In this document: positions 1-64,000 of the stretch, piece after piece | How positions within the stretch are numbered: the first letter of the stretch is position 1 | Layout: the number at the start of each line of letters is the position of its first letter | Assembly: GCF_003970675.1 (NCBI RefSeq) | Contig: NZ_CP034562.1 | Span: 310,001-374,000 of the forward strand | Direction: 5' to 3' | Length of the DNA: 64,000 bases | Source of the DNA: Flammeovirga pectinis | GTDB lineage: Bacteria; Bacteroidota; Bacteroidia; Cytophagales; Flammeovirgaceae | Translations under genes and position numbers: made by a program | Notes under the pieces: model-generated | What the model was told of the DNA's origin: nothing | What the model saw: only the letters and a program-made list of their open reading frames with translations | Database searches by the model: none

Positions 1-363
1 CAACAATGGGAAGAAATGGTTGAAGACATTGGACGTTATTTAAAAGCACAAACAGGTATTGGTTCTATTTCTTACGGATGGTGTGGTCACTTGGTAAGGT
101 ATTCTTCTGAACCTACAAAAAAGGCAATTGATCAAATTCTTGATTTGGAAGAAAGAGCTATCGTTATTCCTGTTCTTGTGGCTAATGATGAACATTTCCA
201 AGGTGAAATTATCCAAAATGGTGTAGATATGGTAGAAGATCAGAAACGTGTTGTTTACAAGCAAGATGCAATTCTTCCTGATGCTAACATCAACAAGTGG
301 GTAGTGAAAATTGTTGCAGAAACAGTGGCAGAGGTTACTGGTAAAACGGTTGCTAAAAACTAA
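1..363 (+). CDS. CbiX/CbiK-like class II chelatase, 3' part only
   Basis: The reading frame is open from base 1, so the gene starts left of the window and only the last 120 codons are visible. The visible part has the look of a CbiX/ferrochelatase-superfamily C-terminal half: a predicted helix, then the hydrophobic strand AIVIPVLVANDEHFQGEI, which resembles the P-x-L-x(3)-G-x-H region carrying a metal-binding His in sirohydrochlorin chelatases. The next gene begins 9 bp downstream, followed by a TonB receptor and a HmuY-like protein, so it probably belongs to a haem/iron operon. In that setting a chelatase could insert or, run in reverse, remove iron from a tetrapyrrole; this is inference. 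The family call is moderate because the N-terminal half is missing. Confidence 0.55.
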   Translation, partial: QQWEEMVEDIGRYLKAQTGIGSISYGWCGHLVRYSSEPTKKAIDQILDLEERAIVIPVLVANDEHFQGEIIQNGVDMVEDQKRVVYKQDAILPDANINKWVVKIVAETVAEVTGKTVAKN

Positions 364-372
364 AAAATAATA

Positions 373-1806
373 ATGCGCCTTAAAATAGATTATAGAAAAT
401 CTGTACTCACAGGGATTGTTCTTTACGTATTTGCCTTTTTTGCCTACAACGGACCATTGGACAGAAAAGGGTTACACCAGAATATTTCTACAATAGAAAA
501 CGAGTTCTTTGCTCCTAAATTGGTAAGTGCTTTTAAACAAAAACATACAAAAGAAGCAGGCTTAATTTCTGAAGGTAAAAGTTATATTTTAGGCGAATAC
601 GGATTAATTCGACCTCAAAAGCAAAAGAGAACCAAAGAATCGGGTCTACTTTCTTTTGAGTCGGGTATGGGAGAATCGCTACATAATAAAGAGTGGGCAG
701 AGGCCATAGCAAAGCGCCTAAAAAAGAAATATGATGACGATGCCGAAATTGTTGTCAAAATGAAAGGAGATCTTTGCTATGCTGAAATCTATGAGGGTAA
801 TAAACTTCGTTATCTGTATTTCGAAAATTTGCTTCATAATACAGTTCAAGGTTTTTCTGGACCAATTTACATGGGTGTAGAAACTACTTTAAGTGGGCGC
901 ATTGAAGAGGTATCTTATATTACCTCTAAAGAAACAGAAAGTTACCTGAGAAAGGTATTAAGAAGTGGTTATCTGGAGCAGTATCAAAATTTAAACATGA
1001 ATTCCACAGTTCATGTTATTGATGCTGTTTCTGGAGCAACTATTACTACAAGGGCAATGGCAGAAGGCGTGACAGAAGCATTTACCGCCACTGCTCCTCA
1101 GGTACTTTCAACGTATTATACTTTTGATGTGGATGTATTCCACGTCGATGCAGAATTAACGTATTGGTGGATTTTACATGCAATTGTTATAGCAGGAATA
1201 TTTCTGTATGCAGTGCTTCCACAGGTAAAAAAGACGAAGAAGAATAGGCTTTTTGTATCCCTTTTTACAATGGCATATATAGGGTTTGGCATGAATAGCT
1301 CGTTTACGTATATCACTTTCTTAATGCCATTTATGGGTACAGAAGTCTCTCTTTTTCTATCAATTTATGCCTTATTTACATTACTAGCAGCTATTTGGGG
1401 AAAGAATGCTTATTGTTCTTATGTGTGTCCGTTTGGGGCTGCACAAATGATTACACTTAGATACTCTCCTTTCAAATCTAAAAAACTATTTATCTCTAAT
1501 AAACAAGCCGAATATTTACGTTATGGGTTAACCTTACTATTAGTTGGAGGCTTTATTTATGGCTATAAAGAACTAGGAAATTACGAGTTGTTTCCAGATC
1601 TATTCAGTACAGAAATCTCTTCTTATTGGCTGTATGTAGCTATTGCCTTTATAGTTGTATCGGCAAAATATCCAATGCTTTGGTGTAGAGTGGCCTGTCC
1701 TACAGGTTGTGTATTAGATGGTTTAAAAGACCTTTCTACAGTAAAAAAAGCAAAGGGAAAAAAGATTGTTATACCAAGAAAGAAAATCCATAAAGTGGCT
1801 ATTTAG
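373..1806 (+). CDS. FMN-binding, NosR-like 4Fe-4S membrane redox protein
   Basis: The 477-aa protein starts with a membrane segment (residues 11-26). A periplasmic FMN-binding domain follows at about 150-235. It contains the SGAT motif (residues 220-223), whose Thr carries covalent FMN in RnfG/NqrC/NosR relatives. After this come about four membrane helices and two cysteine clusters at the cytoplasmic face: C348-x3-C352-P and C438-x3-C442-P-x2-C446. This order (FMN domain, helices, Cys clusters) is that of NosR/NirI-type electron carriers, although NosR itself is longer. It lies between a chelatase-like gene and a TonB receptor/HmuY pair, with gaps of 9 and 10 bp. I infer that it supplies electrons to haem or iron processing at the membrane. 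No nitrous-oxide genes are visible, so it should not be named NosR. Confidence 0.8.
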   Translation: MRLKIDYRKSVLTGIVLYVFAFFAYNGPLDRKGLHQNISTIENEFFAPKLVSAFKQKHTKEAGLISEGKSYILGEYGLIRPQKQKRTKESGLLSFESGMGESLHNKEWAEAIAKRLKKKYDDDAEIVVKMKGDLCYAEIYEGNKLRYLYFENLLHNTVQGFSGPIYMGVETTLSGRIEEVSYITSKETESYLRKVLRSGYLEQYQNLNMNSTVHVIDAVSGATITTRAMAEGVTEAFTATAPQVLSTYYTFDVDVFHVDAELTYWWILHAIVIAGIFLYAVLPQVKKTKKNRLFVSLFTMAYIGFGMNSSFTYITFLMPFMGTEVSLFLSIYALFTLLAAIWGKNAYCSYVCPFGAAQMITLRYSPFKSKKLFISNKQAEYLRYGLTLLLVGGFIYGYKELGNYELFPDLFSTEISSYWLYVAIAFIVVSAKYPMLWCRVACPTGCVLDGLKDLSTVKKAKGKKIVIPRKKIHKVAI

Positions 1807-1816
1807 TCGAAAGGAT

Positions 1817-4015
1817 ATGGAAGCAAAAAAACTTATTAGTGTACTCTTACTTTTGTGTTCAACAATGGTAATGGCACAAACACAAAAAATGTCTATTGAT
1901 GTAATTGATGCAACAGAACGTTTGCCGCTAATTGGTGCACATGTTTGTTTAGAATCAACTACAGGCAAGAAGATGTATTTTACAACAAATGCAGAAGGAC
2001 ATGTAGATGTTCCTTATCAACAAAATACACTTTGTTCGGTATCTTTTACGGGTTTTAAAATCAATAAATTTATCATCAAAGAAAAAAAAGCGGAGAAGAT
2101 AACTTTAAAGCCAGATTTATTGTTGTTAGATCAGGTGGTGAAAACGGGTAGTATTACTCCGCAAAAAGTAGACGAATCAATTTATAAAATTAATGTAATT
2201 GATGGGGTTACTTTAGAAAAACAAGGTGTGCAAACAGTACAAGATGCACTCCGTTTTCAACCTAATATTAACTTAACACAAGATGGTGTGCTCGGAACTA
2301 AGATTGTAATGCAAGGTTTAGAGGGGCAGCACGTAAAAATATTAATTGATGGTATGCCCGTAGTGGGTAGACAAGACGGAAATATTGATTTGTCGCAATT
2401 AGATGCTAGTGCAATTGACCATATAGAAGTGATAGAAGGACCAATGTCTGTTGTGTATGGATCGAATGCTTTGGCAGGGACTATTAATATTATAACGAAA
2501 GAAAATAAATACCATAAAATTACAGCACAGGCAAAAGTATATGCCGAGTCTGTTGGTGTATTAAGTGCTGATGCAAATGTATCAGGAGCCAAGAAAAACC
2601 ACAAGTGGGGCATTAGTGCAGGAGCTAGATTGTTTAATGGTTTTGACTTAGATAATACTTCTAGAGCAATGAATTGGAATCCGAAAGACCAATACAATGC
2701 CGATATATATTATGGGTACAAATGGAAAGGTTGGGATACTAAGTTTGGTGTAAGATGGGGCAGAGAAGAACTTACTTATTTAGGAAATTACCTCTCTCCA
2801 AACAGAGCTTTTGATGATAAATTTACAACGGATAGAATAACATATTACGGTCAGTTTAATAAGCAATTTGCAAATGGAGACGCTTTCCAAGGTATGTTAT
2901 CATACAATACTTATAACAGAGAAGGACAACAGTATTTTGTAAAAGAAGATGAAGGAACATCTACGGCCAAAGGAGAGGCAACAACAGATGCTTTTCAAAC
3001 TTTGAATGCTCGTTTATCTTATGCTAAAACCATAAATGATTGGTGGAAATTAACGGCAGGGTATGAGTTGACAGAAGAACAAGGACAAGGAGCAAAAATA
3101 AAAGATAATGCAGGAATGATAGAAAATGCTGTATGGACAGATATGAATATTTCAATTTCAGAGCGTTGGGCATTTCAACCGGGCGTACGTTTTCTTCATC
3201 ACAATGCTTTTGATGCTCCACTTATTTATTCTGCACATTTAAAATACGATGACACCAACTCTTGGGCAGGTAGATTATCTTTTGCAAAAGGTTTTAGAGC
3301 ACCGTCTTTAAAAGAACTATACATGGATTTTGTAGATACAAACCATCAAATTTATGGTAACGAAAACCTTACTCCAGAAACCTCATACAGCTTAACAGGA
3401 AGTGTATCTAAAAACTTAGAACTGTCAGAAAGTACTGTTTTTAGGGTAGAAGCATCTGGTTTTTATAATCATTTATTTGATGTAATAGAATTGGCCCAAG
3501 GGCAAGATGGTGTTTCTTATGTATACACAAATGTGACACAGAAAAAAACACATGGAGGTACTTTTAAAGTAGGATACAACAACAATAATAAATTAAAAAT
3601 TGATGCAGGAGTAACGTTAACAGGGATAGGTTACGATCTACAGAATACAGCAGATTTTAATTTTAGATATTCTACAGACTTCGTTTCATCGGTAGCTTAT
3701 TTTTGGCCAACAATTGATTTGTCCACTAGGTTAGATTATAAATATACAGGGGCTAGGGTACAGTTAATGACTTCTGGAGAAGAGGGCGAAATAACAGAAG
3801 GGACTGTAGATGCTTACAATATGCTCAACTTCTCTACCACAAAAACTTTTAAAAATAAACGCTACTCGGTAACGGGTGGAATCAAAAATATCTTTGATGT
3901 AACCAATGTAACAAACACTACGCAAGGTGGGGCACACTCTGGAGCATCGAGTATGATGATTGCTTGGGGACGAACTTATTTCCTCTCTTTAAAAATTAAT
4001 CTCAGTAAAATTTAA
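1817..4015 (+). CDS. TonB-dependent outer-membrane receptor (haem/iron type)
   Basis: The protein has 732 aa. I chose the ATG at 1817 because it gives a clean signal peptide ending near VMAQ; the upstream in-frame ATG at 1766 would overlap the previous gene and bury the signal. After the signal come a short carboxypeptidase-regulatory-like beta domain (about 25-100), a plug domain (about 115-225, with ILIDGMPVVG and IEVIEGPMSVVYGSNALAG) and a 22-strand-type barrel ending in an aromatic-rich last strand (GRTYFLSLKI). Such receptors import iron complexes or haem using TonB energy. The HmuY-like gene 34 bp downstream points to haem or a related porphyrin, in the manner of HmuR; the substrate itself is inferred from context. 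Confidence 0.9.
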   Translation: MEAKKLISVLLLLCSTMVMAQTQKMSIDVIDATERLPLIGAHVCLESTTGKKMYFTTNAEGHVDVPYQQNTLCSVSFTGFKINKFIIKEKKAEKITLKPDLLLLDQVVKTGSITPQKVDESIYKINVIDGVTLEKQGVQTVQDALRFQPNINLTQDGVLGTKIVMQGLEGQHVKILIDGMPVVGRQDGNIDLSQLDASAIDHIEVIEGPMSVVYGSNALAGTINIITKENKYHKITAQAKVYAESVGVLSADANVSGAKKNHKWGISAGARLFNGFDLDNTSRAMNWNPKDQYNADIYYGYKWKGWDTKFGVRWGREELTYLGNYLSPNRAFDDKFTTDRITYYGQFNKQFANGDAFQGMLSYNTYNREGQQYFVKEDEGTSTAKGEATTDAFQTLNARLSYAKTINDWWKLTAGYELTEEQGQGAKIKDNAGMIENAVWTDMNISISERWAFQPGVRFLHHNAFDAPLIYSAHLKYDDTNSWAGRLSFAKGFRAPSLKELYMDFVDTNHQIYGNENLTPETSYSLTGSVSKNLELSESTVFRVEASGFYNHLFDVIELAQGQDGVSYVYTNVTQKKTHGGTFKVGYNNNNKLKIDAGVTLTGIGYDLQNTADFNFRYSTDFVSSVAYFWPTIDLSTRLDYKYTGARVQLMTSGEEGEITEGTVDAYNMLNFSTTKTFKNKRYSVTGGIKNIFDVTNVTNTTQGGAHSGASSMMIAWGRTYFLSLKINLSKI

Positions 4016-4049
4016 TAAACAGACAAACTTCAATTAATCGTATAAAACA

Positions 4050-4787
4050 ATGAAAAAATTAGTTACACTTTTTATCGCGTCTTTATTTATCACAGCTTGT
4101 ACAGATGATAATAATGAACCTTCAGTTCCAGAAGATACTTCATCTCATGAAATTCAAGTTGCTTTATATAGCACTCCAGATGTTGAAGTAGAAATGATTG
4201 GTCATGATGGTCAACCAGCAAAAACAAAATTATCGTATAACCGTCAAGTTTTTGTAGACTTAGATGCGGCTACTGAAACTACAAATGCAGATACTTTAGG
4301 TTACCATTGGAACGATGCTAAATATACGCATTTCGATTTGTGGGAAACTGGTAAAGACGTTGCAGAAGGTAGCCAAGGATGGGACCTTGCTTTAGCCTAT
4401 TATAATGGTAAAACTTTAGATCCAAGTTCTGGAACAGAAGTACCTTACATGATGACAGGAGGATTAATAAATAAAGGAGAAGTAAAGGCAATTCGCTTAA
4501 ACAAAGAAGAAATTGAAGCAGAAGGTCAAACTTTTGTAGCGTACAATAACATTACTTACGCAGACGCCAACAAATTATCGTTAAATGAAGATGTGGATGC
4601 CATTGGTTCAGATTGGAAAGCATTAGATTTTGCCACTTTCACTTATCAAATAGTAGCAGATCAATATTATATTATCGAATCATCAGATCAGAAGTTATAC
4701 AAACTTGCATTTACAGGTTTTTATAGTGATGAGGATGGAACGAAGGGTTTTCCAAAGTTTAAATTCCAAAGGTTAATCGCAGAGTAA
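4050..4787 (+). CDS. HmuY-like haem-binding lipoprotein
   Basis: The 245-aa protein has a lipoprotein signal with a lipobox Cys at residue 17 (LFITAC), so it should be anchored in the outer membrane and probably surface exposed. The core has features typical of the HmuY family: an early 'H-F-D-L-W-E-T-G' strand and the 'W-D-L-A-L-A-Y-Y-N' strand, plus a late beta-rich region ending in FPKFKFQRL. In Porphyromonas and Bacteroides, HmuY binds haem outside the cell and passes it to the HmuR receptor. The gene follows a TonB receptor by 34 bp and is closed by a good terminator, so it is the last gene of the operon. Haem-ligating residues cannot be assigned from sequence alone. Confidence 0.8.
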   Translation: MKKLVTLFIASLFITACTDDNNEPSVPEDTSSHEIQVALYSTPDVEVEMIGHDGQPAKTKLSYNRQVFVDLDAATETTNADTLGYHWNDAKYTHFDLWETGKDVAEGSQGWDLALAYYNGKTLDPSSGTEVPYMMTGGLINKGEVKAIRLNKEEIEAEGQTFVAYNNITYADANKLSLNEDVDAIGSDWKALDFATFTYQIVADQYYIIESSDQKLYKLAFTGFYSDEDGTKGFPKFKFQRLIAE

Positions 4788-4830
4788 AGCATAACACAAC
4801 ACAATTAAAAAGTCAAAGTCGTTTACTAGT

Positions 4831-4867
4831 GTAGAGATCTTTTATTGAGAGGTCTCTACATTTTTTT
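4831..4867 (+). terminator. Rho-independent terminator of the haem operon
   Basis: A 10-bp stem (GTAGAGATCT with AGGTCTCTAC, one G-T wobble) has a loop of about 9 nt. It is followed by A and a run of seven T. It lies 44 bp after the HmuY-like gene. Confidence 0.85.
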
Positions 4868-4891
4868 GTCTACTGTTGTAATCCGATACTT

Positions 4892-4912
4892 TTTAATCTA
4901 GCTTAGATTAAA
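4892..4912. promoter_or_regulatory. Perfect 9-bp inverted repeat, candidate metal-responsive operator
   Basis: TTTAATCTA, spacer GCT, TAGATTAAA: a perfect 9-bp inverted repeat about 54 bp before the ChaN-like start and just after the terminator of the haem operon. Its size and symmetry suit a dimeric repressor. The overall shape recalls DtxR/IdeR-type sites more than Fur boxes, but that comparison is only by eye. Confidence 0.45.
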
Positions 4913-4965
4913 CATTTTTTATCTCAATTAATTATATGATTGATATCCATCGAAATAAATTAAAC

Positions 4966-5853
4966 ATGAAACACTTCTTATTTATAGCCACATTTATTTT
5001 AACCTCTTTTATTGTGAATGCACAATCAAGATTAAAAGCCTATCAAATTTTTGATAAAGACGGTAAGGAAGTCACTTTCGAAGAAATGTCTAAGGCATTA
5101 TCTACTTACGATGTAGTTTTCTTTGGTGAGTTACATAATAATCCTATTGCACACTGGTTACAATTTGAACTGTCGCAGTCGTTAGCAAAAGCAAAAGACA
5201 ATAATATTGTCTTTGGAGCAGAAATGTTCGAGAAAGACAATCAGATGGTTTTAGATGAATATTTGCAAGGGTTTATAAAAGAGAAAACCATGATGAAAGA
5301 TGGGAAAGCATGGGACAATCACTCTACAGATTATGCTCCTTTGGTTAACTTTGCAAAAGAAAATAACATTCCATTTATTGCCACAAATGTACCAAGACGT
5401 TACGCGAGTATGGTATCTAAAAAAGGATTACCAGCTTTAGAAGAACTTAGCAAAATGGCCAAGAAAAAATACATTGCCCCCCTACCAATAGAAGTACCTT
5501 ACGAGTTGCCTTCTTACAAAGAAATGGAAGCAATGATGTCTGGTCATGGAATGTCTGGTCAGGCAAAAAACTTTGTAGCGGCACAAGCCATTAAAGATGC
5601 TACAATGGGTTATTCTATTGTGAAAGGTTTAAAGAAAGATAATAAAGGAAAATTGTTCTTACATTTTAATGGCAATTTCCACTCTAAAAATCACGAAGGA
5701 ACAGTTTGGTATGTAACTAAGTACAACAAGAAATTAACCTCTGGTGTAATTTCTTTTGTAGAACAAGCTGATGTTTCTAAAGTAGCAGACGAGAACAAAG
5801 GCAATAATGAGTTTACAGTAGTATGTACTTCTAACATGACGAAGACGTTTTAG
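4966..5853 (+). CDS. ChaN-like haem-binding exported protein (PF04187)
   Basis: The protein has 295 aa. I start at the ATG at 4966, which gives a type I signal peptide (MKHFLFIATFILTSFIVNAQ); the in-frame ATG at 4936 would put ten polar residues in front of it. The domain opens with VVFFGELHNNPIAHWLQFE, the hallmark of the ChaN/Cofac_haem_bdg family. Its members, best known from Campylobacter ChaN, bind stacked haem and are iron regulated. Further family features are the GAEMFEKDNQ strand and a C-terminal HFNGNFHSKNHEG segment. There is no lipobox Cys, unlike Campylobacter ChaN, so the protein is probably soluble in the periplasm. A 9-bp inverted repeat lies in its promoter region. Its position beside the HmuY operon supports a role in haem handling. 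Confidence 0.82.
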   Translation: MKHFLFIATFILTSFIVNAQSRLKAYQIFDKDGKEVTFEEMSKALSTYDVVFFGELHNNPIAHWLQFELSQSLAKAKDNNIVFGAEMFEKDNQMVLDEYLQGFIKEKTMMKDGKAWDNHSTDYAPLVNFAKENNIPFIATNVPRRYASMVSKKGLPALEELSKMAKKKYIAPLPIEVPYELPSYKEMEAMMSGHGMSGQAKNFVAAQAIKDATMGYSIVKGLKKDNKGKLFLHFNGNFHSKNHEGTVWYVTKYNKKLTSGVISFVEQADVSKVADENKGNNEFTVVCTSNMTKTF

Positions 5854-5876
5854 AAAGTCTACATTATGCATATATT

Positions 5877-5933
5877 GAAAAGCCTTCTTATCACATAAAT
5901 CAAATGGTTTATATGGTGAGAAGGCTTTTTTAT
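5877..5933. terminator. Bidirectional terminator between convergent genes
   Basis: A long hairpin (AGCCTTCT pairs with AGAAGGCT, extended inward by a further imperfect arm of about 11 bp) is flanked by A on the left and TTTTTT on the right. It sits between the + strand ChaN-like gene and the - strand MscS gene, so it can serve both. Confidence 0.85.
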
Positions 5934-5936
5934 AAG

Positions 5937-7769
5937 CTAATCTACAGTAGATGCTTTACTTTTAGAAGAATTCTGTAATTGTAATGTCTGTGTTGGAAAT
6001 GCAAAATCAATAGAAGCCTCTTTTAAACTTTTAATGATTTTGAAATTTATTTTCTCAGAAAATTCCATAAAATCCCACCACTCGGCAGGAAAATACCAGA
6101 ATACGACATAGATATTAAAAGAATCATTATTTATCTGATTAAAAAATACCTTTGGAGGAAACTCCATATTATTAATTGCATGATTTGGATGGTCTGGTGT
6201 ATTACTGTTCATAGGCACAGCAAGAACATCTTTTATAATTTGTACGCTTTTTTCTACTATTTCAATAGAAGATTCATGTTTGATTTTAATATTAAAATCT
6301 CTTTTTAGATAAGGTCTTTTTTGAATATTTTCAATTTCTACTGTGGCCATTTTTTCATTAGGAACTGTTACTAGCGGTCCAGATAATAGACGGATTCTGG
6401 TAGAACGAATACCAATTGATTCTATAGTGCCATTATAATTTAATACTTGAACTCTGTCGTTTACTCGATAGGGTTTGTCGGCAAAAATTGTAAAACTAGC
6501 AATAATATTCTCTAGTGTTGGGCGGATAGCTAGTGCGATGGCAATACCACCTATACCAACACCCGTAACTAATGGTAAAACGGCTAAACCTATTTGAGAT
6601 AAACCAAAAACAATAACAAAAAACGTTAGTATTGTCGATAGAACCATAAAGATAGCACGAGTATATGTAGCTTCTAAACCAATTTTCTTTGCATTAGAAG
6701 TATTAATAATAGATTCTGCTATTGCAGATGTAAAATGAAAAGTTAGGAAAGAAAATAATAACCAAAAGAGTGCTTCTAAGCCTATTTTAAAACCAACTAA
6801 AACATTACCGACAAGGTTTACCTGATCGTTTAGTAAACGGTTAAGAAAATAGATAATTATAATGCAACAAGTGATGAATAAGACTTTACTCCATTGTTTT
6901 ATAACAGCAGAACGATCGCTCATTAATTCTATTAATATATAATGAAGTACTTTAGCTACACCAATAGATATTGCAATAAAAAATAATAAAGCACTCCATT
7001 GCCATATTGTTTGATTTAATAGCATTGTTGTAGACCAATCTGGTAATAAAGAAATCCATTTAGGAGGAATAAGTAAACCAGGAGTACTTATATAAAAAGG
7101 ATAGAAATTTTTAGAGATATAGTTTTCACTTTTATAGGGAAGGTGCTTAATTTCTTCATAAAAACCGGGTATTCTCTCTACAGTTTCTTTAGAAAATAAA
7201 TATTGACCTTGGCTATCCTCAGTAGCTTGTTTAACTAAAATAATTTCTGTTTTAGGTATTCTCCAATGCGATAATTGAGGATGTTTTTTATTTTCTAAAT
7301 CATATTCAACATCTCTTTTGTTTGGTATCTTTTCTAAGTCAGGAATTGGAATACGATCAAGTATTTCTTTTAACATTATTGCTCTACTAAAAGACATATC
7401 TTTTTGTATGGAAGGAGGAAATGAGCTTAAATCGAGACAATCTGTAGCCCTATCAAAAATTAATTCTGCCTGATACATTTCTTCTTTAATACTATCAGAA
7501 ATAAAGTAGCCTGGTAATTCAATGTTTTTTAGGTAGGTGGCCTTTAGTATTTGATGAGAGTATTTCATGTTATTTATAAAACTCACAATTGTAGCTCTAG
7601 GGCTTGATGTATTTGGAGGGTTTAATGGATGGATAATTGCCTCTTCAATAAATTGTTTTTCACTGACACTAGAATAATCATTAAAAGATAAAGAATCTAG
7701 CTCATTAGCATTACTAGTAAATACTATGTACAAGTAAAAATGTAGAAATAAAATAAATTTAAGATTCAT
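5937..7769 (-). CDS. MscS-family mechanosensitive channel with long periplasmic N-terminus
   Basis: The 610-aa protein has a signal peptide (residues 1-21). A periplasmic region of about 230 aa follows, with no known domain that I recognise. Four or five membrane helices (about 255-410) come next, then the MscS pore helix and beta domain. The pore helix ends in a glycine-rich stretch (GVGIGGIAIALAIRP). After it comes the classic signature with DRVQV and the segment LSGPLVTVPNEKMATVEIEN. The C-terminal alpha-beta domain is present. E. coli MscS has 286 aa, so this is one of the enlarged MscS types. These channels open on membrane tension to release solutes. A terminator-like hairpin sits only 33 bp upstream of the start, so it either has its own close promoter or depends on read-through. 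Confidence 0.88.
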   Translation of the reverse strand: MNLKFILFLHFYLYIVFTSNANELDSLSFNDYSSVSEKQFIEEAIIHPLNPPNTSSPRATIVSFINNMKYSHQILKATYLKNIELPGYFISDSIKEEMYQAELIFDRATDCLDLSSFPPSIQKDMSFSRAIMLKEILDRIPIPDLEKIPNKRDVEYDLENKKHPQLSHWRIPKTEIILVKQATEDSQGQYLFSKETVERIPGFYEEIKHLPYKSENYISKNFYPFYISTPGLLIPPKWISLLPDWSTTMLLNQTIWQWSALLFFIAISIGVAKVLHYILIELMSDRSAVIKQWSKVLFITCCIIIIYFLNRLLNDQVNLVGNVLVGFKIGLEALFWLLFSFLTFHFTSAIAESIINTSNAKKIGLEATYTRAIFMVLSTILTFFVIVFGLSQIGLAVLPLVTGVGIGGIAIALAIRPTLENIIASFTIFADKPYRVNDRVQVLNYNGTIESIGIRSTRIRLLSGPLVTVPNEKMATVEIENIQKRPYLKRDFNIKIKHESSIEIVEKSVQIIKDVLAVPMNSNTPDHPNHAINNMEFPPKVFFNQINNDSFNIYVVFWYFPAEWWDFMEFSEKINFKIIKSLKEASIDFAFPTQTLQLQNSSKSKASTVD

Positions 7770-7801
7770 AGATTTTTTATTAAAGCAATAAGGTATTAAT
7801 T

Positions 7802-7839
7802 AAAAATAACCACCCCTAAAAATGAATTTAGGAGTAGTT
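7802..7839 (-). terminator. Terminator-like hairpin upstream of the MscS gene
   Basis: Read on the - strand, AACTACTCCTAAA pairs with TTTAGGGGTGGTT (13 bp with two G-T wobbles), with a 5-nt loop. It is followed by ATTTTTAATT. It lies between a promoter at 8051-8103 and the MscS start at 7769, so it could end a short transcript or act as an attenuator. Confidence 0.65.
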
Positions 7840-7880
7840 ATAGATTGGTTTTAGCATTAACTAAATTGTTTTAATAATTT

Positions 7881-7940
7881 TCACTTACTAATGGCTTTAC
7901 TCGCTATTAACAAGTAAAACAATAGTTTGCTTGATCTCAT
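7881..7940 (-). CDS. Possible 19-aa micro-protein
   Basis: This is the longest ATG-initiated frame inside the predicted short transcript 8045-7800. The peptide (MRSSKLLFYLLIASKAISK) has a hydrophobic centre flanked by basic residues, as membrane micro-proteins do. No ribosome-binding site is evident, which is normal for this phylum. A chance ORF of this length is quite possible. Confidence 0.2.
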   Translation of the reverse strand: MRSSKLLFYLLIASKAISK

Positions 7941-8050
7941 CAAATAATTATAACATGTTTATTGGTTTTTCTATTTCAGAAAACGAATATTTATATACTT
8001 AAATTAAATGTTTTATATATGTAGGTAACTTCCCCTTGTTATTATACTTA

Positions 8051-8103
8051 CAAATGTAGTTTACATAAGTAAGTGATGTAAGTTAAATACCGTATAATAC
8101 TGT
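8051..8103 (-). promoter_or_regulatory. Shared operator-promoter, copy 1
   Basis: On the - strand the order is ACAGTATTATACGGT (8103-8089), then A and TTTAAC (8087-8082), then TACATTTG (8058-8051). The distance from the first T of TTTAAC to the first T of the -7 element is exactly 29 nt. Copies 2 (11992-12044) and 3 (16121-16173) have the same order and spacing. One palindrome half here is ACAGT instead of ACCGT. There is no evident -33 element, which suggests activator dependence. Confidence 0.75.
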
Positions 8104-8185
8104 AAAACGAAAATTGTAAAAAGGTAAAAGCTATAAGTCTTTACTTTAGTATCATATAATCTACATAATATTGTGCGGTACCTTT

Positions 8186-8254
8186 CTAAGTTGATATGTA
8201 TAAGGCTATAAAGGTTAATGCTATAAGTGCTAGACTTAATTTTTTCTTTTTCAT
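8186..8254 (-). CDS. Possible 22-aa basic-hydrophobic micro-protein
   Basis: The ATG lies 1 bp after the MarC stop codon on the same strand. The peptide has four Lys after Met and then a single hydrophobic helix (LSLALIALTFIALYI), ending in ST. Such a K-rich start plus one membrane helix looks designed rather than random, and the tight placement after marC would allow translational coupling. It could equally be the remnant of a signal peptide of a lost gene. It is too short for a firm call. Confidence 0.35.
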   Translation of the reverse strand: MKKKKLSLALIALTFIALYIST

Positions 8255-8255
8255 C

Positions 8256-8927
8256 TTAATTTTGTAATTGTTCTAAACTCTCAATGATAGGTACTAGAAA
8301 ACTAGCACTACCTAAATACCCTCCAAGGCCGTCTAAAACGAATTGGAATGCAATACAAATAAGCATAAAACCCATAATTCTAGTAAGTGCATCTAAACCT
8401 GTAACACCAAGAAAGCGAGCTATTATAGGTGCACTTTTCATGGATAGCCAAGCAATAAAAACAACACCCAAAATACCTAGAGATATTGCAGAATACCCAG
8501 CTAAGTTATCAGATCCAGCTGCCATACTTATAACTACAGAAATAGAACCTGGTCCACTTAATGAAGGCATTGCTAATGGAGAAAAGGAAATATCATCCAT
8601 CTTCTTAGCTTCTTTTTTTGCCTCATCAGATATTTCGTCTGTTTTGCTAGGGTTTAGCATCTCAAACCCTACTTTTAAGATTATTAATCCACCGGCAACT
8701 CTAATAGCAGGAATAGAGATACCAAAAAACTCTATTAAGATAGCACCAGACCATAAGAATGTAAGTAGAATGGCAGCCATAAATAAACTAGCTTTTAGAG
8801 CTTGCTGTTGCGACCACTCTTTTGTATGTCCTTTAGTTAAGGATAAAAATAAAGGGACTGTAGCAAAAGGATTAGATATTGGCAAAAGAGCCAAAAATGT
8901 TATAATTGCTATTTCTATAGTATTCAT
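8256..8927 (-). CDS. MarC-family integral membrane protein
   Basis: The 223-aa protein has about six membrane helices and little else. The N-terminal helix pair with ALLPISNPFATVPLFLSLT and the central SPLAMPSLSGPGSIS segment (with its Pro/Gly-rich turn) are the family marks of MarC (YhgN, YchE). The length fits the family (about 200-225 aa). The function is unknown; the E. coli MarC name comes from an old and disproved link with multiple antibiotic resistance. A highly charged loop (about residues 90-115) sits between helices 3 and 4. It is separated from the DUF1254 operon upstream by 217 bp, so it probably has its own promoter. Confidence 0.88.
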   Translation of the reverse strand: MNTIEIAIITFLALLPISNPFATVPLFLSLTKGHTKEWSQQQALKASLFMAAILLTFLWSGAILIEFFGISIPAIRVAGGLIILKVGFEMLNPSKTDEISDEAKKEAKKMDDISFSPLAMPSLSGPGSISVVISMAAGSDNLAGYSAISLGILGVVFIAWLSMKSAPIIARFLGVTGLDALTRIMGFMLICIAFQFVLDGLGGYLGSASFLVPIIESLEQLQN

Positions 8928-9001
8928 AATAAAGATAAAATGATAATTTTATTAGTTGTGAATTTCAATTAAAATGAAATTGTTTAATATATTAATTAGT
9001 A

Positions 9002-9024
9002 CCATTATTAGTAGCTAATGATGG
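9002..9024. repeat. Inverted repeat in the gap upstream of marC
   Basis: CCATTATTAG, spacer TAG, CTAATGATGG: a 10-bp inverted repeat with one mismatch. It lies in the 217-bp gap between the DUF1254-like gene (ends 9145) and marC (starts 8927). It has no T run, so it is more likely an operator or an RNA 3' end structure than an intrinsic terminator. I see nothing else in this gap. Confidence 0.3.
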
Positions 9025-9144
9025 AATGTAAAATGTAGTATTTAATGAATCGATTACAGTTTATAAAAGGTGAAATTGATTAGGGAATACTTGTAGTACT
9101 CTTTATAAATCAGGTAGATTATTTCCTGTTAATTCGTTTTTTTA

Positions 9145-10017
9145 TTAGGATGTCTTTTTAGGCATATCTTCCTTATTATGAATGTAGTCAATGTATTTAA
9201 CTCTATCTTTTATTGCTTTTTCTAGAGCTTTCTTTACTGTTACTTTAGGAGTGAAAATTTTCTCTTTTTGTAAACCAATAGATAATAACATTTTTTCCAT
9301 TATTTTATCATTTTCTTGTAGTGGTTCTTCGTTTAGTAATATTGTAACTTTATCAAAATAGGACAGGTTATAGTCAGGGGTAGAGGTTATTTGTTTACCT
9401 TCCAAATTTATAAAATTTCTTTTTGGAGGGTGGCTAAATTGATCAAAAGAATACGCATGGATTTGCTTAGATAAATCAACAGCTTCTTGAAAGTTACTCT
9501 CCTTTGATGGTGTAGCCATAAGATTAATTATTATGGTATTTGATTTGAAGGAAACTACAGTATATCCATTCGGTGTTTCTCCTTTATAATCTAGAGGTGT
9601 AAATAAATACTTTCCGTTACTATCATCTATACAGCTCTTTTGCCAAATGTTTTTTGCTGAAAAAGAAAGTGATATTTCCTTTGTAGATGTTGGAATATCA
9701 ATTATAACAGGACCATTTTTAACAGAAATAAAAACAGTAGTGGATACTGTTTTTGATAAAGAATCTGTAGGTATGGATGTGTAATATATGGTATTGTAAC
9801 CTCCTCCAAGATTAAAATGACCTTCTCTATATTGCAACATACTTACCGCAGGAAAAGACCAATTAATAACCTCAAAACCTCTTTGGTAAGCAACCTGATA
9901 TTCCCAATTTATCTTGGCATTTTTTTCTTGTACATTTACGCCTTGAGCCATTATTGCTGTACTTATAAAAAATAGTAATGCAAACAATATAAAGGTGAGT
10001 TTTATAAAATTTTTCAT
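9145..10017 (-). CDS. Exported DUF1254-like protein lacking DUF1214
   Basis: The 290-aa protein has a type I signal peptide ending near IMAQ. The rest resembles the DUF1254 half of the large protein two genes upstream. Both show a central strand region followed by a 'P-x-G-Y-x-V-x-x-x-x' turn, and both end in a clearly similar helix block (SIGLQKEKIFTPK here, SIGIKKDKAFTPN there). The DUF1214 half found in that partner is absent, so this looks like a partial tandem duplicate that has diverged. Three genes (11961 down to 9145) have gaps of 10 and 5 bp and form one operon behind shared operator-promoter copy 2. The function of DUF1254 proteins is not established. Confidence 0.6.
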   Translation of the reverse strand: MKNFIKLTFILFALLFFISTAIMAQGVNVQEKNAKINWEYQVAYQRGFEVINWSFPAVSMLQYREGHFNLGGGYNTIYYTSIPTDSLSKTVSTTVFISVKNGPVIIDIPTSTKEISLSFSAKNIWQKSCIDDSNGKYLFTPLDYKGETPNGYTVVSFKSNTIIINLMATPSKESNFQEAVDLSKQIHAYSFDQFSHPPKRNFINLEGKQITSTPDYNLSYFDKVTILLNEEPLQENDKIMEKMLLSIGLQKEKIFTPKVTVKKALEKAIKDRVKYIDYIHNKEDMPKKTS

Positions 10018-10022
10018 AGCAT

Positions 10023-10436
10023 TTATTTTTCTTGCATTATTGATATTAGCTTATCGTTTTCAAAAAATAGATAAACAGTTTTTTTAACGATAGATTGGTA
10101 TTCTAATAGTATATATTTTCCCCAAGTACCTTCAATATTACGTTCTCTATTCGGTAACTTTAGAATACTTTTTACTTCTGAAGTTGACATACCAAGGGCT
10201 AATTTTTTCTTTGATTTATTTTTTTCCTTATTTTTATCAATTTTATTGATATGTACCGTCTTTAGCTTTCCATTTTCAATTTTTTGAACTTTTAGAAATA
10301 CATTTCGTTTATCGGCACCTGTGATAATATATTTTTCATTTTTTATTGATACAGTATCTTTTACTGCCAATTGTTGGGCATTTGTTATTGTAGCAACCCC
10401 TAACAATAGTAAAAATAGTGACATTAATTTTTTCAT
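10023..10436 (-). CDS. Small exported protein with a SmpA/OmlA (BamE)-like end
   Basis: The 137-aa protein has a signal peptide ending at TNAQ. It then has a lysine-rich stretch (about 60-75). The C-terminal segment, with LGMSTSEVKSILKLPNRE, follows the G-M-S-x-x-E-V-x-x-x-L-x-x-P pattern of SmpA/OmlA domains, and a beta hairpin (YLFFENDKLISI) follows. BamE itself is a lipoprotein of the outer-membrane assembly machine; this protein has no lipobox Cys, so only the fold is suggested. It sits between two DUF1254 genes with gaps of 10 and 5 bp and is surely co-transcribed with them. Confidence 0.55.
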   Translation of the reverse strand: MKKLMSLFLLLLGVATITNAQQLAVKDTVSIKNEKYIITGADKRNVFLKVQKIENGKLKTVHINKIDKNKEKNKSKKKLALGMSTSEVKSILKLPNRERNIEGTWGKYILLEYQSIVKKTVYLFFENDKLISIMQEK

Positions 10437-10446
10437 AGATATAGAT

Positions 10447-11961
10447 TTATTTGTTGTTTGATAATGTGAGATCTCCTGGAATCCATGATTTATTAAACCA
10501 TCTATCCGTTGGATTATTTATTCTGAGAATGGTATAAAAACCGTTGTTAGGTATAGTCTGAATCCAATTTTCTAGTTTTCCTTTCGGAGCTTTTGGACCA
10601 AACCATAAGGTGTAAGAACCGTCTTTATTTGATTTAATATTTTCTTTTTGACTGTCAATCCCAGCAGTTAACTGATTTGTTTCTAGTAAAGAGCGTGTAT
10701 GATTATCGTAAACAATAACAGACCAATTATTTTCTGTAGGAATGTTAGCAGGTAATGTTAATGTATATGTTTTACCACCATCAAAATGGTTACTGGCTAC
10801 ATCTGTAGCACTTATAGCATATACAGCATTAGCAAATTTATTTGTATTTCCTGCTGTAAGAAAATGATACATTGGCAGGTCGTCTATTAAACACTTAGTA
10901 TTCTCAGTATTATTAAGGTCTTTAAGAATACCTGTAAACCACTGCCTCTTTTCAGGATATAGAAATGCTTCTTTATCTCTAGCATTAATGACGTTTGCTC
11001 TTACATAAGCATTACCTATCGCAGCCCCTTCTTTAAATATTGTTTGCATACGCTTATTGGGAGTAAACGCTTTGTCTTTTTTTATACCAATAGAGGCAAA
11101 TAGACGTACAAGTTCAGCATCAAAAGAAGTCTCTGATTCATATTGAACCATAGCATTTAATTCTGTAAAAAAGTCTTCGTTGTTAGCATGTACAGTATTA
11201 ATATACAAGCCATTAGCATCAATAAATTTTTGAAAAGAAGGAATGTTAGCTTTAGATAGAGGATACATTTTACACCCTTCTTTTAATAGCTGTATAGCCT
11301 CTGTGGAACTATTGTTTTCTTCAAGTAATCTTAGAAAGATCCAATTTCTATAGCTTTTTGATTTACTTACTTTATATCCTTTAGGAATTGAACCTGTATA
11401 ATCTGGTCCTACAAATAGATATTTAATGTTCTGTTCTTGTCCCGAAATGTTCATATCAAGAACATGACTCATGAATGCATCGTTAACCGTACCAATAATT
11501 TTAGGGTTTATCTCAACAATCCAAGGCTCTACTTTTAAATTTAATTCTCCTAAAGCATAAGAAGTTGTTCTATTTGGAGTTAAGGCAATAAACCGGGCAT
11601 CATTAAAGTTTGTTGTTAGTAATAAATCACCAGGGGTAGTACCAGCATCTTTTATTCCTTCAAGTATTGCATAAGTAGAAGCTATAGTTATACCCTTAGT
11701 AAAGGACTGAGTAACTTTAGAAAGATCCATAAAGTAACGTACTTTATCAATGGTCTCTTCTGTTGGTAATGCATGTTTGAAATTTAGATCACCGATTAGA
11801 TTAGTTGTAACTAAATCAGGTATTAATATTTTATCAGGAACATTGGCTTTGTATGTTAAACCTTCGTTTTCGTCATTAGGTTTATCTCTGAAAGGTGATC
11901 CACTTTCAAAAGCAAAAACTGTCATTAACATAATCGATATACCAATCGCAACTACATCCAT
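10447..11961 (-). CDS. DUF1254/DUF1214 exported protein
   Basis: The 504-aa protein has an N-terminal membrane or signal segment (residues 4-18). A DUF1254 domain follows (about 60-190). Its C-terminal DUF1214 domain (about 385-500) carries the family pattern: the W-S-V-I-V-Y-D strand, a 'N-K-D-G-S-Y-T-L-W-F-G-P-K-A-P-K-G' turn, 'N-W-I-Q-T', and a final 'R-W-F-N-K-S-W-I-P-G-D' motif. Such proteins occur widely in bacteria with no assigned biochemical role. It is the first gene of a three-gene operon. Its promoter (11992-12044) carries the palindrome shared with the SecA-paralogue operon, which suggests a common signal. The 5' leader would be only about 25 nt. Confidence 0.85.
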   Translation of the reverse strand: MDVVAIGISIMLMTVFAFESGSPFRDKPNDENEGLTYKANVPDKILIPDLVTTNLIGDLNFKHALPTEETIDKVRYFMDLSKVTQSFTKGITIASTYAILEGIKDAGTTPGDLLLTTNFNDARFIALTPNRTTSYALGELNLKVEPWIVEINPKIIGTVNDAFMSHVLDMNISGQEQNIKYLFVGPDYTGSIPKGYKVSKSKSYRNWIFLRLLEENNSSTEAIQLLKEGCKMYPLSKANIPSFQKFIDANGLYINTVHANNEDFFTELNAMVQYESETSFDAELVRLFASIGIKKDKAFTPNKRMQTIFKEGAAIGNAYVRANVINARDKEAFLYPEKRQWFTGILKDLNNTENTKCLIDDLPMYHFLTAGNTNKFANAVYAISATDVASNHFDGGKTYTLTLPANIPTENNWSVIVYDNHTRSLLETNQLTAGIDSQKENIKSNKDGSYTLWFGPKAPKGKLENWIQTIPNNGFYTILRINNPTDRWFNKSWIPGDLTLSNNK

Positions 11962-11991
11962 TTTATTTAAGATTTTTATTTTTTCTTAAAA

Positions 11992-12044
11992 CAAATGTAG
12001 AGGAGTTATCTCTTTTATATTAGTTAAATACCGTATTATACGGT
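11992..12044 (-). promoter_or_regulatory. Shared operator-promoter, copy 2 (DUF1254 operon)
   Basis: On the - strand: ACCGTATAATACGGT (12044-12030), A, TTTAAC (12028-12023), then TACATTTG (11999-11992) with the same 29-nt spacing as the other copies. The palindrome is perfect over its 15 bp in the outer six positions. The predicted start is about 25 nt before the ATG at 11961. Confidence 0.8.
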
Positions 12045-12105
12045 GAACTGATAGAGGTATTATTAGCTACTTTGGTGAGGTATTGTTGTTAGAGAAATCG
12101 ATTGT

Positions 12106-12122
12106 TACTATTAGTAATAGTA
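12106..12122. repeat. 17-bp palindrome
   Basis: TACTATTA-G-TAATAGTA, a perfect 8-bp inverted repeat with a single-base spacer. It lies in the 321-bp gap between the T9SS propeller gene and the DUF1254 operon, about 62 bp upstream of the shared operator. It may be a second regulator site for the same promoter. Confidence 0.35.
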
Positions 12123-12139
12123 GCTATAAAGTAAACAAT

Positions 12140-12176
12140 GGAACGATTATAATTTTAGATAAATTACAATTGTTCC
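12140..12176 (-). repeat. Long hairpin downstream of the T9SS propeller gene
   Basis: Two 16-nt arms (12140-12155 and 12161-12176) pair in all but one position, with one G-T wobble and a 5-nt loop. It lies about 107 bp past the stop at 12283 on the same strand. It has no T run, so it may be an RNA 3'-end stabiliser rather than an intrinsic terminator. Confidence 0.4.
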
Positions 12177-12282
12177 ACGGTTTGTTATATGTTCCCCAAT
12201 AAAATTAACTTATACTTTTTATTGAATCTGAGATTGAATAAAAGTTGCTATTTTATACTAATTTTTTGAATAGAATTTAAAT

Positions 12283-14172
12283 TTAATCTTTTGCTACAAT
12301 TATTTTAACTGTTTTCTTATAGGTTTTAAGATAATGTAATCCCGATTTTAAGTTAGATAAATTTATTACATCATTTTGTTGTAATAATGTACCCCTTAAT
12401 TCTATTTGTCCTAAAGCGTTAATTATTTGATAATTAATATCTTGTGATGCATTATGTTCTATAGTCAAAGTATTTCTAGAAGGATTCGGGTAGTAACTTA
12501 GAATAAACTCATTGGTAGATTCCTTTTGTATCGAAATGCTATTAGAATAGGTATATTGTCTATCAAAATCAGTTTGCTTTAATCTGTAATATGATTTTTT
12601 AGAAAAAGGAGTTGTATCTACAGTTGTATATTTTAAAGTGGTAGAAGAGTTTCCTGCCCCTTTAATTGTCTCTATTATTTGCCAATTTTTACCATCTTTA
12701 GAACGTTCTAATGTAAAAAAGTCGTTATTGATTTCTGAAGCTGTTTCCCAAGTAAATAGTACTTGATTATTTTCTAAACTCCCCGTAAAACTTAAAAGTT
12801 CTATGGGTAGATCGTCAGAATTACTAAATTTAGTAGTAAATATACTCCAAGCAGAACGTTCAGCGTCAATACTTGTACCATTAAAATCGGCATCTTCTTT
12901 AAATTGACCTGAAATAATAATGTCACCACCACTGTTAATAGATATTGATTGTGTTTCTAGTGTGCCTGTTGGAGAAGAAGAAGACCTTGTCCATTCTTGA
13001 TTGCCATCTGAATCAAGTTTCACAATAGTATTATCAGTTGTAAGATATACGTCATCTAATTGGTCTACAACAGTAGCAACTCCTGATTGATCTCCAGATC
13101 CTCCATACGATTCTAGCCAAATTAATGTTCCGGCAGAGTTATATTTAGCAATAAATGCATCATTATCATTACTTGTATTTACAGTGTTTATTGTTCCGTT
13201 ATAATAACCAGTAATATAGAAGTTGTCATTAGAATCAACAATAATACCATTTCCACTTGCTGTTCCTGTATTTGTTGTAGACTTAAACCATTGTAATTCA
13301 CCGTCATAATTGAATTTGGTGATAAAAATATCACTACTGCCACTTGTGAAATCAGTGAGGGTTATATTAGTATCAGAATAGTCATTACTAACTCCATCTG
13401 TAGCTGTTTTAATTTTTGATTGTGAAGTGTTTATAGACCCGGTAATATATATATTATCATTAGAATCGGTACTGAGAGATTTTGCACCTATTGTTGCATA
13501 ATATTCAATACTTCCTATCCATGTAGCAGTACCATCAGAATCAAATTTAGCAACAAAAAGACTTTGAGTACTTCCAGAAATTGATAACCCTTCACAACTT
13601 ATTGTTCCTGCGGCATAAGAACCAGTTACTACGATATTTCCAGAAGTATCAATTGTAACGGATTCTCCTTTTATACTACTTGTACCCTTTATTTCTTTTA
13701 CCCATTGGAACACACCACTAGAGTTGTACTTTACAATAAAAGTATCTTGCTGCCCTGAAGTTGTTATTGTATTTGCCCCGTCAAAGTTAGCTGAGTCTTC
13801 ATAATACCCTACTAAATAAATATTTCCAGAGCCGTCTGTTTTAATAGATCGAATATAATCATGGCTATCTTTTCCTCCTAGACTTTCCATCCAGAGTACT
13901 ACTCCATCTGTATCGTATTTAATAATAAATCCATCATAACCAATACCTTCTTCTGCTGAAATACTTTCACTGCCTGCAACAAAAGTTTCACCTGAACTTG
14001 TTCCATAATAACCTACATTATATGTATTTCCAGAGTTATCTGTTGTATTGAAAGTACCATAAGCGTTTGTACTAAGCGTTGTTTCTGCAAACTGAGCCCA
14101 TTCAGTACTTGGTTGTCCGAATAAAGCGAAATGAATATTTATAAAAAGTGATAATAAGAATAATCTCTTCAT
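12283..14172 (-). CDS. T9SS-secreted beta-propeller protein
   Basis: The 629-aa protein has a signal peptide (MKRLFLLSLFINIHFALFGQ). About eight repeats of 45-55 aa follow, each with patterns like 'D-S-x-G-N-I-Y-L/V-x-G-x-Y' and 'F-I-V/T-K-Y/F-N/D-S-D/S-G', typical of SBBP-type beta-propeller proteins. A fibronectin-like strand region (about 455-540, PIELLSFTGSLENNQVLFTW) precedes a type A sorting domain from about 555 (YYPNPSRNTLTIEH to the end). The T9SS would carry it across the outer membrane and anchor or release it. It lies between the wHTH-TPR regulator and the DUF1254 operon on the same strand. Ligand and role are unknown. Confidence 0.87.
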   Translation of the reverse strand: MKRLFLLSLFINIHFALFGQPSTEWAQFAETTLSTNAYGTFNTTDNSGNTYNVGYYGTSSGETFVAGSESISAEEGIGYDGFIIKYDTDGVVLWMESLGGKDSHDYIRSIKTDGSGNIYLVGYYEDSANFDGANTITTSGQQDTFIVKYNSSGVFQWVKEIKGTSSIKGESVTIDTSGNIVVTGSYAAGTISCEGLSISGSTQSLFVAKFDSDGTATWIGSIEYYATIGAKSLSTDSNDNIYITGSINTSQSKIKTATDGVSNDYSDTNITLTDFTSGSSDIFITKFNYDGELQWFKSTTNTGTASGNGIIVDSNDNFYITGYYNGTINTVNTSNDNDAFIAKYNSAGTLIWLESYGGSGDQSGVATVVDQLDDVYLTTDNTIVKLDSDGNQEWTRSSSSPTGTLETQSISINSGGDIIISGQFKEDADFNGTSIDAERSAWSIFTTKFSNSDDLPIELLSFTGSLENNQVLFTWETASEINNDFFTLERSKDGKNWQIIETIKGAGNSSTTLKYTTVDTTPFSKKSYYRLKQTDFDRQYTYSNSISIQKESTNEFILSYYPNPSRNTLTIEHNASQDINYQIINALGQIELRGTLLQQNDVINLSNLKSGLHYLKTYKKTVKIIVAKD

Positions 14173-14315
14173 GATAATAGCTATATAGATAGTAGTTAAG
14201 TTGTAGAAAGGGTATTATTTACAGAATATTATTTTTAGGTCTATATTTACATACAGCTATAACAAAGTAGATAAGTTAATAGTTCTCATTATATGGATTG
14301 TTTGATAAAGAAAAA

Positions 14316-15881
14316 TCACATAGATAACCCAGCTTTATTTAATCCAGAAATTATATGTTCTACGAGTACATTTTCTTTTAATAATTTACTCATAAATGCA
14401 CGTCCATTTTTTTGGAAATCGGGGTCTAATTCTAATAATAATCTAATATGTTCTTTAGCAATATCAACTTTATTAAGTTGGCCAAAGATGGCAGATTTTA
14501 GAATTGATTCCCAGATTAAACCAGGTACATGGTATTTATTTACTTCTTCTAAAGCTAAATTGTAATCAAATTTTCTATAATGATATAATGTAGTTACACC
14601 ATAAATGTATAACGGGAAATTAATGTTTTTCTTAATAATTTCATCAACCATTTCTTTGCCTTGTTCCCACTCTCCATAAAAGCTTAGACATAAAGCATAT
14701 GTACCAAGTCTAATAGGGCTACTAGGTGTATATTCTAAATGCTTATTTGTTAATTGGATAAACCTATCTCTCTCATTATGGTAAAATGTTTTGTTTAATA
14801 AAGCTATTTGAGCAAGGTGATTTTGTGGATCAATTTTATAAGCTGTTTCAGCCAATTCTCCACTTCTTCTAAAATAGTCTTCAGCCTCTTTTTCTGATCT
14901 AACATATTTTCGTCTGAATAATAATGATTGTATAGATAATAAAGTAGCGGAAGTAGGGGATTTCTGTAGATAACTAGCCACATCTGCTTCTAGTTTTTTC
15001 TCTAAGTTGGGAGATAATGTATTTACAAAATGATAATATTTAAGTGTAATATCATATTCATTGACTTCATAATTTTGCTTTAGATTTATTGCTTCATTTA
15101 TTTTCTGATTAATAATGCCATACTCTGCACCAATCTTATTAGCGATAAAACTAGATATGTTTTCTTGAATTTGAAAGATATTATCAGAAGCTAAATTAAT
15201 TTTAATCTTTTCATTACTAAGGTTAATATCAGTAGTAAGGTCTTTTAATCGAATAAACAATTGTACTTGTTTACCAAAACTGGTTAAGTCTCCTTCAATA
15301 AGATAACGTATGTTTTGTTTTTTAATTTCTTGTAATTTATCAAATGAAGAGGAGATATTATTCGGAATGTAACCTACAACATCCAAATGATCATATTTAG
15401 TTAGTTCATAAGAAATTTCTTGTGCTAACCCTTGTGCAAAATAGTTAAGTTCTTTGTTTTCTGATAAAATAGAAAAAGGCAAAACAGTTACTGTCATATT
15501 ATGCTTTTGAGAAAGTAATGTTTTCTCTTCTTTCACCTGATTATCAAATGTAATTTTTGGTATATACCTTCCTTTTGGAATTTCAATTATCACAGTATCC
15601 TCTTTTCCTTCATCTAGGTAATACTCCTTAATTAATCGTCTTAATCTACCTGCATGGATTCTAACTAAAGCATTCTGATCTGGATCAAAATTATCGTTCT
15701 GATTAAATACATCAATACCTATAGAATACCCTTTTAGTTGCTTTTCTCTACCCTCAATATATTCTGTAACAACATGAGCAAGAAACTTTTGTAATAAAGG
15801 TTTACTCTTAAATTCTGTAGTATTTATAATCTTTTCTAATTGGTTTTCAATTAGGTCTTTTTTCTTAGACAGGTCTTCCAT
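14316..15881 (-). CDS. Winged-helix / TolB-like / TPR transcription regulator
   Basis: The 521-aa protein has no signal peptide. Residues about 10-115 match the helical DNA-binding-like module found in front of TPR and adenylate-cyclase regulators: LKGYSIGIDVF, FDPDQNALVRIHAGRLRRLI and IEIPKGRYIP. Residues about 130-260 match the TolB-like domain of CadC/cyclase-type proteins (VTVLPFSILSE, YFAQGLAQEISYEL, IRYLIEGDL). From about 300 onward there are TPR-like helical pairs. I see no catalytic cyclase domain and no membrane helix. The gene is divergent from the SecA-paralogue operon, whose promoter carries a palindrome present three times near this gene, so it is the best candidate regulator of that set. 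Binding is not shown by sequence. Confidence 0.75.
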   Translation of the reverse strand: MEDLSKKKDLIENQLEKIINTTEFKSKPLLQKFLAHVVTEYIEGREKQLKGYSIGIDVFNQNDNFDPDQNALVRIHAGRLRRLIKEYYLDEGKEDTVIIEIPKGRYIPKITFDNQVKEEKTLLSQKHNMTVTVLPFSILSENKELNYFAQGLAQEISYELTKYDHLDVVGYIPNNISSSFDKLQEIKKQNIRYLIEGDLTSFGKQVQLFIRLKDLTTDINLSNEKIKINLASDNIFQIQENISSFIANKIGAEYGIINQKINEAINLKQNYEVNEYDITLKYYHFVNTLSPNLEKKLEADVASYLQKSPTSATLLSIQSLLFRRKYVRSEKEAEDYFRRSGELAETAYKIDPQNHLAQIALLNKTFYHNERDRFIQLTNKHLEYTPSSPIRLGTYALCLSFYGEWEQGKEMVDEIIKKNINFPLYIYGVTTLYHYRKFDYNLALEEVNKYHVPGLIWESILKSAIFGQLNKVDIAKEHIRLLLELDPDFQKNGRAFMSKLLKENVLVEHIISGLNKAGLSM

Positions 15882-16120
15882 ATAGGTATTTTTTACAGCT
15901 TAATATGCTAAATAACTGATGTGAAAATAAGTAAGTAGTATAGCTTTAAAACGATTTTTAATTAAATATGTTGGGGTATTGGTAGTGCTACAAATAATAT
16001 AAATAAATAATTATGAAGTATTAATAACTCATTTAGAAAAACACAATAAAATAGTTTAAATACATAGAAAAATTATAACAGGCCTAGTGTTTTTTTTATA
16101 AAAGATGGAAATTTATTTTA

Positions 16121-16173
16121 ACCGTAAAACACGGTGTTTAACTAACATATAATAGAACGAATATATAGTTTTG
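16121..16173 (+). promoter_or_regulatory. Shared operator-promoter, copy 3 (SecA-paralogue operon)
   Basis: ACCGTAAAACACGGT (16121-16135), G, TTTAAC (16137-16142), then TAGTTTTG (16166-16173), again 29 nt from TTTAAC to the -7 element. The predicted start lies about 15 nt before the ATG at 16194. The remaining 312-bp spacer toward the regulator gene (15882-16120) is AT-rich and shows no second copy, so autoregulation through this site would act over about 240 bp. Confidence 0.8.
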
Positions 16174-16193
16174 TAGCTCAATAATTAAGGAAT

Positions 16194-16436
16194 ATGAAAA
16201 GAAATAATACTGAACTGATAGAATCCCTTAATAATGAATTTAGATTAATAGATTCTTTACTCAGAAAGTTATCTCTCAAAGAAGAAATATTCTCTGAATT
16301 GATGGAAGATTACTTCAAGTGCCTCACAGAAATTGATTATATAAATCAGCTAGGTAAAGAAGCTATTTACAATCAGTACAATGATACTTTATTCGATTTG
16401 AGAATTGAAATTTTAATAAAAATACAATCTTTGTAA
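16194..16436 (+). CDS. 80-aa helical protein preceding the SecA paralogue
   Basis: The protein is acidic and predicted to be almost wholly alpha-helical, with heptad-like Leu/Ile spacing (LNNEFRLIDSLLRKLSLKEE). It has no signal peptide or membrane segment and matches no family that I recognise. It starts directly behind the shared operator-promoter copy 3, and the SecA-like gene follows after 40 bp, so the two are co-transcribed. A role as a small partner, adaptor or chaperone of the SecA paralogue is a reasonable guess and no more. An AAGGA lies 5-6 nt before the ATG, which is unusual for this phylum. Confidence 0.65.
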   Translation: MKRNNTELIESLNNEFRLIDSLLRKLSLKEEIFSELMEDYFKCLTEIDYINQLGKEAIYNQYNDTLFDLRIEILIKIQSL

Positions 16437-16476
16437 CGTATTCTTAATATCGTTACATATAAATATATTATTTAAA

Positions 16477-19400
16477 ATGATACAGAATTTTTTACAAAAA
16501 ATATTCGGCTCTAAATCAGGTCGAGATTTAAAAAGCTTATTACCTGTAGCGGTAAGTATAAATAGAGAATATTTAAAATTGCGTCATATTTCTGATGATG
16601 AATTAAGAAACAAAACTGTAGAGTTTATCAATTATATTGACAATGAGACAACCATTTTTGATCATAAAGAAACCGAATTAGATACCTCTTTACCAAAAGA
16701 AGAATATCAAATTAAATTAAAAAAAATAAAAACGTTAAAACAAAATAAGTTAGAGCGTACATTAGAAAAGATATTACCTAAAGCTTTTGCTGTCGTAAAA
16801 GAAACAGCGAGAAGGTTTACACATCAAAAATGTTTAGAAGTTATACCATCACCTTTAGATAGAGAATTAGCAGAAAAGCATGATTATGTAGTTATTGAAG
16901 GAGACAAAGCAATATGGACTAATGAGTGGCGAGTAGGCACAAATAACCATAAATGGGACATGATACATTATGATGTTCAATTGATTGCAGGTGTTGTGTT
17001 ACATGAAGGGAAAATAGCCCAAATGAATACTGGCGAGGGAAAAACTCTTGCAAGTACGCTACCTATTTATTTAAATGCTTTAGCTCAAAAAGGTGTCCAT
17101 GTTATTACAGTAAATGATTATTTAGCAAAAAGAGATGCAGAGTGGAATGCTCCTATATTTCAATTTTTAGGTTTAACTGTAGATTGTATAGAAAACTATC
17201 CTCAGCATTCGCTTAAAAGAAAAAATGCTTACAATGCTGATATTACATACGGTACTAATAGTGCTTTTGGCTTTGATTACCTCTTTGATAATATGGTTAA
17301 AAGTAAAGATGAGGTAAAACAAAGGGGACATCATTTCGCAATTTTAGACGAGGTAGATTCTGTACTAATTGATGACGCACGTACTCCACTTATTATATCT
17401 GGACAAGCAGAACAAACAAACTTAACAGCAAAGTTTGATGAGCTGAAACCACTTATGAGAGGTTTAGTAAGAGGACAAAGAAATCTAATTACAGAGAGTA
17501 TAATAAAAATAAAACGCTTAAATAATTCGATAGATTCTAATGTAGCAGGCAAAGAATTATTAAAAGTGCTTAGAGGTGCACCAAACAATACTTTATTTTT
17601 AAAATATTTAAATGAATATGGAGTAAAACAACTCCTTCAGAAAGCACAACATCAATACTCGGCAAATAATGATTTAAAAATGCATGAGATTGACGAAACA
17701 TTATTTTACGTTATAGACTTAAAGAATAAATCTGTTGAGTTAACAAATAAAGGTATGACTTTTATTAATGAACAGGTAAATGATAACTTTTTTGTATTAC
17801 CAGATTTAAATATAACGTATAATACAGAAGAGGAAAAAAATATAGCCACTGATTTATATGAATTAAAGGTTGAAAAGATATTTAATTTTAGACAGCTTTT
17901 AAAAGCAAATACACTCTTTACAAAAGATATTGATTATGTAATAGAAGAGCATCAGATTAAGTTAATTGATGAACAGACGGGAAGAATTATGGAAGGACGA
18001 AGACTTTCTGATGGTCTTCATCAAGCGATAGAGGCTAAAGAAAGTTTACAAATAGAGGATGCTTCTCAGACGCATGCTTCTATTAGTTTACAAAATTATT
18101 TTAAGATGTATTCTAAGCTTTCGGGTATGACGGGTACTGCAGAAACAGAAGCAAATGAGTTTTGGAAAACTTATAAATTAGATATACTAGTTGTACCTAC
18201 AAACTTGAAAGTAGAACGTGTAGATTTACCTGATAGGATATTTAAAACGCATAAACGAAGGTTAGAGGCTGTAGTACTAGAAATAATTGGTCAATCTAAT
18301 TTAGGTAGGCCAGTTTTAGTCGGTACAAGTTCTGTAGAGGGGTCTGAATTATTAAGTAAATTATTAAACAAAAAGAATGTTCAGCATAAGGTACTTAATG
18401 CAAAAAGTCATAGAAGAGAAGCCGATATTATAAGTAAAGCAGGAGTGAGTGGAGCCATTACTATTGCCACAAACATGGCAGGTAGAGGTACTGATATTAA
18501 GTTATCTAAAGAAGCCTTAAAAGCTGGAGGACTTGCTGTTATCGGTACATGTAAACATGAATCTAGAAGGATTGATCAACAATTGCGAGGTCGTTCTGGT
18601 AGACAGGGTGATGTTGGTTCTTCTCAATTTTTCTTATCATTGGAAGATGAAATTGTTCGTTTATACGCATCTAATGATATTGCTCGATTAGAAGGACAAT
18701 TTAAGCATTTTAAAAATGGTGAAATCTTTCATAAAAATTTAGATAAGATTGTTACAAAGTCTCAAATATCTGTTGAAGAAAATAATTTTTCGACCCGTAA
18801 AAAGATGTTAGAGTTTGATAATGTAATTAATCTCCAGAGAGATATTATCTATAACAGAAGACAAAATACACTCTTTAACACTACTGTAAAAGAAGAAATC
18901 GATCAATTATTCTTAGATGTAATTACCCAAATATTACTATCAAATAGTGATAATTTTAAAGAGTTTAATATTGCGTATTCGAGAGCCTTTGGGAGAACAA
19001 CGTTTTTAAGAAAAAGTGACTTCCTTATGTTTAATCAAAAAGATGTTATTCAACTTCTGCTTAACGAATTCCTCTCAAATTATACAAAGCGCTTTGATAA
19101 ATTTGAGTATTCTTCTGATATAAGTGTATATACATTTTTTGATAAATCTGTAGTGGTAGATCTAAAGAAGAATGATCAAAGTTTACTTATAGATACTATC
19201 CAAAGAGCTGTAATGTTAGATGTTATTGATAGAAAATGGAAACAACACCTTTTAGAGTTGGAAAAATTAAAACAAGAGGTGCAAAATGCAGTCTATGAAC
19301 AAAAAGAACCTATTACAATTTTTAAGGTAGAAGCTTTTAATTTGTTCAAGCAGTTGATAGAAGATATAGATTATGAGATAGTTACTTTTTTAAGTAGAGG

Positions 19401-19596
19401 CTTACTTGGAACAAGAAAAGTAAAACAACCTATTGCTATTAAAGTAATGAACTCACCAGTAGAAAATGAACCGAACAATTACCAAAGAAATCAGAAAGTA
19501 ACTGTAGAATATACTGACGGTTCGTTAAAGAAAGATATTAAATACAAAAATATATCTACTGATCTTCAGAATGGAAACTGTACAGTTGTTAAATAA
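16477..19596 (+). CDS. Divergent SecA-like preprotein translocase ATPase
   Basis: The 1039-aa protein has the full SecA order. Walker A is N-T-G-E-G-K-T (184-190), Walker B region D-E-V-D is at 291-294, and motif V contains M-A-G-R-G-T-D (667-673). The motif VI segment Q-L-R-G-R-S-G-R-Q-G-D spans 702-712, and the scaffold helix region has W-K-Q-H-L. The end resembles other Bacteroidota SecA C-termini and has no CxC zinc motif. Several positions that are near-invariant in housekeeping SecA differ: MATGEGKT is MNTGEGKT, GTERHESRR is GTCKHESRR, and the LLEYDDV block is MLEFDNV. It sits in a small regulated operon with an 80-aa protein and a DUF3124 lipoprotein. I infer an accessory SecA2-type enzyme; if the genome has no other secA, this is the only one. 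Confidence 0.88.
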   Translation: MIQNFLQKIFGSKSGRDLKSLLPVAVSINREYLKLRHISDDELRNKTVEFINYIDNETTIFDHKETELDTSLPKEEYQIKLKKIKTLKQNKLERTLEKILPKAFAVVKETARRFTHQKCLEVIPSPLDRELAEKHDYVVIEGDKAIWTNEWRVGTNNHKWDMIHYDVQLIAGVVLHEGKIAQMNTGEGKTLASTLPIYLNALAQKGVHVITVNDYLAKRDAEWNAPIFQFLGLTVDCIENYPQHSLKRKNAYNADITYGTNSAFGFDYLFDNMVKSKDEVKQRGHHFAILDEVDSVLIDDARTPLIISGQAEQTNLTAKFDELKPLMRGLVRGQRNLITESIIKIKRLNNSIDSNVAGKELLKVLRGAPNNTLFLKYLNEYGVKQLLQKAQHQYSANNDLKMHEIDETLFYVIDLKNKSVELTNKGMTFINEQVNDNFFVLPDLNITYNTEEEKNIATDLYELKVEKIFNFRQLLKANTLFTKDIDYVIEEHQIKLIDEQTGRIMEGRRLSDGLHQAIEAKESLQIEDASQTHASISLQNYFKMYSKLSGMTGTAETEANEFWKTYKLDILVVPTNLKVERVDLPDRIFKTHKRRLEAVVLEIIGQSNLGRPVLVGTSSVEGSELLSKLLNKKNVQHKVLNAKSHRREADIISKAGVSGAITIATNMAGRGTDIKLSKEALKAGGLAVIGTCKHESRRIDQQLRGRSGRQGDVGSSQFFLSLEDEIVRLYASNDIARLEGQFKHFKNGEIFHKNLDKIVTKSQISVEENNFSTRKKMLEFDNVINLQRDIIYNRRQNTLFNTTVKEEIDQLFLDVITQILLSNSDNFKEFNIAYSRAFGRTTFLRKSDFLMFNQKDVIQLLLNEFLSNYTKRFDKFEYSSDISVYTFFDKSVVVDLKKNDQSLLIDTIQRAVMLDVIDRKWKQHLLELEKLKQEVQNAVYEQKEPITIFKVEAFNLFKQLIEDIDYEIVTFLSRGLLGTRKVKQPIAIKVMNSPVENEPNNYQRNQKVTVEYTDGSLKKDIKYKNISTDLQNGNCTVVK

Positions 19597-19617
19597 TTAT
19601 CCTTTATAAATAATATC

Positions 19618-20175
19618 ATGAAAAAGATTTTAAAACCTTTATTAATCCACCTAAGTATAATATTCATTTCATTTGGTTGTGTAACTGTAGATGATTTTGA
19701 AGTGCTTTCTTCGCCAGTTTATAGAAAATACATAGATAAGGACAGGCAACTAAATCTTGAGTTTAAAGAGATGCATTATGTACCTGCTTATTCAAATCTG
19801 TTTTATAAAAATGGAAATACGAAGCTAAATTTTGCAGTTGTATTAAGTATTAGAAATACGAGTGCTGTGGAAAGTATTTTTATTACTTCTGTTGATTTAC
19901 GTAACAGTAAAGGTAAAAGTGTTAGAAAATATGTAAGTAGAGAAGTAGAGTTAGCTCCGTTAGGTTCAACAGAGTTTATTGTTAATTATAATGATAACAG
20001 AAGTGGACCAGGAGCAAATTTTATTGTTGAATATGGAGCTGAAAATGAAATTCAGGATACCCCAATAATTGAATCTGTAAACATTGGACATTATGGCCGA
20101 CATGGTTTTTCTTTCTCGTCTCAATCAAAGAAAATTTCCAATTTTAACGAAGCAGATACTTTTTCTGAGGAGTAA
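19618..20175 (+). CDS. DUF3124 lipoprotein
   Basis: The 185-aa protein has a lipoprotein signal with the lipobox Cys at residue 21 (FISFGC). The body follows the DUF3124 pattern. It begins with V-P-A-Y-S-N-L, then L-S-I-R-N-T followed by a VDLRNSKGKSVRKY strand, and 'R-S-G-P-G-A-N-F-I-V-E-Y'. It ends in a G-F-S-F-S-S-Q motif. The family has no known function. The gene follows the SecA paralogue by 21 bp and is the third gene of the operon, so it may be a client, or an envelope partner, of that export route; this is inference from order only. No clear terminator follows. Confidence 0.8.
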   Translation: MKKILKPLLIHLSIIFISFGCVTVDDFEVLSSPVYRKYIDKDRQLNLEFKEMHYVPAYSNLFYKNGNTKLNFAVVLSIRNTSAVESIFITSVDLRNSKGKSVRKYVSREVELAPLGSTEFIVNYNDNRSGPGANFIVEYGAENEIQDTPIIESVNIGHYGRHGFSFSSQSKKISNFNEADTFSEE

Positions 20176-20441
20176 AAGAGAAGTTACAAGAACTTCCATT
20201 TTTTATTAAATTATCTTTTAGATAATAACTGTAAAATAGCTGTTTTTAAAAAGATTTTAGGTAACCTATTTTTTTGCTTCCCGTTCCTCAGAAATACAAA
20301 ATTTTGAAGAATATATCCTTCAATTTTGAGGCTTGTAATTATATAAAAAGGATAGACTAAAAAGTAGCTTTCTTGAACTTCTAAATAGTTGTGATCAGAA
20401 TATAATGAAGTGAAAATAGAGTATAAAAAAGAATAAGGTTT
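20176..20441. other. Intergenic gap before the RimK cluster
   Basis: In this 266-bp AT-rich gap the clearest element is an imperfect hairpin around 20296-20331, where TTGAAG pairs with CTTCAA and CAAAA with TTTTG. There is also a weak TAGG-TAA-CCTA hairpin followed by T residues near 20260, which may end the SecA operon. I see no gene here. Confidence 0.35.
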
Positions 20442-20870
20442 ATGAAAATAATTGGAAGGGTTGATAAAGTAGATTTTCCTGAGTTATCCTTGAAAAATAT
20501 TAAGGTTAAAGTGGACACAGGAGCATATACATCATCAATTCATTGTTCTGAAATTAAAGAAATAGAAGTAGACCAAATAAAGAAACTCACTTTTAAAGTA
20601 CTTGATTCAGAGTGTAATAAATTTAAAGATAAGGTAATTACAGAAGAGAATTACCAGAAAAGAAGTATTAAGAGTTCATTTGGGGATAGTGAAGAACGAT
20701 TTATTATACAATCTGAAATTATTCTTTTTAATACAACTTACCCTATTGAATTATCACTCACTAATAGAAGAGATATGAAATATCCAATATTAATAGGACG
20801 GAAATTTTTAAGTGGGAAATTCATTGTAGATACATCAATAAAAAATCAATCATATTTTTTAAAAATATAG
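20442..20870 (+). CDS. RimK-linked retropepsin-like protease (PF05618)
   Basis: The 142-aa cytoplasmic protein has [13 protein letters not shown] at its start, then [15 protein letters not shown], in which D-T-G-A is the aspartic-protease-like motif of the PF05618 family. The C-terminal half has [19 protein letters not shown], the second strand-loop of the same fold. The family was once called 'ATP-dependent zinc protease', a name that does not fit its retropepsin-like fold. Genes of this family commonly stand next to rimK, as here (4-bp gap). In Pseudomonas the comparable RimB protein acts with RimK in ribosomal protein S6 modification. It may trim or control the glutamate tail that RimK makes. 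Confidence 0.85.
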
Positions 20871-20874
20871 TAAA

Positions 20875-21747
20875 ATGAAAATTGCAATTTTATCTAGAAA
20901 CTCAAGCTTATATTCTACACAACGTTTAGTTGAAGCCGCAGAAAAGTTAGGACATAAAGCAATAATTGTAGATCATTTAAAATGTACAATTGAATTAGAA
21001 AAGAAAAGCCCTAGAATATTTTATCAAGGTGAATACTTAGATGACATTGATGCAGTTATTCCTAGAATTGGAGCGACTGTAACCTTTTATGGTACAGCTG
21101 TAGTACGTCAATTTGAAATGATGAATATTTTTTCAGCGGTTGCTTCTCAAGCATTAATAAATTCTAGAGACAAGCTTAGAAGTTTACAAATTCTTGCTGC
21201 ATCTGGAGTTGGTTTACCTAAAACAGTTTTCACAAATTACACAAAAGATATTGATCATGTTATTGAATCTGTAGGTGGGGCTCCGTTAATTCTGAAACTG
21301 TTAGAAGGTACACAGGGATTGGGAGTTGTTCTTGCTGAAACAAAAAATGCAGCAAATTCTGTTATTGAAGCATTTAATGGTTTGAAAGCAAGAGTAATTG
21401 CACAACAATTTATTAAGGAATCTGGAGGAGCAGACATTCGTGCTTTTGTAGTTGACGGACGTGTAGTTGGTGCTATGAAACGTCAGGGTAAAGAAGGAGA
21501 ATTCCGTTCTAATTTGCACAGAGGTGGTAGTGCAGAATTAATAGAGTTATCTAATGAAGAAGAATTAACAGCTTTAAAAGCTACTAAAGCAATGGGCTTA
21601 GGTGTTGCGGGAGTTGATATGTTACAATCAAATAACGGACCTTTGGTGTTAGAAGTAAATTCATCTCCAGGGTTAGAAGGTATTGAAAGTGCTACAAATA
21701 TTGATATAGCAAAAGAGATTATAAAATATCTTGAAAGAAATGTATAA
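20875..21747 (+). CDS. rimK: RimK-family alpha-L-glutamate ligase (ATP-grasp)
   Basis: The 290-aa protein has the pre-ATP-grasp domain (1-95, [22 protein letters not shown]) and the ATP-grasp fold. Family marks are 'D-A-V-I-P-R-I-G-A', '[15 protein letters not shown]', 'G-A-D-I-R-A-F-V-V' and the metal-binding end '[14 protein letters not shown]'. Its length is close to the 300 aa of E. coli RimK, which adds glutamate residues to the C-terminus of ribosomal protein S6. The 3' end overlaps the next gene by 8 bp, so the two are translationally coupled. The protease-rimK-AstE order marks this as the modification cluster. The true substrate in this organism is not shown. Confidence 0.93.
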
Positions 21748-22690
21748 CGATAAATTTATCATATTAGGAACCGAAATAAAAAAAGGTAAAGGCGCACTAT
21801 TAGAATTAGAAGTAGCCAAATTACATACAAGAAATAGCTTAAAAATACCAATTATAGTTGAGAGAGGGAAAAAGGATGGACCTGTTTTATTACTTCTCGG
21901 AGGTGTACACGGAAATGAATCTAATGGTGTAGCAATTGTTCGAGATTTTATTAGAAAAAAGTACAATAAGCCTAAAGAGGGAGTGGTTATCTGTATTCCT
22001 GTCTTTAATGTTTTTGGCTATCTTAACTTAACAAGAGAATTTCCTGATGGTAGAGATTTAAATCGTTTATTTCCGGGTTCTCCAAGAGGTTCTTTAGCAA
22101 GTCAATTTGCCTATAAGTTTACAAAAGAAATAGCACCTTTAGTAGATTATGTTTTGGATTTTCATACCGGAGGTGCCGACCGTAGTAATTTTCCTAATGT
22201 GAGGTGTAATTTTTTTGCTGAAAAAGAATTTAAGATTGCACAAATTTTTGGGGCACCCTACATCGTTCATTCTAATTACATTCCTAAGTCGATACGAGAA
22301 ACCATTCATAAAATGGGTAAGACTTTATTATTATTTGAAGGGGGAAAATCACTTCAATTGGATACATCTGTAATTAATTATGGGGTAATTGGAGCTCTGA
22401 ATGTGATGAAGTATTTGAATATGCACTATGATGTACCAGAAATAAAAAAGGAGTCGATCTTAATCCAGAAAAGTAAATGGCTTAGAGCTCCTTACTCTGG
22501 AATATTTGAGTATCTAGTAGAGAATGGTTGTAAAGTAAAAAAGAGAAAACTTATTGGTCGTATTTCAGACCCTTTTGGAGAATTTGAGAAGAAAATATAC
22601 GCCCCTTTTGATTGTTATATTTTCGGATTAAATACAGCTCCTAATGTTTACAAAGGGGACGCTATATTTCATATTAGTACCAAATATTAA
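21740..22690 (+). CDS. AstE/aspartoacylase-family M14-like hydrolase
   Basis: The 316-aa protein belongs to the succinylglutamate desuccinylase/aspartoacylase family. The zinc-site motif is G-G-V-H-G-N-E-S (His and Glu ligands), the third His lies in V-L-D-F-H-T-G-G, and R-D-L-N-R binds substrate carboxylates. The C-terminal beta domain has [15 protein letters not shown] and ends in a lipoyl-like hairpin. I start at the ATG at 21740, which overlaps the rimK stop; a TTG three codons upstream is also in frame. Coupling with rimK suggests that it acts on glutamyl tails or on a related small N-acyl amino acid. The family also contains true amidases, so the substrate is open. Confidence 0.88.
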
Positions 22691-22699
22691 TCATCAACT

Positions 22700-22754
22700 A
22701 ATTAATTTTATTCGTAAATTATGACATCAAAATAATGAACGAATAAAATTAATT
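22700..22754. repeat. Perfect 16-bp inverted repeat just before a start codon
   Basis: The arms are AATTAATTTTATTCGT (22700-22715) and its exact reverse complement (22739-22754). The 23-nt loop can form a further short ATTAT/ATAAT stem. The right arm ends 5 nt before the ATG at 22760. As RNA the hairpin would close in on the start codon; as DNA it is a strong operator candidate. There is no T run, so it is not a normal terminator. Confidence 0.6.
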
Positions 22755-22759
22755 TTCAA

Positions 22760-23206
22760 ATGAAAAATTATTTACTATTTCTCTTTACCTTTATCTCAAT
22801 TTCTCTATCAGCCCATGCCCAATCTATAACCGATTACCATATAGGAGATGAATATACAAGCACGAGTGATATGATCCGTACACATGTTGCAGGCCTAGAA
22901 GGAACAATATTTATTTATACAAATAAAAAAAATATCATAAGCTCTATTGGGTTTGTACCGAGTCTTAATGGACATAATATAGAAAAAGTTTCTAGACAAC
23001 AATTCAGAAATTTTATAGCAAATTTACAAGGAATGTATGGTGTTCAGTTTGAAAGGACATTTGAAAATGAGAGGAAAAAGCAACACTATACAGCTAAACT
23101 CACCGACAGTATTATTGCTGTAACTATTGATGATTATGAAGATTCTAATACAGCAAAAACTAAAATGACAATGATGATTAACAAACGAAAAGAAAAAAAG
23201 AAATAG
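22760..23206 (+). CDS. Small exported protein of unknown function
   Basis: The 148-aa protein has a clear type I signal peptide (MKNYLLFLFTFISISLSAHA). The mature part is basic, ends in a Lys/Arg-rich tail (NKRKEKKK) and has a mixed alpha/beta pattern. I do not recognise a domain. Its start codon lies 5 nt behind a 16-bp perfect inverted repeat, so its translation or transcription may be tightly controlled. It follows the RimK cluster by 69 bp but the hairpin argues for separate control. Confidence 0.7.
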   Translation: MKNYLLFLFTFISISLSAHAQSITDYHIGDEYTSTSDMIRTHVAGLEGTIFIYTNKKNIISSIGFVPSLNGHNIEKVSRQQFRNFIANLQGMYGVQFERTFENERKKQHYTAKLTDSIIAVTIDDYEDSNTAKTKMTMMINKRKEKKK

Positions 23207-23305
23207 ACTACTGTTTCATTTCGTCAGCTGTTTTCTGCATTTCACCAATTATTATTCAAAGGCAATGGTTTCATAAGGACATTTGATTTATCAATTAATC
23301 AAAAA

Positions 23306-23737
23306 ATGAAAATTATGAAATCTAGTATCAAATCTATTCTTGTTTTAGTATTTACTTTCTCAATGTTCTCTTGCTCAACAATGCTAGAAAGCGAAAATGT
23401 AGTGCCTTATAAAGCATCTATTCCAGTGGCAAAACAAGCAGATAACGAATTTTTAAAGGTATACTTACAACCAACCGAAGCCATTTGTAATGATGTTATT
23501 GTGGTAGAAGTAGAGTTAATAAATTCTTCTGGCTACAAACACACAGAAAGTATTACAAGTGTAAATGGAGTGGTTACTTTTACACATGACCATGAATTTA
23601 CTGGGGGTGGATATTCTGTTTATTTTAGAAATATAAGCACGAATGAATTGTTTGGAAGTACTTCTTTTTATCTTACACAGTCTGATTTAGAGAAAGATAC
23701 TTTTTCTAAAACGGTGATATATAATAACTGCTATTAA
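23306..23737 (+). CDS. Small lipoprotein of unknown function
   Basis: The 143-aa protein has a lipoprotein signal with Cys at residue 23 (FSMFSC). The start could also be the ATG three codons later (23315), which leaves the lipobox intact. The mature part looks like a single beta-sandwich: alternating strands, a central HTESITSVNGVVTFTHDHEF, and a late FGSTSFYLTQ strand. No family is recognised. It stands alone between two gaps, one codon direction with the histidine kinase that starts 53 bp downstream. A weak hairpin (TTAGTTT with AAAACTAA, then CTTTTTT) lies in that spacer. Confidence 0.65.
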   Translation: MKIMKSSIKSILVLVFTFSMFSCSTMLESENVVPYKASIPVAKQADNEFLKVYLQPTEAICNDVIVVEVELINSSGYKHTESITSVNGVVTFTHDHEFTGGGYSVYFRNISTNELFGSTSFYLTQSDLEKDTFSKTVIYNNCY

Positions 23738-23790
23738 TATCAAGTTTAGTTTATTAATTTAGTAGAAGAAAACTAATATACTTTTTTATT

Positions 23791-24816
23791 ATGCAATCAA
23801 ATAAGGCATATACTTATGTGGTATTAATTTATATAATATCCTTTTTTCTCTACTTTTTTTGGCAAGACTTTGGCGGATATAATGATTTCCAATGGCTGGG
23901 GCTTCAGTATCTCATATTTTTTAATATTGGAATAACTATATCAAAATGTTTAGGGTCATTCTTAGTAATTAGAGGAGCAAAAAAAACTCTAGAAATAAGC
24001 GTCTTTTTAGCTATTCTAGTAGTAGTAATAGGGTACATTATAGTAATGTTAGTTAGTCATTACATTCTATGGGAATATAAACTGAGCTATTATTACGAAG
24101 TGTTTAGAGTTTATTCTTTTATTCGTTTTTCAAGTTTTCAAGATTTAATCTTTCCTTTTAGTGTAATGCTCGTAATAGAGGTTGCTTTTGAATATTTTAG
24201 GCAATATAAAGAACAGCAAAACTTAAGGTTTGAAAAAACACAAGCAGAATTAAGTTTTCTGAAAGGACAGATTAGCCCTCATTTTCTTTTTAATACTATT
24301 AATACAATTTTTTGGTTGATAATAAAGAAACCAAAAGAAGCACAATCACTCTTATTAAATTTAAGTGATATGCTCCGTTACCAACTGTATGATTGCGAGA
24401 ATGACGTTGTTCCATTAAAGAAAGAAGTTGATTACTTAAACGATTTAATGAGTATAGAAAAGCATAGAAAAAACAATGATATAACAATCAATACATTGTT
24501 TGAAGTTGAGAATGAACAATTTGAATTGCCTCCTTTATTATTTTTACCACTCGTAGAAAATGCATTTAAACATGTTTCTAGAGACCCTAGAAGTGAAAAT
24601 TACATAACAATTAATCTACATCAAGAAAATAATAAGATCTCTTTTCTAGTAGAAAACACTACAGATAATAGCGTTATCAAAACTAAGGAAGATAAAAAAT
24701 ATAGTGGTATTGGACTTCAAAATATTGAAAAACGAATGGCACTAATTTTAAAAGAGAACTATATTTTTGAGACATCACTCACAGACAATATTTTTTATGC
24801 AAAAATTGAATTCTAA
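23791..24816 (+). CDS. LytS/YpdA-type sensor histidine kinase (PF06580)
   Basis: The 341-aa protein has four membrane helices in the first 135 residues, a coiled-coil linker, and a His_kinase domain with the motif I-S-P-H-F-L-F-N (phospho-accepting His164). The HATPase part shows the N box in V-E-N-A-F-K-H and the G box in G-I-G-L-Q-N. No extracellular sensor domain is present, so it may sense a membrane-bound signal. It overlaps the LytTR regulator gene by 20 bp, which identifies its partner. A lipoprotein gene follows with a 4-bp overlap, making a three-gene unit that could sense a ligand through that lipoprotein. Confidence 0.9.
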   Translation: MQSNKAYTYVVLIYIISFFLYFFWQDFGGYNDFQWLGLQYLIFFNIGITISKCLGSFLVIRGAKKTLEISVFLAILVVVIGYIIVMLVSHYILWEYKLSYYYEVFRVYSFIRFSSFQDLIFPFSVMLVIEVAFEYFRQYKEQQNLRFEKTQAELSFLKGQISPHFLFNTINTIFWLIIKKPKEAQSLLLNLSDMLRYQLYDCENDVVPLKKEVDYLNDLMSIEKHRKNNDITINTLFEVENEQFELPPLLFLPLVENAFKHVSRDPRSENYITINLHQENNKISFLVENTTDNSVIKTKEDKKYSGIGLQNIEKRMALILKENYIFETSLTDNIFYAKIEF

Positions 24817-25516
24817 AATAAAGTGTCTAATTGTAGACGATGAAGAATTAGCAAGAGAGGGATTGGCTGAATATGTGAGTCAGGTTCCTTTTATGGAACT
24901 TATAGCCAGTTGTTCTAGTGCAATGGAAGCACAAGAAGAAGTAGAAAAAAATGATATTGACGTCTGCTTTTGTGATATAAATATGCCTTATTTATCGGGT
25001 ATTGATTGGGTGAAATCTTTAAGTAATCCTCCTCTAATTATTTTTACAACAGCGTATACAGAGTATGCAATAGAAAGCTATGAGGTTGATGCTTTAGACT
25101 ATTTATTGAAACCAATCTCTTTTGATCGTTTTTATAAAAGCTGTTTAAAAGTAAAAGAGAATGTTGTAGAGGTAGTACAGGCAGTGGAAGATAATTTTGT
25201 TTTTATAAAAGTAGATCAACAGATAAAAAAAATATGGCTAAACGATATTAAATACATCGAAAGCCAAAATAATTATATCAATATAGTAACCACTAAAGGA
25301 GAATTGTTACCTCTGCTAACGTTAAAAGAAATACAGAAACAGCTATCAAATAAATTCCTAAAAGTACAGAAATCATTTATTGTAAATGTAGATTTTGTAG
25401 AGGCTATTGAGGGGAATAGTATTGTCATCGATCAGCAATTAATAACCGTAAGTAGATCACAAAAAAAAGAAATCTTTGATCAATTGACGCAGGGTAAATT
25501 TATTTTAAAAAAATGA
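24797..25516 (+). CDS. LytTR-family response regulator
   Basis: The 239-aa protein begins with a receiver domain: acidic pair DD at residues 14-15, phospho-acceptor Asp60 in CDINMPYLSG, and the conserved Lys in LLKPIS. A LytTR DNA-binding domain follows from about 140, with LNDIKYIESQNNYINIVTTKGE and LKVQKSFIVNVDFVEAIEG typical of the fold. I start at the ATG at 24797; an in-frame TTG at 24767 would only add residues that do not belong to the receiver fold. It is translationally coupled to the kinase upstream (20-bp overlap) and to the lipoprotein gene downstream (ATGA overlap). Confidence 0.92.
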   Translation: MQKLNSKIKCLIVDDEELAREGLAEYVSQVPFMELIASCSSAMEAQEEVEKNDIDVCFCDINMPYLSGIDWVKSLSNPPLIIFTTAYTEYAIESYEVDALDYLLKPISFDRFYKSCLKVKENVVEVVQAVEDNFVFIKVDQQIKKIWLNDIKYIESQNNYINIVTTKGELLPLLTLKEIQKQLSNKFLKVQKSFIVNVDFVEAIEGNSIVIDQQLITVSRSQKKEIFDQLTQGKFILKK

Positions 25517-26757
25517 ATCGATTAACGTTTATCTACCTTCTGCTTTTGGGGTTATTAAGTTGTACTTCTAAAAATGAGGACTTCTCTTCTGAAAGTGATA
25601 ATAATAAAGTAATTGTCAGAGGATATACCACTGATGCAGATTCTGTTTATTTTAATTTACATGAGGATGAAATCAATAACTTTATTGATATAAGTGAGAC
25701 CAACTTCTTTATTGATCCGTATAGTTTCAATATTGGAAATTGGAAGAACATGTTGAAGAGGAAGAGAGAAATAACCATTAATTCTGTTCATGTTATTGGT
25801 AATTTTAATAATTTTCAATTAACAGACCTTCTCACTAAAAAAGGAAAAATATGGCAATTAAGCCTATCAAAAGCTGATGTAAAAGGGAAAAGTGGTCAGT
25901 TTGGATATATTGTTAATGGCAAATATTTCATTACTCCATTTATTAAGTTGATTAAAAATTATAAGATACAGGTCATAGAGAAATTTAGTTTTCATTTTAT
26001 CAATTTAGTATGGTTAACCTATCTTTTTTATGAGAATGAACAACTAGGGTACACAATTGATAACGATTCAATTTACTTTGTTTTTGATCCCAAAGATTAT
26101 GTTTCTACTACAGATGAAGTAGAAGGATTTGAAAAGATAATCGATCCATCAAAAATAGATCAAGTAGAAGTTACTGGTAGTTTTAGCAATTGGAAAAAAA
26201 GGTTAGTTCTTACCAAGATTAACGATATCTATATCACAACACTAGCTTTAGATTCTACTTTTAAAAATTGGGGTGAATTTAAATATATCATTAATAAGAG
26301 GAAGTGGGTTACACCACCTTTTGTAGTTACAAATAAAATTGGAAAAGTAAAAAATGACAATAATTTTAACTACACATTTAGGACAAAGAATAAAGAAAAT
26401 ATTCGGGGGTATTATCTAAAAGGAGATAGCGTAATTTTTGAATGGCAGTTAGAAAAGTTACAGCTACTAAACTTCTATCATGAAACGGTAGTGGACTCTC
26501 ATAAAGTAAAAAATCTGTATTTACATGGAGTATTTAATACAGAGGATAAAGAGAATAAAAGGTTAATGCAACAGATCGGCGATAAGCGTTTTAGGATTGC
26601 TTATCCTGTTTCTAGTTTTGAAAAAGGAAGAGATTATACGTTCATTTTTTATATGAATGGCGCACTTGAATTGATCCCTCCACATGATGCATCTAATGTT
26701 AAGCATTCAGATGCTTTTGCACCTTTCCAGACAATGCGTTTTAACATGAAATTATAA
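25513..26757 (+). CDS. Lipoprotein with repeated glycogen-binding-like (CBM48/E-set) units
   Basis: The 414-aa protein has a lipoprotein signal (Cys17 in LLGLLSC). Three regions share the E-set pattern 'hydrophobic strand - G-x-F-x-x-W/F'. They are VHVIGNFNNFQL (about 94-105), VEVTGSFSNWKK (about 217-228) and LYLHGVFNTEDK (about 335-346). Each is followed by a strand with a 'Y-x-I-N-x-K/G' turn like that of AMPK/CBM48 carbohydrate-binding modules. Its ATG overlaps the stop of the LytTR gene (ATGA), so it is translated with the two-component pair. I infer that it is the outer sensor or the effector of that system, perhaps binding a glycan. It is not a known enzyme. Confidence 0.6.
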   Translation: MNRLTFIYLLLLGLLSCTSKNEDFSSESDNNKVIVRGYTTDADSVYFNLHEDEINNFIDISETNFFIDPYSFNIGNWKNMLKRKREITINSVHVIGNFNNFQLTDLLTKKGKIWQLSLSKADVKGKSGQFGYIVNGKYFITPFIKLIKNYKIQVIEKFSFHFINLVWLTYLFYENEQLGYTIDNDSIYFVFDPKDYVSTTDEVEGFEKIIDPSKIDQVEVTGSFSNWKKRLVLTKINDIYITTLALDSTFKNWGEFKYIINKRKWVTPPFVVTNKIGKVKNDNNFNYTFRTKNKENIRGYYLKGDSVIFEWQLEKLQLLNFYHETVVDSHKVKNLYLHGVFNTEDKENKRLMQQIGDKRFRIAYPVSSFEKGRDYTFIFYMNGALELIPPHDASNVKHSDAFAPFQTMRFNMKL

Positions 26758-26758
26758 C

Positions 26759-26793
26759 AAAAATGGCTACCTTATGAGGGTAGCCATTTTTAT
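26759..26793. terminator. Bidirectional terminator between convergent genes
   Basis: AAATGGCTACC pairs with GGGTAGCCATTT around a 5- to 6-nt loop, with A on the left and TTTTTAT on the right. It serves the LytTR operon and the sulfatase gene on the opposite strand. Confidence 0.85.
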
Positions 26794-26810
26794 ATTGGGA
26801 ATATTTTTAA

Positions 26811-28553
26811 TTATTCACTTGCACCTTTAAATGGGTTCCAGTCATCTGCAACTTCCATTAGGTGATTTTTTTCTGCATAACCTTTGTATAAGGCTAACAT
26901 CTTTTTAAATCTTTCTGGTTGATCTGCTTGTAGATCTTTTGTTTCTGATGGATCATTTACAACATTATATAAATGCCATTTACCATCACCAAACATACCA
27001 GTACGGACTTTGATTGCTTTATAGTTACCACTCATGATATAGCTATTGCCAAATAATTCAAAAGCATACCAATCATCTTCCGTTCTTACTATATCAGATT
27101 TACCATCTAAGAAAGGTTTAATACTTACTCCAGATGGAGCAACTACTTTTCTTCCTTTATAATTTGTTTGAGGGTGCTTAATATTAGCATACTCTAAAAT
27201 TGTCATCGGAATATCTTTAACAGAAACTACTGCATTAGTAGTTTTACCTGCTAACTGATGTTTGCTATTAAATGCTCCTGGAGGTACAATCATCATTGGA
27301 ACACGGATACCGCCTTCACCAATAAACCATTTCCACCATTGTAAACCACCTGTAGCAGCATTTGCCCAAGAAACACCAATTGTATTTTCAGAGTTGGCTG
27401 TACCAATTGCTTCAAAAGAACCATCGAATTGAGTTTCTACCCATTTAGCCATTTCTGGATTACCTGTTTTAGGGTGAGTAGGTTCAAATCCTTCAGGACC
27501 ATTGTCTGTTAAATAAACAACTAGAGTGTTGTCTAATTCTCCAGATGCTTTTAAATGATCTAACATCTGACCAATACGGTTGTCTTGGTCTTCAATCATG
27601 GCAGCGTAAGTAGCCATAATTTTAGCTTGTTTCTCTTTTTCTTTCTTAGATAATTTATTCCATTTGTGTGTTAAACTATTTTCAGGTGCTTCAACAGCTG
27701 AATGAGAGATTAATCCTTGCTTTTTTAAGCTTTCATATCTTGCTTTTTTTAGACCTGCATATCCTAATTCTAAATATTTAGGATAATACTTCATGATTAA
27801 TTCAGGTGGAGCTTGAATAGGGAAGTGTGCCGTTGTAAATGCCATATATGCAAACCATGGCTTGTCAGATTTCTGACCTTCTTTAATAAACTGAAGCATT
27901 TGATTTGTATACAATTCTCCAGAGTAAACACCACTTGGGCGATCATAATGCTCACCATTTAAAGTCCAATGTTCTTTACGTTTTTCATTTAAACCATTTG
28001 GTTTAGAGAAATCAGGTGTCATTGCTAAATCATTCCAATGGTTAGAACCACCAGAAAGAATACCAAATTCTTTTGTGAAACCCCATCCTAACGGACCAAA
28101 TCCACCAGCAGCTTCGCCACCTAAATGCCATTTACCAACTTTGTATACATCGTATCCAGCATCGTTAAATAACTCACTCATTGCTACTGCATTTTTAGTT
28201 AAGTAAGTTTCGTAACCAGGTTTACCTCTTGTTGGAGGATATACTGAATAATCGAAAGCACCTAAACCAATTTCAATGTTATTACAACCTGTAAATAACA
28301 TAGATCTTGTAACAGAACAAACTGGAGAAACGTGGAAGTTTGTAAAACGAACACCATGGTTAGCTAGTCTATCCATGTTTGGTGTTTTAATTTCAGAACC
28401 ATAAGTTCCTAAATCACCAAAAGCAATATCATCACCAACTAAGAGTAATATGTTAGGCTTCTTTGCAGATGTATCTTCTGTTTTTTGAGCAGCTTCTTTT
28501 CCGCAGCTCAATAAAGTAACAGAAAGAGAAAATAATAAAATAAGTTTTTTCAT
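26811..28553 (-). CDS. Sulfatase-family lipoprotein with atypical CSVTR motif
   Basis: The 580-aa protein has a lipoprotein signal (Cys17 in LLSC). It shows the sulfatase fold: metal-binding L-V-G-D-D-I near residue 40, then the active-site region with C-S-V-T-R followed by S-M-L-F-T-G. Further marks are the later K-V-G-K-W-H-L-G motif and V-V-Y-L-T-D-N-G-P. The family rule is C/S-x-P/A-x-R at the active site, where the Cys becomes formylglycine; here the third position is Val. The length suits an arylsulfatase of the S1 type with a C-terminal extension. The lipid anchor suggests a periplasmic or surface place and action on a sulfated glycan of algae or animals. Substrate cannot be told from sequence. 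Confidence 0.85.
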   Translation of the reverse strand: MKKLILLFSLSVTLLSCGKEAAQKTEDTSAKKPNILLLVGDDIAFGDLGTYGSEIKTPNMDRLANHGVRFTNFHVSPVCSVTRSMLFTGCNNIEIGLGAFDYSVYPPTRGKPGYETYLTKNAVAMSELFNDAGYDVYKVGKWHLGGEAAGGFGPLGWGFTKEFGILSGGSNHWNDLAMTPDFSKPNGLNEKRKEHWTLNGEHYDRPSGVYSGELYTNQMLQFIKEGQKSDKPWFAYMAFTTAHFPIQAPPELIMKYYPKYLELGYAGLKKARYESLKKQGLISHSAVEAPENSLTHKWNKLSKKEKEKQAKIMATYAAMIEDQDNRIGQMLDHLKASGELDNTLVVYLTDNGPEGFEPTHPKTGNPEMAKWVETQFDGSFEAIGTANSENTIGVSWANAATGGLQWWKWFIGEGGIRVPMMIVPPGAFNSKHQLAGKTTNAVVSVKDIPMTILEYANIKHPQTNYKGRKVVAPSGVSIKPFLDGKSDIVRTEDDWYAFELFGNSYIMSGNYKAIKVRTGMFGDGKWHLYNVVNDPSETKDLQADQPERFKKMLALYKGYAEKNHLMEVADDWNPFKGASE

Positions 28554-29055
28554 AAAAGGTTATGTATTTCGTATTAAAGAGAAAGTTTCTTATTAAGAAT
28601 ATACCAAATCAACTTTGGGAATTGATTGAGTCTATAAAGATATTATTATTATTGGATTTTTTTAATAAATATTAGCTTAAACCTTTTATTTGAATAGTTA
28701 TACTTCTTTATCTAGATATGAAATGATACATCTAGGTCTTTATAATTTACAAAAGGTGCTTTTAGAACTGAGTAGTTTTTAATGGATTTTTTTAACCTGC
28801 CCTAAAAGTTGTATTGATACACCACTTAGTAATAGAAAGAGTAAAATTCGCATTGAATAGAAGTTTGTTTTTATAATTAGTCGAATCAATTTACTATAAT
28901 TTCCTCATTTTAGTATCATAAAGCACCTTTTTTAAACTTTTTGGAACTTTTTTCAAAAAAAAATAAAAAAGTTGAGTACAAAAAATAGTATGCCTCCTTT
29001 ACCTATTTAGAAACTGTTTAATACGTGAATTAATAATATAACTCTACTTTTTCTT
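28554..29055. other. 502-bp intergenic gap between divergent genes
   Basis: AT-rich spacer between the divergent sulfatase and YHYH genes. It must hold promoters of both. There is a long A run near 28960. I see no ORF of note, no clear inverted repeat and no copy of the ACCGT palindrome. Confidence 0.5.
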
Positions 29056-29784
29056 ATGAATACTATACTATCTACTTACACAAATAAATTAGTACTTGCT
29101 TTTTTATTAATAGGATTCACAACATCATGTGTATCTACAAAAGGAGATGATTCTTCTGAAGTGAAATCAGTAGCTAAAGAGGATAACAAAATATATAAAT
29201 CAAAAAGATTGCTTTCTACAGCATTCGATGAATTTGATTCAAAAATAGTATCAATATCATTAGACGGAAGCGAAGTAATTATCGAAAGTCATGGTGCTGA
29301 AGAGGCTGGGACTTATTGGGGAAATGAAGAAGAAGAGACCTTTGAAGAATTAGGTGATAAGCCTTCTAAGTCTCAGAATATAGTAAATACCATTCTAACT
29401 GTACCAACTAAACCAAACGTGGTGAGTTCTACATTAGAATCTAGTTTTGGACCTGTAGGTATTGCTTTAAACGGAGCAATTATCTATCATGATAATGATA
29501 ATGAGGGATTAAATCATATTCCTTTAGAGTCTCAAAAGTGGTCTAAAAATAACGATAACTTAATTGGTGTAATAGCTGATGGGTTCTTCTTATATGGTCA
29601 GAAATGTGCTTCTTCTAACAATTATCCAGAAGATTTGGATTATTCTGGAGGTCACTCAACGATCACGAAACATAGTAATGAAAAAATTTATCATTATCAT
29701 GTACACCACAAAGAAAATTTAAATACTTTTTATGTCGCTACTCAAGATGACACAGAAGGTTTGGCAAATGCTAATACAAAATAA
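29056..29784 (+). CDS. YHYH-domain lipoprotein
   Basis: The 242-aa protein has a lipoprotein signal (Cys25 in FTTSC). A strongly acidic linker follows (about 30-110). The YHYH domain is at about 130-235, with 'F-G-P-V-G-I-A-L-N-G-A' and the name motif 'Y-H-Y-H-V-H-H' near 214-220. The family is common in marine bacteria and often lies near oxidase-like or metal proteins; its function is not known. The His-rich motif suggests metal binding. It is a single-gene unit, followed by three hairpins. Confidence 0.82.
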   Translation: MNTILSTYTNKLVLAFLLIGFTTSCVSTKGDDSSEVKSVAKEDNKIYKSKRLLSTAFDEFDSKIVSISLDGSEVIIESHGAEEAGTYWGNEEEETFEELGDKPSKSQNIVNTILTVPTKPNVVSSTLESSFGPVGIALNGAIIYHDNDNEGLNHIPLESQKWSKNNDNLIGVIADGFFLYGQKCASSNNYPEDLDYSGGHSTITKHSNEKIYHYHVHHKENLNTFYVATQDDTEGLANANTK

Positions 29785-29807
29785 TTCTTTATTCTATTTC
29801 TATTCAT

Positions 29808-29911
29808 CAAAGGAATTACTGTATGTGAATCAAGGTAATCCTTTGGTGTAGAGATAGAAAAGATAAGGGTGTAAATGTCTACTAATTGGGGAATTAACCA
29901 GACATTTTACA
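29808..29911 (+). repeat. Two successive hairpins after the YHYH gene
   Basis: Hairpin A at 29808-29845: CAAAGGAATTAC with GTAATCCTTTG, one bulge. Hairpin B at 29870-29911: TGTAAATGTCT with AGACATTTTACA, one bulge and a 19-nt loop. Neither has a T run. Together with the terminator at 29945 they make a structured 180-nt stretch without an ORF of note. Confidence 0.45.
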
Positions 29912-29944
29912 TTTAAAAATACACAGTAAAATAGGATAAACAGA

Positions 29945-29987
29945 AGAGATCTCACAGTTTTTGACCGTGAGATCTTTATTTTTTTTA
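29945..29987 (+). terminator. Rho-independent terminator
   Basis: AGATCTCAC pairs with GTGAGATCT (9 bp) over an 11-nt loop. It is followed by TTATTTTTTTT. It lies 160 bp after the YHYH gene stop. Confidence 0.75.
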
Positions 29988-30048
29988 AAACTTTTGGTGA
30001 TGTTTTTTAAGCTGAGATATTACTTATTGAACTTAAAAAAATAGAACA

Positions 30049-30480
30049 ATGAACAATTTTACAAAAATCTTCTTCGCGCTTATTTCTTCATTATTATTTG
30101 CATCATGTCAAGTAGAAAAACCATCTATAGTGATACAATCTAATTTAGAACGTCATTTTCCAGAAGCAAAAGATATTGTTTGGGAGTTAGAAGGTGATGA
30201 ATGGGAAGCTGAATTCACAATGCATGGAATAGATTGTGAAGTGGAATACTCTAAAAATGGAGATTGGGTAGAAACAGAGCTTTCTTTGGATGAAAATCAA
30301 GTTCCAGAAAACATTATTAATGCAGTAGAAAAAGAAGGTGACTTTGATATTGCAGAAACAGAAGTAACAATTACTGCAGAAGTAATTATTTACGGTGTTT
30401 TAGTTAAACAAGATGATAAAGAGAAAGTAATATATATAAGCGAAGCAGGTATAATTCTAGAAATAGAAGAACTTGCATAA
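30049..30480 (+). CDS. PepSY-like (DUF2874) lipoprotein
   Basis: The 143-aa protein has a lipoprotein signal with Cys20 (LLFASC). Two PepSY-like units are visible. Each has a helix with F/I-P, a strand, and an acidic turn. The first contains LERHFPEAKDIVWELEG and WEAEFTMHGIDCEVEYSKNG, the standard PF11396 pattern in Bacteroidota. The protein is strongly acidic. It sits alone with its own terminator. Such proteins are thought to be periplasmic binding or inhibitor modules; no precise role is known. Confidence 0.75.
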   Translation: MNNFTKIFFALISSLLFASCQVEKPSIVIQSNLERHFPEAKDIVWELEGDEWEAEFTMHGIDCEVEYSKNGDWVETELSLDENQVPENIINAVEKEGDFDIAETEVTITAEVIIYGVLVKQDDKEKVIYISEAGIILEIEELA

Positions 30481-30495
30481 AGCTACTTAAATAGA

Positions 30496-30537
30496 AAAAG
30501 CGTCTCACCTTAATTTTGGGTGAGACGCTTTTTTTAT
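30496..30537. terminator. Bidirectional terminator
   Basis: AAAAGCGTCTCACC pairs with GGGTGAGACGCTTTT, with further T on the right and A on the left. It sits between the PepSY-like gene and the alpha/beta hydrolase on the other strand. Confidence 0.88.
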
Positions 30538-30543
30538 TCCAAT

Positions 30544-31584
30544 TTATAACAAGATTTTTTCTACTTCCTGATTAAATTTATCGGCTTCCTCAAATAATGG
30601 ATTATGAGCAGAATTTTCGAAAATAATAAATTTCTTTTTAGGAGCCTCAATCACATCAAAATAGATTTTAGCTAATGTAAAAGAAGTAACATAATCATGT
30701 TTTCCTTGTAGAAAATAAATGGGTACATCAACCTTTTTTATAGATTCAAAGAGGTTGTCTTTTAGAACATTAGGGAATAAATGTTCTAAAGAGATAAATG
30801 TTCCAGACATCATCCCAATTTTATTTGAGAATGTATATTCTTTACAATTAATAATGGGCCAAAGCATCATATCAAAGTTGCTCATCTCATAAGTAGCACC
30901 ATGAAGTTTATCAAGATATTGCCTTTGAGAAAATACCCATTCGAGTGTTTTGTTTGCAGGAGCTTTAGGCAGACTACCCATTTTAGTCATTTCTTTTAAA
31001 GTCTCTTTATCGTTATTCTTTTTAGCATTATCAATAATATATTGATAACCCAGCATTTCACTTTTATACTGATTACTAATTTGGCCAGTACCAATATAAG
31101 CATGGTAATCTTTAGGGTATTTTTTTACGGTATGAAGCCCCAAATAAGAACCCCAAGAATGGCCTAGAATATAAATTTTTTCTTTCTTGAATCTCTTTTT
31201 AAGATAAAGCGTTAATGCGTGAGTATCTTCTATCATCTGATTAAGATTTAGTGTGCTACTGTCTTTATCGGCATAAGAATTACTTGCTCCCCTTTGGTCG
31301 TAATAAACTACAGTAAATTTATTTTCGAGTGTATTATTAAAGTATCTCATCATTGGTAATTCCGTAGTACCGGGGCCACCATGAAGCATTAATAAAACAG
31401 GATTATTTTTATCTTCTCCTCGTATTACCGTAAATAATTTCGAATTATTGATAGGAATATTTACAACTTCAGCCACGCCACCATCAATTCTAGGTGTTTT
31501 TCCACTACTGTAGGCAATAAGTATAAATACAGAAACGGCCACAATACAGCCAATTAGAAAAAGAAATTTCAATAATTTTTTCAT
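30544..31584 (-). CDS. Membrane-anchored alpha/beta hydrolase, prolyl aminopeptidase-like
   Basis: The 346-aa protein has one N-terminal membrane helix (residues 5-25) that would act as a signal anchor. The alpha/beta-hydrolase fold has the oxyanion motif H-G-G-P-G-T, Y-Y-D-Q-R-G-A, the nucleophile elbow G-H-S-W-G-S, and the late acid and His (Q-G-K-H-D-Y and N-S-A-H-N). H-G-G-P-G and D-Q-R-G are the marks of the prolyl iminopeptidase (S33) group. The catalytic region faces the periplasm if the helix is uncleaved. The substrate may be a peptide or a small ester; sequence alone does not decide it. Confidence 0.85.
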   Translation of the reverse strand: MKKLLKFLFLIGCIVAVSVFILIAYSSGKTPRIDGGVAEVVNIPINNSKLFTVIRGEDKNNPVLLMLHGGPGTTELPMMRYFNNTLENKFTVVYYDQRGASNSYADKDSSTLNLNQMIEDTHALTLYLKKRFKKEKIYILGHSWGSYLGLHTVKKYPKDYHAYIGTGQISNQYKSEMLGYQYIIDNAKKNNDKETLKEMTKMGSLPKAPANKTLEWVFSQRQYLDKLHGATYEMSNFDMMLWPIINCKEYTFSNKIGMMSGTFISLEHLFPNVLKDNLFESIKKVDVPIYFLQGKHDYVTSFTLAKIYFDVIEAPKKKFIIFENSAHNPLFEEADKFNQEVEKILL

Positions 31585-31788
31585 ATTAAATTATAAATAG
31601 TAAATAATAATTATTGCTAGTATTTAAAGTTACATGAGGGTGTTAATTACTATTCAGACAATTGAAATCTACTATAGACAATTAATAATTTTAAATATGA
31701 TTTACATAACTTATTTGTTCTCAGTTCTAAAACTTGATAACTTGTACTATAAAAGCATCTTTTTGATCAACCAACTAATACTACCACA

Positions 31789-34700
31789 TTGAAATTTTTT
31801 TCATTTTTTACACTACTATTCTATCTTATTTTACCCTCGTTTGCGCAAGAATCAAGAGGATTGGTTTTAAATGTAGACCAGCAAGAGAAGAAAAATATAA
31901 AAGCAATAATTGTTGGAGTTTCTACTTACGAAAACCTTTCAGCAGCAGCTCAATTAAAATATGCAAATAAAGATGCCGAAGCATTTGCTAATTTTTTAAC
32001 GCAACATGCACATATCGACCCCTCTAATATCCATTTATTTTTAGATGATAAAGCTACTGCAATTCAAGTTTGGGCAAGTATAAGAACAGCATTAAGTAAG
32101 GCCGAAGAAGGAGATGAATTGATTATTTACTTTGCAGGACATGGTGATGTAGATGCCATGACAGATAATGCCTATTTATTAACGCATGATGCTTCTTCTC
32201 CAGAAGAAAAGAGCTTTTATATGATGACCTCAATTGATGTTAGCATGTTACAAAAAATGGTAAGTAAAATGACTGCCATGAAGAAATTTCATGTTTTAAT
32301 GATTACAGATGCTTGTCGTTCAGGTCATATTTTAAGTACTGAAGGATTATCAGACCAAACATTAACTTCTTTAATTGCTGACTGGAACAATACTAATAAA
32401 TTAGTGTCTTGTGCTCCTAATCAACTTTCTTACGAAGGGGTAGAATGGGGTAATGGACATGGTGCTTTTACGCACTTTTTATTGAAAGGATTAATGGGTG
32501 AAGCAGATATTGATGAGAATAATGCTGTTGATTTAGGAGAACTTTATGACTATACTCGTGGCAATGTGCGTAGAGAGACTAAAGGAAAACAGTCTCCTCA
32601 ATACAAAGGAAATGATGCTGATATATTAATGACTGTAGACGCTAAACTTCTTGATTTAGCACGACAAAATAATTACAATATATCGGGAATGGAAGTAGCA
32701 AGCAGAGCTGTTGATACTACAAATTCAGACCCTTCAGAAAATCAGAAAGAAGAATTAAATACTTTTTTGGCAGCTATTGATCAACACAGATTAATCCCTC
32801 CAAAATATATTAAGGCAACAGAGAATACGTCGATTTCGTTTTCATCAGTCACAAAAAAATACCAACAATTAGAAGACTTATCAACATTTAAAAACAGAGT
32901 GTTGATAAGGTTTGGAAATAACACCATTGAAATATTAGACAACTCTCTTAATTCAGTTGCTAAAATTAAAATTGATTACGATACACCAAAGTTATTTGCA
33001 GGAAATGGAGATTATTGGGCATTAGCAGGTACGTCAAAAACTGTGGCAAGGTATTCAGATCAACAATTAATAGAAAAATCTACCTACCATAAAGCAACAA
33101 TAAATGCTTTAGCAATTAGTAAAGAAGCGACAATTGTTACGGGAGATGAAAAAGGAAATGTTTTTATCTGGAAAAATGGAGAAGAATCAGCAAAGAAATT
33201 AACGAAAGTAGTTGCGGCAGTACAGAATATTACTTTATCAGAAAACGAAAAATATATTGCTATTGCTGATGTAGAGGGACAATTGGTAGTTTGGGATATT
33301 CAGAAAAAAGAGAAAATTCTAACCGAAAAATTATCTATACAAGCCAATAGAAAAATGGTTTTTATAGCAGAGGGAAATACATTATTAGTACCAAATGGAA
33401 GAGGTATAAAACAAATTGATCTTGTAAAGAAAAAAACAAACGCAGAGATTACATTACCAAATAGGCATATCCCTAATAGTTTGATGCAATTGGATGAAAA
33501 TTATGTCTTGATTTTAGGGAATAAAGGCCAACTATTACTGCTAAACAATAAAGACAATTCGGTAAAAGAAATGGGGCAAAATCCTCTTGGAGCTAATGTG
33601 AAAGTAGCCGCTACTCAAAATAGCTTTTATGCAATGAGTTCTTCTAAATTACAGCAATCTAAACTTACAATTCCTTTACCTTATGCTGAAGATTTTTATA
33701 CAAAAATAGAAGAATCAGCGCATTATAGTGAACAAGAAAAAGAAAATGCAAAGGGAGTTTTAGCAATTGCACTACAAGAAGATGCACAGAATATTATTAC
33801 CCCTTTTATATTAGGGTCTTCAGTTCAACCTTCTCTAAATCAGATAAAAGAAGCTATTTATCAGCTAAATTATGCTATTCGTTTATATAATGATAACCCG
33901 TTTATTACGGAGGTGATTTATGCTCGAAAGTGGTTTTTAGAAGCCTATGAAATTATTATAGGGAACGATATTAGGAACTTTCCAAAAGCTGTGGCACTTT
34001 TTAATAAAATAATTGAGCAACAACCCAATGCGGCGTACCCTTATAATGGAATTGCACTTGTAAATCAGAAATTAATGGATTTAGCAAGAACCAAAAAAAG
34101 TATTGCTAAAGCAGGTAGTTTAATGCCAAAATGGACTGCTCCTAAAAGTACTTTAGCAACTACTTTCATTATAGAAGAAAAGTATACAGATGCGATTAAA
34201 ATGTATGATGAAATAATTGAAATCATACCTAAAAATGCAAAAGGATATGTTGGTAAAGCACAGGTATACCAGATGATGGGATATTACCAAAAAGCATGGG
34301 ATTTATTGAATGAAGCTACAGCAAAAGTAGGAACAGATATAAGTATTGAAGAGACAAAGGCTACTCTTTTAATAGATTTGGGTGATTTATTAGAAGCTGA
34401 AAAGTGCTTAAATAAGTTATTAAAGGGAAGTTATATTTCTACATCCACCTACCTTTCTTATGTACAACTGAAAGAAGAATTTTACGACAGACAGGATAGA
34501 GATATTGCATTATTAATAGATGCCCAACAGTTACTTTTATCTGCAATAGAATTGCACCCAACAAATGCTGATTTGTATGCAGAATTGGGGAAATTATTTA
34601 CAAGGTATCCTAATGTTTTTAAGGTAAAGCCATCAGAAGTTTATGCGTTATTTAATCAGGCGTTACTTTTAGCTCCTTTTAATCAGGTGGCATTAAAAAA

Positions 34701-35601
34701 TAATGCTGAATATGCTTACAGGGTAGATGGAAACATGGAAATAGCCAAACAAGCTACAGTAATGTACTCTCAAATGAGGGCTAATTTTTCTGATCTAGAC
34801 CTCTTTATTGCTTCAATTGCTTATGCCCAAAAAGATTTTAAATTGATGGAAGGAAGTTGTAAGGCGGCTATGCTTAAAAACCCTTACAAACTAGAAAATT
34901 ATAAGATGCTATGGAATGTATATGTACAATTTGATAAAACTGAAGAATTGCATAAACTCTACCTTATGGCAAAAGAAAACTTACCAAAATGTCCTTGGTT
35001 TGATTATAAATATGCCCTCTATTTTAAAGGAATGAGAGAAAATAGTAAAGCAATTGCATATACTAAGACAAGTTTAAAAATTGCACCTATCTATAATTAT
35101 GCAAAGGTGATTGAAAATCCATCTAAAGGAATATCTCATTTATATACATACGATCAACAGACAAACGGCAAAACGTTTACAGCAAAAGGGGGCTTTTATA
35201 TTGTACAAAAGAATTCTTTTAAAGGTGTAATTGATTACGCAGGAAGGTTAGTAGTGCCTATTGAGTATAAACATATTCAACTTACCCAAAATGGCTACTC
35301 TATTTTAACCTTAAAAGACCATACCAAGCAATTAACATCTCCCGATGGACAAATTTTAGGTGGTAGAGCTTTCCAAGAAATTGAATTCCTTGATTGTGGT
35401 TTAGTTAAAGTAAGAGTTAACGGGAAATATGGGTGTCTAGACCGTAGCACCGGAAAAGTAGTAGTACCTTTTAAATATGAGGTAATTACAAACGGAAAAT
35501 GGGCAGGAATACCCGTAGCTTGTTGTAGAGTAAATGCAAGAGATACCGATAATACTGCAGAGTATTATTCTATTGAAGGAAAATGTATTTCTTGTAATTA
35601 G
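31789..35601 (+). CDS. Exported caspase-like (C14) protein with WD40-like, TPR and WG repeats
   Basis: The 1270-aa protein starts with TTG; this start gives a complete signal peptide (MKFFSFFTLLFYLILPSFAQ) and no ATG is near. The caspase domain (about 37-285) has the His-Cys pair H118 (F-A-G-H-G-D) and C176 (T-D-A-C-R-S-G). A beta-propeller-like region (about 350-620) has two clear WD-type strands (KVFIWKNG-like and VVWDI). TPR-like helix pairs run from about 680 to 1130. Two WG-like repeats close the protein (KGVIDYAGRLVVP and YGCLDRSTGKVVVP). Metacaspase-like proteins of this kind are known in Bacteroidota, but this layout is large and unusual. It is not clear whether it is a protease in the periplasm or a scaffold. 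The 3' end overlaps the next gene by 4 bp, tail to tail. Confidence 0.82.
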   Translation: MKFFSFFTLLFYLILPSFAQESRGLVLNVDQQEKKNIKAIIVGVSTYENLSAAAQLKYANKDAEAFANFLTQHAHIDPSNIHLFLDDKATAIQVWASIRTALSKAEEGDELIIYFAGHGDVDAMTDNAYLLTHDASSPEEKSFYMMTSIDVSMLQKMVSKMTAMKKFHVLMITDACRSGHILSTEGLSDQTLTSLIADWNNTNKLVSCAPNQLSYEGVEWGNGHGAFTHFLLKGLMGEADIDENNAVDLGELYDYTRGNVRRETKGKQSPQYKGNDADILMTVDAKLLDLARQNNYNISGMEVASRAVDTTNSDPSENQKEELNTFLAAIDQHRLIPPKYIKATENTSISFSSVTKKYQQLEDLSTFKNRVLIRFGNNTIEILDNSLNSVAKIKIDYDTPKLFAGNGDYWALAGTSKTVARYSDQQLIEKSTYHKATINALAISKEATIVTGDEKGNVFIWKNGEESAKKLTKVVAAVQNITLSENEKYIAIADVEGQLVVWDIQKKEKILTEKLSIQANRKMVFIAEGNTLLVPNGRGIKQIDLVKKKTNAEITLPNRHIPNSLMQLDENYVLILGNKGQLLLLNNKDNSVKEMGQNPLGANVKVAATQNSFYAMSSSKLQQSKLTIPLPYAEDFYTKIEESAHYSEQEKENAKGVLAIALQEDAQNIITPFILGSSVQPSLNQIKEAIYQLNYAIRLYNDNPFITEVIYARKWFLEAYEIIIGNDIRNFPKAVALFNKIIEQQPNAAYPYNGIALVNQKLMDLARTKKSIAKAGSLMPKWTAPKSTLATTFIIEEKYTDAIKMYDEIIEIIPKNAKGYVGKAQVYQMMGYYQKAWDLLNEATAKVGTDISIEETKATLLIDLGDLLEAEKCLNKLLKGSYISTSTYLSYVQLKEEFYDRQDRDIALLIDAQQLLLSAIELHPTNADLYAELGKLFTRYPNVFKVKPSEVYALFNQALLLAPFNQVALKNNAEYAYRVDGNMEIAKQATVMYSQMRANFSDLDLFIASIAYAQKDFKLMEGSCKAAMLKNPYKLENYKMLWNVYVQFDKTEELHKLYLMAKENLPKCPWFDYKYALYFKGMRENSKAIAYTKTSLKIAPIYNYAKVIENPSKGISHLYTYDQQTNGKTFTAKGGFYIVQKNSFKGVIDYAGRLVVPIEYKHIQLTQNGYSILTLKDHTKQLTSPDGQILGGRAFQEIEFLDCGLVKVRVNGKYGCLDRSTGKVVVPFKYEVITNGKWAGIPVACCRVNARDTDNTAEYYSIEGKCISCN

Positions 35602-36659
35602 AGTAATTCTTCGGCAACAAAATTTGCTCTATAAACTGCACCTTCTAAGTATCCTCCAAAATGAGGCGATGACTCTGTACTTACAATAAACAAGCGCTTA
35701 TTAAAAAGTGGTTGCTGTAATAAAGGCTCTCCATTGTTTTGATGTGGTACAAGATCTTGGTATTGCCCGTCAGAGGTTAATTCATTATCTAACCAAAGGT
35801 TCTCATTATATTGTAGGTAATGATTGGCTTCTTCGCCATAAGCACTTTTTAATTGCTTAATTACTACTTTTTCTCTTTCTTCTTTAGAAAAATCTTGGAA
35901 GGATGGATGGATAAAACCAACCAATGCAAACCTATTTTCTTTTGCATTACAATGGTCATGTAATTCTGCAATAGGACCATTATTACTAAAAAACATTCCA
36001 GACATTTTATTGGCTTTCCAAAATGCTTTTTGATAGGTAATCCCTACTTTAATAGCATCATGCATCCAAGTATGTGTATCTTCAAAAAATGCTTTCACAT
36101 CACTTTTTAGGCTTGGAGATAGTTTGATACTTTGCGCAAAAAGGGCAGGAGGTAAGCTAGAAACTACCTTCTGACAAGTAAACTCATATTGCTTTGTTTT
36201 TACAATACAAATTTCATTATCTGTAAAATCTATACTTTCTACTTTTTCATTCAGCAGAATATTTTCTTTAGGTAATTGCTGACTAATTTTTTTTATTAAC
36301 TGAGCTGTTCCACCTGCAATTCTATAACTAGCATCTTGAGGAGGAAGTTCGAATTTTTGAGGAGGTGTTGTAGGTGTTGCCTGAAAAAATAAGGGACCTT
36401 TAGAAAATTGTCTAAAACCCTTTAAACCTAGTTCTCTAATAAGCTGTATTAATTGTAAATGCTGTGAAGTAAACCACGTAGCACCCATCTCTAGAGGAGT
36501 TCCATTTTCTGAATGAATTGTTTTAATTCTACCTCCTAATCTATCACTTGCTTCAAGAATAATTGCTTCTTGTCCTTTCTGATGTAATCTATAAGCTGTA
36601 AGTAAGCCAGAGAGTCCTCCACCAATAATAATTGTTTTAGTTGCCTGTTTAATTAGCAT
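35598..36659 (-). CDS. Flavin amine oxidase (monoamine oxidase-like)
   Basis: The 353-aa protein begins with the FAD-binding Rossmann motif I-I-I-G-G-G-L-S-G-L and the second part E-A-S-D-R-L-G-G-R. The family pattern G-A-T-W-F follows, and the C-terminal FAD contact (S-P-H-F-G-G-Y-L-E-G-A-V) is present. I start at the ATG at 36659, because a -7 element (TACCTTTG at 36702-36695) lies just upstream; an in-frame ATG at 36731 would place that promoter inside the gene and add a hydrophobic run that makes no sense for a soluble flavoenzyme. It oxidises an amine or a related substrate with FAD. Its 3' end overlaps the caspase-like gene by 4 bp. Confidence 0.88.
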   Translation of the reverse strand: MLIKQATKTIIIGGGLSGLLTAYRLHQKGQEAIILEASDRLGGRIKTIHSENGTPLEMGATWFTSQHLQLIQLIRELGLKGFRQFSKGPLFFQATPTTPPQKFELPPQDASYRIAGGTAQLIKKISQQLPKENILLNEKVESIDFTDNEICIVKTKQYEFTCQKVVSSLPPALFAQSIKLSPSLKSDVKAFFEDTHTWMHDAIKVGITYQKAFWKANKMSGMFFSNNGPIAELHDHCNAKENRFALVGFIHPSFQDFSKEEREKVVIKQLKSAYGEEANHYLQYNENLWLDNELTSDGQYQDLVPHQNNGEPLLQQPLFNKRLFIVSTESSPHFGGYLEGAVYRANFVAEELL

Positions 36660-36694
36660 TTGAATGTTGAATATCAAAATGTTAAATATTGAAC

Positions 36695-36702
36695 CAAAGG
36701 TA
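36695..36702 (-). promoter_or_regulatory. Promoter -7 element of the amine oxidase gene
   Basis: TACCTTTG on the - strand, a perfect TAnnTTTG, 36 bp before the chosen start. It decides against the upstream in-frame ATG. Confidence 0.6.
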
Positions 36703-36884
36703 CAAAAAAGGAAACTCCAAAACGAATACAATTTTTTTGATTTTAACCAAGGTTATCAATTCAAAATAAAGGGTTAAAAGCCTATACTAAATTTTACATT
36801 CTTCTTGTTCACTATATAAATTTTCAAGAACTTGTGTCTCCATTCATTTATCCTTAACAATAAAACCAAACAGTCTAACGATTC

Positions 36885-39125
36885 ATGGAAAATTCATTGC
36901 AAGATATTGTATCAAAATATGTAAATACTACCAACTGTAATATATTTTTAACGGGTAAAGCTGGTACTGGTAAAACAACTTTATTACGTTCTCTACACGA
37001 AAATACGCACAAAAGTGTCTGTATAGCAGCACCAACAGGTATTGCGGCAATTAATGCAGGAGGAGTAACAATACACTCACTTTTTCAGCTTCCTTTTGGT
37101 TCTTTTATTCCAGATCCGAATTTAGAATTAGACGAAAATGCAACGACAGTAGCACATATTAATACGCCTAAATCTTTATTTAAAGGGATGAAAATGGGGG
37201 CAACAAAACGTGCTATTCTAGAAGGAATGGAGCTTTTGATTATTGACGAAGTGAGTATGCTAAGAGCTGACATGCTGGATGCAATGGATTTAATTTTACG
37301 TAGTGCTCGTAAAAGAAAAGACTTGCCATTTGGAGGTGTACAAATGCTCTTTATTGGAGATATGTTACAATTACCTCCAGTAATTAAACAAGATGAATGG
37401 CAGTACCTTTATAAGTATTACCCGAATGGTTATTTCTTTAATGCGAAAGTATTTCAGGAAACAAGCATGGTACATGTAGAACTGAATAAAGTATACAGAC
37501 AAGCAGACCCCACTTTTGTCAATATTTTAAATCACCTACGTGAAAATAAAGTAACAAGTAACGATGTAAAAGTACTGAACACCCATTATAATCCAGATTT
37601 TAAACAATCTACGGATGATGGATATATTCAGTTAACTACACATAATAAAATAGCCAACGAGAAAAATCAATCTTGGCTTAAAGAAATAAAGGGTAAAGAA
37701 TACGAATACCAAGCAAAAGTTATTGGTGAATTTTCTGAAAGTCAATACCCTAACGAGGAGATTTTAAGATTAAAAGTTGATGCTCAAGTAATGTTTATTA
37801 AAAATGATTACTCTGGCGAAGGACGTTATTTTAATGGTAAAATTGGTAAAGTTACCAGGCTAACAAACGAAGATATTTATGTAGAGTTTGATGATGGAAC
37901 TCCTGAATTTAGTGTTGAAAAATACTCTTGGGAAAATAAAAAATACGTACTCAATAAAATAACAAAAGAAGTTGAAGAAGTATTAATAGGAGAGTTTCAT
38001 CAGTTCCCGTTAAAGTTAGCATGGGCAATTACAGTACACAAAAGCCAAGGGTTAACGTTCGAAAAAGCAATAATTGATGTAGGACGTGCATTTGCGGCAG
38101 GGCAAACTTATGTAGCATTATCTAGGCTAACCTCATTAGATGGGTTGGTTTTAGCATCTCCAATTTCTGAAAGGGGTATTGCAATTGATAGAAATTTGAG
38201 CGCATTTACTCAGAGCTGTCAGCCAATAGAAGAATTGACTCCTCAGTTAAAGTTAGAAGCTAGAAATTTTATTCATCAGACTTTAATGAATGCTTTCGAT
38301 TTAAGTTACCTCACAGATAACTTATTAGAACACCTTACTTCTTATGATATGCTGGAGAATTTATCTACCAAGCAAAGACATAAAAAATGGGCAAAGCAGC
38401 TTTTAGACGAGATTCAGAAAATTAAGAAGGTAGGGCAGAGTTTTATGCACCAATCGCATAAGATTATTATAGATGAACACGATGGCTACATCAAACACTT
38501 ATTAGAAAGAGTGGAAAAAGCCATTGCTTATTTTAATCCATTGCTTAAAGAAAAACATAAGCTTGTAATGGATCATCACGATAGTTTAAACGGACAGTCT
38601 GGTGTGATTGCTTACAGGAACGAATTAAAAGTACTTTCGTCTCATATTTATAATCAAGGACAAAGAATGTTGCGCTCAGAAAAATTGATTCTGTCTTATA
38701 TAGATGGTAACGATTTATTAAAGCAAGATATTAATAAGCCTGATTATGTAATTAAAAATGAAAAACGAAAAGATGTGCCTTTAAAAGCGAAGGTTAGAGT
38801 AAGTGACAAAGGAGATAAAACAAGAAAAATTGCAACACATATTCAGACTTATGTTCTTTTTAGAAATGGTAATTCTATAGAAGAAATTGCTAGAGAAAGA
38901 GGAATGTATGAAGGTGCTGTGGAAACTCATATTGCCAAATGTATTGGTTTGGGTAAGATAGAAGTTAGCGAAATAATCAAGAGTAAAGTAAAACGCAATA
39001 AGATAGAAAAAGCTGTTGAAAACGCTGAAGATAAATCGCTTAAAAATTTAAAAGAGGTATTAGGCAGTAAATACACTTACGGAGAAATTAAATACGTAAT
39101 AGCAGGAATTGAGGCAAACAATTAG
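36885..39125 (+). CDS. PIF1/RecD-like helicase with C-terminal HTH
   Basis: The 746-aa protein has Walker A (F-L-T-G-K-A-G-T-G-K-T-T, about 21-32), the Ia motif (A-A-P-T-G-I-A-A-I), Walker B (L-L-I-I-D-E-V-S-M) and the late SF1 helicase motif 'A-I-T-V-H-K-S-Q-G-L-T' with 'Y-V-A-L-S-R'. The C-terminal third is helical with an HTH-like end (G-N-S-I-E-E-I-A-R-E-R-G). PIF1-like helicases unwind forked or structured DNA in the 5' to 3' direction. The gene is monocistronic. The C-terminal HTH is common to this Bacteroidota group and probably binds DNA. Confidence 0.9.
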   Translation: MENSLQDIVSKYVNTTNCNIFLTGKAGTGKTTLLRSLHENTHKSVCIAAPTGIAAINAGGVTIHSLFQLPFGSFIPDPNLELDENATTVAHINTPKSLFKGMKMGATKRAILEGMELLIIDEVSMLRADMLDAMDLILRSARKRKDLPFGGVQMLFIGDMLQLPPVIKQDEWQYLYKYYPNGYFFNAKVFQETSMVHVELNKVYRQADPTFVNILNHLRENKVTSNDVKVLNTHYNPDFKQSTDDGYIQLTTHNKIANEKNQSWLKEIKGKEYEYQAKVIGEFSESQYPNEEILRLKVDAQVMFIKNDYSGEGRYFNGKIGKVTRLTNEDIYVEFDDGTPEFSVEKYSWENKKYVLNKITKEVEEVLIGEFHQFPLKLAWAITVHKSQGLTFEKAIIDVGRAFAAGQTYVALSRLTSLDGLVLASPISERGIAIDRNLSAFTQSCQPIEELTPQLKLEARNFIHQTLMNAFDLSYLTDNLLEHLTSYDMLENLSTKQRHKKWAKQLLDEIQKIKKVGQSFMHQSHKIIIDEHDGYIKHLLERVEKAIAYFNPLLKEKHKLVMDHHDSLNGQSGVIAYRNELKVLSSHIYNQGQRMLRSEKLILSYIDGNDLLKQDINKPDYVIKNEKRKDVPLKAKVRVSDKGDKTRKIATHIQTYVLFRNGNSIEEIARERGMYEGAVETHIAKCIGLGKIEVSEIIKSKVKRNKIEKAVENAEDKSLKNLKEVLGSKYTYGEIKYVIAGIEANN

Positions 39126-39221
39126 CCTAATGAATAATTATTCAATTTTAAAAGTTAGTTATTTATTGGGTTTTGATCTGCTTAAAATGTGTGATTTAAA
39201 ATCTTATATCCTAAAATTTAT

Positions 39222-39229
39222 TACCTTTG
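39222..39229 (+). promoter_or_regulatory. Promoter -7 element of fabV
   Basis: TACCTTTG, a perfect TAnnTTTG, 80 bp before the fabV start. The 5' leader would be about 73 nt. Confidence 0.6.
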
Positions 39230-39309
39230 CTCGCTCAAAAAAGACACAACCATTTATTTAAGACGTTTCGGAAACAGTAATGTGGACGAACAAAATAAGT
39301 ATTTAAGAT

Positions 39310-40497
39310 ATGATTATCGAACCTAGAACAAGAGGCTTTATCTGTTTAACAGCTCACCCTAAAGGATGTGAGCAAAATGTTATTAATCAGATTGAATACG
39401 TTAAATCTAAAGGAGAGATTGACGGTGCAAAAAAAGTATTAGTAATTGGTGCATCTACAGGTTTTGGCTTGGCATCTAGAATTACAAGTGCATTTGGTAG
39501 CAACGCATCAACTATTGGTGTATTCTTAGAAAAAGCACCTTCAGCAGGTCGTCCGGCTTCTCCGGGTTGGTACAATAGTGCTGCGTTTGAGCAACAAGCT
39601 GAAAAAGCAGGTTTGTACGCAAAAAGTATTAACGGTGATGCTTTCTCTAACGAAATTAAGAAACAAACTATCGACATGATCAAAGAAGACTTAGGTCAGG
39701 TTGATTTAGTGATCTATAGTTTAGCATCTCCAGTAAGAACAAACCCGAACACAGGTAAAAGACATAAGTCTGTTTTAAAACCTATCGGTGATGTATTTAC
39801 AAACAAAACAGTTGATTTCCATACAGGAAATGTTTCTGAAGTAACAATCCAACCAGCAACAGAAGATGATATTTCTAATACTGTTGAAGTAATGGGCGGA
39901 GAAGATTGGGACATGTGGATTACAGCTATGAAAGAAGCAGGTGTTTTAGCACAAGACTTCCAAACATATGCTTACTCTTACATTGGACCAAAATTAACAG
40001 AGCCAGTTTACAGAAAAGGTACTATTGGTGCTGCAAAAGATGATTTAGAAGCTACTGCTTTCAAAATCACAGAAAAATCTGCTGATCTTAACGGTAAAGC
40101 AATTGTTTCTGTAAACAAAGCATTGGTAACACAAGCTTCTTCTGCAATTCCTGTTATTCCTTTGTATATCTCATTGCTTTACAAAATCATGAAAGCAGAT
40201 GGTATTCATGAAGGTTGTATCGAGCAAATCCAACGTTTATACGCTGACCGTATTTATGGTGCAGACTTACAATTAGACGATAAAGGTCGTGTAAGAATTG
40301 ACGATTGGGAAATGCGTGAAGATGTTCAAGCTGAAGTAGATAAACTTTGGGCAATTGCTACAACAGAAAACTTAAATGAAATTGGTGATTTGAAAGGTTA
40401 TTCTGATGACTTCTTCAACTTATTTGGTTTTAAAGTTGATGGTGTAGATTATGCTGCAGACGTAGACGAAGTAGTTGCTATTCCTTCTATTGGATAG
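39310..40497 (+). CDS. fabV: FabV-type enoyl-ACP reductase (trans-2-enoyl-CoA reductase, NADH)
   Basis: The 395-aa protein matches the FabV/TER family in length and in motifs. It begins I-I-E-P-R-T-R-G-F-I-C. The NADH-binding segment is V-L-V-I-G-A-S-T-G-F-G-L-A-S-R. The catalytic pair has the long Y-x8-K spacing of FabV (Tyr234, Lys243) and not the Y-x6-K of FabI. The end of the protein carries the small FAD-like region typical of TER (DDFFNLFGF). It reduces the enoyl intermediate in the last step of fatty-acid elongation, in the cytoplasm. FabV is usually resistant to triclosan. The gene is monocistronic, between a TAnnTTTG promoter and a strong terminator. Confidence 0.95.
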   Translation: MIIEPRTRGFICLTAHPKGCEQNVINQIEYVKSKGEIDGAKKVLVIGASTGFGLASRITSAFGSNASTIGVFLEKAPSAGRPASPGWYNSAAFEQQAEKAGLYAKSINGDAFSNEIKKQTIDMIKEDLGQVDLVIYSLASPVRTNPNTGKRHKSVLKPIGDVFTNKTVDFHTGNVSEVTIQPATEDDISNTVEVMGGEDWDMWITAMKEAGVLAQDFQTYAYSYIGPKLTEPVYRKGTIGAAKDDLEATAFKITEKSADLNGKAIVSVNKALVTQASSAIPVIPLYISLLYKIMKADGIHEGCIEQIQRLYADRIYGADLQLDDKGRVRIDDWEMREDVQAEVDKLWAIATTENLNEIGDLKGYSDDFFNLFGFKVDGVDYAADVDEVVAIPSIG

Positions 40498-40512
40498 TAA
40501 TTGATATATATT

Positions 40513-40550
40513 AAAAACAGCAGTACTTTTTGGAGTACTGCTGTTTTTTT
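40513..40550. terminator. Bidirectional terminator after fabV
   Basis: AAAACAGCAGTACT pairs with AGTACTGCTGTTTT (14 bp), with a 6-nt loop and a run of seven T; A residues on the left serve the hemerythrin gene on the opposite strand. Confidence 0.9.
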
Positions 40551-40568
40551 ATGCCCTAGATTTGCTGC

Positions 40569-41030
40569 TTATTTTTCCCAAAACTCTGGTTCGAAAGCGT
40601 GTGCTTCAACTTCTTCTACATCAATATTTAAATCGTTCCCTGCAGAAAATAATTGTTCTGCTGTAGCATTCGCTTCTATCCAAGGAAATAAAGAGCGTTC
40701 TTCAAATCTAATATGATTAGTAATAAACTGACTTATTGCAAGAGCTTGATCGTAAATATCTTCTGGAGTAGCATTTACATTATCCATCATTTTGTGTATA
40801 ATCTGATGATCATTTAAGAAACGAGTTTTTAAATTTTCATCAGTTAGTAAATGCAATAAAGCAGTTTCTTCTTTATCTAAATGTTCCTTTAAAACATTGG
40901 AGTAAAAATCGGTGATATAATTTACAATGGTTTCCTTATCTGTATTTTTCGCTTTTTTTAAACGACTACAGAATAATAAGCCATGGTGGTGTTCGTGAGA
41001 TAATGGAACTAGGTTTTCATTTCTTTTCAT
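40569..41030 (-). CDS. Hemerythrin HHE-domain protein
   Basis: The 153-aa cytoplasmic protein has the HHE-type four-helix pattern. Conserved His/Glu ligands appear as L-S-H-E-H-H-H-G-L (helix 1), V-L-K-E-H-L-D-K-E-E (helix 2), N-D-H-Q-I-I-H (helix 3) and N-H-I-R-F-E-E-R (helix 4). Such proteins bind a di-iron centre and sense or handle oxygen or nitric oxide; some repair iron-sulfur clusters (RIC/YtfE), which this one lacks the extra domain for. The next gene upstream on the same strand is 92 bp away and is separated by a terminator, so it has its own promoter. Confidence 0.88.
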   Translation of the reverse strand: MKRNENLVPLSHEHHHGLLFCSRLKKAKNTDKETIVNYITDFYSNVLKEHLDKEETALLHLLTDENLKTRFLNDHQIIHKMMDNVNATPEDIYDQALAISQFITNHIRFEERSLFPWIEANATAEQLFSAGNDLNIDVEEVEAHAFEPEFWEK

Positions 41031-41059
41031 AACAATAAGTTATAAAATTACAGAAACAT

Positions 41060-41098
41060 AAAAAAGCCAGCCCTTCATAATTAATAGAAAGACTGGCG
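41060..41098 (-). terminator. Terminator on the - strand
   Basis: On the - strand GCCAGTCTTTC pairs with GAAGGGCTGGC (11 bp with two G-T wobbles), followed by TTTTTT. It ends the eRF1-like gene at 41122 and stands before the hemerythrin gene. Confidence 0.75.
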
Positions 41099-41121
41099 TA
41101 TATTTTTATACAATTAATAGA

Positions 41122-41526
41122 TTATTTTTTTAGATGCACAAGCAATGCTTCATAATCTACTTTTGCTAATAATTGAGCTTCAGTTTCATGTTCATCAGTT
41201 TCTACTGTACCATAAACTTTACCCGCTATATCTTTGTGGTGTTGTTCTAAGAATTTAATAAAGTTAGCTCCTTCATTAGATTTACCTGTTCCATGAGATG
41301 CAATTATGATACTATCAAAACCTTTTACATCATTATAAACTTCTTTAAAATAAGCTGTATCATTAGGCTTAGAAGTTCCATTTTTTACTTTTTTATTGTG
41401 TAAATGCCAATGTAAATGTTTAGGATCTTGTAATGTTTCTTCAGTTATTTTATGTTCTTCTTTTCCTCCTAAAGTAAAAATATCAGCATTGTGATGATCG
41501 ATTTTTAATAAGCCAAATGATTTCAT
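41122..41526 (-). CDS. Stand-alone eRF1 domain-3-like protein
   Basis: The 134-aa protein is His-rich in its first half (LLKIDHHNADIF, HLHWHLHNK). Its second half has the pattern 'hydrophobic strand, A-S-H-G-T-G-K-S-N-E-G-A-N-F-I-K-F-L-E-Q-H' and 'K-V-Y-G-T-V-E-T-D-E-H-E-T-E-A-Q-L-L-A'. This is similar to the C-terminal domain of bacterial archaeo-eukaryotic release-factor homologues (baeRF), where a strand, a G-P-G-like turn and a helix are followed by an acidic D-H/K motif. Only this domain is present, without the GGQ-bearing part. It may bind the ribosome, like the family; the call is by pattern only. It forms its own unit with a terminator. Confidence 0.5.
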   Translation of the reverse strand: MKSFGLLKIDHHNADIFTLGGKEEHKITEETLQDPKHLHWHLHNKKVKNGTSKPNDTAYFKEVYNDVKGFDSIIIASHGTGKSNEGANFIKFLEQHHKDIAGKVYGTVETDEHETEAQLLAKVDYEALLVHLKK

Positions 41527-41710
41527 GATTTCTATATTTTGATGTGATAATTAGATTGTGTCTCAACCCTTTCTTTCAATTAATTCCTGAAAGTTAAAGT
41601 AGTTTACTTGCTTATTAATGAAAAGGTTACGGATTAGATATAGATCCTAAAGGTTTGATTATTATTTGATAGTAAGTAGTTATATTCTGATGTTTATAAG
41701 GTCTTTTTAC

Positions 41711-43600
41711 TTATAAAGCATATCTAAAACGCATAGAGAATACAGCAATAGCATCTTTTTCTTGTGTGTAAACAGGGTTTACAGTAAGTTGAACATCTGG
41801 AGTGAAATTTAAATGCTCTGTTACCTGCATGTTATAAAACATTTCTAGTCCAAACTGACTTTCATCTACGGTAGGGTCAGAAGGTTCTCCAACATTTACA
41901 CCAATACCAATATTGTCGGATTTTGCAATGTTATACATATAACCACCCATTACCATATAACGCATTAATGCACCATCACCTTCAGAAATGGCAGCTCTAA
42001 AAAATGTAGTTGATTTATGAAAAGACTTTGCTGCAGAAAAACAAATTCCTTGACTAGCCTCTGCAACATATCCTCCTTCTTGGTCGGTTCTAGCATCTTG
42101 ATACCAATAAGTAACATGAACATTTTCTCCTTCTAGAAACGAGGTTTTAGTATTCCATCCTAATTCTACCCAGTATAAATACTCTCCTCTTTTAAATGAT
42201 TGGAAATTATCTGCAATAAAATAAGTGGGTTCTCCATTGGCATCATGAAAGCCACCAGCTAAATATACATTTGGAACTATATCTTTAATTAATGCTGCAG
42301 CACCAAACCCTTGGTTAGGAATAGCCATGGCAGGGTTATTAAAAAAAGCTTCGCTTAAATAAAATTTGTATGGGTTTAACAACGGAAATAAATCAATAAA
42401 ATCTCCCGGATCCATAATTCCTACAACATAGGCATATTTGCCTTTATCAAAACTTTGTCGCCAGTAGAGGTTTGTTAAACCCCAACCCATTTCTTTAAAA
42501 CTAGCAGTACTTAGAGCAGAACCCGCTTCATAACCTAATTGTCTTGGAGCAGTACTCGTCATGCTATGTCGGTTTTCTAACTTAAAAATTAGTGCAGCTT
42601 CTGTAGTTTTAGAACTAAACGGTTCCCATGTACCAAACAGTCGGTATATTCCACTGGCTGCTATACTTTCTCCTTTTTTTACATACGTAGCAGATTGTCC
42701 TAAAAACATATAATCCATACCAATTGCTACATTGTATTTAAGGTTGATATACCTTTTGTAATCATAATAATGATCTAAGGGCTTATCCATTGCTTCTACA
42801 TTTACCCAAGCATCTTTCTTAAGGTCATCATTTAGAAGGTCTGCATCTACAGATTTAGTACCCGTAGTAATTTGAAGTTGATCATATCCAGATTTTGAGT
42901 AACCAATTTTTGGAGGAGTAGAAATAACAACCGTATCTAAACGCATATTTTGATACATGTCGTATTCTTTTTCTTCGTGTAGAGGATTTAAAGTTAGCTC
43001 CATTTCGAGCATTTTATCCTCATTAAATTCCTGCATAATTTTAAGCATATAATCACTACTATCTGGTAATGTTATAAACCCATAATCTGGAACAGCCTCT
43101 TTCTGAATTGCCCAATAAGGATAACTTGTTCCTTTGAGTGCTATATTTTTGGTTTCGTAAGGTGCAAATTTATAGGTAGAATCACCTAGCTGAAGAGTGA
43201 GACTATCGTATGTTGTGTTCTCAATAAATAGGTTGGTGTGGTCGTGTTTTTCAGTACCTTTTTTATACTCTACAAGGTCTTCTTGCTTTAAAGGTGACTC
43301 TATAGTGATAGCACTCGATTTTACAAATCCTCTTTTATTGGTTTCTATATCCCATACTGTTATGTATTTGGCTTCTTTATCTAAGACAAGTGCCAATACA
43401 AAGTCGTCCTTTTTAAATTTTTTGACTACTTCTGATTTTGAATTAGGGTCTGCATAACCTCTAGCATCTCTGTTTAGTTTAGCATTGTGCCATTGCGCAT
43501 TACTAATTCCAGGGAGAACTAAAAATGAAAGAAGGAAACCTAGTAAATAGATTTGTTTTTTGCAGTACAGTATATTTAGTCTAAACTCTTGGAACTTCAT
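41711..43600 (-). CDS. Outer-membrane porin (OprB-like) with N-terminal SH3-like domain
   Basis: The 629-aa protein has a signal segment (about residues 16-36). A small SH3-like domain follows (about 37-100: DFVLALVLDKE, TVWDIETNKRGFVKSS). A linker region with beta strands comes next, then an OprB-type barrel (about 265-629). OprB features are 'L-F-G-T-W-E-P-F', 'Y-V-V-G-I-M-D-P-G-D-F-I-D-L-F-P' and a final phenylalanine- and arginine-rich strand (FSMRFRYAL). Porins of this kind pass sugars through the outer membrane. The SH3-like front is a fusion not usual in OprB, and may bind the cell wall. A palindrome lies about 95 bp upstream. Confidence 0.75.
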   Translation of the reverse strand: MKFQEFRLNILYCKKQIYLLGFLLSFLVLPGISNAQWHNAKLNRDARGYADPNSKSEVVKKFKKDDFVLALVLDKEAKYITVWDIETNKRGFVKSSAITIESPLKQEDLVEYKKGTEKHDHTNLFIENTTYDSLTLQLGDSTYKFAPYETKNIALKGTSYPYWAIQKEAVPDYGFITLPDSSDYMLKIMQEFNEDKMLEMELTLNPLHEEKEYDMYQNMRLDTVVISTPPKIGYSKSGYDQLQITTGTKSVDADLLNDDLKKDAWVNVEAMDKPLDHYYDYKRYINLKYNVAIGMDYMFLGQSATYVKKGESIAASGIYRLFGTWEPFSSKTTEAALIFKLENRHSMTSTAPRQLGYEAGSALSTASFKEMGWGLTNLYWRQSFDKGKYAYVVGIMDPGDFIDLFPLLNPYKFYLSEAFFNNPAMAIPNQGFGAAALIKDIVPNVYLAGGFHDANGEPTYFIADNFQSFKRGEYLYWVELGWNTKTSFLEGENVHVTYWYQDARTDQEGGYVAEASQGICFSAAKSFHKSTTFFRAAISEGDGALMRYMVMGGYMYNIAKSDNIGIGVNVGEPSDPTVDESQFGLEMFYNMQVTEHLNFTPDVQLTVNPVYTQEKDAIAVFSMRFRYAL

Positions 43601-43694
43601 ATCAATAATAAAAAGACAATGTAGTATAAGTTACATCAACAAGTTCATTTCACAAAAAGTACCTGCTGAAATAGTGTTTCAATTTTAATAAAAA

Positions 43695-43708
43695 GTTTGA
43701 TATCAAAC
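43695..43708. repeat. 14-bp perfect palindrome upstream of the porin
   Basis: GTTTGATATCAAAC. It lies between the GNAT gene end (43764) and the porin start (43600). On the - strand it is followed by TTTTTATT, so it may be a weak terminator for the GNAT gene or an operator for the porin. Confidence 0.4.
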
Positions 43709-43763
43709 AAAATAAAAAGTGTTGTTTTTCTAAAAATGCACTGATATTTAGAATTGATAAGTT

Positions 43764-44261
43764 TTAACCCTCGATATTTTTTTCATAACAAAAGAAATCT
43801 CCTTTTCTAAATTTTACCACACCTAACATTTTATACCCTATTTTTTCATAAACACCATTTGAGATTGGATTTTGAGTATAGGCATCAAAGCGCATAGATT
43901 TATGACCAAGTTTGATAGCTAATTTTTCTCCAAAATAAATTACTTTTTTAGCAATCCCACGCCCCTGAAATTTAGGAGATACAGAAAGCCTATGCATCAC
44001 TAAGAAGGAAGAAGAAGTATTTAGCCAATTGATATCATTATATTCTTCATCAAATTCAGTATTAAAAATAACATAAGCAGCTAATTCATCATCAATAAAA
44101 AATCCGTAGGCATCACCTTTAGAAATATCCTTTTCTAATATATCTAAGGTTGGGTAGTCTTCATCCCATTGGTCTATACCCATAGCCCTCATTTTAGTAG
44201 TAACGTCTTTTATTATTGTGTAAGCAGAGAGTTGATTGTTGAGCGTTAATAATTGTATCAT
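43764..44261 (-). CDS. GNAT-family N-acetyltransferase
   Basis: The 165-aa protein has the GNAT fold. The acetyl-CoA motif A is L-S-V-S-P-K-F-Q-G-R-G-I-A-K-K-V, and the later strand-helix is Y-E-K-I-G-Y-K-M-L-G. The N-terminal part reads as a small-molecule GNAT with W-D-E-D-Y-P-T, common in Bacteroidota and Firmicutes enzymes of unknown substrate. It lies 40 bp before the M23 peptidase on the same strand, so the two may be one transcript. The substrate cannot be told. Confidence 0.88.
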   Translation of the reverse strand: MIQLLTLNNQLSAYTIIKDVTTKMRAMGIDQWDEDYPTLDILEKDISKGDAYGFFIDDELAAYVIFNTEFDEEYNDINWLNTSSSFLVMHRLSVSPKFQGRGIAKKVIYFGEKLAIKLGHKSMRFDAYTQNPISNGVYEKIGYKMLGVVKFRKGDFFCYEKNIEG

Positions 44262-44303
44262 TTTTTAGGTTTTAAGCGTTGATTTTGAAAGGAGCTAAAT
44301 TTA

Positions 44304-45551
44304 TTAGTTACTCGTTATTAAATCAACTTTATCTAGTTCTAATTTGATAGGCATAATAATTTCTTGGTATTCTTGCACTACAGAATCAGGAAGAGGGTCT
44401 GAAGATGGAATTTCTTGTCTTCTAGGATCAACTTGTTTGCCATTTTTCCAGAAACGGTAACATAAGTGAGCTCCAGTTGCTAAACCAGTTTTACCAACAT
44501 AACCAATTATATCGCCTTGTTTAATTTTTACTCCTCTTCTAATTCCTTTTTTTATTTTAGACATGTGCAAGTACTGAGTTGTGTACACAGAGTTATGTCT
44601 AACTTTTACATAGTTACCATTGTACTTAGAATATTGAGCAGCCACAATCTCACCATCGCCAACAGAGTGAATAGGTGTGCCAATTGGAGCGGCATAATCT
44701 GTACCTAAATGGGCTTTGTATCTTTTTTGAACAGGGTGGAATCGTTTTCTACTGAATGATGAAGAGATACGAGAAAAGTGCAAAGGAGCTTTTAAAAATT
44801 CTTTACGTAGGCTATTTCCGAACTCATCAAAATATTCTTTCTTTCCATTATAATTATAATCAAAAGCATAGTAATCTTTACCTTGATGTGTAAAAAGGGC
44901 AGCTTCAATATGATCAATACCTACAACAGTTCCGTCGACTTCTTTTTCATAAAAAACAACTTTAAAGGCATCACCTTTTTGGATGTGAAAGAAATCTATT
45001 TGCCAAGCAAAAACATCTGCCAATTCGTTCACAAGCGCAGGCGATTCGTCTAAATCAATTAATGATTGATACAATGAAAGCTGTATGTCTGAGGCAACTT
45101 CTTTCTTTACAATCTCTACAGGTTTTTCTCCTCTGTAAACATTGCAACTATCTATTAAATCAAAAACAACATAATTAATGGGATCTTCTTGATAAATAAA
45201 ATAGTTTAATTTTGAAATAGAGTCATTTGTAAAGAGCAAAGTATAATCTTTTCCAACTTTTAATCTTCTAACATCAAACACAGGTTTTGCATTGTTAGCC
45301 AGTTTAAAAATTTCTTTATACTCAACATTACTTGCAGTTAAGATATCTGCAAGACTTTGGTTTCTTTTTACAACGTTTTGTTCAACAGTCATACTATCTA
45401 CATTAATTGCGTAGATATATGCAGAACTGTCAATTTCTACCTCAACAGTATCTATAATTACAATTTCTTCTTTCTCTGTAGACGGTGTGGAGCACGATTG
45501 AAAGTTCCCTATTGTACTAAGGAAAGTAAGAATGTATATATAATTTTTCAT
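44304..45551 (-). CDS. M23-family metallopeptidase lipoprotein (murein endopeptidase-like)
   Basis: The 415-aa protein starts at 45551, which gives a lipoprotein signal with Cys20 (GNFQSC). An in-frame ATG at 45608 is at the predicted transcription start (TACTTTTG at 45626-45619) and is rejected. A LysM-like or OapA-like region (about 60-120) comes before the M23 domain. Zinc ligands and catalytic residues are H281 and D285 (H-L-G-T-D), H329 (Y-L-H-M-S) and H362 (G-A-H-L). All are present, so it should be active. M23 enzymes cut peptide cross-links in peptidoglycan; it is probably periplasmic, anchored by lipid. It shows the same layout as E. coli MepM but with a lipid anchor. Confidence 0.9.
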   Translation of the reverse strand: MKNYIYILTFLSTIGNFQSCSTPSTEKEEIVIIDTVEVEIDSSAYIYAINVDSMTVEQNVVKRNQSLADILTASNVEYKEIFKLANNAKPVFDVRRLKVGKDYTLLFTNDSISKLNYFIYQEDPINYVVFDLIDSCNVYRGEKPVEIVKKEVASDIQLSLYQSLIDLDESPALVNELADVFAWQIDFFHIQKGDAFKVVFYEKEVDGTVVGIDHIEAALFTHQGKDYYAFDYNYNGKKEYFDEFGNSLRKEFLKAPLHFSRISSSFSRKRFHPVQKRYKAHLGTDYAAPIGTPIHSVGDGEIVAAQYSKYNGNYVKVRHNSVYTTQYLHMSKIKKGIRRGVKIKQGDIIGYVGKTGLATGAHLCYRFWKNGKQVDPRRQEIPSSDPLPDSVVQEYQEIIMPIKLELDKVDLITSN

Positions 45552-45618
45552 CACTTGGATATCTGAATCATCAGAATAACAAAAGCTATTCGATAGGTGT
45601 TTGTTCAATTTAGTTTAA

Positions 45619-45626
45619 CAAAAGTA
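45619..45626 (-). promoter_or_regulatory. Promoter -7 element of the M23 peptidase gene
   Basis: TACTTTTG on the - strand, a perfect TAnnTTTG, 67 bp before the chosen start at 45551. Confidence 0.55.
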
Positions 45627-45757
45627 ATAACTTCTAGGTATATAAATAATTTCTTAACCTAACATAGCTAAAACCATTTTGGAATTATAATAATTAAAGC
45701 GAATTGGCATTTACAGAAAAATGTAAAATAAAGGGTAATTACTTTCTTAAAAAGGAC

Positions 45758-45765
45758 TAAATTTG
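45758..45765 (+). promoter_or_regulatory. Promoter -7 element of the DUF2490 gene
   Basis: TAAATTTG, a perfect TAnnTTTG, 36 bp before the ATG at 45802. Confidence 0.6.
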
Positions 45766-45801
45766 CCTCAATTAAAATATACGTGACAATTATACCTATA
45801 A

Positions 45802-46536
45802 ATGAAACCCTACTTTTTAATAATATACCTAAGTGCCTTATTGGTTTTACCTGTTACGTTGAAGGCTCAAGAAAATTATCCTGTTAAAAAAGATGTTGTT
45901 AACCAACAGTTATGGGCTGATTTCTATTTTGATATTAAATACAATGAGCGTCTAAATTTTGTGGTTGACTTAGGGTATGAAACTATTTTTCAAGAGAATT
46001 ATTGGAATAAAATATATCAGCAGACTTCTGTTAACTACAAACTCAATAAGCGGTTTAATTTACAAGGTGGAGTGGCTTTTTATTACCATTTTAATAAAGA
46101 ATCTGAAAATAGATTTGAATTTAGACCATGGCAAGCTGTGGTAACTAACATTGCAAATAAATTACGATGGAGTGCCAATGTTAAACTAAAATTAGAACAA
46201 AGGGTATCTTATTTAGTAGAACAAGGACGAACAGATTTTGACGTTAGAATGCGTGTTCGTTTTGGAGGATCTATGAAAATAACAAAGGATAATGTAAGAA
46301 CAGGATGGTATATACCTTATGTTGCTGAATACTACTATCCTATAAAAGATGATATTCCAGAGATCTTTCATAACGTTGCAAAGGCTGGAGTTGGTATAGG
46401 TAAAAAGATTGATAATAAATGGGATTTTTCGTTATTAGCAAATTGGCAATATTCGAGGTCAGGACCCAAAGAGGTGTATCATGTAACAGATTTTGCCTAC
46501 CAATTACAGATTACAAAACTGATAGGTTATGAATAA
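45802..46536 (+). CDS. DUF2490 outer-membrane protein
   Basis: The 244-aa protein has a signal peptide (MKPYFLIIYLSALLVLPVTLKAQ). The mature protein is a run of amphipathic strands: Q-L-W-A-D-F-Y-F-D and later L-R-W-S-A-N-V-K-L-K-L-E-Q-R and G-W-Y-I-P-Y-V-A-E-Y-Y-Y. This is the pattern of DUF2490, a family of small barrel proteins in Bacteroidota and Proteobacteria. The last strand (Y-Q-L-Q-I-T-K-L-I-G-Y-E) does not end in Phe as in BAM-type signals, which is usual for DUF2490. The role is unknown. It stands alone. Confidence 0.78.
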   Translation: MKPYFLIIYLSALLVLPVTLKAQENYPVKKDVVNQQLWADFYFDIKYNERLNFVVDLGYETIFQENYWNKIYQQTSVNYKLNKRFNLQGGVAFYYHFNKESENRFEFRPWQAVVTNIANKLRWSANVKLKLEQRVSYLVEQGRTDFDVRMRVRFGGSMKITKDNVRTGWYIPYVAEYYYPIKDDIPEIFHNVAKAGVGIGKKIDNKWDFSLLANWQYSRSGPKEVYHVTDFAYQLQITKLIGYE

Positions 46537-46626
46537 AAAAAATAGATCTTAGAAATAATCTAAGACCTATATATCCTTTTTTAAGCAATCGAGCCAATTA
46601 CGACTTCTCTCTATTCAATTCAATAT

Positions 46627-47886
46627 CTATTCAGACGCATTTGATGTAATCGAAATGCGGATCATATTTTCTATATTTGGAACGTTACTACTAGGCGATG
46701 TTTCTTCTATAACACTACCTGTTTCGGTTGTACCTGTATTTGGTCCACTTTGTCTTGGTGCTTGGTTAGTACCTGCTCCTGCATATTCATCTTCTTCAGT
46801 ACCACCATCAAATAATAAAAGTTGACTAGTAATATCTCCATTAAGTGCTTGACCATTAGGGAATAAGTTGATTGCATCTCCGCCAATAAACCAATCGTTA
46901 GATTGTACTAGCATTGTAGCAAGTGATAAATATTGCCCGTCTGTAGCATCAAAAGTAAAAGAATATGTTTGCGATGGGAATATTGGTGCTGGAGCACTTC
47001 CTTGATCTGGAGTAGTAAAATGATTTTCAAAACCAGAAGGGTCTCCATCTTCAGCCAATGCTTCTAAAGCCGAACTAGCTGTACCATTTAAATTGAACAC
47101 TAAATTCTCTGTGCCAACATTATATGCACCAGGTGCAAATGGAGAAACTAACCCAGAATTTTCTTCTAAAGAAGCTGTTAAGGTAGCTGTAGCCCCATCT
47201 TCTGCTAAACCTTCTAATCCTATAGACGAGGCCTCATTTCTTTTAAAAATAGGGTATTGGTCTGCAGAATGTACTACCCAATTACCAGGAGCAAAAGGAG
47301 TAGCTAAGCTTGCATTATTAGAAATATTATTAATAGTTACGGTAAACTGAGTACCTCCATTATGTGCAATTTCTACTTGGATTACATCTTGTAAAGCAGG
47401 GTAAGTAAACCCATCATTTACTTGAGAAATGAGCTTAACTGTTCCATTTTCTGTAATGCCAGTATTTGCATCACTTTGTCTAGGAGGCTGATTAACACCG
47501 ATACCTGGCTCTTCATTCATTTCAGTTCCTGCATCCCAAAGATATAATTCTGATGTAAGATCCCCAGTAATGGCATTTCCATCGGCATCATAAAGAGCAA
47601 TACCGCTATCGTCAGGACCGTAAAAAAGGTCGTTAGATTGCACAAACATCGTTGCAAAATTTAAATAATGTCCTGTTCCTGCATTAAACGAAAATGATTC
47701 ACTTTCTCCAGGTTTAATTAAGCCTGTATTACCTGTAGTATAAAACTCTTTAGGTGTAAATGCATTTTCTATTGTTACTGTAAATGATGTTACTGGAAGT
47801 GTTTCTGGAGTGTTGTTTTCATTGTTGTCGCAACTTGAAAATAAAGCAGTTGAAGCTAAAAGTGTTGTTAAAATTGAGTTTCTCAT
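46627..47886 (-). CDS. Lipoprotein with two spondin-type domains
   Basis: The 419-aa protein starts at 47886, which gives a lipoprotein signal (lipobox Cys19, ALFSSC). An in-frame ATG at 47925 would add 13 residues before the signal and is unlikely. Two spondin_N domains are visible. Both share the same sequence blocks: 'V-Q-S-N-D-x-F-x-G' then 'L-x-L-W/F-D-A/G-G-T-E-x-x-E' and 'G-x-x-x-N-Q-P/A-P-R-Q-S'. Between the domains there are two shorter blocks with 'A-P-G-A/N-W/Y' and 'L-E-A/G-L-A-E-D-G', so the protein looks like an internal duplication. Spondin domains in animals bind matrix; the bacterial role is not known. A perfect TGTGA-N6-TCACA site lies about 63 bp upstream. Confidence 0.78.
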   Translation of the reverse strand: MRNSILTTLLASTALFSSCDNNENNTPETLPVTSFTVTIENAFTPKEFYTTGNTGLIKPGESESFSFNAGTGHYLNFATMFVQSNDLFYGPDDSGIALYDADGNAITGDLTSELYLWDAGTEMNEEPGIGVNQPPRQSDANTGITENGTVKLISQVNDGFTYPALQDVIQVEIAHNGGTQFTVTINNISNNASLATPFAPGNWVVHSADQYPIFKRNEASSIGLEGLAEDGATATLTASLEENSGLVSPFAPGAYNVGTENLVFNLNGTASSALEALAEDGDPSGFENHFTTPDQGSAPAPIFPSQTYSFTFDATDGQYLSLATMLVQSNDWFIGGDAINLFPNGQALNGDITSQLLLFDGGTEEDEYAGAGTNQAPRQSGPNTGTTETGSVIEETSPSSNVPNIENMIRISITSNASE

Positions 47887-47948
47887 TGGAGTAATATATT
47901 TAGTTATATTTAATTGATAACACAATTTTACGCGATCAAAACTCCACC

Positions 47949-47970
47949 AAATGTGAGCAGGTTCACATTT
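47949..47970. promoter_or_regulatory. CRP/FNR-type palindrome
   Basis: AAATGTGA, spacer GCAGGT, TCACATTT: a perfect 8-bp inverted repeat that contains TGTGA-N6-TCACA exactly. It stands 63 bp before the spondin lipoprotein start and just past the terminator of the gene upstream. It fits the consensus of CRP/FNR proteins. Confidence 0.55.
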
Positions 47971-47972
47971 AA

Positions 47973-48020
47973 GAAAAAAAGAAAAAAATAACCCATTGAT
48001 AAATTAATTATCAATGGGTT
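47973..48020 (-). terminator. Terminator of the glycine-zipper gene
   Basis: On the - strand AACCCATTGATAA pairs with TTATCAATGGGTT (13 bp), with a 6-nt loop, followed by ATTTTTTTC and further T. It lies 44 bp after the gene at 48064. Confidence 0.88.
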
Positions 48021-48063
48021 AAGGTGTATATATAGCTTTTATTCTTTTCCAGAAAACTACAAT

Positions 48064-48660
48064 TTATTGTACAGTATAACCTTTGCCAGTCATACAAGCA
48101 CTATATGCTTTATTGAAGTTGCCTAGTAATTCTTTTTGTTTTGCAGCAGCAGCCTGATTATTTTGATTTTGTTGAGCAGCAGCTCTTCTTCTACTTCCGC
48201 CAATACCTTTTAAACCACCAGCCGTTGCACCAATTGCAGCACCTTTTCCAGCATCTCCAGCAATAGCACCAATTGCAACACCGGCAATAGCACCTTTAGC
48301 AGCACCGCCAACAGCACCAGCAGCAGGAGCAGCTTGAACTTGTTTTGCTTCTACATGTACTTGATCTGGTGTATACCCTGTTTGTTCCGTTGCCCAAGCA
48401 AAACAAGCTTGTTCATCTTTCATTTGCGTTTCTGTGCTTTGATCTTTTGCCGGAAAAACAAATAACCCTAATTGTTTAGAAATACTAACTGTTGGAGCAG
48501 CTGTATTTGGAGGCGGAGTTGCCACTACCTGAGTTGTATCTGTAGGTGTTGTAGCCGCAGGTGGGGGTGTAGTTTCTTTATTTTCTTCAATGTTATACGT
48601 TGCTTGTGCAAAAGTGAAAGAAGAAGAAAAAAGTAGAACAGTAAATACTAGAAATTTCAT
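48064..48660 (-). CDS. Exported glycine-zipper protein
   Basis: The 198-aa protein has a signal peptide (MKFLVFTVLLFSSSFTFA). A Pro/Thr-rich linker (about 28-58) follows. A short domain with one Cys (E-Q-A-C-F-A-W-A-T-E-Q-T-G-Y) comes next. A glycine-zipper stretch (about 115-155, G-A-V-G-G-A-A-K-G-A-I-A-G) would form a membrane-embedded or oligomerising hairpin. An Arg/Gln-rich tail with a last Cys (Y-S-A-C-M-T-G-K-G-Y) follows. The order (Cys, zipper, Cys) is like that of YMGG- and Gly-zipper families of the cell envelope. The function is unknown. Confidence 0.75.
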   Translation of the reverse strand: MKFLVFTVLLFSSSFTFAQATYNIEENKETTPPPAATTPTDTTQVVATPPPNTAAPTVSISKQLGLFVFPAKDQSTETQMKDEQACFAWATEQTGYTPDQVHVEAKQVQAAPAAGAVGGAAKGAIAGVAIGAIAGDAGKGAAIGATAGGLKGIGGSRRRAAAQQNQNNQAAAAKQKELLGNFNKAYSACMTGKGYTVQ

Positions 48661-49167
48661 ATAGTAGAATAGGTTATAAAGTGAATTTATTTGCAGTAAT
48701 ATTACTAATAATAGTAATGCTAGAAAACAATTTATCTAATTTTCTTTCATTTTTTGAAATGAACATTCATTTATTTTTATAATCTATCAAATTGGATAAT
48801 TTAAATATATAATAGTTATTTAAATGTCTGATTACGTGTTTTTTATCCTTATATCACATTTGCTTTTATTGTGAAAATATAAAAATAACAAGAATAGGCT
48901 TCATTGATTTGATATTTTTGATAAATATTAATCAATAATACCTCTAAAAGGGGATGTTATATTACATCCAATTCCTTATCTTTGTTAAAATTAAAAAACT
49001 GTGTACTTCCGAGAAATATTTAAAAGCAATACTTAATTCCTATTGTAAACTAAATTTATTGTGTAAATCTTTTTAAGAACTGTATTAATACTAACATCAA
49101 TCAAATTCATCGAATTGATTTCCACAATTCTCGGACTATTTTACTGTGATAAACTGTTATTTAAATT
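48661..49167. other. 507-bp intergenic region with a promoter and structured leader
   Basis: The gap holds an inverted repeat GGATGT-N6-ACATCC at 48952-48969 and a -7 element just past it. The predicted leader of about 175 nt has a hairpin with AATCAAATTC and GAATTGATT near 49098-49122, and a possible long-range stem in which CCGAGAA near 49008 pairs with TTCTCGG near 49128. I see no gene in the rest. Confidence 0.4.
48977..48984 (+). promoter_or_regulatory. Promoter -7 element of the 3078-aa protein gene
   Basis: TATCTTTG, a perfect TAnnTTTG, 184 bp before the start at 49168. It is preceded by a GGATGT-N6-ACATCC inverted repeat that overlaps the -33 region. Confidence 0.55.
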
Positions 49168-52100
49168 ATGATAATTACATCCAAACAAAAGTTTACCCAA
49201 CTATTGTGTTTAATTATTTCTATTGTATCAATTACTGCTTATGGGCAAGTATTACCTACAACAAACTTAAAATACCATCTTAAAGCATCTTCTTATGACG
49301 ATGTGAATAATGAATGGTCTGACGAATTAGACAATACAATTAAGTTTGTAGCAGAGGTAGGCAATGAGCCATCGTTAATAAACAATGGTTTAAAAGGAAA
49401 TGCAACTGTTCAATTTAGTGGACAAGATTACCTTTCATTTGACCAACCTATGTCCGATGTTAAATCAGTTTGCATAGTATTTAAAAATGATGGTTTTTCT
49501 GCATCTGCCTCTGTGTATAAGAATGTAAATCTTATTGGAGGAGCACAAAAACAAGTCATAATTACAGGAAACTATCCAAACAATAGTAACACCTTTCGTT
49601 TTGGAGTTACAGGAGACGAAACTTGTAAATTTAGTCTTGATTTAAATGAAGACCTTGTTAGTGGTGATAATGATGGTAATAGTTTAGCTTCACAGTATAC
49701 TTGGACAATGGGACAATGGCATATTCTAGAATTAGAATATACTAAAGATCTTGTAAATGATTTGGCATTAGACGGTAATGGTAAAATATATATAGGAGCA
49801 CTACCTTTTCATGGAGATATCGATAAGAATACTTTTCAAGGAGAAATTGCTGAAATATTACTCTATACAGATGAACTAACGAATGATAAAAGAGCAGAAA
49901 TAAAGGACTATATAAATACAAAATACTTTACAAAAAAAACTTGGTACACCTATAACGATGGTGTAGCAAATAGAGATTGGAGTTCTCCTTCTGCATGGAC
50001 TTTAGATAATACAGGAAATACATTTGATAACCCAGATAATGAAATTCCAAGTATTGGAGATGACGTTTATATTATAGCAAATAAGAGAATTAGAATAGAT
50101 AATTCAGTTGCGAATAAGAAATATGGTTTACTGGATATTTCGTCAGGATCTGAGCTAGTGCTTGATTCAGATGTTATAGGTTTTAATTTTAATATTATTA
50201 GAGGAGAAGGTGCTATTAATGTTGAAAATGAAACCTCAATACCTACGGGCTCTTATACAAATGCAGATAGAGGTTTTTCAAATAAAGGACAGGGAACTTT
50301 AATAATAAATAATTCTACAGATATAGTATTTAGTAATGACCATATATTGTCTTCTTTTATTAAAAGAGGAGTGGGTGAGTTATCTATCAAGGATATTGAA
50401 ATTTATGATGATATAATAATTGAAGAAGGAAACGTAGATGTATCACTTGCAACTACTTTAAAATTATATGGAAATTTTAAAGTAGAAAAAAAAGGAAAAG
50501 TCCTTGATAAGGATTCCCCTAAAGAAATAGTTTTACATGGAGATCTTACCAATTATGGAAATATTGATTTAGGAAAATCTTATTTTTCTTTTGAAGGAGA
50601 AAATAACCAATTAATACAAGTATCTGTTACAGAAAATGGAATAGATAATGGAACTTTTGAAGTAGACTACCTTAAACTAGATAAAAATTTAAGACAAAAT
50701 GAAGTTACTTTAAGAGCTGCCTCTCCTTCGTCATTTAAAATGAATTATTCTGGTGTGGATAATAATTTTATCAGCAACCTCTATAAAGGAACCATAGTAT
50801 TTGATGAAGAGATCCATTTAGATTTGAATACTAAAAGCAACGGTAATGTAGTGGTATCAGAGGATGTTGTAATAACATTAAATAGCCAATCTTCAATAAT
50901 ATATATGGAGAAAGGAAATGCTCTTGTTCTTAAAGGTGAAATTCATGTTAACTCTGGTAACTTGATTATGACAAGAGGGTTATCTAGTTTAGGAAGTGGC
51001 CCAGGATATGGTATTACAATTTATAACCAAGGGAAATTTTATATTAGATCTGGAGGTGTTACAGAATTAAGACAGTTTAGAACGTCATATGCAGGAGAAA
51101 ATCATCAAGGATCTTACGAACAAACAGGTGGATACTTTAAAGTAATCGGATACCCAAGTGATTTTCAACCATTTTCTCTGCCTTATTCAACAACTTCATT
51201 CACAATGACTGGAGGTATTCTAGAAGTTGATGGTAGTAAATCTGGCAGTATATTATCTGATAGAGGGATATTAATTGGATCTGGAAATGGTAATTATAAT
51301 GTTTCTGATAATGGGAAGCTGATTATAAATACACTTGCAGGACAGGAAATTAATATAGCATCAACTGTACCTTTTCCAAATGTATTAATAAATGGAGAAG
51401 GTGCTGTAGCATTACAGCCTTTAACATTTGAAACAATTGCATCAGAACCTAATATTGAATTAGAAGAACCATTAAAAGTACTAGGCTCATTAGAAATTAA
51501 TACTAATTTTTATACGGATAAGAATGATGTAGAAATAGGTAAAGACCTTAAAATTAACAAAGAAAGAGTTTTTGTATATAGTAAAAAAAAGAATGATGAT
51601 GATGGTAATGATATAAGGTATAGAAGAAATAGAAATAACATAATTTTTAATGGCCCTAATAAAAGTTATATCAATTTAAATTATGCATTAGAAGAGGATG
51701 ATAGTGGTGATGAGTTAATTTTAAATGGCTTAATTCTCGATAAGGATGTAGTTTATGATGGAACCCAAACTAGTGTAGCTTCATTATCAATTATTGCTCA
51801 TTCTAGTCATTTAAAAACTACATTAAATACTGATCATTTAAGTTTTAGGAAAAGAGAACAAAACGCAAGTAATATTTTAAAAATCGAAAATAATGTAAAG
51901 ATTATTAATGGTTTACTTGATCAAGGAGAATATTCAATTAGAACAGAAAGTGAAGAATTATATATAGGTAAAACAGGTCAGTTAGGCTTTTATGAACATG
52001 GAGTAACACCAAAAAATGCATTAATCAAACTAAGACCAGATGATCAAGTAATTACTATTGATGAAGGAGGTAAGTTAGGTAATATAAAAATTAATGCAGA

Positions 52101-55100
52101 AAATAAGCAACTTTCTATTATTGGTGACTCACATTTTCAAAGAGCATATTATAAACATGGAACAGTTTATATTGGTAAATATCTTGCAAAATTTGATATA
52201 ATTGAATACTATCTTGAAGAAGACAGTGGGTTTGGTTCATTTATTTATAAGTCAAATAAATATGATGATAGTGACAATATAACATCTACAGGGGAAAAAG
52301 AATATAATAACTTTTTCTTAACAGATGGAAATGACTCAGATAAAGGCCTTTCTTTAAGGATAGATGAGAATATATGGTATGATGATACAAATGGTAAGGT
52401 GGATTTTGTTTTTCCAATGGCCTACCTCGACGACGTAAATAAAGTATACACTCCTATTCGAGTAGAGTTTGAGTCTAATGCTTTTCCTATAGCGATAGAC
52501 GGAGGGTACATTAACGTAAGACCAGTAAAGAGTAAATTAGCAACTGCAGATAACTCAAAGGGCTTATTAGATTTTTATTGGAAAATTAATAGAGATGGTT
52601 TTGATGATGAAGGGATAGTAAATTATCCAAAAGTTAAATACTTTGGTTATTTACCAACATCTTATGATGTAACGGGGTTATTACCAGGTAAAGTACTAAA
52701 TGGAGATGACCTGACTGTTTCTAGATTATCTCCTGGTAAAGAAATTTCTAAATATGAGAGATTTGCTTTCACAGAACCTTTAACTCTAGAACATTATGAT
52801 TATTCATTCTCAGGGAATAAAGATTATCCAGATGATAATCATTCACCTGAATACCACCTAATTACTTTTGCAGAAGATTGGAATAGTACAGATGGTTCTA
52901 AATCTGTAAATTATCTTGCTTTAGAGACGTCTTATTTAACAGTAGGTGAAAAAGAGGCATTCATAGGAGCTCCTAAAGTATTACACTGGAATCCAAAAAC
53001 TCATTTTAGTGGTACATTTGCAAATTGGAACGAGTCAAGCAACTGGGCAACCTATGACAAAGAGGGTAACCGTACAGAAGACGCAGGAATTCCTTCAGAA
53101 AATGATGTAGTGATCGTAGATTCTCCATTATATAAAGATGCTTCTTCTCCTTATTATATCACTAATGCACCTAAGTATATTCAGATTTATAATGGTGTTG
53201 ATGCATTAGCAGCTAAAGTGATATTTTCAGAGCAAAACCTTACAGGTGTTTATATTAAAGAGAGCAGCTCTTTAACAACTTCAATAATGGAAGGTCCAAC
53301 TCAATTGAATGTGTTTTATTTCCCAGCTAGTGATGTAGATGATGATGGTAATAGCAAAAATGGAGTTATTGATGGAGATATTGGTGCTTGGGGTCAACAT
53401 GCTAAATCAGAATATTTAATTCAATTAGAAGGGGAAACAGCTGGATATAATACTTACCCTGATCAAAACCCAGATATTGATTTAACAAAACCAATTATTG
53501 AAATTAATCAATTATCTAATTTAATTAATTATCCAAAAACAACTATTGCGGGTACAAGAAGAGAGGTAAGAGCAGCGTACTTAAATTTCGAAGAATTTTC
53601 AACTTCTGATTTAACCATAAGAAACGGTACATTTTTAGTAGTTGGTGGCTCTTCTTTAAATAATAAAATTACTGTAGATAACTTGAATATTGGTTTAAAT
53701 AACTATGGTCAAACTAAATCAGGTTTAATTTTTACCAATAAAGAAAATGTTGCTGTAGAAATGAGTGTTGGAGACTTATCGTTCTACAATAATTCTCATG
53801 ATAAATCTAATCCATATATATTTTCTGCTGTAGGGAAATATATGACAATTTTAGATGATGGGACTAATAATGTGAATCATAAATTATATGTATCTGGAAA
53901 TATAAAAATTGATTTAGATAAAACTTCAAATGTTGGAGGTCAAACACCAGGGGTATCAAATACATATTTAGATTTATCACCAGAAAATTATACTTCGGTA
54001 CATACAACTTTTAACGGAGATAATAATTCTACAATAACGACCACAGGGTTAACACCAGATGAAAAGGCTTTTACTTTTGGTAGAGTAACTTTTGATAAAA
54101 GTGATAAAGCAGTAAAAGTAGAATTTGAAACAAATACATCATTTTTAGCTCCACTTAATAATGATGTAATTAATGAGGATAAAAACTTTGTAATAAATAA
54201 AGGAACTGTTGTTTTAGGTCATGAAGATATTGATGTTGATTTAAATAAATCAGCAACACCAATTATTTACGATTTTATTATACCAACTGATGCTGTATTA
54301 AGAGTAGAAAATGGAGCGACAGTTCGAATGACAGGTGAAGCTGCTGGTTTACAGCTAAATGGAGGCCTTGAAATTTTAGGAGGAAATGCAATATTAAATT
54401 CTGGTTTATCTACTGATTATAATTTTATTGAATACGGAAATTCTGGAGATGCCTATATTTTAATAGAGAATATATATAATAATGATGGAACCTTACTTCA
54501 TCAGGCAAACTTAGATATAGGAGCTCAAATAAGAGCCAATAAAACAACGAATGTTGGTATTGTAAATTTTACTCAGAATTCAGGAATTGTTAAAATTGGT
54601 GGACAATCAATTCATAGTGATTTTAAAAACAAAGGAGTATTGAATTTAACAGGTTCGTCTCAGACATATATCAATTTATTATTTCCTTATAAAACTGACG
54701 AAAATAGTTTTACTTTAAAAGGAGGAGGTAATTTATACACAGATGCATATTTTATAGGTGCGGAAGGATTTAATGAAAGTAGATTTGTATATGGTGAAAA
54801 TACTAAAATTAGTATTGATACAGACGAATCAACTTTGTTTAAAGTTTTTATCCCCAAATTACCTAGTTTAGAGATTTTAGATGGTGCAATTGAATTTGTG
54901 GTAGATGTGAATTTCTATGGTGATATAGAAATTAAAGAAGACGCAAAAATAGATCAAGGTATAACATCATTAACATTAATAGCTACAGATAATATTACTA
55001 ATAATGGTACTTGGGAAAGTACTGCTGGAAGTAATTTTATTGTTGCAAATGCTGATAACACTTTGGTAACGTATTCAGGACAAAAAGGGTCTCATGTATT

Positions 55101-58100
55101 TAATAACTTATCGATTAATAAAGGAACATTAAAATTTGATGGACCTTTTGATAATACTGATATTGACGTTTTACAAAGCCTAACGGTTGAAGCTTCTTCA
55201 GAATTAGAATTATCAGGATTAAATGTTCATTTAAAAGGAGCTAATCAAACAATTTTAGGTAAGGTTACTTCCTCTTCATCAAATTACATAGTGTTTGATT
55301 CTAATGATGATGTTACTCAATATTTGACCACAGATTTAGGAGAATTTGATAATATTGAAATAAATAATAAGAATGGATTATATCTTAATGACCTCAGTAA
55401 TTCAACATCATTTTATGCGTTAAAAATCAACAAAGATTTATTAATGACGAAAGGATCATTTTTTATCCAAGAGAAAACATTATTATTTGGTGCATCAGCA
55501 GAAATATCTAATGGAGGAGAAGCTTTTGATGAAGATAAAATGATAATTCCTAGTGGAAAAAGAAGGGATGGTGGCGTAATTAAAGAATTTATAGGGAAGT
55601 CAATAGAAAAAGTTGAGTTACCTCTAGGAACAAATATTAATGGTGATAAGAAGTTTTCACCTGTAGTTATTGATTTAACTAATAATAAGGTTGCAGATAT
55701 TAATTCTATGTACTCTATTAAAATATTACCGTTAGATTACTATTATCCAAGTTTAGTGAAATCAGGTATTGTTAATCCTGATTTATTAGATTACACATGG
55801 TTTCTATATTCATTAGATAAAAATGGAAATGAAGTAGAAGTACCTGAAGGTTTTGATGCTGAGCTTGTTTTATCTTATTCAGACACAGATATCCTACAAG
55901 ATAATACGAAAGAAATTGATTACTCTAGTGTTGTTTTTTATGAAGGTTCATTGACATGGCAACGAAACTCAGGGGTAGTAGATGTGAGTAATAATACAGT
56001 CACATATAGTTTATCAAAAGCATTGGTTTTAGATGTTATAAATAATGGTTCATTAACTGGAATTTATACTATTGGAGACCCAGGAAGTATGAGTATTGGT
56101 ATAAATAAATATATTAGTAATACTGATGCTGATAGTTGGATGGAAGATGGTATATGGAATATAATACCTTTAGAAAAAGATAGAGATGAATCAATCACAA
56201 TTGATGGTACTGAAATAATTTTCCCTATTTATGGTGAAGGAACTCCTATCTACGCAGGTAATGGTAACTACCCTGAAGAAGGGGCAATTGCAACTATTAA
56301 GACTGGTCATACCGTAACATTGGGAAATAATTTAACCTTGGAATTATCTGAAGTTGTTATTGATGGGACTTTGATTCTATCAGAAAAGAATGGAGATAAC
56401 TATTCACAAGGTCACTTTGGTGAAATTTCTGGTTCGGGTATTTTACACATGAAATCAACTGCTAAGAAACCTACAGGAGATTGGTCTGCATTCTTTAAAG
56501 TAGCAGGAGGGGAAATTATTGTAGAATTACCTAATAACGATGTAAACTTTACAGAAGGTGATGGAGCAGGTGCTTTATTAACGTCAGTCTTAGATGGAGG
56601 AAATCAATTAAGAAAATTAACTTTACTTGTTGATGATAAGTTAAATGATGGGAAGACAATAGACTACTTATTAAATAATAAAGATTTTACCGTTGGAGAT
56701 TTACAAGTGGGTAATTTTGCTACTTTTACCATGGATAATAATAATTTTATGGTTAATGGTGAAATAGGTATTGATAATGCAAAACTAAATTTAGGTGAAA
56801 ATTCTTTCTTAACATCTCACGGTTTATTTAAAGCATCTAATAATAGTGAAATTGATTTTAAAGGAGGTTTAATATTATATCAGGATTTAAGTATTGAACC
56901 AAATTGTAAGTTTATTTCTTCCAATTCATCTATTGTTACATTTAAAGGAAACACACCTATTCAACATGTAAAAATGTCTGGAAATAATATTTCGAATATT
57001 ATTGTAGATAAAGCAAATGTTAATGATGTTGTTAATTTTACAGATGACATTAGATTAATGAATGAATTAAAGTTCATACAAGGTAAAGTGAAATCAGGAG
57101 GCCGAAGTAAAAAAGGAGCTAAAATGAGTGGCTTTTTAACTATTGTTAGTCCTGAAAAAATTATTGATTATAGTCCAGAGGCATATATTTTTGGAAGAGC
57201 ACATTTTGTAATGGATGCTGGAGTCTCAAGTGATGTAATTTTTCCTATAGGAAATGAAGATCATTTTTATCCAATTGGAGTAACTACAATTGCATTACAA
57301 CATAATGTAGTATGGACTGCAGATTATATTGATCATGAAGATAATACATCACCTTCTGATGAATTACCTCAGGACGGGTCTAGTAATTTAATTCAAGATG
57401 TAGATGGTAAAGAAATAAGAGCTATCCAGAAAAGTGGAAGATGGATTATTGAACCACTCTTAGAAAAAGATGAGGAAATTGATATTTTTATTCTTCAATA
57501 TATTTCTAAAGCAAAAAAAGAATATGTAGATCTTTCAAATAATCAAAATTTCAGAACTGCTTTTCAATCGAGCTCAATTAGTGGTGATTCACAACATCAA
57601 TATGAGTTAATTGGAGGACAAACTATTGAAAGAGAATTTAGAGATAAAGATGATAATGTTCATTTCGTAATGCAACAATCTAGTGAATCAATTACTTATA
57701 GAGGTGTTGAGGATGAATTTGGAAATAAACGTCCTGCAAAAGTTGTTAAGGCATTAAGTGGCTTGCGTACATCGGCTAGAGTTGCTGCTTTAGAATCTGA
57801 AAATGATGGTTTCTCATGGGCTTATGTTGATGAATCTAGTAGTCCAGAATTAGAACTGCCTATTGAATTAATTTACTTCAATGTAGAACTAACGTCATTA
57901 AAAAGTGTAAATATTGAATGGGCAACAGGTTCTGAGCTAAATAATGAATACTTTGTTATTGAAAAATCGAGAGATCTACGAACTTGGGTAGTGGTTGATG
58001 AAATTAATGGAGCTGGAAATTCAAATAGTCAAATAGATTATTCTACGGTTGATGTAGAGCCTTATAAGGGGAAAACATATTATAGATTAGTACAGGTTGA

Positions 58101-58404
58101 CTTTGATGGGAAATCTGAAATATTTGGTCCAAAATATGTAATATTAGGAGCTGAAGATATCGCTCCCGATGCTATCGTTTACCCAAATCCTAATAATGGC
58201 AATTATTTAAATATCCAATTGTTAAATTTCGAAGAAGATAGAGTACAAACTATAATGTATAATCATCTTGGTAAATCAGTATATTCAAAACTCCAAGAAG
58301 ATATTTCTTTTAAATTTGATATTTCTAACCTACCATCAGGTGTTTACTTTATTAAATTAATTCAAAGTAAAAGACAGGTGATAAAGAAGGTGATAATTAA
58401 ATAG
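49168..58404 (+). CDS. Giant T9SS-secreted surface protein (3078 aa)
   Basis: The protein has an N-terminal signal segment (residues about 9-27, ending TAYGQ). A concanavalin-like domain lies at about 30-250, with VQFSGQDYLSFDQ and EIAEILLYTDELTNDKRAEIKDY. The long middle is a run of beta-solenoid-like repeats rich in G-x-x-x-I/V-N and D-N-N-G patterns. Segments such as S-W-S/N-W and G-D-D-V-Y-I recur at about 265-310, 1285-1325 and 2310-2375, as if three similar blocks were strung together. The end has a fibronectin-like part (P-I-E-L-I-Y-F-N-V-E-L) and a type A sorting domain from about 2990 (V-Y-P-N-P-N-N-G-N). It is probably a surface adhesin or a large polymer-binding protein. I do not see a catalytic domain. 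Confidence 0.85.
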   Translation: MIITSKQKFTQLLCLIISIVSITAYGQVLPTTNLKYHLKASSYDDVNNEWSDELDNTIKFVAEVGNEPSLINNGLKGNATVQFSGQDYLSFDQPMSDVKSVCIVFKNDGFSASASVYKNVNLIGGAQKQVIITGNYPNNSNTFRFGVTGDETCKFSLDLNEDLVSGDNDGNSLASQYTWTMGQWHILELEYTKDLVNDLALDGNGKIYIGALPFHGDIDKNTFQGEIAEILLYTDELTNDKRAEIKDYINTKYFTKKTWYTYNDGVANRDWSSPSAWTLDNTGNTFDNPDNEIPSIGDDVYIIANKRIRIDNSVANKKYGLLDISSGSELVLDSDVIGFNFNIIRGEGAINVENETSIPTGSYTNADRGFSNKGQGTLIINNSTDIVFSNDHILSSFIKRGVGELSIKDIEIYDDIIIEEGNVDVSLATTLKLYGNFKVEKKGKVLDKDSPKEIVLHGDLTNYGNIDLGKSYFSFEGENNQLIQVSVTENGIDNGTFEVDYLKLDKNLRQNEVTLRAASPSSFKMNYSGVDNNFISNLYKGTIVFDEEIHLDLNTKSNGNVVVSEDVVITLNSQSSIIYMEKGNALVLKGEIHVNSGNLIMTRGLSSLGSGPGYGITIYNQGKFYIRSGGVTELRQFRTSYAGENHQGSYEQTGGYFKVIGYPSDFQPFSLPYSTTSFTMTGGILEVDGSKSGSILSDRGILIGSGNGNYNVSDNGKLIINTLAGQEINIASTVPFPNVLINGEGAVALQPLTFETIASEPNIELEEPLKVLGSLEINTNFYTDKNDVEIGKDLKINKERVFVYSKKKNDDDGNDIRYRRNRNNIIFNGPNKSYINLNYALEEDDSGDELILNGLILDKDVVYDGTQTSVASLSIIAHSSHLKTTLNTDHLSFRKREQNASNILKIENNVKIINGLLDQGEYSIRTESEELYIGKTGQLGFYEHGVTPKNALIKLRPDDQVITIDEGGKLGNIKINAENKQLSIIGDSHFQRAYYKHGTVYIGKYLAKFDIIEYYLEEDSGFGSFIYKSNKYDDSDNITSTGEKEYNNFFLTDGNDSDKGLSLRIDENIWYDDTNGKVDFVFPMAYLDDVNKVYTPIRVEFESNAFPIAIDGGYINVRPVKSKLATADNSKGLLDFYWKINRDGFDDEGIVNYPKVKYFGYLPTSYDVTGLLPGKVLNGDDLTVSRLSPGKEISKYERFAFTEPLTLEHYDYSFSGNKDYPDDNHSPEYHLITFAEDWNSTDGSKSVNYLALETSYLTVGEKEAFIGAPKVLHWNPKTHFSGTFANWNESSNWATYDKEGNRTEDAGIPSENDVVIVDSPLYKDASSPYYITNAPKYIQIYNGVDALAAKVIFSEQNLTGVYIKESSSLTTSIMEGPTQLNVFYFPASDVDDDGNSKNGVIDGDIGAWGQHAKSEYLIQLEGETAGYNTYPDQNPDIDLTKPIIEINQLSNLINYPKTTIAGTRREVRAAYLNFEEFSTSDLTIRNGTFLVVGGSSLNNKITVDNLNIGLNNYGQTKSGLIFTNKENVAVEMSVGDLSFYNNSHDKSNPYIFSAVGKYMTILDDGTNNVNHKLYVSGNIKIDLDKTSNVGGQTPGVSNTYLDLSPENYTSVHTTFNGDNNSTITTTGLTPDEKAFTFGRVTFDKSDKAVKVEFETNTSFLAPLNNDVINEDKNFVINKGTVVLGHEDIDVDLNKSATPIIYDFIIPTDAVLRVENGATVRMTGEAAGLQLNGGLEILGGNAILNSGLSTDYNFIEYGNSGDAYILIENIYNNDGTLLHQANLDIGAQIRANKTTNVGIVNFTQNSGIVKIGGQSIHSDFKNKGVLNLTGSSQTYINLLFPYKTDENSFTLKGGGNLYTDAYFIGAEGFNESRFVYGENTKISIDTDESTLFKVFIPKLPSLEILDGAIEFVVDVNFYGDIEIKEDAKIDQGITSLTLIATDNITNNGTWESTAGSNFIVANADNTLVTYSGQKGSHVFNNLSINKGTLKFDGPFDNTDIDVLQSLTVEASSELELSGLNVHLKGANQTILGKVTSSSSNYIVFDSNDDVTQYLTTDLGEFDNIEINNKNGLYLNDLSNSTSFYALKINKDLLMTKGSFFIQEKTLLFGASAEISNGGEAFDEDKMIIPSGKRRDGGVIKEFIGKSIEKVELPLGTNINGDKKFSPVVIDLTNNKVADINSMYSIKILPLDYYYPSLVKSGIVNPDLLDYTWFLYSLDKNGNEVEVPEGFDAELVLSYSDTDILQDNTKEIDYSSVVFYEGSLTWQRNSGVVDVSNNTVTYSLSKALVLDVINNGSLTGIYTIGDPGSMSIGINKYISNTDADSWMEDGIWNIIPLEKDRDESITIDGTEIIFPIYGEGTPIYAGNGNYPEEGAIATIKTGHTVTLGNNLTLELSEVVIDGTLILSEKNGDNYSQGHFGEISGSGILHMKSTAKKPTGDWSAFFKVAGGEIIVELPNNDVNFTEGDGAGALLTSVLDGGNQLRKLTLLVDDKLNDGKTIDYLLNNKDFTVGDLQVGNFATFTMDNNNFMVNGEIGIDNAKLNLGENSFLTSHGLFKASNNSEIDFKGGLILYQDLSIEPNCKFISSNSSIVTFKGNTPIQHVKMSGNNISNIIVDKANVNDVVNFTDDIRLMNELKFIQGKVKSGGRSKKGAKMSGFLTIVSPEKIIDYSPEAYIFGRAHFVMDAGVSSDVIFPIGNEDHFYPIGVTTIALQHNVVWTADYIDHEDNTSPSDELPQDGSSNLIQDVDGKEIRAIQKSGRWIIEPLLEKDEEIDIFILQYISKAKKEYVDLSNNQNFRTAFQSSSISGDSQHQYELIGGQTIEREFRDKDDNVHFVMQQSSESITYRGVEDEFGNKRPAKVVKALSGLRTSARVAALESENDGFSWAYVDESSSPELELPIELIYFNVELTSLKSVNIEWATGSELNNEYFVIEKSRDLRTWVVVDEINGAGNSNSQIDYSTVDVEPYKGKTYYRLVQVDFDGKSEIFGPKYVILGAEDIAPDAIVYPNPNNGNYLNIQLLNFEEDRVQTIMYNHLGKSVYSKLQEDISFKFDISNLPSGVYFIKLIQSKRQVIKKVIIK

Positions 58405-58420
58405 AATAGTAATTTTTAAT

Positions 58421-58459
58421 AAAAAAGGTGATGGTCAACTAAGATCATCACCTTTTTTA
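58421..58459 (+). terminator. Terminator of the 3078-aa protein gene
   Basis: AAAAAAGGTGATG pairs with CATCACCTTTTTT (13 bp) around a 12-nt loop, and the 3' arm supplies the T run. Confidence 0.88.
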
Positions 58460-58522
58460 TTAAAAACACACATTATTAAGAGCTATTGTTCAAATCATCG
58501 ATATAAAAGGAAATGAATTGAT

Positions 58523-58530
58523 TAATTTTG
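58523..58530 (+). promoter_or_regulatory. Promoter -7 element of the methyltransferase gene
   Basis: TAATTTTG, a perfect TAnnTTTG, 46 bp before the ATG at 58576. It overlaps an alternative upstream start (TTG at 58528), which is therefore rejected. Confidence 0.6.
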
Positions 58531-58575
58531 CATCGATTTAGGAATATCTTCCTTATAACGAATGATTTAAAGTAT

Positions 58576-59751
58576 ATGAGTCTCATCAACGTAGATAAAT
58601 TTGAACAACACCTTAAAGATAGTTTAGCAAATAACTCTTTTGTTAGAATTACATTATCCAATAAGCGTGTAAAAGAAAATGAATTACGTTCAATCAACGG
58701 AAAGTTGGTAGAACTAAAGAAAGGTTTGCATTTATCGTGTCTTTACCGTTACCCTACAAAGGATATTACAAAAAATTATCCGATAGAAGAGGTGGTAGAG
58801 AAAATGATGAAATATTTAGAAGATGACTTCTATAATGCAGAATTATATACATTAGAAGCTGATTATCTTTTATTAATTACATCTGCTACTACAGCGAAAC
58901 TTCGTGTTAAGAAGGCAAGTTCAAAAGAGCAACCTAAATTACAACACGACAAGCAGAAAAATAGAATTATTGATCCAAAAGACAATGTTTATTTACAAGA
59001 GCTAGGTGTTACTACCAAAGAGTTTAAAGTAAAAAATAGCATGCAAGATAAGTACCGTCAACTCAATAAATATGTTGAAATTATTGATGGTATTTTAAAG
59101 AATGTAGACTTTTCTGAAAATTACAATGTAGTTGATATGGGAGCCGGAAAAGGTTACCTTACTTTTGCATTGTACGATTACCTTACAAATGTTGTAAAAC
59201 AGAAACCTCATGTTATTGGGGTAGAAATGCGTAAGGAATTAGTAGAAAAATGTAATGGCATTGCTGATAAATCAGATTTTAAGGATCTTGATTTTAAAGA
59301 AGGCACAATAAAAGAAGTAGACTTACCAAATATAGATCTTCTAATTGCACTACATGCTTGTGATACAGCAACAGATGATGCAATTTATAGAGGAATAAAA
59401 GCACAATCTAAAGTAATTGTTTGTGCTCCTTGTTGCCATAAGCAAATAAGAAAACAGATAAACCCTGAAGATAGCTTGAGTAAGATTACACAATTTGGTA
59501 TCTTGAAGGAACGTCAGTCAGAATTGCTTACTGATGGTATTCGTGCGTTAATTATGGAAGCTTATGGTTATAAAACTAAAGTTTTCGAATTTATCACAAC
59601 AGAACATACACCAAAAAATGTATTAGTGGTAGGTGTTCAAGATGAAGTGAGAGATACGCCAAAAGAAGATATTGTTGCACAAATTAATGAAATTAAAAAA
59701 GTGCACGGTATTCGTCAGCATCATTTAGAAAGTTTATTGGAAATGAATTAA
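58576..59751 (+). CDS. Class I SAM methyltransferase of the METTL25/RRNAD1-like group
   Basis: The 391-aa protein has an N-terminal part (1-150) of mixed fold and a Rossmann methyltransferase domain. SAM-binding motif I is V-V-D-M-G-A-G-K-G-Y-L-T, followed by the second strand with V-I-G-V-E-M-R. The late motif A-L-H-A-C-D-T-A-T-D-D, then 'C-A-P-C-C-H-K', is typical of the Methyltransf_32 (PF13679) group. These proteins are poorly studied; eukaryotic relatives are thought to act on rRNA or protein. The start at 58576 is set by the promoter; a TTG start would need transcription upstream of it. The next gene (hflX) is 116 bp downstream. Confidence 0.82.
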   Translation: MSLINVDKFEQHLKDSLANNSFVRITLSNKRVKENELRSINGKLVELKKGLHLSCLYRYPTKDITKNYPIEEVVEKMMKYLEDDFYNAELYTLEADYLLLITSATTAKLRVKKASSKEQPKLQHDKQKNRIIDPKDNVYLQELGVTTKEFKVKNSMQDKYRQLNKYVEIIDGILKNVDFSENYNVVDMGAGKGYLTFALYDYLTNVVKQKPHVIGVEMRKELVEKCNGIADKSDFKDLDFKEGTIKEVDLPNIDLLIALHACDTATDDAIYRGIKAQSKVIVCAPCCHKQIRKQINPEDSLSKITQFGILKERQSELLTDGIRALIMEAYGYKTKVFEFITTEHTPKNVLVVGVQDEVRDTPKEDIVAQINEIKKVHGIRQHHLESLLEMN

Positions 59752-59867
59752 TTTCATATCATCCAATAAATACATTAAATTTGTTTAAACAATTTTAGCA
59801 TTTGATCTATTTTGAGCTAAATACAATTAGTATCAAGATGAGCTAAAGAATAAAACAGGATACGTTT

Positions 59868-61133
59868 TTGAAAAAAGAATTTCACAGTACTAAAGATAAT
59901 AAAGCCCCAAGAGCTGTTTTGATAGGGCTTGCACTTAAAGACCAAACGGTAGAAAAAGCACAAGAGTATTTAGACGAATTGGCTTTTTTAGCAAGTACTT
60001 TAGGTATAGAAACAGTTAAAACTTTTATTCAGCGTTTAGATACGCCAGATAAAAAGACATTTGTAGGTAAAGGAAAGCTAGAAGAAATTCTAACTTTTGT
60101 TCATGCAGAGGGAATTGATACCATTATTTTTGATGATGATTTATCGTCTGCCCATGCAAGAAACCTAGATAGAGAAGTAGAAGATTTAATGATCATAGAT
60201 AGGTCTTTATTGATCCTTCAGATCTTTGCCATGAGAGCAAAATCTTCTCAAGCAATTACACAGGTTGAATTGGCGCAGTACCAGTACATGTTACCTCGTC
60301 TTACTAACCTTTGGACACACCACTCTAGACAAAGAGGTGGTGTTGGTATGAAAGGGCCTGGTGAAACTGAATTAGAAACGGATAAGCGTATTATTCGAGA
60401 TAAAATTAGTTTGTTACGTAAAAAATTAAAGAAGATTGAAACACAATCTGATTTAAGAAGAAAAGGACGTGATAAACAAGTTCGTGTTGCACTTGTAGGT
60501 TATACCAATGTTGGTAAATCTACAATTATGAAGCGTTTAAGTAAAGCAGATGTTTTTGCAGAAAATAAGCTCTTTGCAACTGTAGATTCTACTGTAAGAA
60601 AGATTACAATGAATAATGTACCTTTCTTAATGACAGACACAGTAGGTTTTATAAGAAAGCTACCAACAACGCTTATAGAAAGTTTTAAATCTACTTTAGA
60701 TGAGATTGTTGAGGCAGATATATTAATTCATGTTGTAGATGTATCTCATGAATCTTTCGAAGAACATATAGATGTAGTAAACAAAACATTGGTAGAAATT
60801 AAAGCTACCGATAAATCTACCATATTGGTATTTAATAAGGTAGATAATTTTGTTGATAAGGAATATCCTCCATTCGAGGATCACCCTCCTGCAACGTTGG
60901 AAGAATGGAAAGAAAGCTATTTAGCCAAAGACAATAATAGTATCTTTATCTCTGCTGTTAAAGAAGAAGGGATCGAAGAATTAAAACTCAAAATCTTTGA
61001 ATTAGTTTCTGATAAGTTTTATAAAATTTATCCAAATCACCATTCATTTGCTTACAATCAGCTTTGGATGAATCAAGGTGGTGATTGGGCAGAAAAACTT
61101 GGTGAAGATTCTGATACAGAAGAAGAAGACTAA
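59868..61133 (+). CDS. hflX: HflX GTPase
   Basis: The 421-aa protein starts with TTG. The N-terminal HflX domain has the motif F-V-G-K-G-K-L-E-E-I and D-D-D-L-S-S-A-H-A-R-N-L. The linker contains 'G-G-V-G-M-K-G-P-G-E-T-E-L-E-T-D-K-R'. The G domain has G1 (G-Y-T-N-V-G-K-S-T), the G3 region D-T-V-G-F-I, and G4 (N-K-V-D). HflX splits stalled or stressed ribosomes and binds the 50S subunit. It lacks a nearby hfq or hflKC. The end is acidic (D-S-D-T-E-E-E-D). The length is near the E. coli protein (426 aa). Confidence 0.95.
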   Translation: MKKEFHSTKDNKAPRAVLIGLALKDQTVEKAQEYLDELAFLASTLGIETVKTFIQRLDTPDKKTFVGKGKLEEILTFVHAEGIDTIIFDDDLSSAHARNLDREVEDLMIIDRSLLILQIFAMRAKSSQAITQVELAQYQYMLPRLTNLWTHHSRQRGGVGMKGPGETELETDKRIIRDKISLLRKKLKKIETQSDLRRKGRDKQVRVALVGYTNVGKSTIMKRLSKADVFAENKLFATVDSTVRKITMNNVPFLMTDTVGFIRKLPTTLIESFKSTLDEIVEADILIHVVDVSHESFEEHIDVVNKTLVEIKATDKSTILVFNKVDNFVDKEYPPFEDHPPATLEEWKESYLAKDNNSIFISAVKEEGIEELKLKIFELVSDKFYKIYPNHHSFAYNQLWMNQGGDWAEKLGEDSDTEEED

Positions 61134-61137
61134 GAAC

Positions 61138-61177
61138 AAAAAGAGACGTAGGAATTTAAACATTTGCGTCTCTTTTT
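61138..61177 (+). terminator. Terminator of hflX
   Basis: AAAAAGAGACG pairs with CGTCTCTTTTT (11 bp) around a 17-nt loop, and the right arm ends in the T run. It lies right after the hflX stop. Confidence 0.85.
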
Positions 61178-61193
61178 AGATTATACCATTATC

Positions 61194-61625
61194 ATGTTAA
61201 AATATTTACTGATTACTTTACTATCTGTTCTTTTCAGTTGTTCTAAACCTAATCCCGCAACTCACGACCTAGCAGATATAGAATCAATCCTAATGACTCA
61301 AGAAGCTGCTTGGAATACGGCAGATTTAGAAGGATTTATGAATGGCTATTTACATTCCGATAGCTTACTTTTTATTGGTAAAAATGGCGTTACAAAAGGA
61401 TGGGATTCAACATTAGAGAACTACATTAAAAGTTACCCAAATCAAAAAGCAATGGGAAAGCTTAAGTTCACTATTCTTAAAAAAGAACTATTGGCAGCTA
61501 ATGTAGCTATGGTTATAGGTAAATGGCATCTTACTAGAGAAGATGGAAACTTAGAAGGACATTTTTCTTTACTATGGCAAAAGGTAAACGGACAATGGGT
61601 TATAGTTGCAGATCACTCAAGTTAA
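61194..61625 (+). CDS. DUF4440/SnoaL-like lipoprotein
   Basis: The 143-aa protein starts at 61194, which gives a lipoprotein signal (Cys15 in VLFSC); the in-frame ATG at 61164 lies inside the hflX terminator. The NTF2-like cone fold is shown by the pattern I-E-S-I-L-M-T-Q-E-A-A-W-N-T-A-D-L-E-G-F-M, Y-L-H-S-D-S-L-L-F-I-G-K-N-G and the end L-L-W-Q-K-V-N-G-Q-W-V-I-V-A-D-H-S. This end matches DUF4440. The function is unknown; the group holds many small binding or isomerase folds. It lies 15 bp before bshB1 and may be co-transcribed. Confidence 0.8.
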   Translation: MLKYLLITLLSVLFSCSKPNPATHDLADIESILMTQEAAWNTADLEGFMNGYLHSDSLLFIGKNGVTKGWDSTLENYIKSYPNQKAMGKLKFTILKKELLAANVAMVIGKWHLTREDGNLEGHFSLLWQKVNGQWVIVADHSS

Positions 61626-61640
61626 AAACACATATAAAAA

Positions 61641-62372
61641 ATGAAATTAGATATATTAGTTATTTGTGCTCATCCAGATGATGCAGAGTTAAGCTGTTCT
61701 GGTACACTTATAAAAGCAATACAACAAGGTAAAAAGGTTGGCGTAGTAGATCTTACAAAAGGTGAAATGGGTACTAGAGGTACTCCTAAACTTAGAATGG
61801 AGGAGGCAATGAATGCTTCTAAAATAATGGGTTTAGCAGTACGAGATAATCTTGGGTTTGCTGATTTCTTTTTTAAGAACGATGCAGACCATCAAAAAGA
61901 AGTTTCTAGAATAATTCGAAAATATCAGCCAGAACTTATAATTACAAATGCTCCAGAAGACCGTCATCCAGACCATGGGAAAGGTGCTAGATTAGTGTTA
62001 GACGCTTGCTTTATGAGTGGGTTAAGAAAGATTGGAACGATAGAGCAAGGTGTTGATCAAGAGCCATGGAGACCTAAAAATGTATTCCATATGATCCAAT
62101 CAAATTACTTAACACCAGATTTTGTAGTAGATGTAACCGCACAGTGGGATATTAAAGTAGAAGCAATAAAAGCTTTTGGTTCTCAGTTTTTTGTAGGAGA
62201 AAATGCTGATGCCGCTCCAGGAGAACCTCAAACATTTATTTCAACACCGCAGTTTATGCAATTTCTAGAAGCAAGGGCAAGGGAATACGGGCAAAGAGTA
62301 AATGCACAATTTGCAGAAGGTTTTATTAAATCTGCACCAATTAAAGTTGATAACTTAATGCAACTTATTTAA
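61641..62372 (+). CDS. bshB1: BshB1 N-acetylglucosaminyl-malate deacetylase (bacillithiol pathway)
   Basis: The 243-aa protein is of the LmbE/PIG-L family. The zinc motif A-H-P-D-D-A-E is at about 10-16 and R-H-P-D-H-G-K-G-A follows. The segment G-E-M-G-T-R-G-T and the end with F-M-Q-F-L-E-A-R-A are marks of the BshB1 subgroup. It removes the acetyl group from GlcNAc-malate, the second step of bacillithiol synthesis, in the cytoplasm. The length is that of the Bacillus enzyme (about 235 aa). The other genes bshA and bshC are not in this window, which is normal in Bacteroidota. Confidence 0.92.
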   Translation: MKLDILVICAHPDDAELSCSGTLIKAIQQGKKVGVVDLTKGEMGTRGTPKLRMEEAMNASKIMGLAVRDNLGFADFFFKNDADHQKEVSRIIRKYQPELIITNAPEDRHPDHGKGARLVLDACFMSGLRKIGTIEQGVDQEPWRPKNVFHMIQSNYLTPDFVVDVTAQWDIKVEAIKAFGSQFFVGENADAAPGEPQTFISTPQFMQFLEARAREYGQRVNAQFAEGFIKSAPIKVDNLMQLI

Positions 62373-62509
62373 ACAATTTTATTGAATAATTAGTTCTTTT
62401 GAGTTACATTATAGTTTAGTTCATGAATAAAGTGAGTGTAATTAACACTCTATTTGCTTTGGTTTAGATAAAAAATCATTTTTGTTAGTGTAAAAAAAAT
62501 AAAAATTAT

Positions 62510-62517
62510 TACTTTTG
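62510..62517 (+). promoter_or_regulatory. Promoter -7 element
   Basis: TACTTTTG, a perfect TAnnTTTG, 31 bp before the ATG at 62548; a TTTG at 62481-62484 could be a -33 element at a slightly long spacing. Confidence 0.55.
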
Positions 62518-62547
62518 CTATTGAGGAAAAATGCACCTAATTAAATT

Positions 62548-62910
62548 ATGCAGCGTCTAGAATCTTCTATAAAAAATTTGTTGCTCCAACAAGATAAAAA
62601 AGCTCTAGAAGGGTTTTGCCCTTATCATAGAAAGCGTATTGCTTCTTCTGTATCAGATGCAAAAGAAGAAGTACGTAAATTATTTATGAATTTTGTGGAC
62701 GGTGAACTTGATAGGTTTAAAAAACAATTATCAGAAGAGGCTAGAGTGATTGTGGCAGGTATTGCAGAAGGTTATGTAAACGAGGTGTTACAACTTTTAG
62801 AAACTCAAGTTAGTAATGGTACTACTAATTTTACTTCAGAAGACTTAGTAAATGGTTTAGTAAGAATCTTTAATGTTGAAGATTGTCCTGCTTTCCAAAA
62901 TAAAAAATAG
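62548..62910 (+). CDS. 120-aa helical protein of unknown function
   Basis: The protein has no signal peptide and is predicted to be mostly alpha-helical, with two Cys (residues 24 and 113). I recognise no family. It has its own promoter (TACTTTTG) and terminator, which support a real gene. It is between bshB1 and a second small unknown gene. Nothing else can be said. Confidence 0.7.
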   Translation: MQRLESSIKNLLLQQDKKALEGFCPYHRKRIASSVSDAKEEVRKLFMNFVDGELDRFKKQLSEEARVIVAGIAEGYVNEVLQLLETQVSNGTTNFTSEDLVNGLVRIFNVEDCPAFQNKK

Positions 62911-62932
62911 ATCACTTATTAAATAGTGGGAG

Positions 62933-62965
62933 AAAACTCTAGCAGAAATGTTAGAGTTTTTTTTT
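62933..62965 (+). terminator. Rho-independent terminator
   Basis: AACTCTAGCA pairs with TGTTAGAGTT (10 bp, one G-T wobble) with a GAAA loop, then a T run. It lies 23 bp after the 120-aa gene. Confidence 0.85.
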
Positions 62966-63028
62966 GTTCATAAAATATTTTTTTGATCAAAATTTCAACA
63001 ATGATTTTTATTTAAACATTAAAGTGTT

Positions 63029-63036
63029 TATATTTG
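63029..63036 (+). promoter_or_regulatory. Promoter -7 element
   Basis: TATATTTG, a perfect TAnnTTTG, 30 bp before the ATG at 63066. Confidence 0.5.
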
Positions 63037-63065
63037 AGTCATCAAGATAATCAATTATTAGACAC

Positions 63066-63308
63066 ATGAGAACAATACTAAAAGGAATTTTAAGTGATGT
63101 AAGACGTGAAGGAAACAAGACACTTGCTACGTTAAGGTCTGAAAATGGAAATGATACATTATTAGTATTAAAGCCGATAGGAGAAAAAATACTAAAAGGG
63201 TATGCTGAACGATCATTTACTGTTAGAGTAAAAGGGTGGATGCAAGAAGAACTTCATCAAAGTTTTCATGTGACAAACCTTACAGGTTATTTAAAAATTG
63301 CTAGTTAG
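63066..63308 (+). CDS. 80-aa basic protein of unknown function
   Basis: The protein has no signal or membrane segment. It reads as a small five-strand beta fold: strands near ILKGILSDV, TLATLRS, DTLLVLKPI, FTVRVKGWM and FHVTNLTGYLKIA. This looks a little like an OB-fold. I recognise no family. It has its own promoter and, 112 bp after the stop, a terminator. Confidence 0.65.
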   Translation: MRTILKGILSDVRREGNKTLATLRSENGNDTLLVLKPIGEKILKGYAERSFTVRVKGWMQEELHQSFHVTNLTGYLKIAS

Positions 63309-63419
63309 ATACAAATAGGAAATTGTTTATTATTTAGTCATCCAAAATAAATAATAGATTATTGAATAGATAAAGAATAAGTAGTATGTCTTAGGGGATA
63401 AGAATATTACACTTAAATA

Positions 63420-63452
63420 GAAAAAGCGGCTCATACTATGGTGCCGCTTTTC
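63420..63452. terminator. Bidirectional terminator
   Basis: AAAAGCGGC pairs with GCCGCTTTT (9 bp) around a loop of about 13 nt, with A on the left and T on the right; it lies between the 80-aa gene and the outer-membrane protein on the opposite strand. Confidence 0.8.
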
Positions 63453-63478
63453 TTGTATTTCGATATTATTTTTCAATA

Positions 63479-64000
63479 CTATAACCTAAAAGTTACACCA
63501 AATTGCCCACCAGATACTGTTCCTCCTCCAAATTGAAGATTTAGGCCAATAAGATCATTAATAAACCATCTACCGCCTATTTGGATACCTCCACCAAAGC
63601 CAGTACTTTGATTACTATATCCATAGAAACCAACGTTTGCTCCAGCGTAAACATCCCATTCAGAAGTAAGATTTAATAATCTATTAAAATGATAATTTCC
63701 TAAAGCAGATAGCGTCCAGGCATTATGGTTTTTATCATCCCATTTATTATGAAATGAAAATACACCACCAACAGATATATCTGGGTGCAGCCCATTATAT
63801 TCTGCTCCAAGGTAAAAGGGAATTCCATGATTACTAAACCCAAACCCAGCATTTAAATACCATGCATGACCTGATGAATAATTAGCACCACTACTCTTAG
63901 AAGAAGAAGTTTGAGATGAAGATGAAGTATTTTTAGACTCCTTATCAGTGGTATCCTGAGCAATTAAATTAACCGAACAAAGTAATCCGATGGTTAGAAG
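63479..64000 (-). CDS. Outer-membrane beta-barrel protein, 3' part only
   Basis: The frame is open to the right edge, so the start codon is outside; 173 codons are visible. The first residues (LLTIGLLCSVNLIAQ) are the end of a signal peptide. A Ser/Thr-rich stretch follows, then amphipathic strands: A-W-Y-L-N-A-G-F-G-F, F-Y-L-G-A-E-Y-N-G, W-D-V-Y-A-G-A-N-V-G-F-Y-G-Y. The last strand Q-F-G-V-T-F-R-L is a normal barrel end. Only a few residues are missing, judged from the signal peptide. It is probably a small eight-strand barrel. No family name is secure. Confidence 0.7.
   Translation of the reverse strand, partial: LLTIGLLCSVNLIAQDTTDKESKNTSSSSQTSSSKSSGANYSSGHAWYLNAGFGFSNHGIPFYLGAEYNGLHPDISVGGVFSFHNKWDDKNHNAWTLSALGNYHFNRLLNLTSEWDVYAGANVGFYGYSNQSTGFGGGIQIGGRWFINDLIGLNLQFGGGTVSGGQFGVTFRL

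Follow-up and report, generated by a model that had tools for sequence, protein, structure and literature searches.

A small regulon with class-II-type activated promoters is the likely explanation for three related upstream regions in Flammeovirga pectinis: a soluble, one-component, CadC-like regulator, encoded at 14316-15881, would bind a 29-nt operator held at a fixed distance from the -7 element and activate transcription. The regions lie in the window, the whole 64,000-nucleotide stretch of DNA that was analysed, and the interpretation is drawn from sequence and predicted structure. We know of few activators with a defined operator in Bacteroidota outside gut species; here operator, core promoter and candidate protein are brought together in one system. 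If true, the model assigns a DNA target to a DNA-binding domain for which Pfam has no model, and ties envelope genes to an additional SecA and to the modification of ribosomes by RimK.

Operator sites

Re-reading the sequence located all three sites of the sequence-only reading where it had placed them: S1 at 8075-8103 on the minus strand (ACAGTATTATACGGTATTTAACTTACATC), S2 at 12016-12044 on the minus strand (ACCGTATAATACGGTATTTAACTAATATA), and S3 at 16121-16149 on the plus strand (ACCGTAAAACACGGTGTTTAACTAACATA). S1 carried the single deviation described for it, ACAGT instead of ACCGT. The conserved block was longer than the motif first proposed, extending to TAACATA for a total of 29 nt (consensus ACCGTwACATACGGTrTwTAACTAACATA), and contained ACnGT twice, at a distance of one helical turn. 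Because ACnGT is self-complementary, the "palindrome" can just as well be read as a 10-bp direct repeat.

Three matches to ACMGTN5ACGGTRTTTAAC at ≤3 mismatches were found in the window versus 0.39 expected from shuffles; three were reached in 1 of 100 shuffles, and the real matches had no mismatches. At the same threshold the whole genome (6.68 Mb) yielded 31 matches, three with no mismatch, one with one and 27 with three; the 27 were taken as noise because a reversed-motif control gave 82 matches. The exact palindrome ACCGTN5ACGGT occurred at two places genome-wide, S2 and S3. The fourth near-perfect site was located on the second large contig, upstream of rimB-like/rimK genes, and it too had TAnnTTTG exactly 29 nt from TTTAAC, in a search that had not required a -7 element. 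Near-perfect copies were not randomly scattered through the genome; random scatter had been named beforehand as an outcome that would count against a regulon. Within the window and the gene clusters described below, real sites had 0-4 mismatches of 23, and the next best stretch had at least 7.

Exact palindromes outside the clusters were found at 10 places in six genomes; nine were read in context on both strands (one in G002 was left out), and none of the nine had TTTAAC at operator positions 17-22. One of them, in G008 (L226), had TTTAAC two bases early and no TTTG at position 50; two seemingly orthologous palindromes (L224, minus strand; L232, plus strand) had TTTG at position 50 with the rest of the operator missing. 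An Rfam scan (gathering threshold) and a tRNA scan of the window gave no matches. The sequence-only reading knew of no regulator described for this site. In a literature search with operator strings only ACGGTATTTAAC matched, in papers on lactic acid bacteria and probiotics, and among the matches listed for Flammeovirga transcription or regulons, titles and the opening lines of abstracts indicated no study of the circuit. Searches on the candidate regulator's combination of domains turned up a single paper.

Promoter architecture

The -7 elements were located at 8051-8058 (S1, minus strand; TACATTTG), 11992-11999 (S2, minus strand; again TACATTTG) and 16166-16173 (S3, plus strand; TAGTTTTG), with predicted starts near 8046, 11987 and 16178. 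In all three, as first observed, TAnnTTTG began 29 nt downstream of where TTTAAC begins. Promoter positions were assigned by analogy with Flavobacterium psychrophilum, for which PMC9723704 places TAnnTTTG at -12 to -5; the operator would then span -57 to -29.

An operator-only search, made without regard to the -7 element, found 17 sites in five of nine Flammeovirga genomes and none in the other four (reversed control, 0); with S1, these made a set of 18. None of the 18 had a TTG starting between motif positions 15 and 30, and therefore no -33-like element was present, which extends the absence originally noted at S1-S3. The claim for the -7 element needed adjustment: TAnnTTTG was present at S1-S3, but its TA was not essential in relatives, the full form occurring at 6 of 18 sites, NAnnTTTG at 15, TTTG at 16, and TTTC in place of TTTG at two DUF2490 sites. 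Sixteen of the 18 sites had TTTG at motif position 50; elsewhere between positions 30 and 139, no single position had it in more than two sites. Among the 137 pairs of sites with different targets, identity was 29% in the spacer, 33% in the upstream flank and 80% in the operator, the last value being inflated because the sites were found by the operator.

An operator at fixed distance that overlaps the -35/-33 region, together with poor core elements, is the arrangement of a class-II promoter (positions by analogy). Fixed spacing across diverged spacers, the missing -33 element and weak -7 elements all fit an activator, and we infer, as did the sequence-only reading, one that contacts RNA polymerase. 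Standing in for the missing -33 element, the operator would bring its bound protein into touch with the polymerase. The two ACnGT elements would suit two protein subunits, and the 14316-15881 regulator would probably bind through its N-terminal winged-helix domain. Polymerase with the primary sigma factor, contacted by the regulator, would then initiate from the weak -7 elements at the fixed distance, and the TolB-like/TPR part of the regulator would sense the signal.

It is unlikely that the same protein on the same operator acts instead as a repressor, covering -57 to -29 and blocking RNA polymerase. Overlapping operator sites are typical of repressors, the operator does overlap the place of the -33 element, and a triple of ACnGT elements beside a Desulfobacterales homolog (see below) has a position that would suit autorepression there. 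A repressor, however, requires no exact spacing and usually leaves promoter elements intact, whereas the spacing here was invariant, all 18 sites were without a -33-like TTG, and only six retained the full TAnnTTTG.

Target genes

The short transcript predicted from S1 contains a 19-aa signal-peptide-like ORF (ATG at 7940, minus strand) and is followed by a terminator-like stem-loop at 7806-7841 (minus strand; one such site found downstream of S1 versus 0.2 expected in shuffles). Relatives have a 268-aa gene at this place, of which the 19-aa ORF may be a relic; the 268-aa protein had no match at E 1e-15 in this genome, but no alignment between it and the 19-aa ORF was seen by eye. The next gene, encoding an MscS-type channel (5937-7769, minus strand; PF00924, E 1.9e-18), could be reached from S1 by read-through only.

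S2 precedes three minus-strand genes, encoding a DUF1254+DUF1214 protein (10447-11961; family match), a 137-aa protein (10023-10436) predicted to be exported from a signal-peptide-like start seen by eye and without a family match in domain searches, and a DUF1254 protein (9145-10017; E 3.3e-7). Our literature search on DUF1254 together with DUF1214 found no paper. MarC (8256-8927, minus strand; family match) is possibly encoded by the last gene of this operon; the 217-nt gap before it contained no terminator-like site, and in three relatives MarC is encoded inside the site-driven tannase operon.

S3 is followed on the plus strand by genes for an 80-aa protein (16194-16436), weakly similar to the product of the 91-aa leader gene of tannase operons (26%, pairwise E 0.001), a SecA (16477-19596; family match), a DUF3124 protein (19618-20175; family match), a RimB-like retropepsin (20442-20870; 77 bits, below the curated RimB cut-off of 200), RimK (20875-21747; PRK10446, 371.5 bits against a cut-off of 331) and an AstE/AspA-type deacylase (21731-22690; E 2e-31). 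The SecA had been described as divergent; it is more precisely the second of two in this genome, sharing 50% identity with the other, and no other genome of the nine had two at E 1e-50. The G007 relative of the DUF3124 protein has a site directly upstream. Predicted targets across the regulon were DUF1254/DUF1214, a tannase-like esterase, an alkylsulfatase, DUF2490, MarC, MscS and rimB-like/rimK. The anticipated association with envelope and export genes was therefore found for the most part, the targets being mainly envelope proteins and exported enzymes, but rimK-type ribosome-modification genes have to be added.

Distribution and candidate regulator

Conservation in relatives, the lack of which would have counted against a regulon, was found but was partial: in addition to F. 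pectinis, four Flammeovirga species had sites with the same spacing and the other four had none, in a sample of nine genomes that are few and mutually non-independent. Between S2 and S3 sits a gene whose likely regulatory role had escaped the earlier reading (14316-15881, minus strand), encoding a 521-aa protein with predicted winged-helix, TolB-like and TPR parts and no predicted membrane helix. No other gene was common to all five clusters. Orthologs (40-42% identity) were found in exactly the five site-bearing genomes, and the other four had no match better than E 1.5e-5. F. pacifica WPAGA1 carries an ortholog. Most sites share one cluster with this gene, the exceptions being the second-contig sites of F. 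pectinis and G006, and the joint presence is therefore partly linkage. A site was located in the divergent intergenic region of the regulator gene in four of the five genomes. Among the four genomes without the regulator, just one (G002) kept a checkable target operon; its rimB-like and rimK genes were intact, with neither site nor regulator. The tannase-like protein had matches at E 1e-60 only in G003, G005, G006 and G007.

The predicted winged-helix DNA-binding domain (15540-15875, minus strand; from the structural model) was 58-60% identical to its orthologs, compared with about 40% for the whole protein, and was modelled with a pLDDT of 95.8. The domain model starts with a helix at residues 2-17, and its only strands are 95-98 and 107-110. 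It had no Pfam match and no significant Foldseek match; in a second structural comparison the best rows were response-regulator DNA-binding domains at Z 7.1 to 5.6, although Z 7 falls in a range described by the tool as common and the ninth row is equalled by ScpB (Z 5.6), which is not a regulator. The full-length model matched TolB (4r40_C, E 8.9e-4, rmsd 3.6 over 130 columns) and many TPR proteins. No receiver domain was matched in the window protein or its G003 ortholog; the model begins with the winged-helix domain. The maximum 19-residue hydropathy mean was 0.77, compared with 2.20 in MarC; two orthologs of the four reached 1.29 and 1.13. The product of 14316-15881 is the probable reader of the operator.

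For this gene to be a passenger, with an unlinked or another linked regulator binding the operator, seems quite unlikely; the comparisons that follow weigh against the linked candidates. Three of these lie near clusters: a LytTR response regulator (24767-25516); in the G005 cluster, a gene of AraC type (L099:15694-16659); and, in the clusters of G003 and G006, a gene recognized by eye as having a receiver domain. Genes of the AraC-type family also occur beside comparable cargo genes in other parts of the genus. The genes common to at least three of the five clusters, however, included neither the AraC-type gene nor the one with the receiver domain. The LytTR protein was rejected as the site reader: it has an ortholog in nine of nine genomes, including the four without sites, and the G006 copy contains a stop codon. 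It is very improbable that an alternative sigma factor reads the conserved block as part of a promoter. Block and -7 element at a single fixed spacing do look like a two-part promoter, but a block of 29 nt that extends to -57 and includes two repeated half-sites exceeds the length of a sigma element. The -7 belongs to the primary-sigma type (PMC9723704 places TAnnTTTG at -12 to -5), and no sigma family was found among the 30 proteins scanned.

Remote homologs

Relatives of the N-terminal domain of the candidate activator were listed, by record titles, from Rhizobiales, Gammaproteobacteria, Desulfobacterales, Acidobacteria and Bacteroidota. This candidate class has a winged helix without a Pfam model, and several members have TolB-like and TPR parts. 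Of 103 relatives 80 were taken, and the ORF was found in 76 of the 80 loci (four were dropped). ACnGT pairs near these 76 homologs numbered four versus 0.94 expected; two of them correspond to Flammeovirga DUF2490 sites already identified and two overlap within a single triple, and the other homologs, mostly Rhizobiales, therefore show none. The triple (ACGGT-N5-ACAGT-N5-ACGGT) is directly upstream of a Desulfobacterales remote homolog (27%) and ends 21 nt before the start codon; it was the only ACnGT triple in 10-bp steps in the 2.4 Mb searched, and was noticed after the fact. It fits the same DNA code as the Flammeovirga operator and slightly strengthens the case for the proposed regulon. 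Near homologs in G011, G191, G210 and L117-L121, the best matches to the 29-nt consensus had 7-9 mismatches of 23, equal to background.

We regard as evenly balanced the broader proposal that soluble CadC-like transcription factors form a widespread class and that their subunits align on ACnGT elements repeated every 10 bp (two in Flammeovirga, three upstream of the Desulfobacterales homolog), one such regulator also switching rimK ribosomal-protein glutamylation and a spare SecA with envelope enzymes.

Comparison with known regulators

As predicted, the Flammeovirga protein would share the order of parts of CadC: first a winged helix, then a sensor that combines TolB-like and helical elements. 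The top Foldseek matches by E-value were entries for the periplasmic domain of CadC (3ly8, 3ly9, 3ly7); the E-value was significant (3ly8, 1.7e-5) but came with an rmsd of 16-21 and a low TM (3ly8: rmsd 20, TM ≤0.25); CadC was not among the listed rows of a further structural comparison. CadC/ToxR-like receptors have a transmembrane helix between the DNA-binding and sensor domains; the Flammeovirga protein has none predicted, and its sensor would therefore be cytoplasmic, unlike that of CadC. PMC5430869 gives a quasi-palindromic target as proposed for CadC, describes N-terminal strands that the Flammeovirga model lacks, and places the Cad1 fragment at -153 to -113, whereas the operator here adjoins the -7 element.

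In the predicted winged-helix fold, the likeness would be to OmpR/PhoB-type domains, with SaeR at Z 7.1 over 87 residues (rmsd 3.5) and PhoB on the pho box at Z 6.7 over 87 (rmsd 3.7), scores of about Z 7 falling in the range called common. PhoB and OmpR half-sites are about one turn apart and next to the core promoter, as are the ACnGT elements. The Flammeovirga protein differs in lacking a receiver domain and a Pfam match, and its model shows no N-terminal sheet of four strands. HilA and SARP-type regulators join a winged helix and TPR in a single soluble protein, as the candidate regulator is predicted to do; to our knowledge they have no TolB-like domain.

Operators in the window and in the genome

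A sequence-only reading had proposed three promoters in which a palindrome, ACCGT-N5-ACGGT, and TTTAAC stand at fixed spacing from a -7 element (TAnnTTTG). All three sites were found in the window where they had been claimed: S1 at 8075..8103 (-), S2 at 12016..12044 (-) and S3 at 16121..16149 (+), each a 29-nt operator; the claimed distance of 29 nt between the first base of TTTAAC and that of TAnnTTTG was measured in each. The pattern ACMGTN5ACGGTRTTTAAC matched three times in the window at three or fewer mismatches, against 0.39 expected. Throughout the F. pectinis genome (6,680,108 bases, three contigs) it matched 31 times at this threshold (three matches with no mismatch, S1-S3; one with one; 27 with three), and the reversed control 82 times. 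S2 and S3 are the only places in the genome with the exact palindrome. A fourth site was located on the second large contig (C2, 222569-222548), before rimB-like, rimK and AstE-type genes forming an operon paralogous to the end of the S3 operon (the two RimK proteins are 90% identical). TAGTTTTG is present exactly 29 nt on from TTTAAC at this site too, and the pattern used there contained no -7 element.

Conservation and anatomy of the sites

A 53-nt pattern, allowing three mismatches, located 15 sites in five of 58 genomes, namely F. pectinis and four congeners; the reversed pattern gave one match in F. pectinis and one in Flexithrix dorotheae. An operator-only pattern without the -7 element located 17 sites in five of the nine genus genomes and none in the remaining four, and its reversed control none. 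S1 was missed because it carries four mismatches; it was added to form a set of 18 sites.

Positions 1, 2, 4, 5, 9, 11, 15, 19, 20, 22, 23 and 28 were invariant across the 18 sites, as was the TTT of the -7 element; the invariance of the operator was helped by selection, since an operator pattern had served to locate the sites. The -7 element was not used to find 17 of the 18. In 16 sites TTTG begins at position 50, and no other position between 30 and 139 has it in more than two; TTTC takes its place in the DUF2490 sites of Flammeovirga sp. OC4 and genome G006. The full TAnnTTTG is present in 6/18 sites and NAnnTTTG in 15/18. No TTG starts at positions 15-30 in any of the 18 sites and there is thus no -33-like element, in agreement with the sequence-only reading. 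When sites with different target genes were compared (137 pairs; S1, S2, S3 and the site on the second contig were each treated as a separate group), identity was 80% in the operator, 29% in the spacer and 33% in the upstream flank, percentages that are descriptive because many pairs join related species.

PMC9723704 places the primary-sigma box TAnnTTTG of Flavobacterium psychrophilum at -12 to -5. On that scale, two ACnGT elements are predicted within -57 to -43, TTTAAC at -41 to -36 and TAACATA at -35 to -29. Reverse-complementing ACnGT leaves it unchanged, and the palindrome may therefore also be regarded as a pair of direct repeats with a 10-bp step; ACCGT-ACGGT is found in 9/18 sites, and ACnGT is kept twice in seven more.

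A candidate regulator

A 521-aa gene, the candidate regulator, lies between S2 and S3 at 14316-15881(-). In a search of 18 genomes from the family, full-length orthologs (40-42% identical) were found only in sp. EKP202 (G003), sp. OC4 (G005), G006 and F. pacifica WPAGA1 (G007), exactly the other site-bearing genomes. Flexithrix has a homolog at 26% identity, the matches in G001 and G004 are only partial (E 1.5e-4 and 1.5e-5), and G002 and G008 have none at E 0.001. With a model made from six of the matching sequences, eight of 390 genomes from the order matched at E 1e-60: the five site-bearing genomes, Flexithrix and two of another family. The candidate is the only gene common to all five clusters of 26-34 kb (ORFs of at least 60 aa, E 1e-5, 50% coverage). 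Its divergent intergenic region carries a site in F. pectinis, G003, G005 and G006; in G007 one gene lies between. G002 has intact rimB-like (143 aa) and rimK (290 aa) genes, yet neither candidate nor site. The co-occurrence covers nine related genomes, and most sites are linked to the candidate; an unlinked regulator is a less likely reader of the operator.

Also in the window are a histidine kinase paired with a LytTR response regulator (23791-25516), the latter with an ortholog in 9/9 genus genomes (the G006 copy with a stop codon), and an ORF of 3078 aa (49168-58404).

The full-length model of the candidate had a mean pLDDT of 86. By E-value, Foldseek matched this model best to the periplasmic domain of CadC (E 1.7e-5, with low TM-scores and an rmsd of 16-21), alongside FlgT, TolB (rmsd 3.6-4.3 over ~130 columns) and TPR proteins; a second structural look returned TPR proteins with Z up to 18. 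The N-terminal domain (112 residues, folded with 25 sequences; pLDDT 95.8) is predicted to consist of helices, then two strands as a wing. Foldseek returned nothing significant for it; rows 1-8 of the second look were the DNA-binding domains of SaeR, PhoB, AdeR, RpaA, CssR and ArlR (Z 7.1 to 6.1), which we take to be OmpR-type, and row 9, one more C-terminal domain of this kind, shares its Z of 5.6 with ScpB. By the tool's own warning, a Z below 8 may reflect no more than a common arrangement; the weight is placed here on the agreement of the rows on one family. Pfam gave no family for the domain in the window protein and weak, scattered matches in 25 members. The domain, for which Pfam has no model, is common in Rhizobiales and present in Acidobacteria (loci L122-L193). 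Between F. pectinis and its four relatives the predicted DNA-binding part is 58-60% identical and the whole protein ~40%, as a retained DNA site would lead one to expect. No stretch of the candidate is sufficiently hydrophobic for a membrane helix.

We propose that a soluble activator, probably of two or more subunits, would sit on -57 to -29 and recruit primary-sigma polymerase to weak -7 elements, and that the TolB/TPR part of the candidate may respond to a signal. The same circuit working by repression is less likely.

Target genes

Targets were assigned by the position of the sites. A site precedes the 91-aa gene, tannase-like esterase and MarC in G003, G006 and G007 (in G005 without MarC), DUF2490 in G003, G005 and G006, rimB-like/rimK in F. 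pectinis, G003 and G006, and DUF3124 in G007. The 268-aa gene is preceded by a site in G003, G005, G006 and G007, with alkylsulfatase-type genes next in the first three; all four carry, farther beyond, a gene resembling a porin but scoring under the Pfam cut-off, and a small MscS. In G006, two transposase-like genes, identified by eye, lie upstream of that genome's rimB-like promoter (L103:8099-9405).

In the window, S2 is followed by DUF1254/DUF1214 genes and, 217 nt further on, by MarC; no terminator-like site was found in that gap. S1 lies just after MarC, where MarC-bearing relatives have the 268-aa promoter, and leads into a short predicted transcript, a terminator-like stem (7841-7806) and then the MscS gene. 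The S3 operon comprises an 80-aa gene, a second SecA, DUF3124, a RimB-like protein, RimK and an AstE/AspA-type enzyme; RimK scores above its curated cut-off and the RimB-like protein below its own. The second SecA (16477-19596) is 50% identical to that at C1:3915232; the eight other genus genomes have one SecA match apiece at E 1e-50. The rimB-like/rimK/AstE-type genes exist in two copies, one per large contig (window 20442-22690 and L031:5172-7437), both downstream of a site, the window copy via the S3 operon.

Judged by their family names, the targets may serve a response to stress on the envelope or from amphiphiles, or else the use of compounds that are sulfated or esterified. At four loci (L259, L260, L261, L262), 268-aa family, DUF1254 and DUF2490 cargo lies beside AraC-type-like genes, sometimes in several copies; one member of this AraC-type family was tested by profile. 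As similar cargo elsewhere in the genus adjoins AraC-type genes instead, it seems to be under different regulators in different places.

Comparison with remote homologs

At the loci of remote homologs the 29-nt consensus was matched with 7-9 mismatches of 23, only background, the next-best non-sites in the window and clusters having 7-8. ACnGT pairs in the 400 nt before the domain numbered four in 76 loci, against 0.94 expected: two are known Flammeovirga sites and two come from one triple, which leaves no pair at the other homologs, most of them from Rhizobiales. That triple, ACGGTAAATTACAGTAAATTACGGT, ends 21 nt before the start codon of a Desulfobacterales homolog (L119, CP070697.1, 27% identical) and consists of three ACnGT at exact 10-bp steps (L119:9901-9925); it is the only such triple in the 2,416,801 bases scanned, some loci of which overlap. 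Although noticed after the fact, and with three elements where the Flammeovirga sites have two, it points to ACnGT repeats at 10-bp steps as a putative DNA code of the class.
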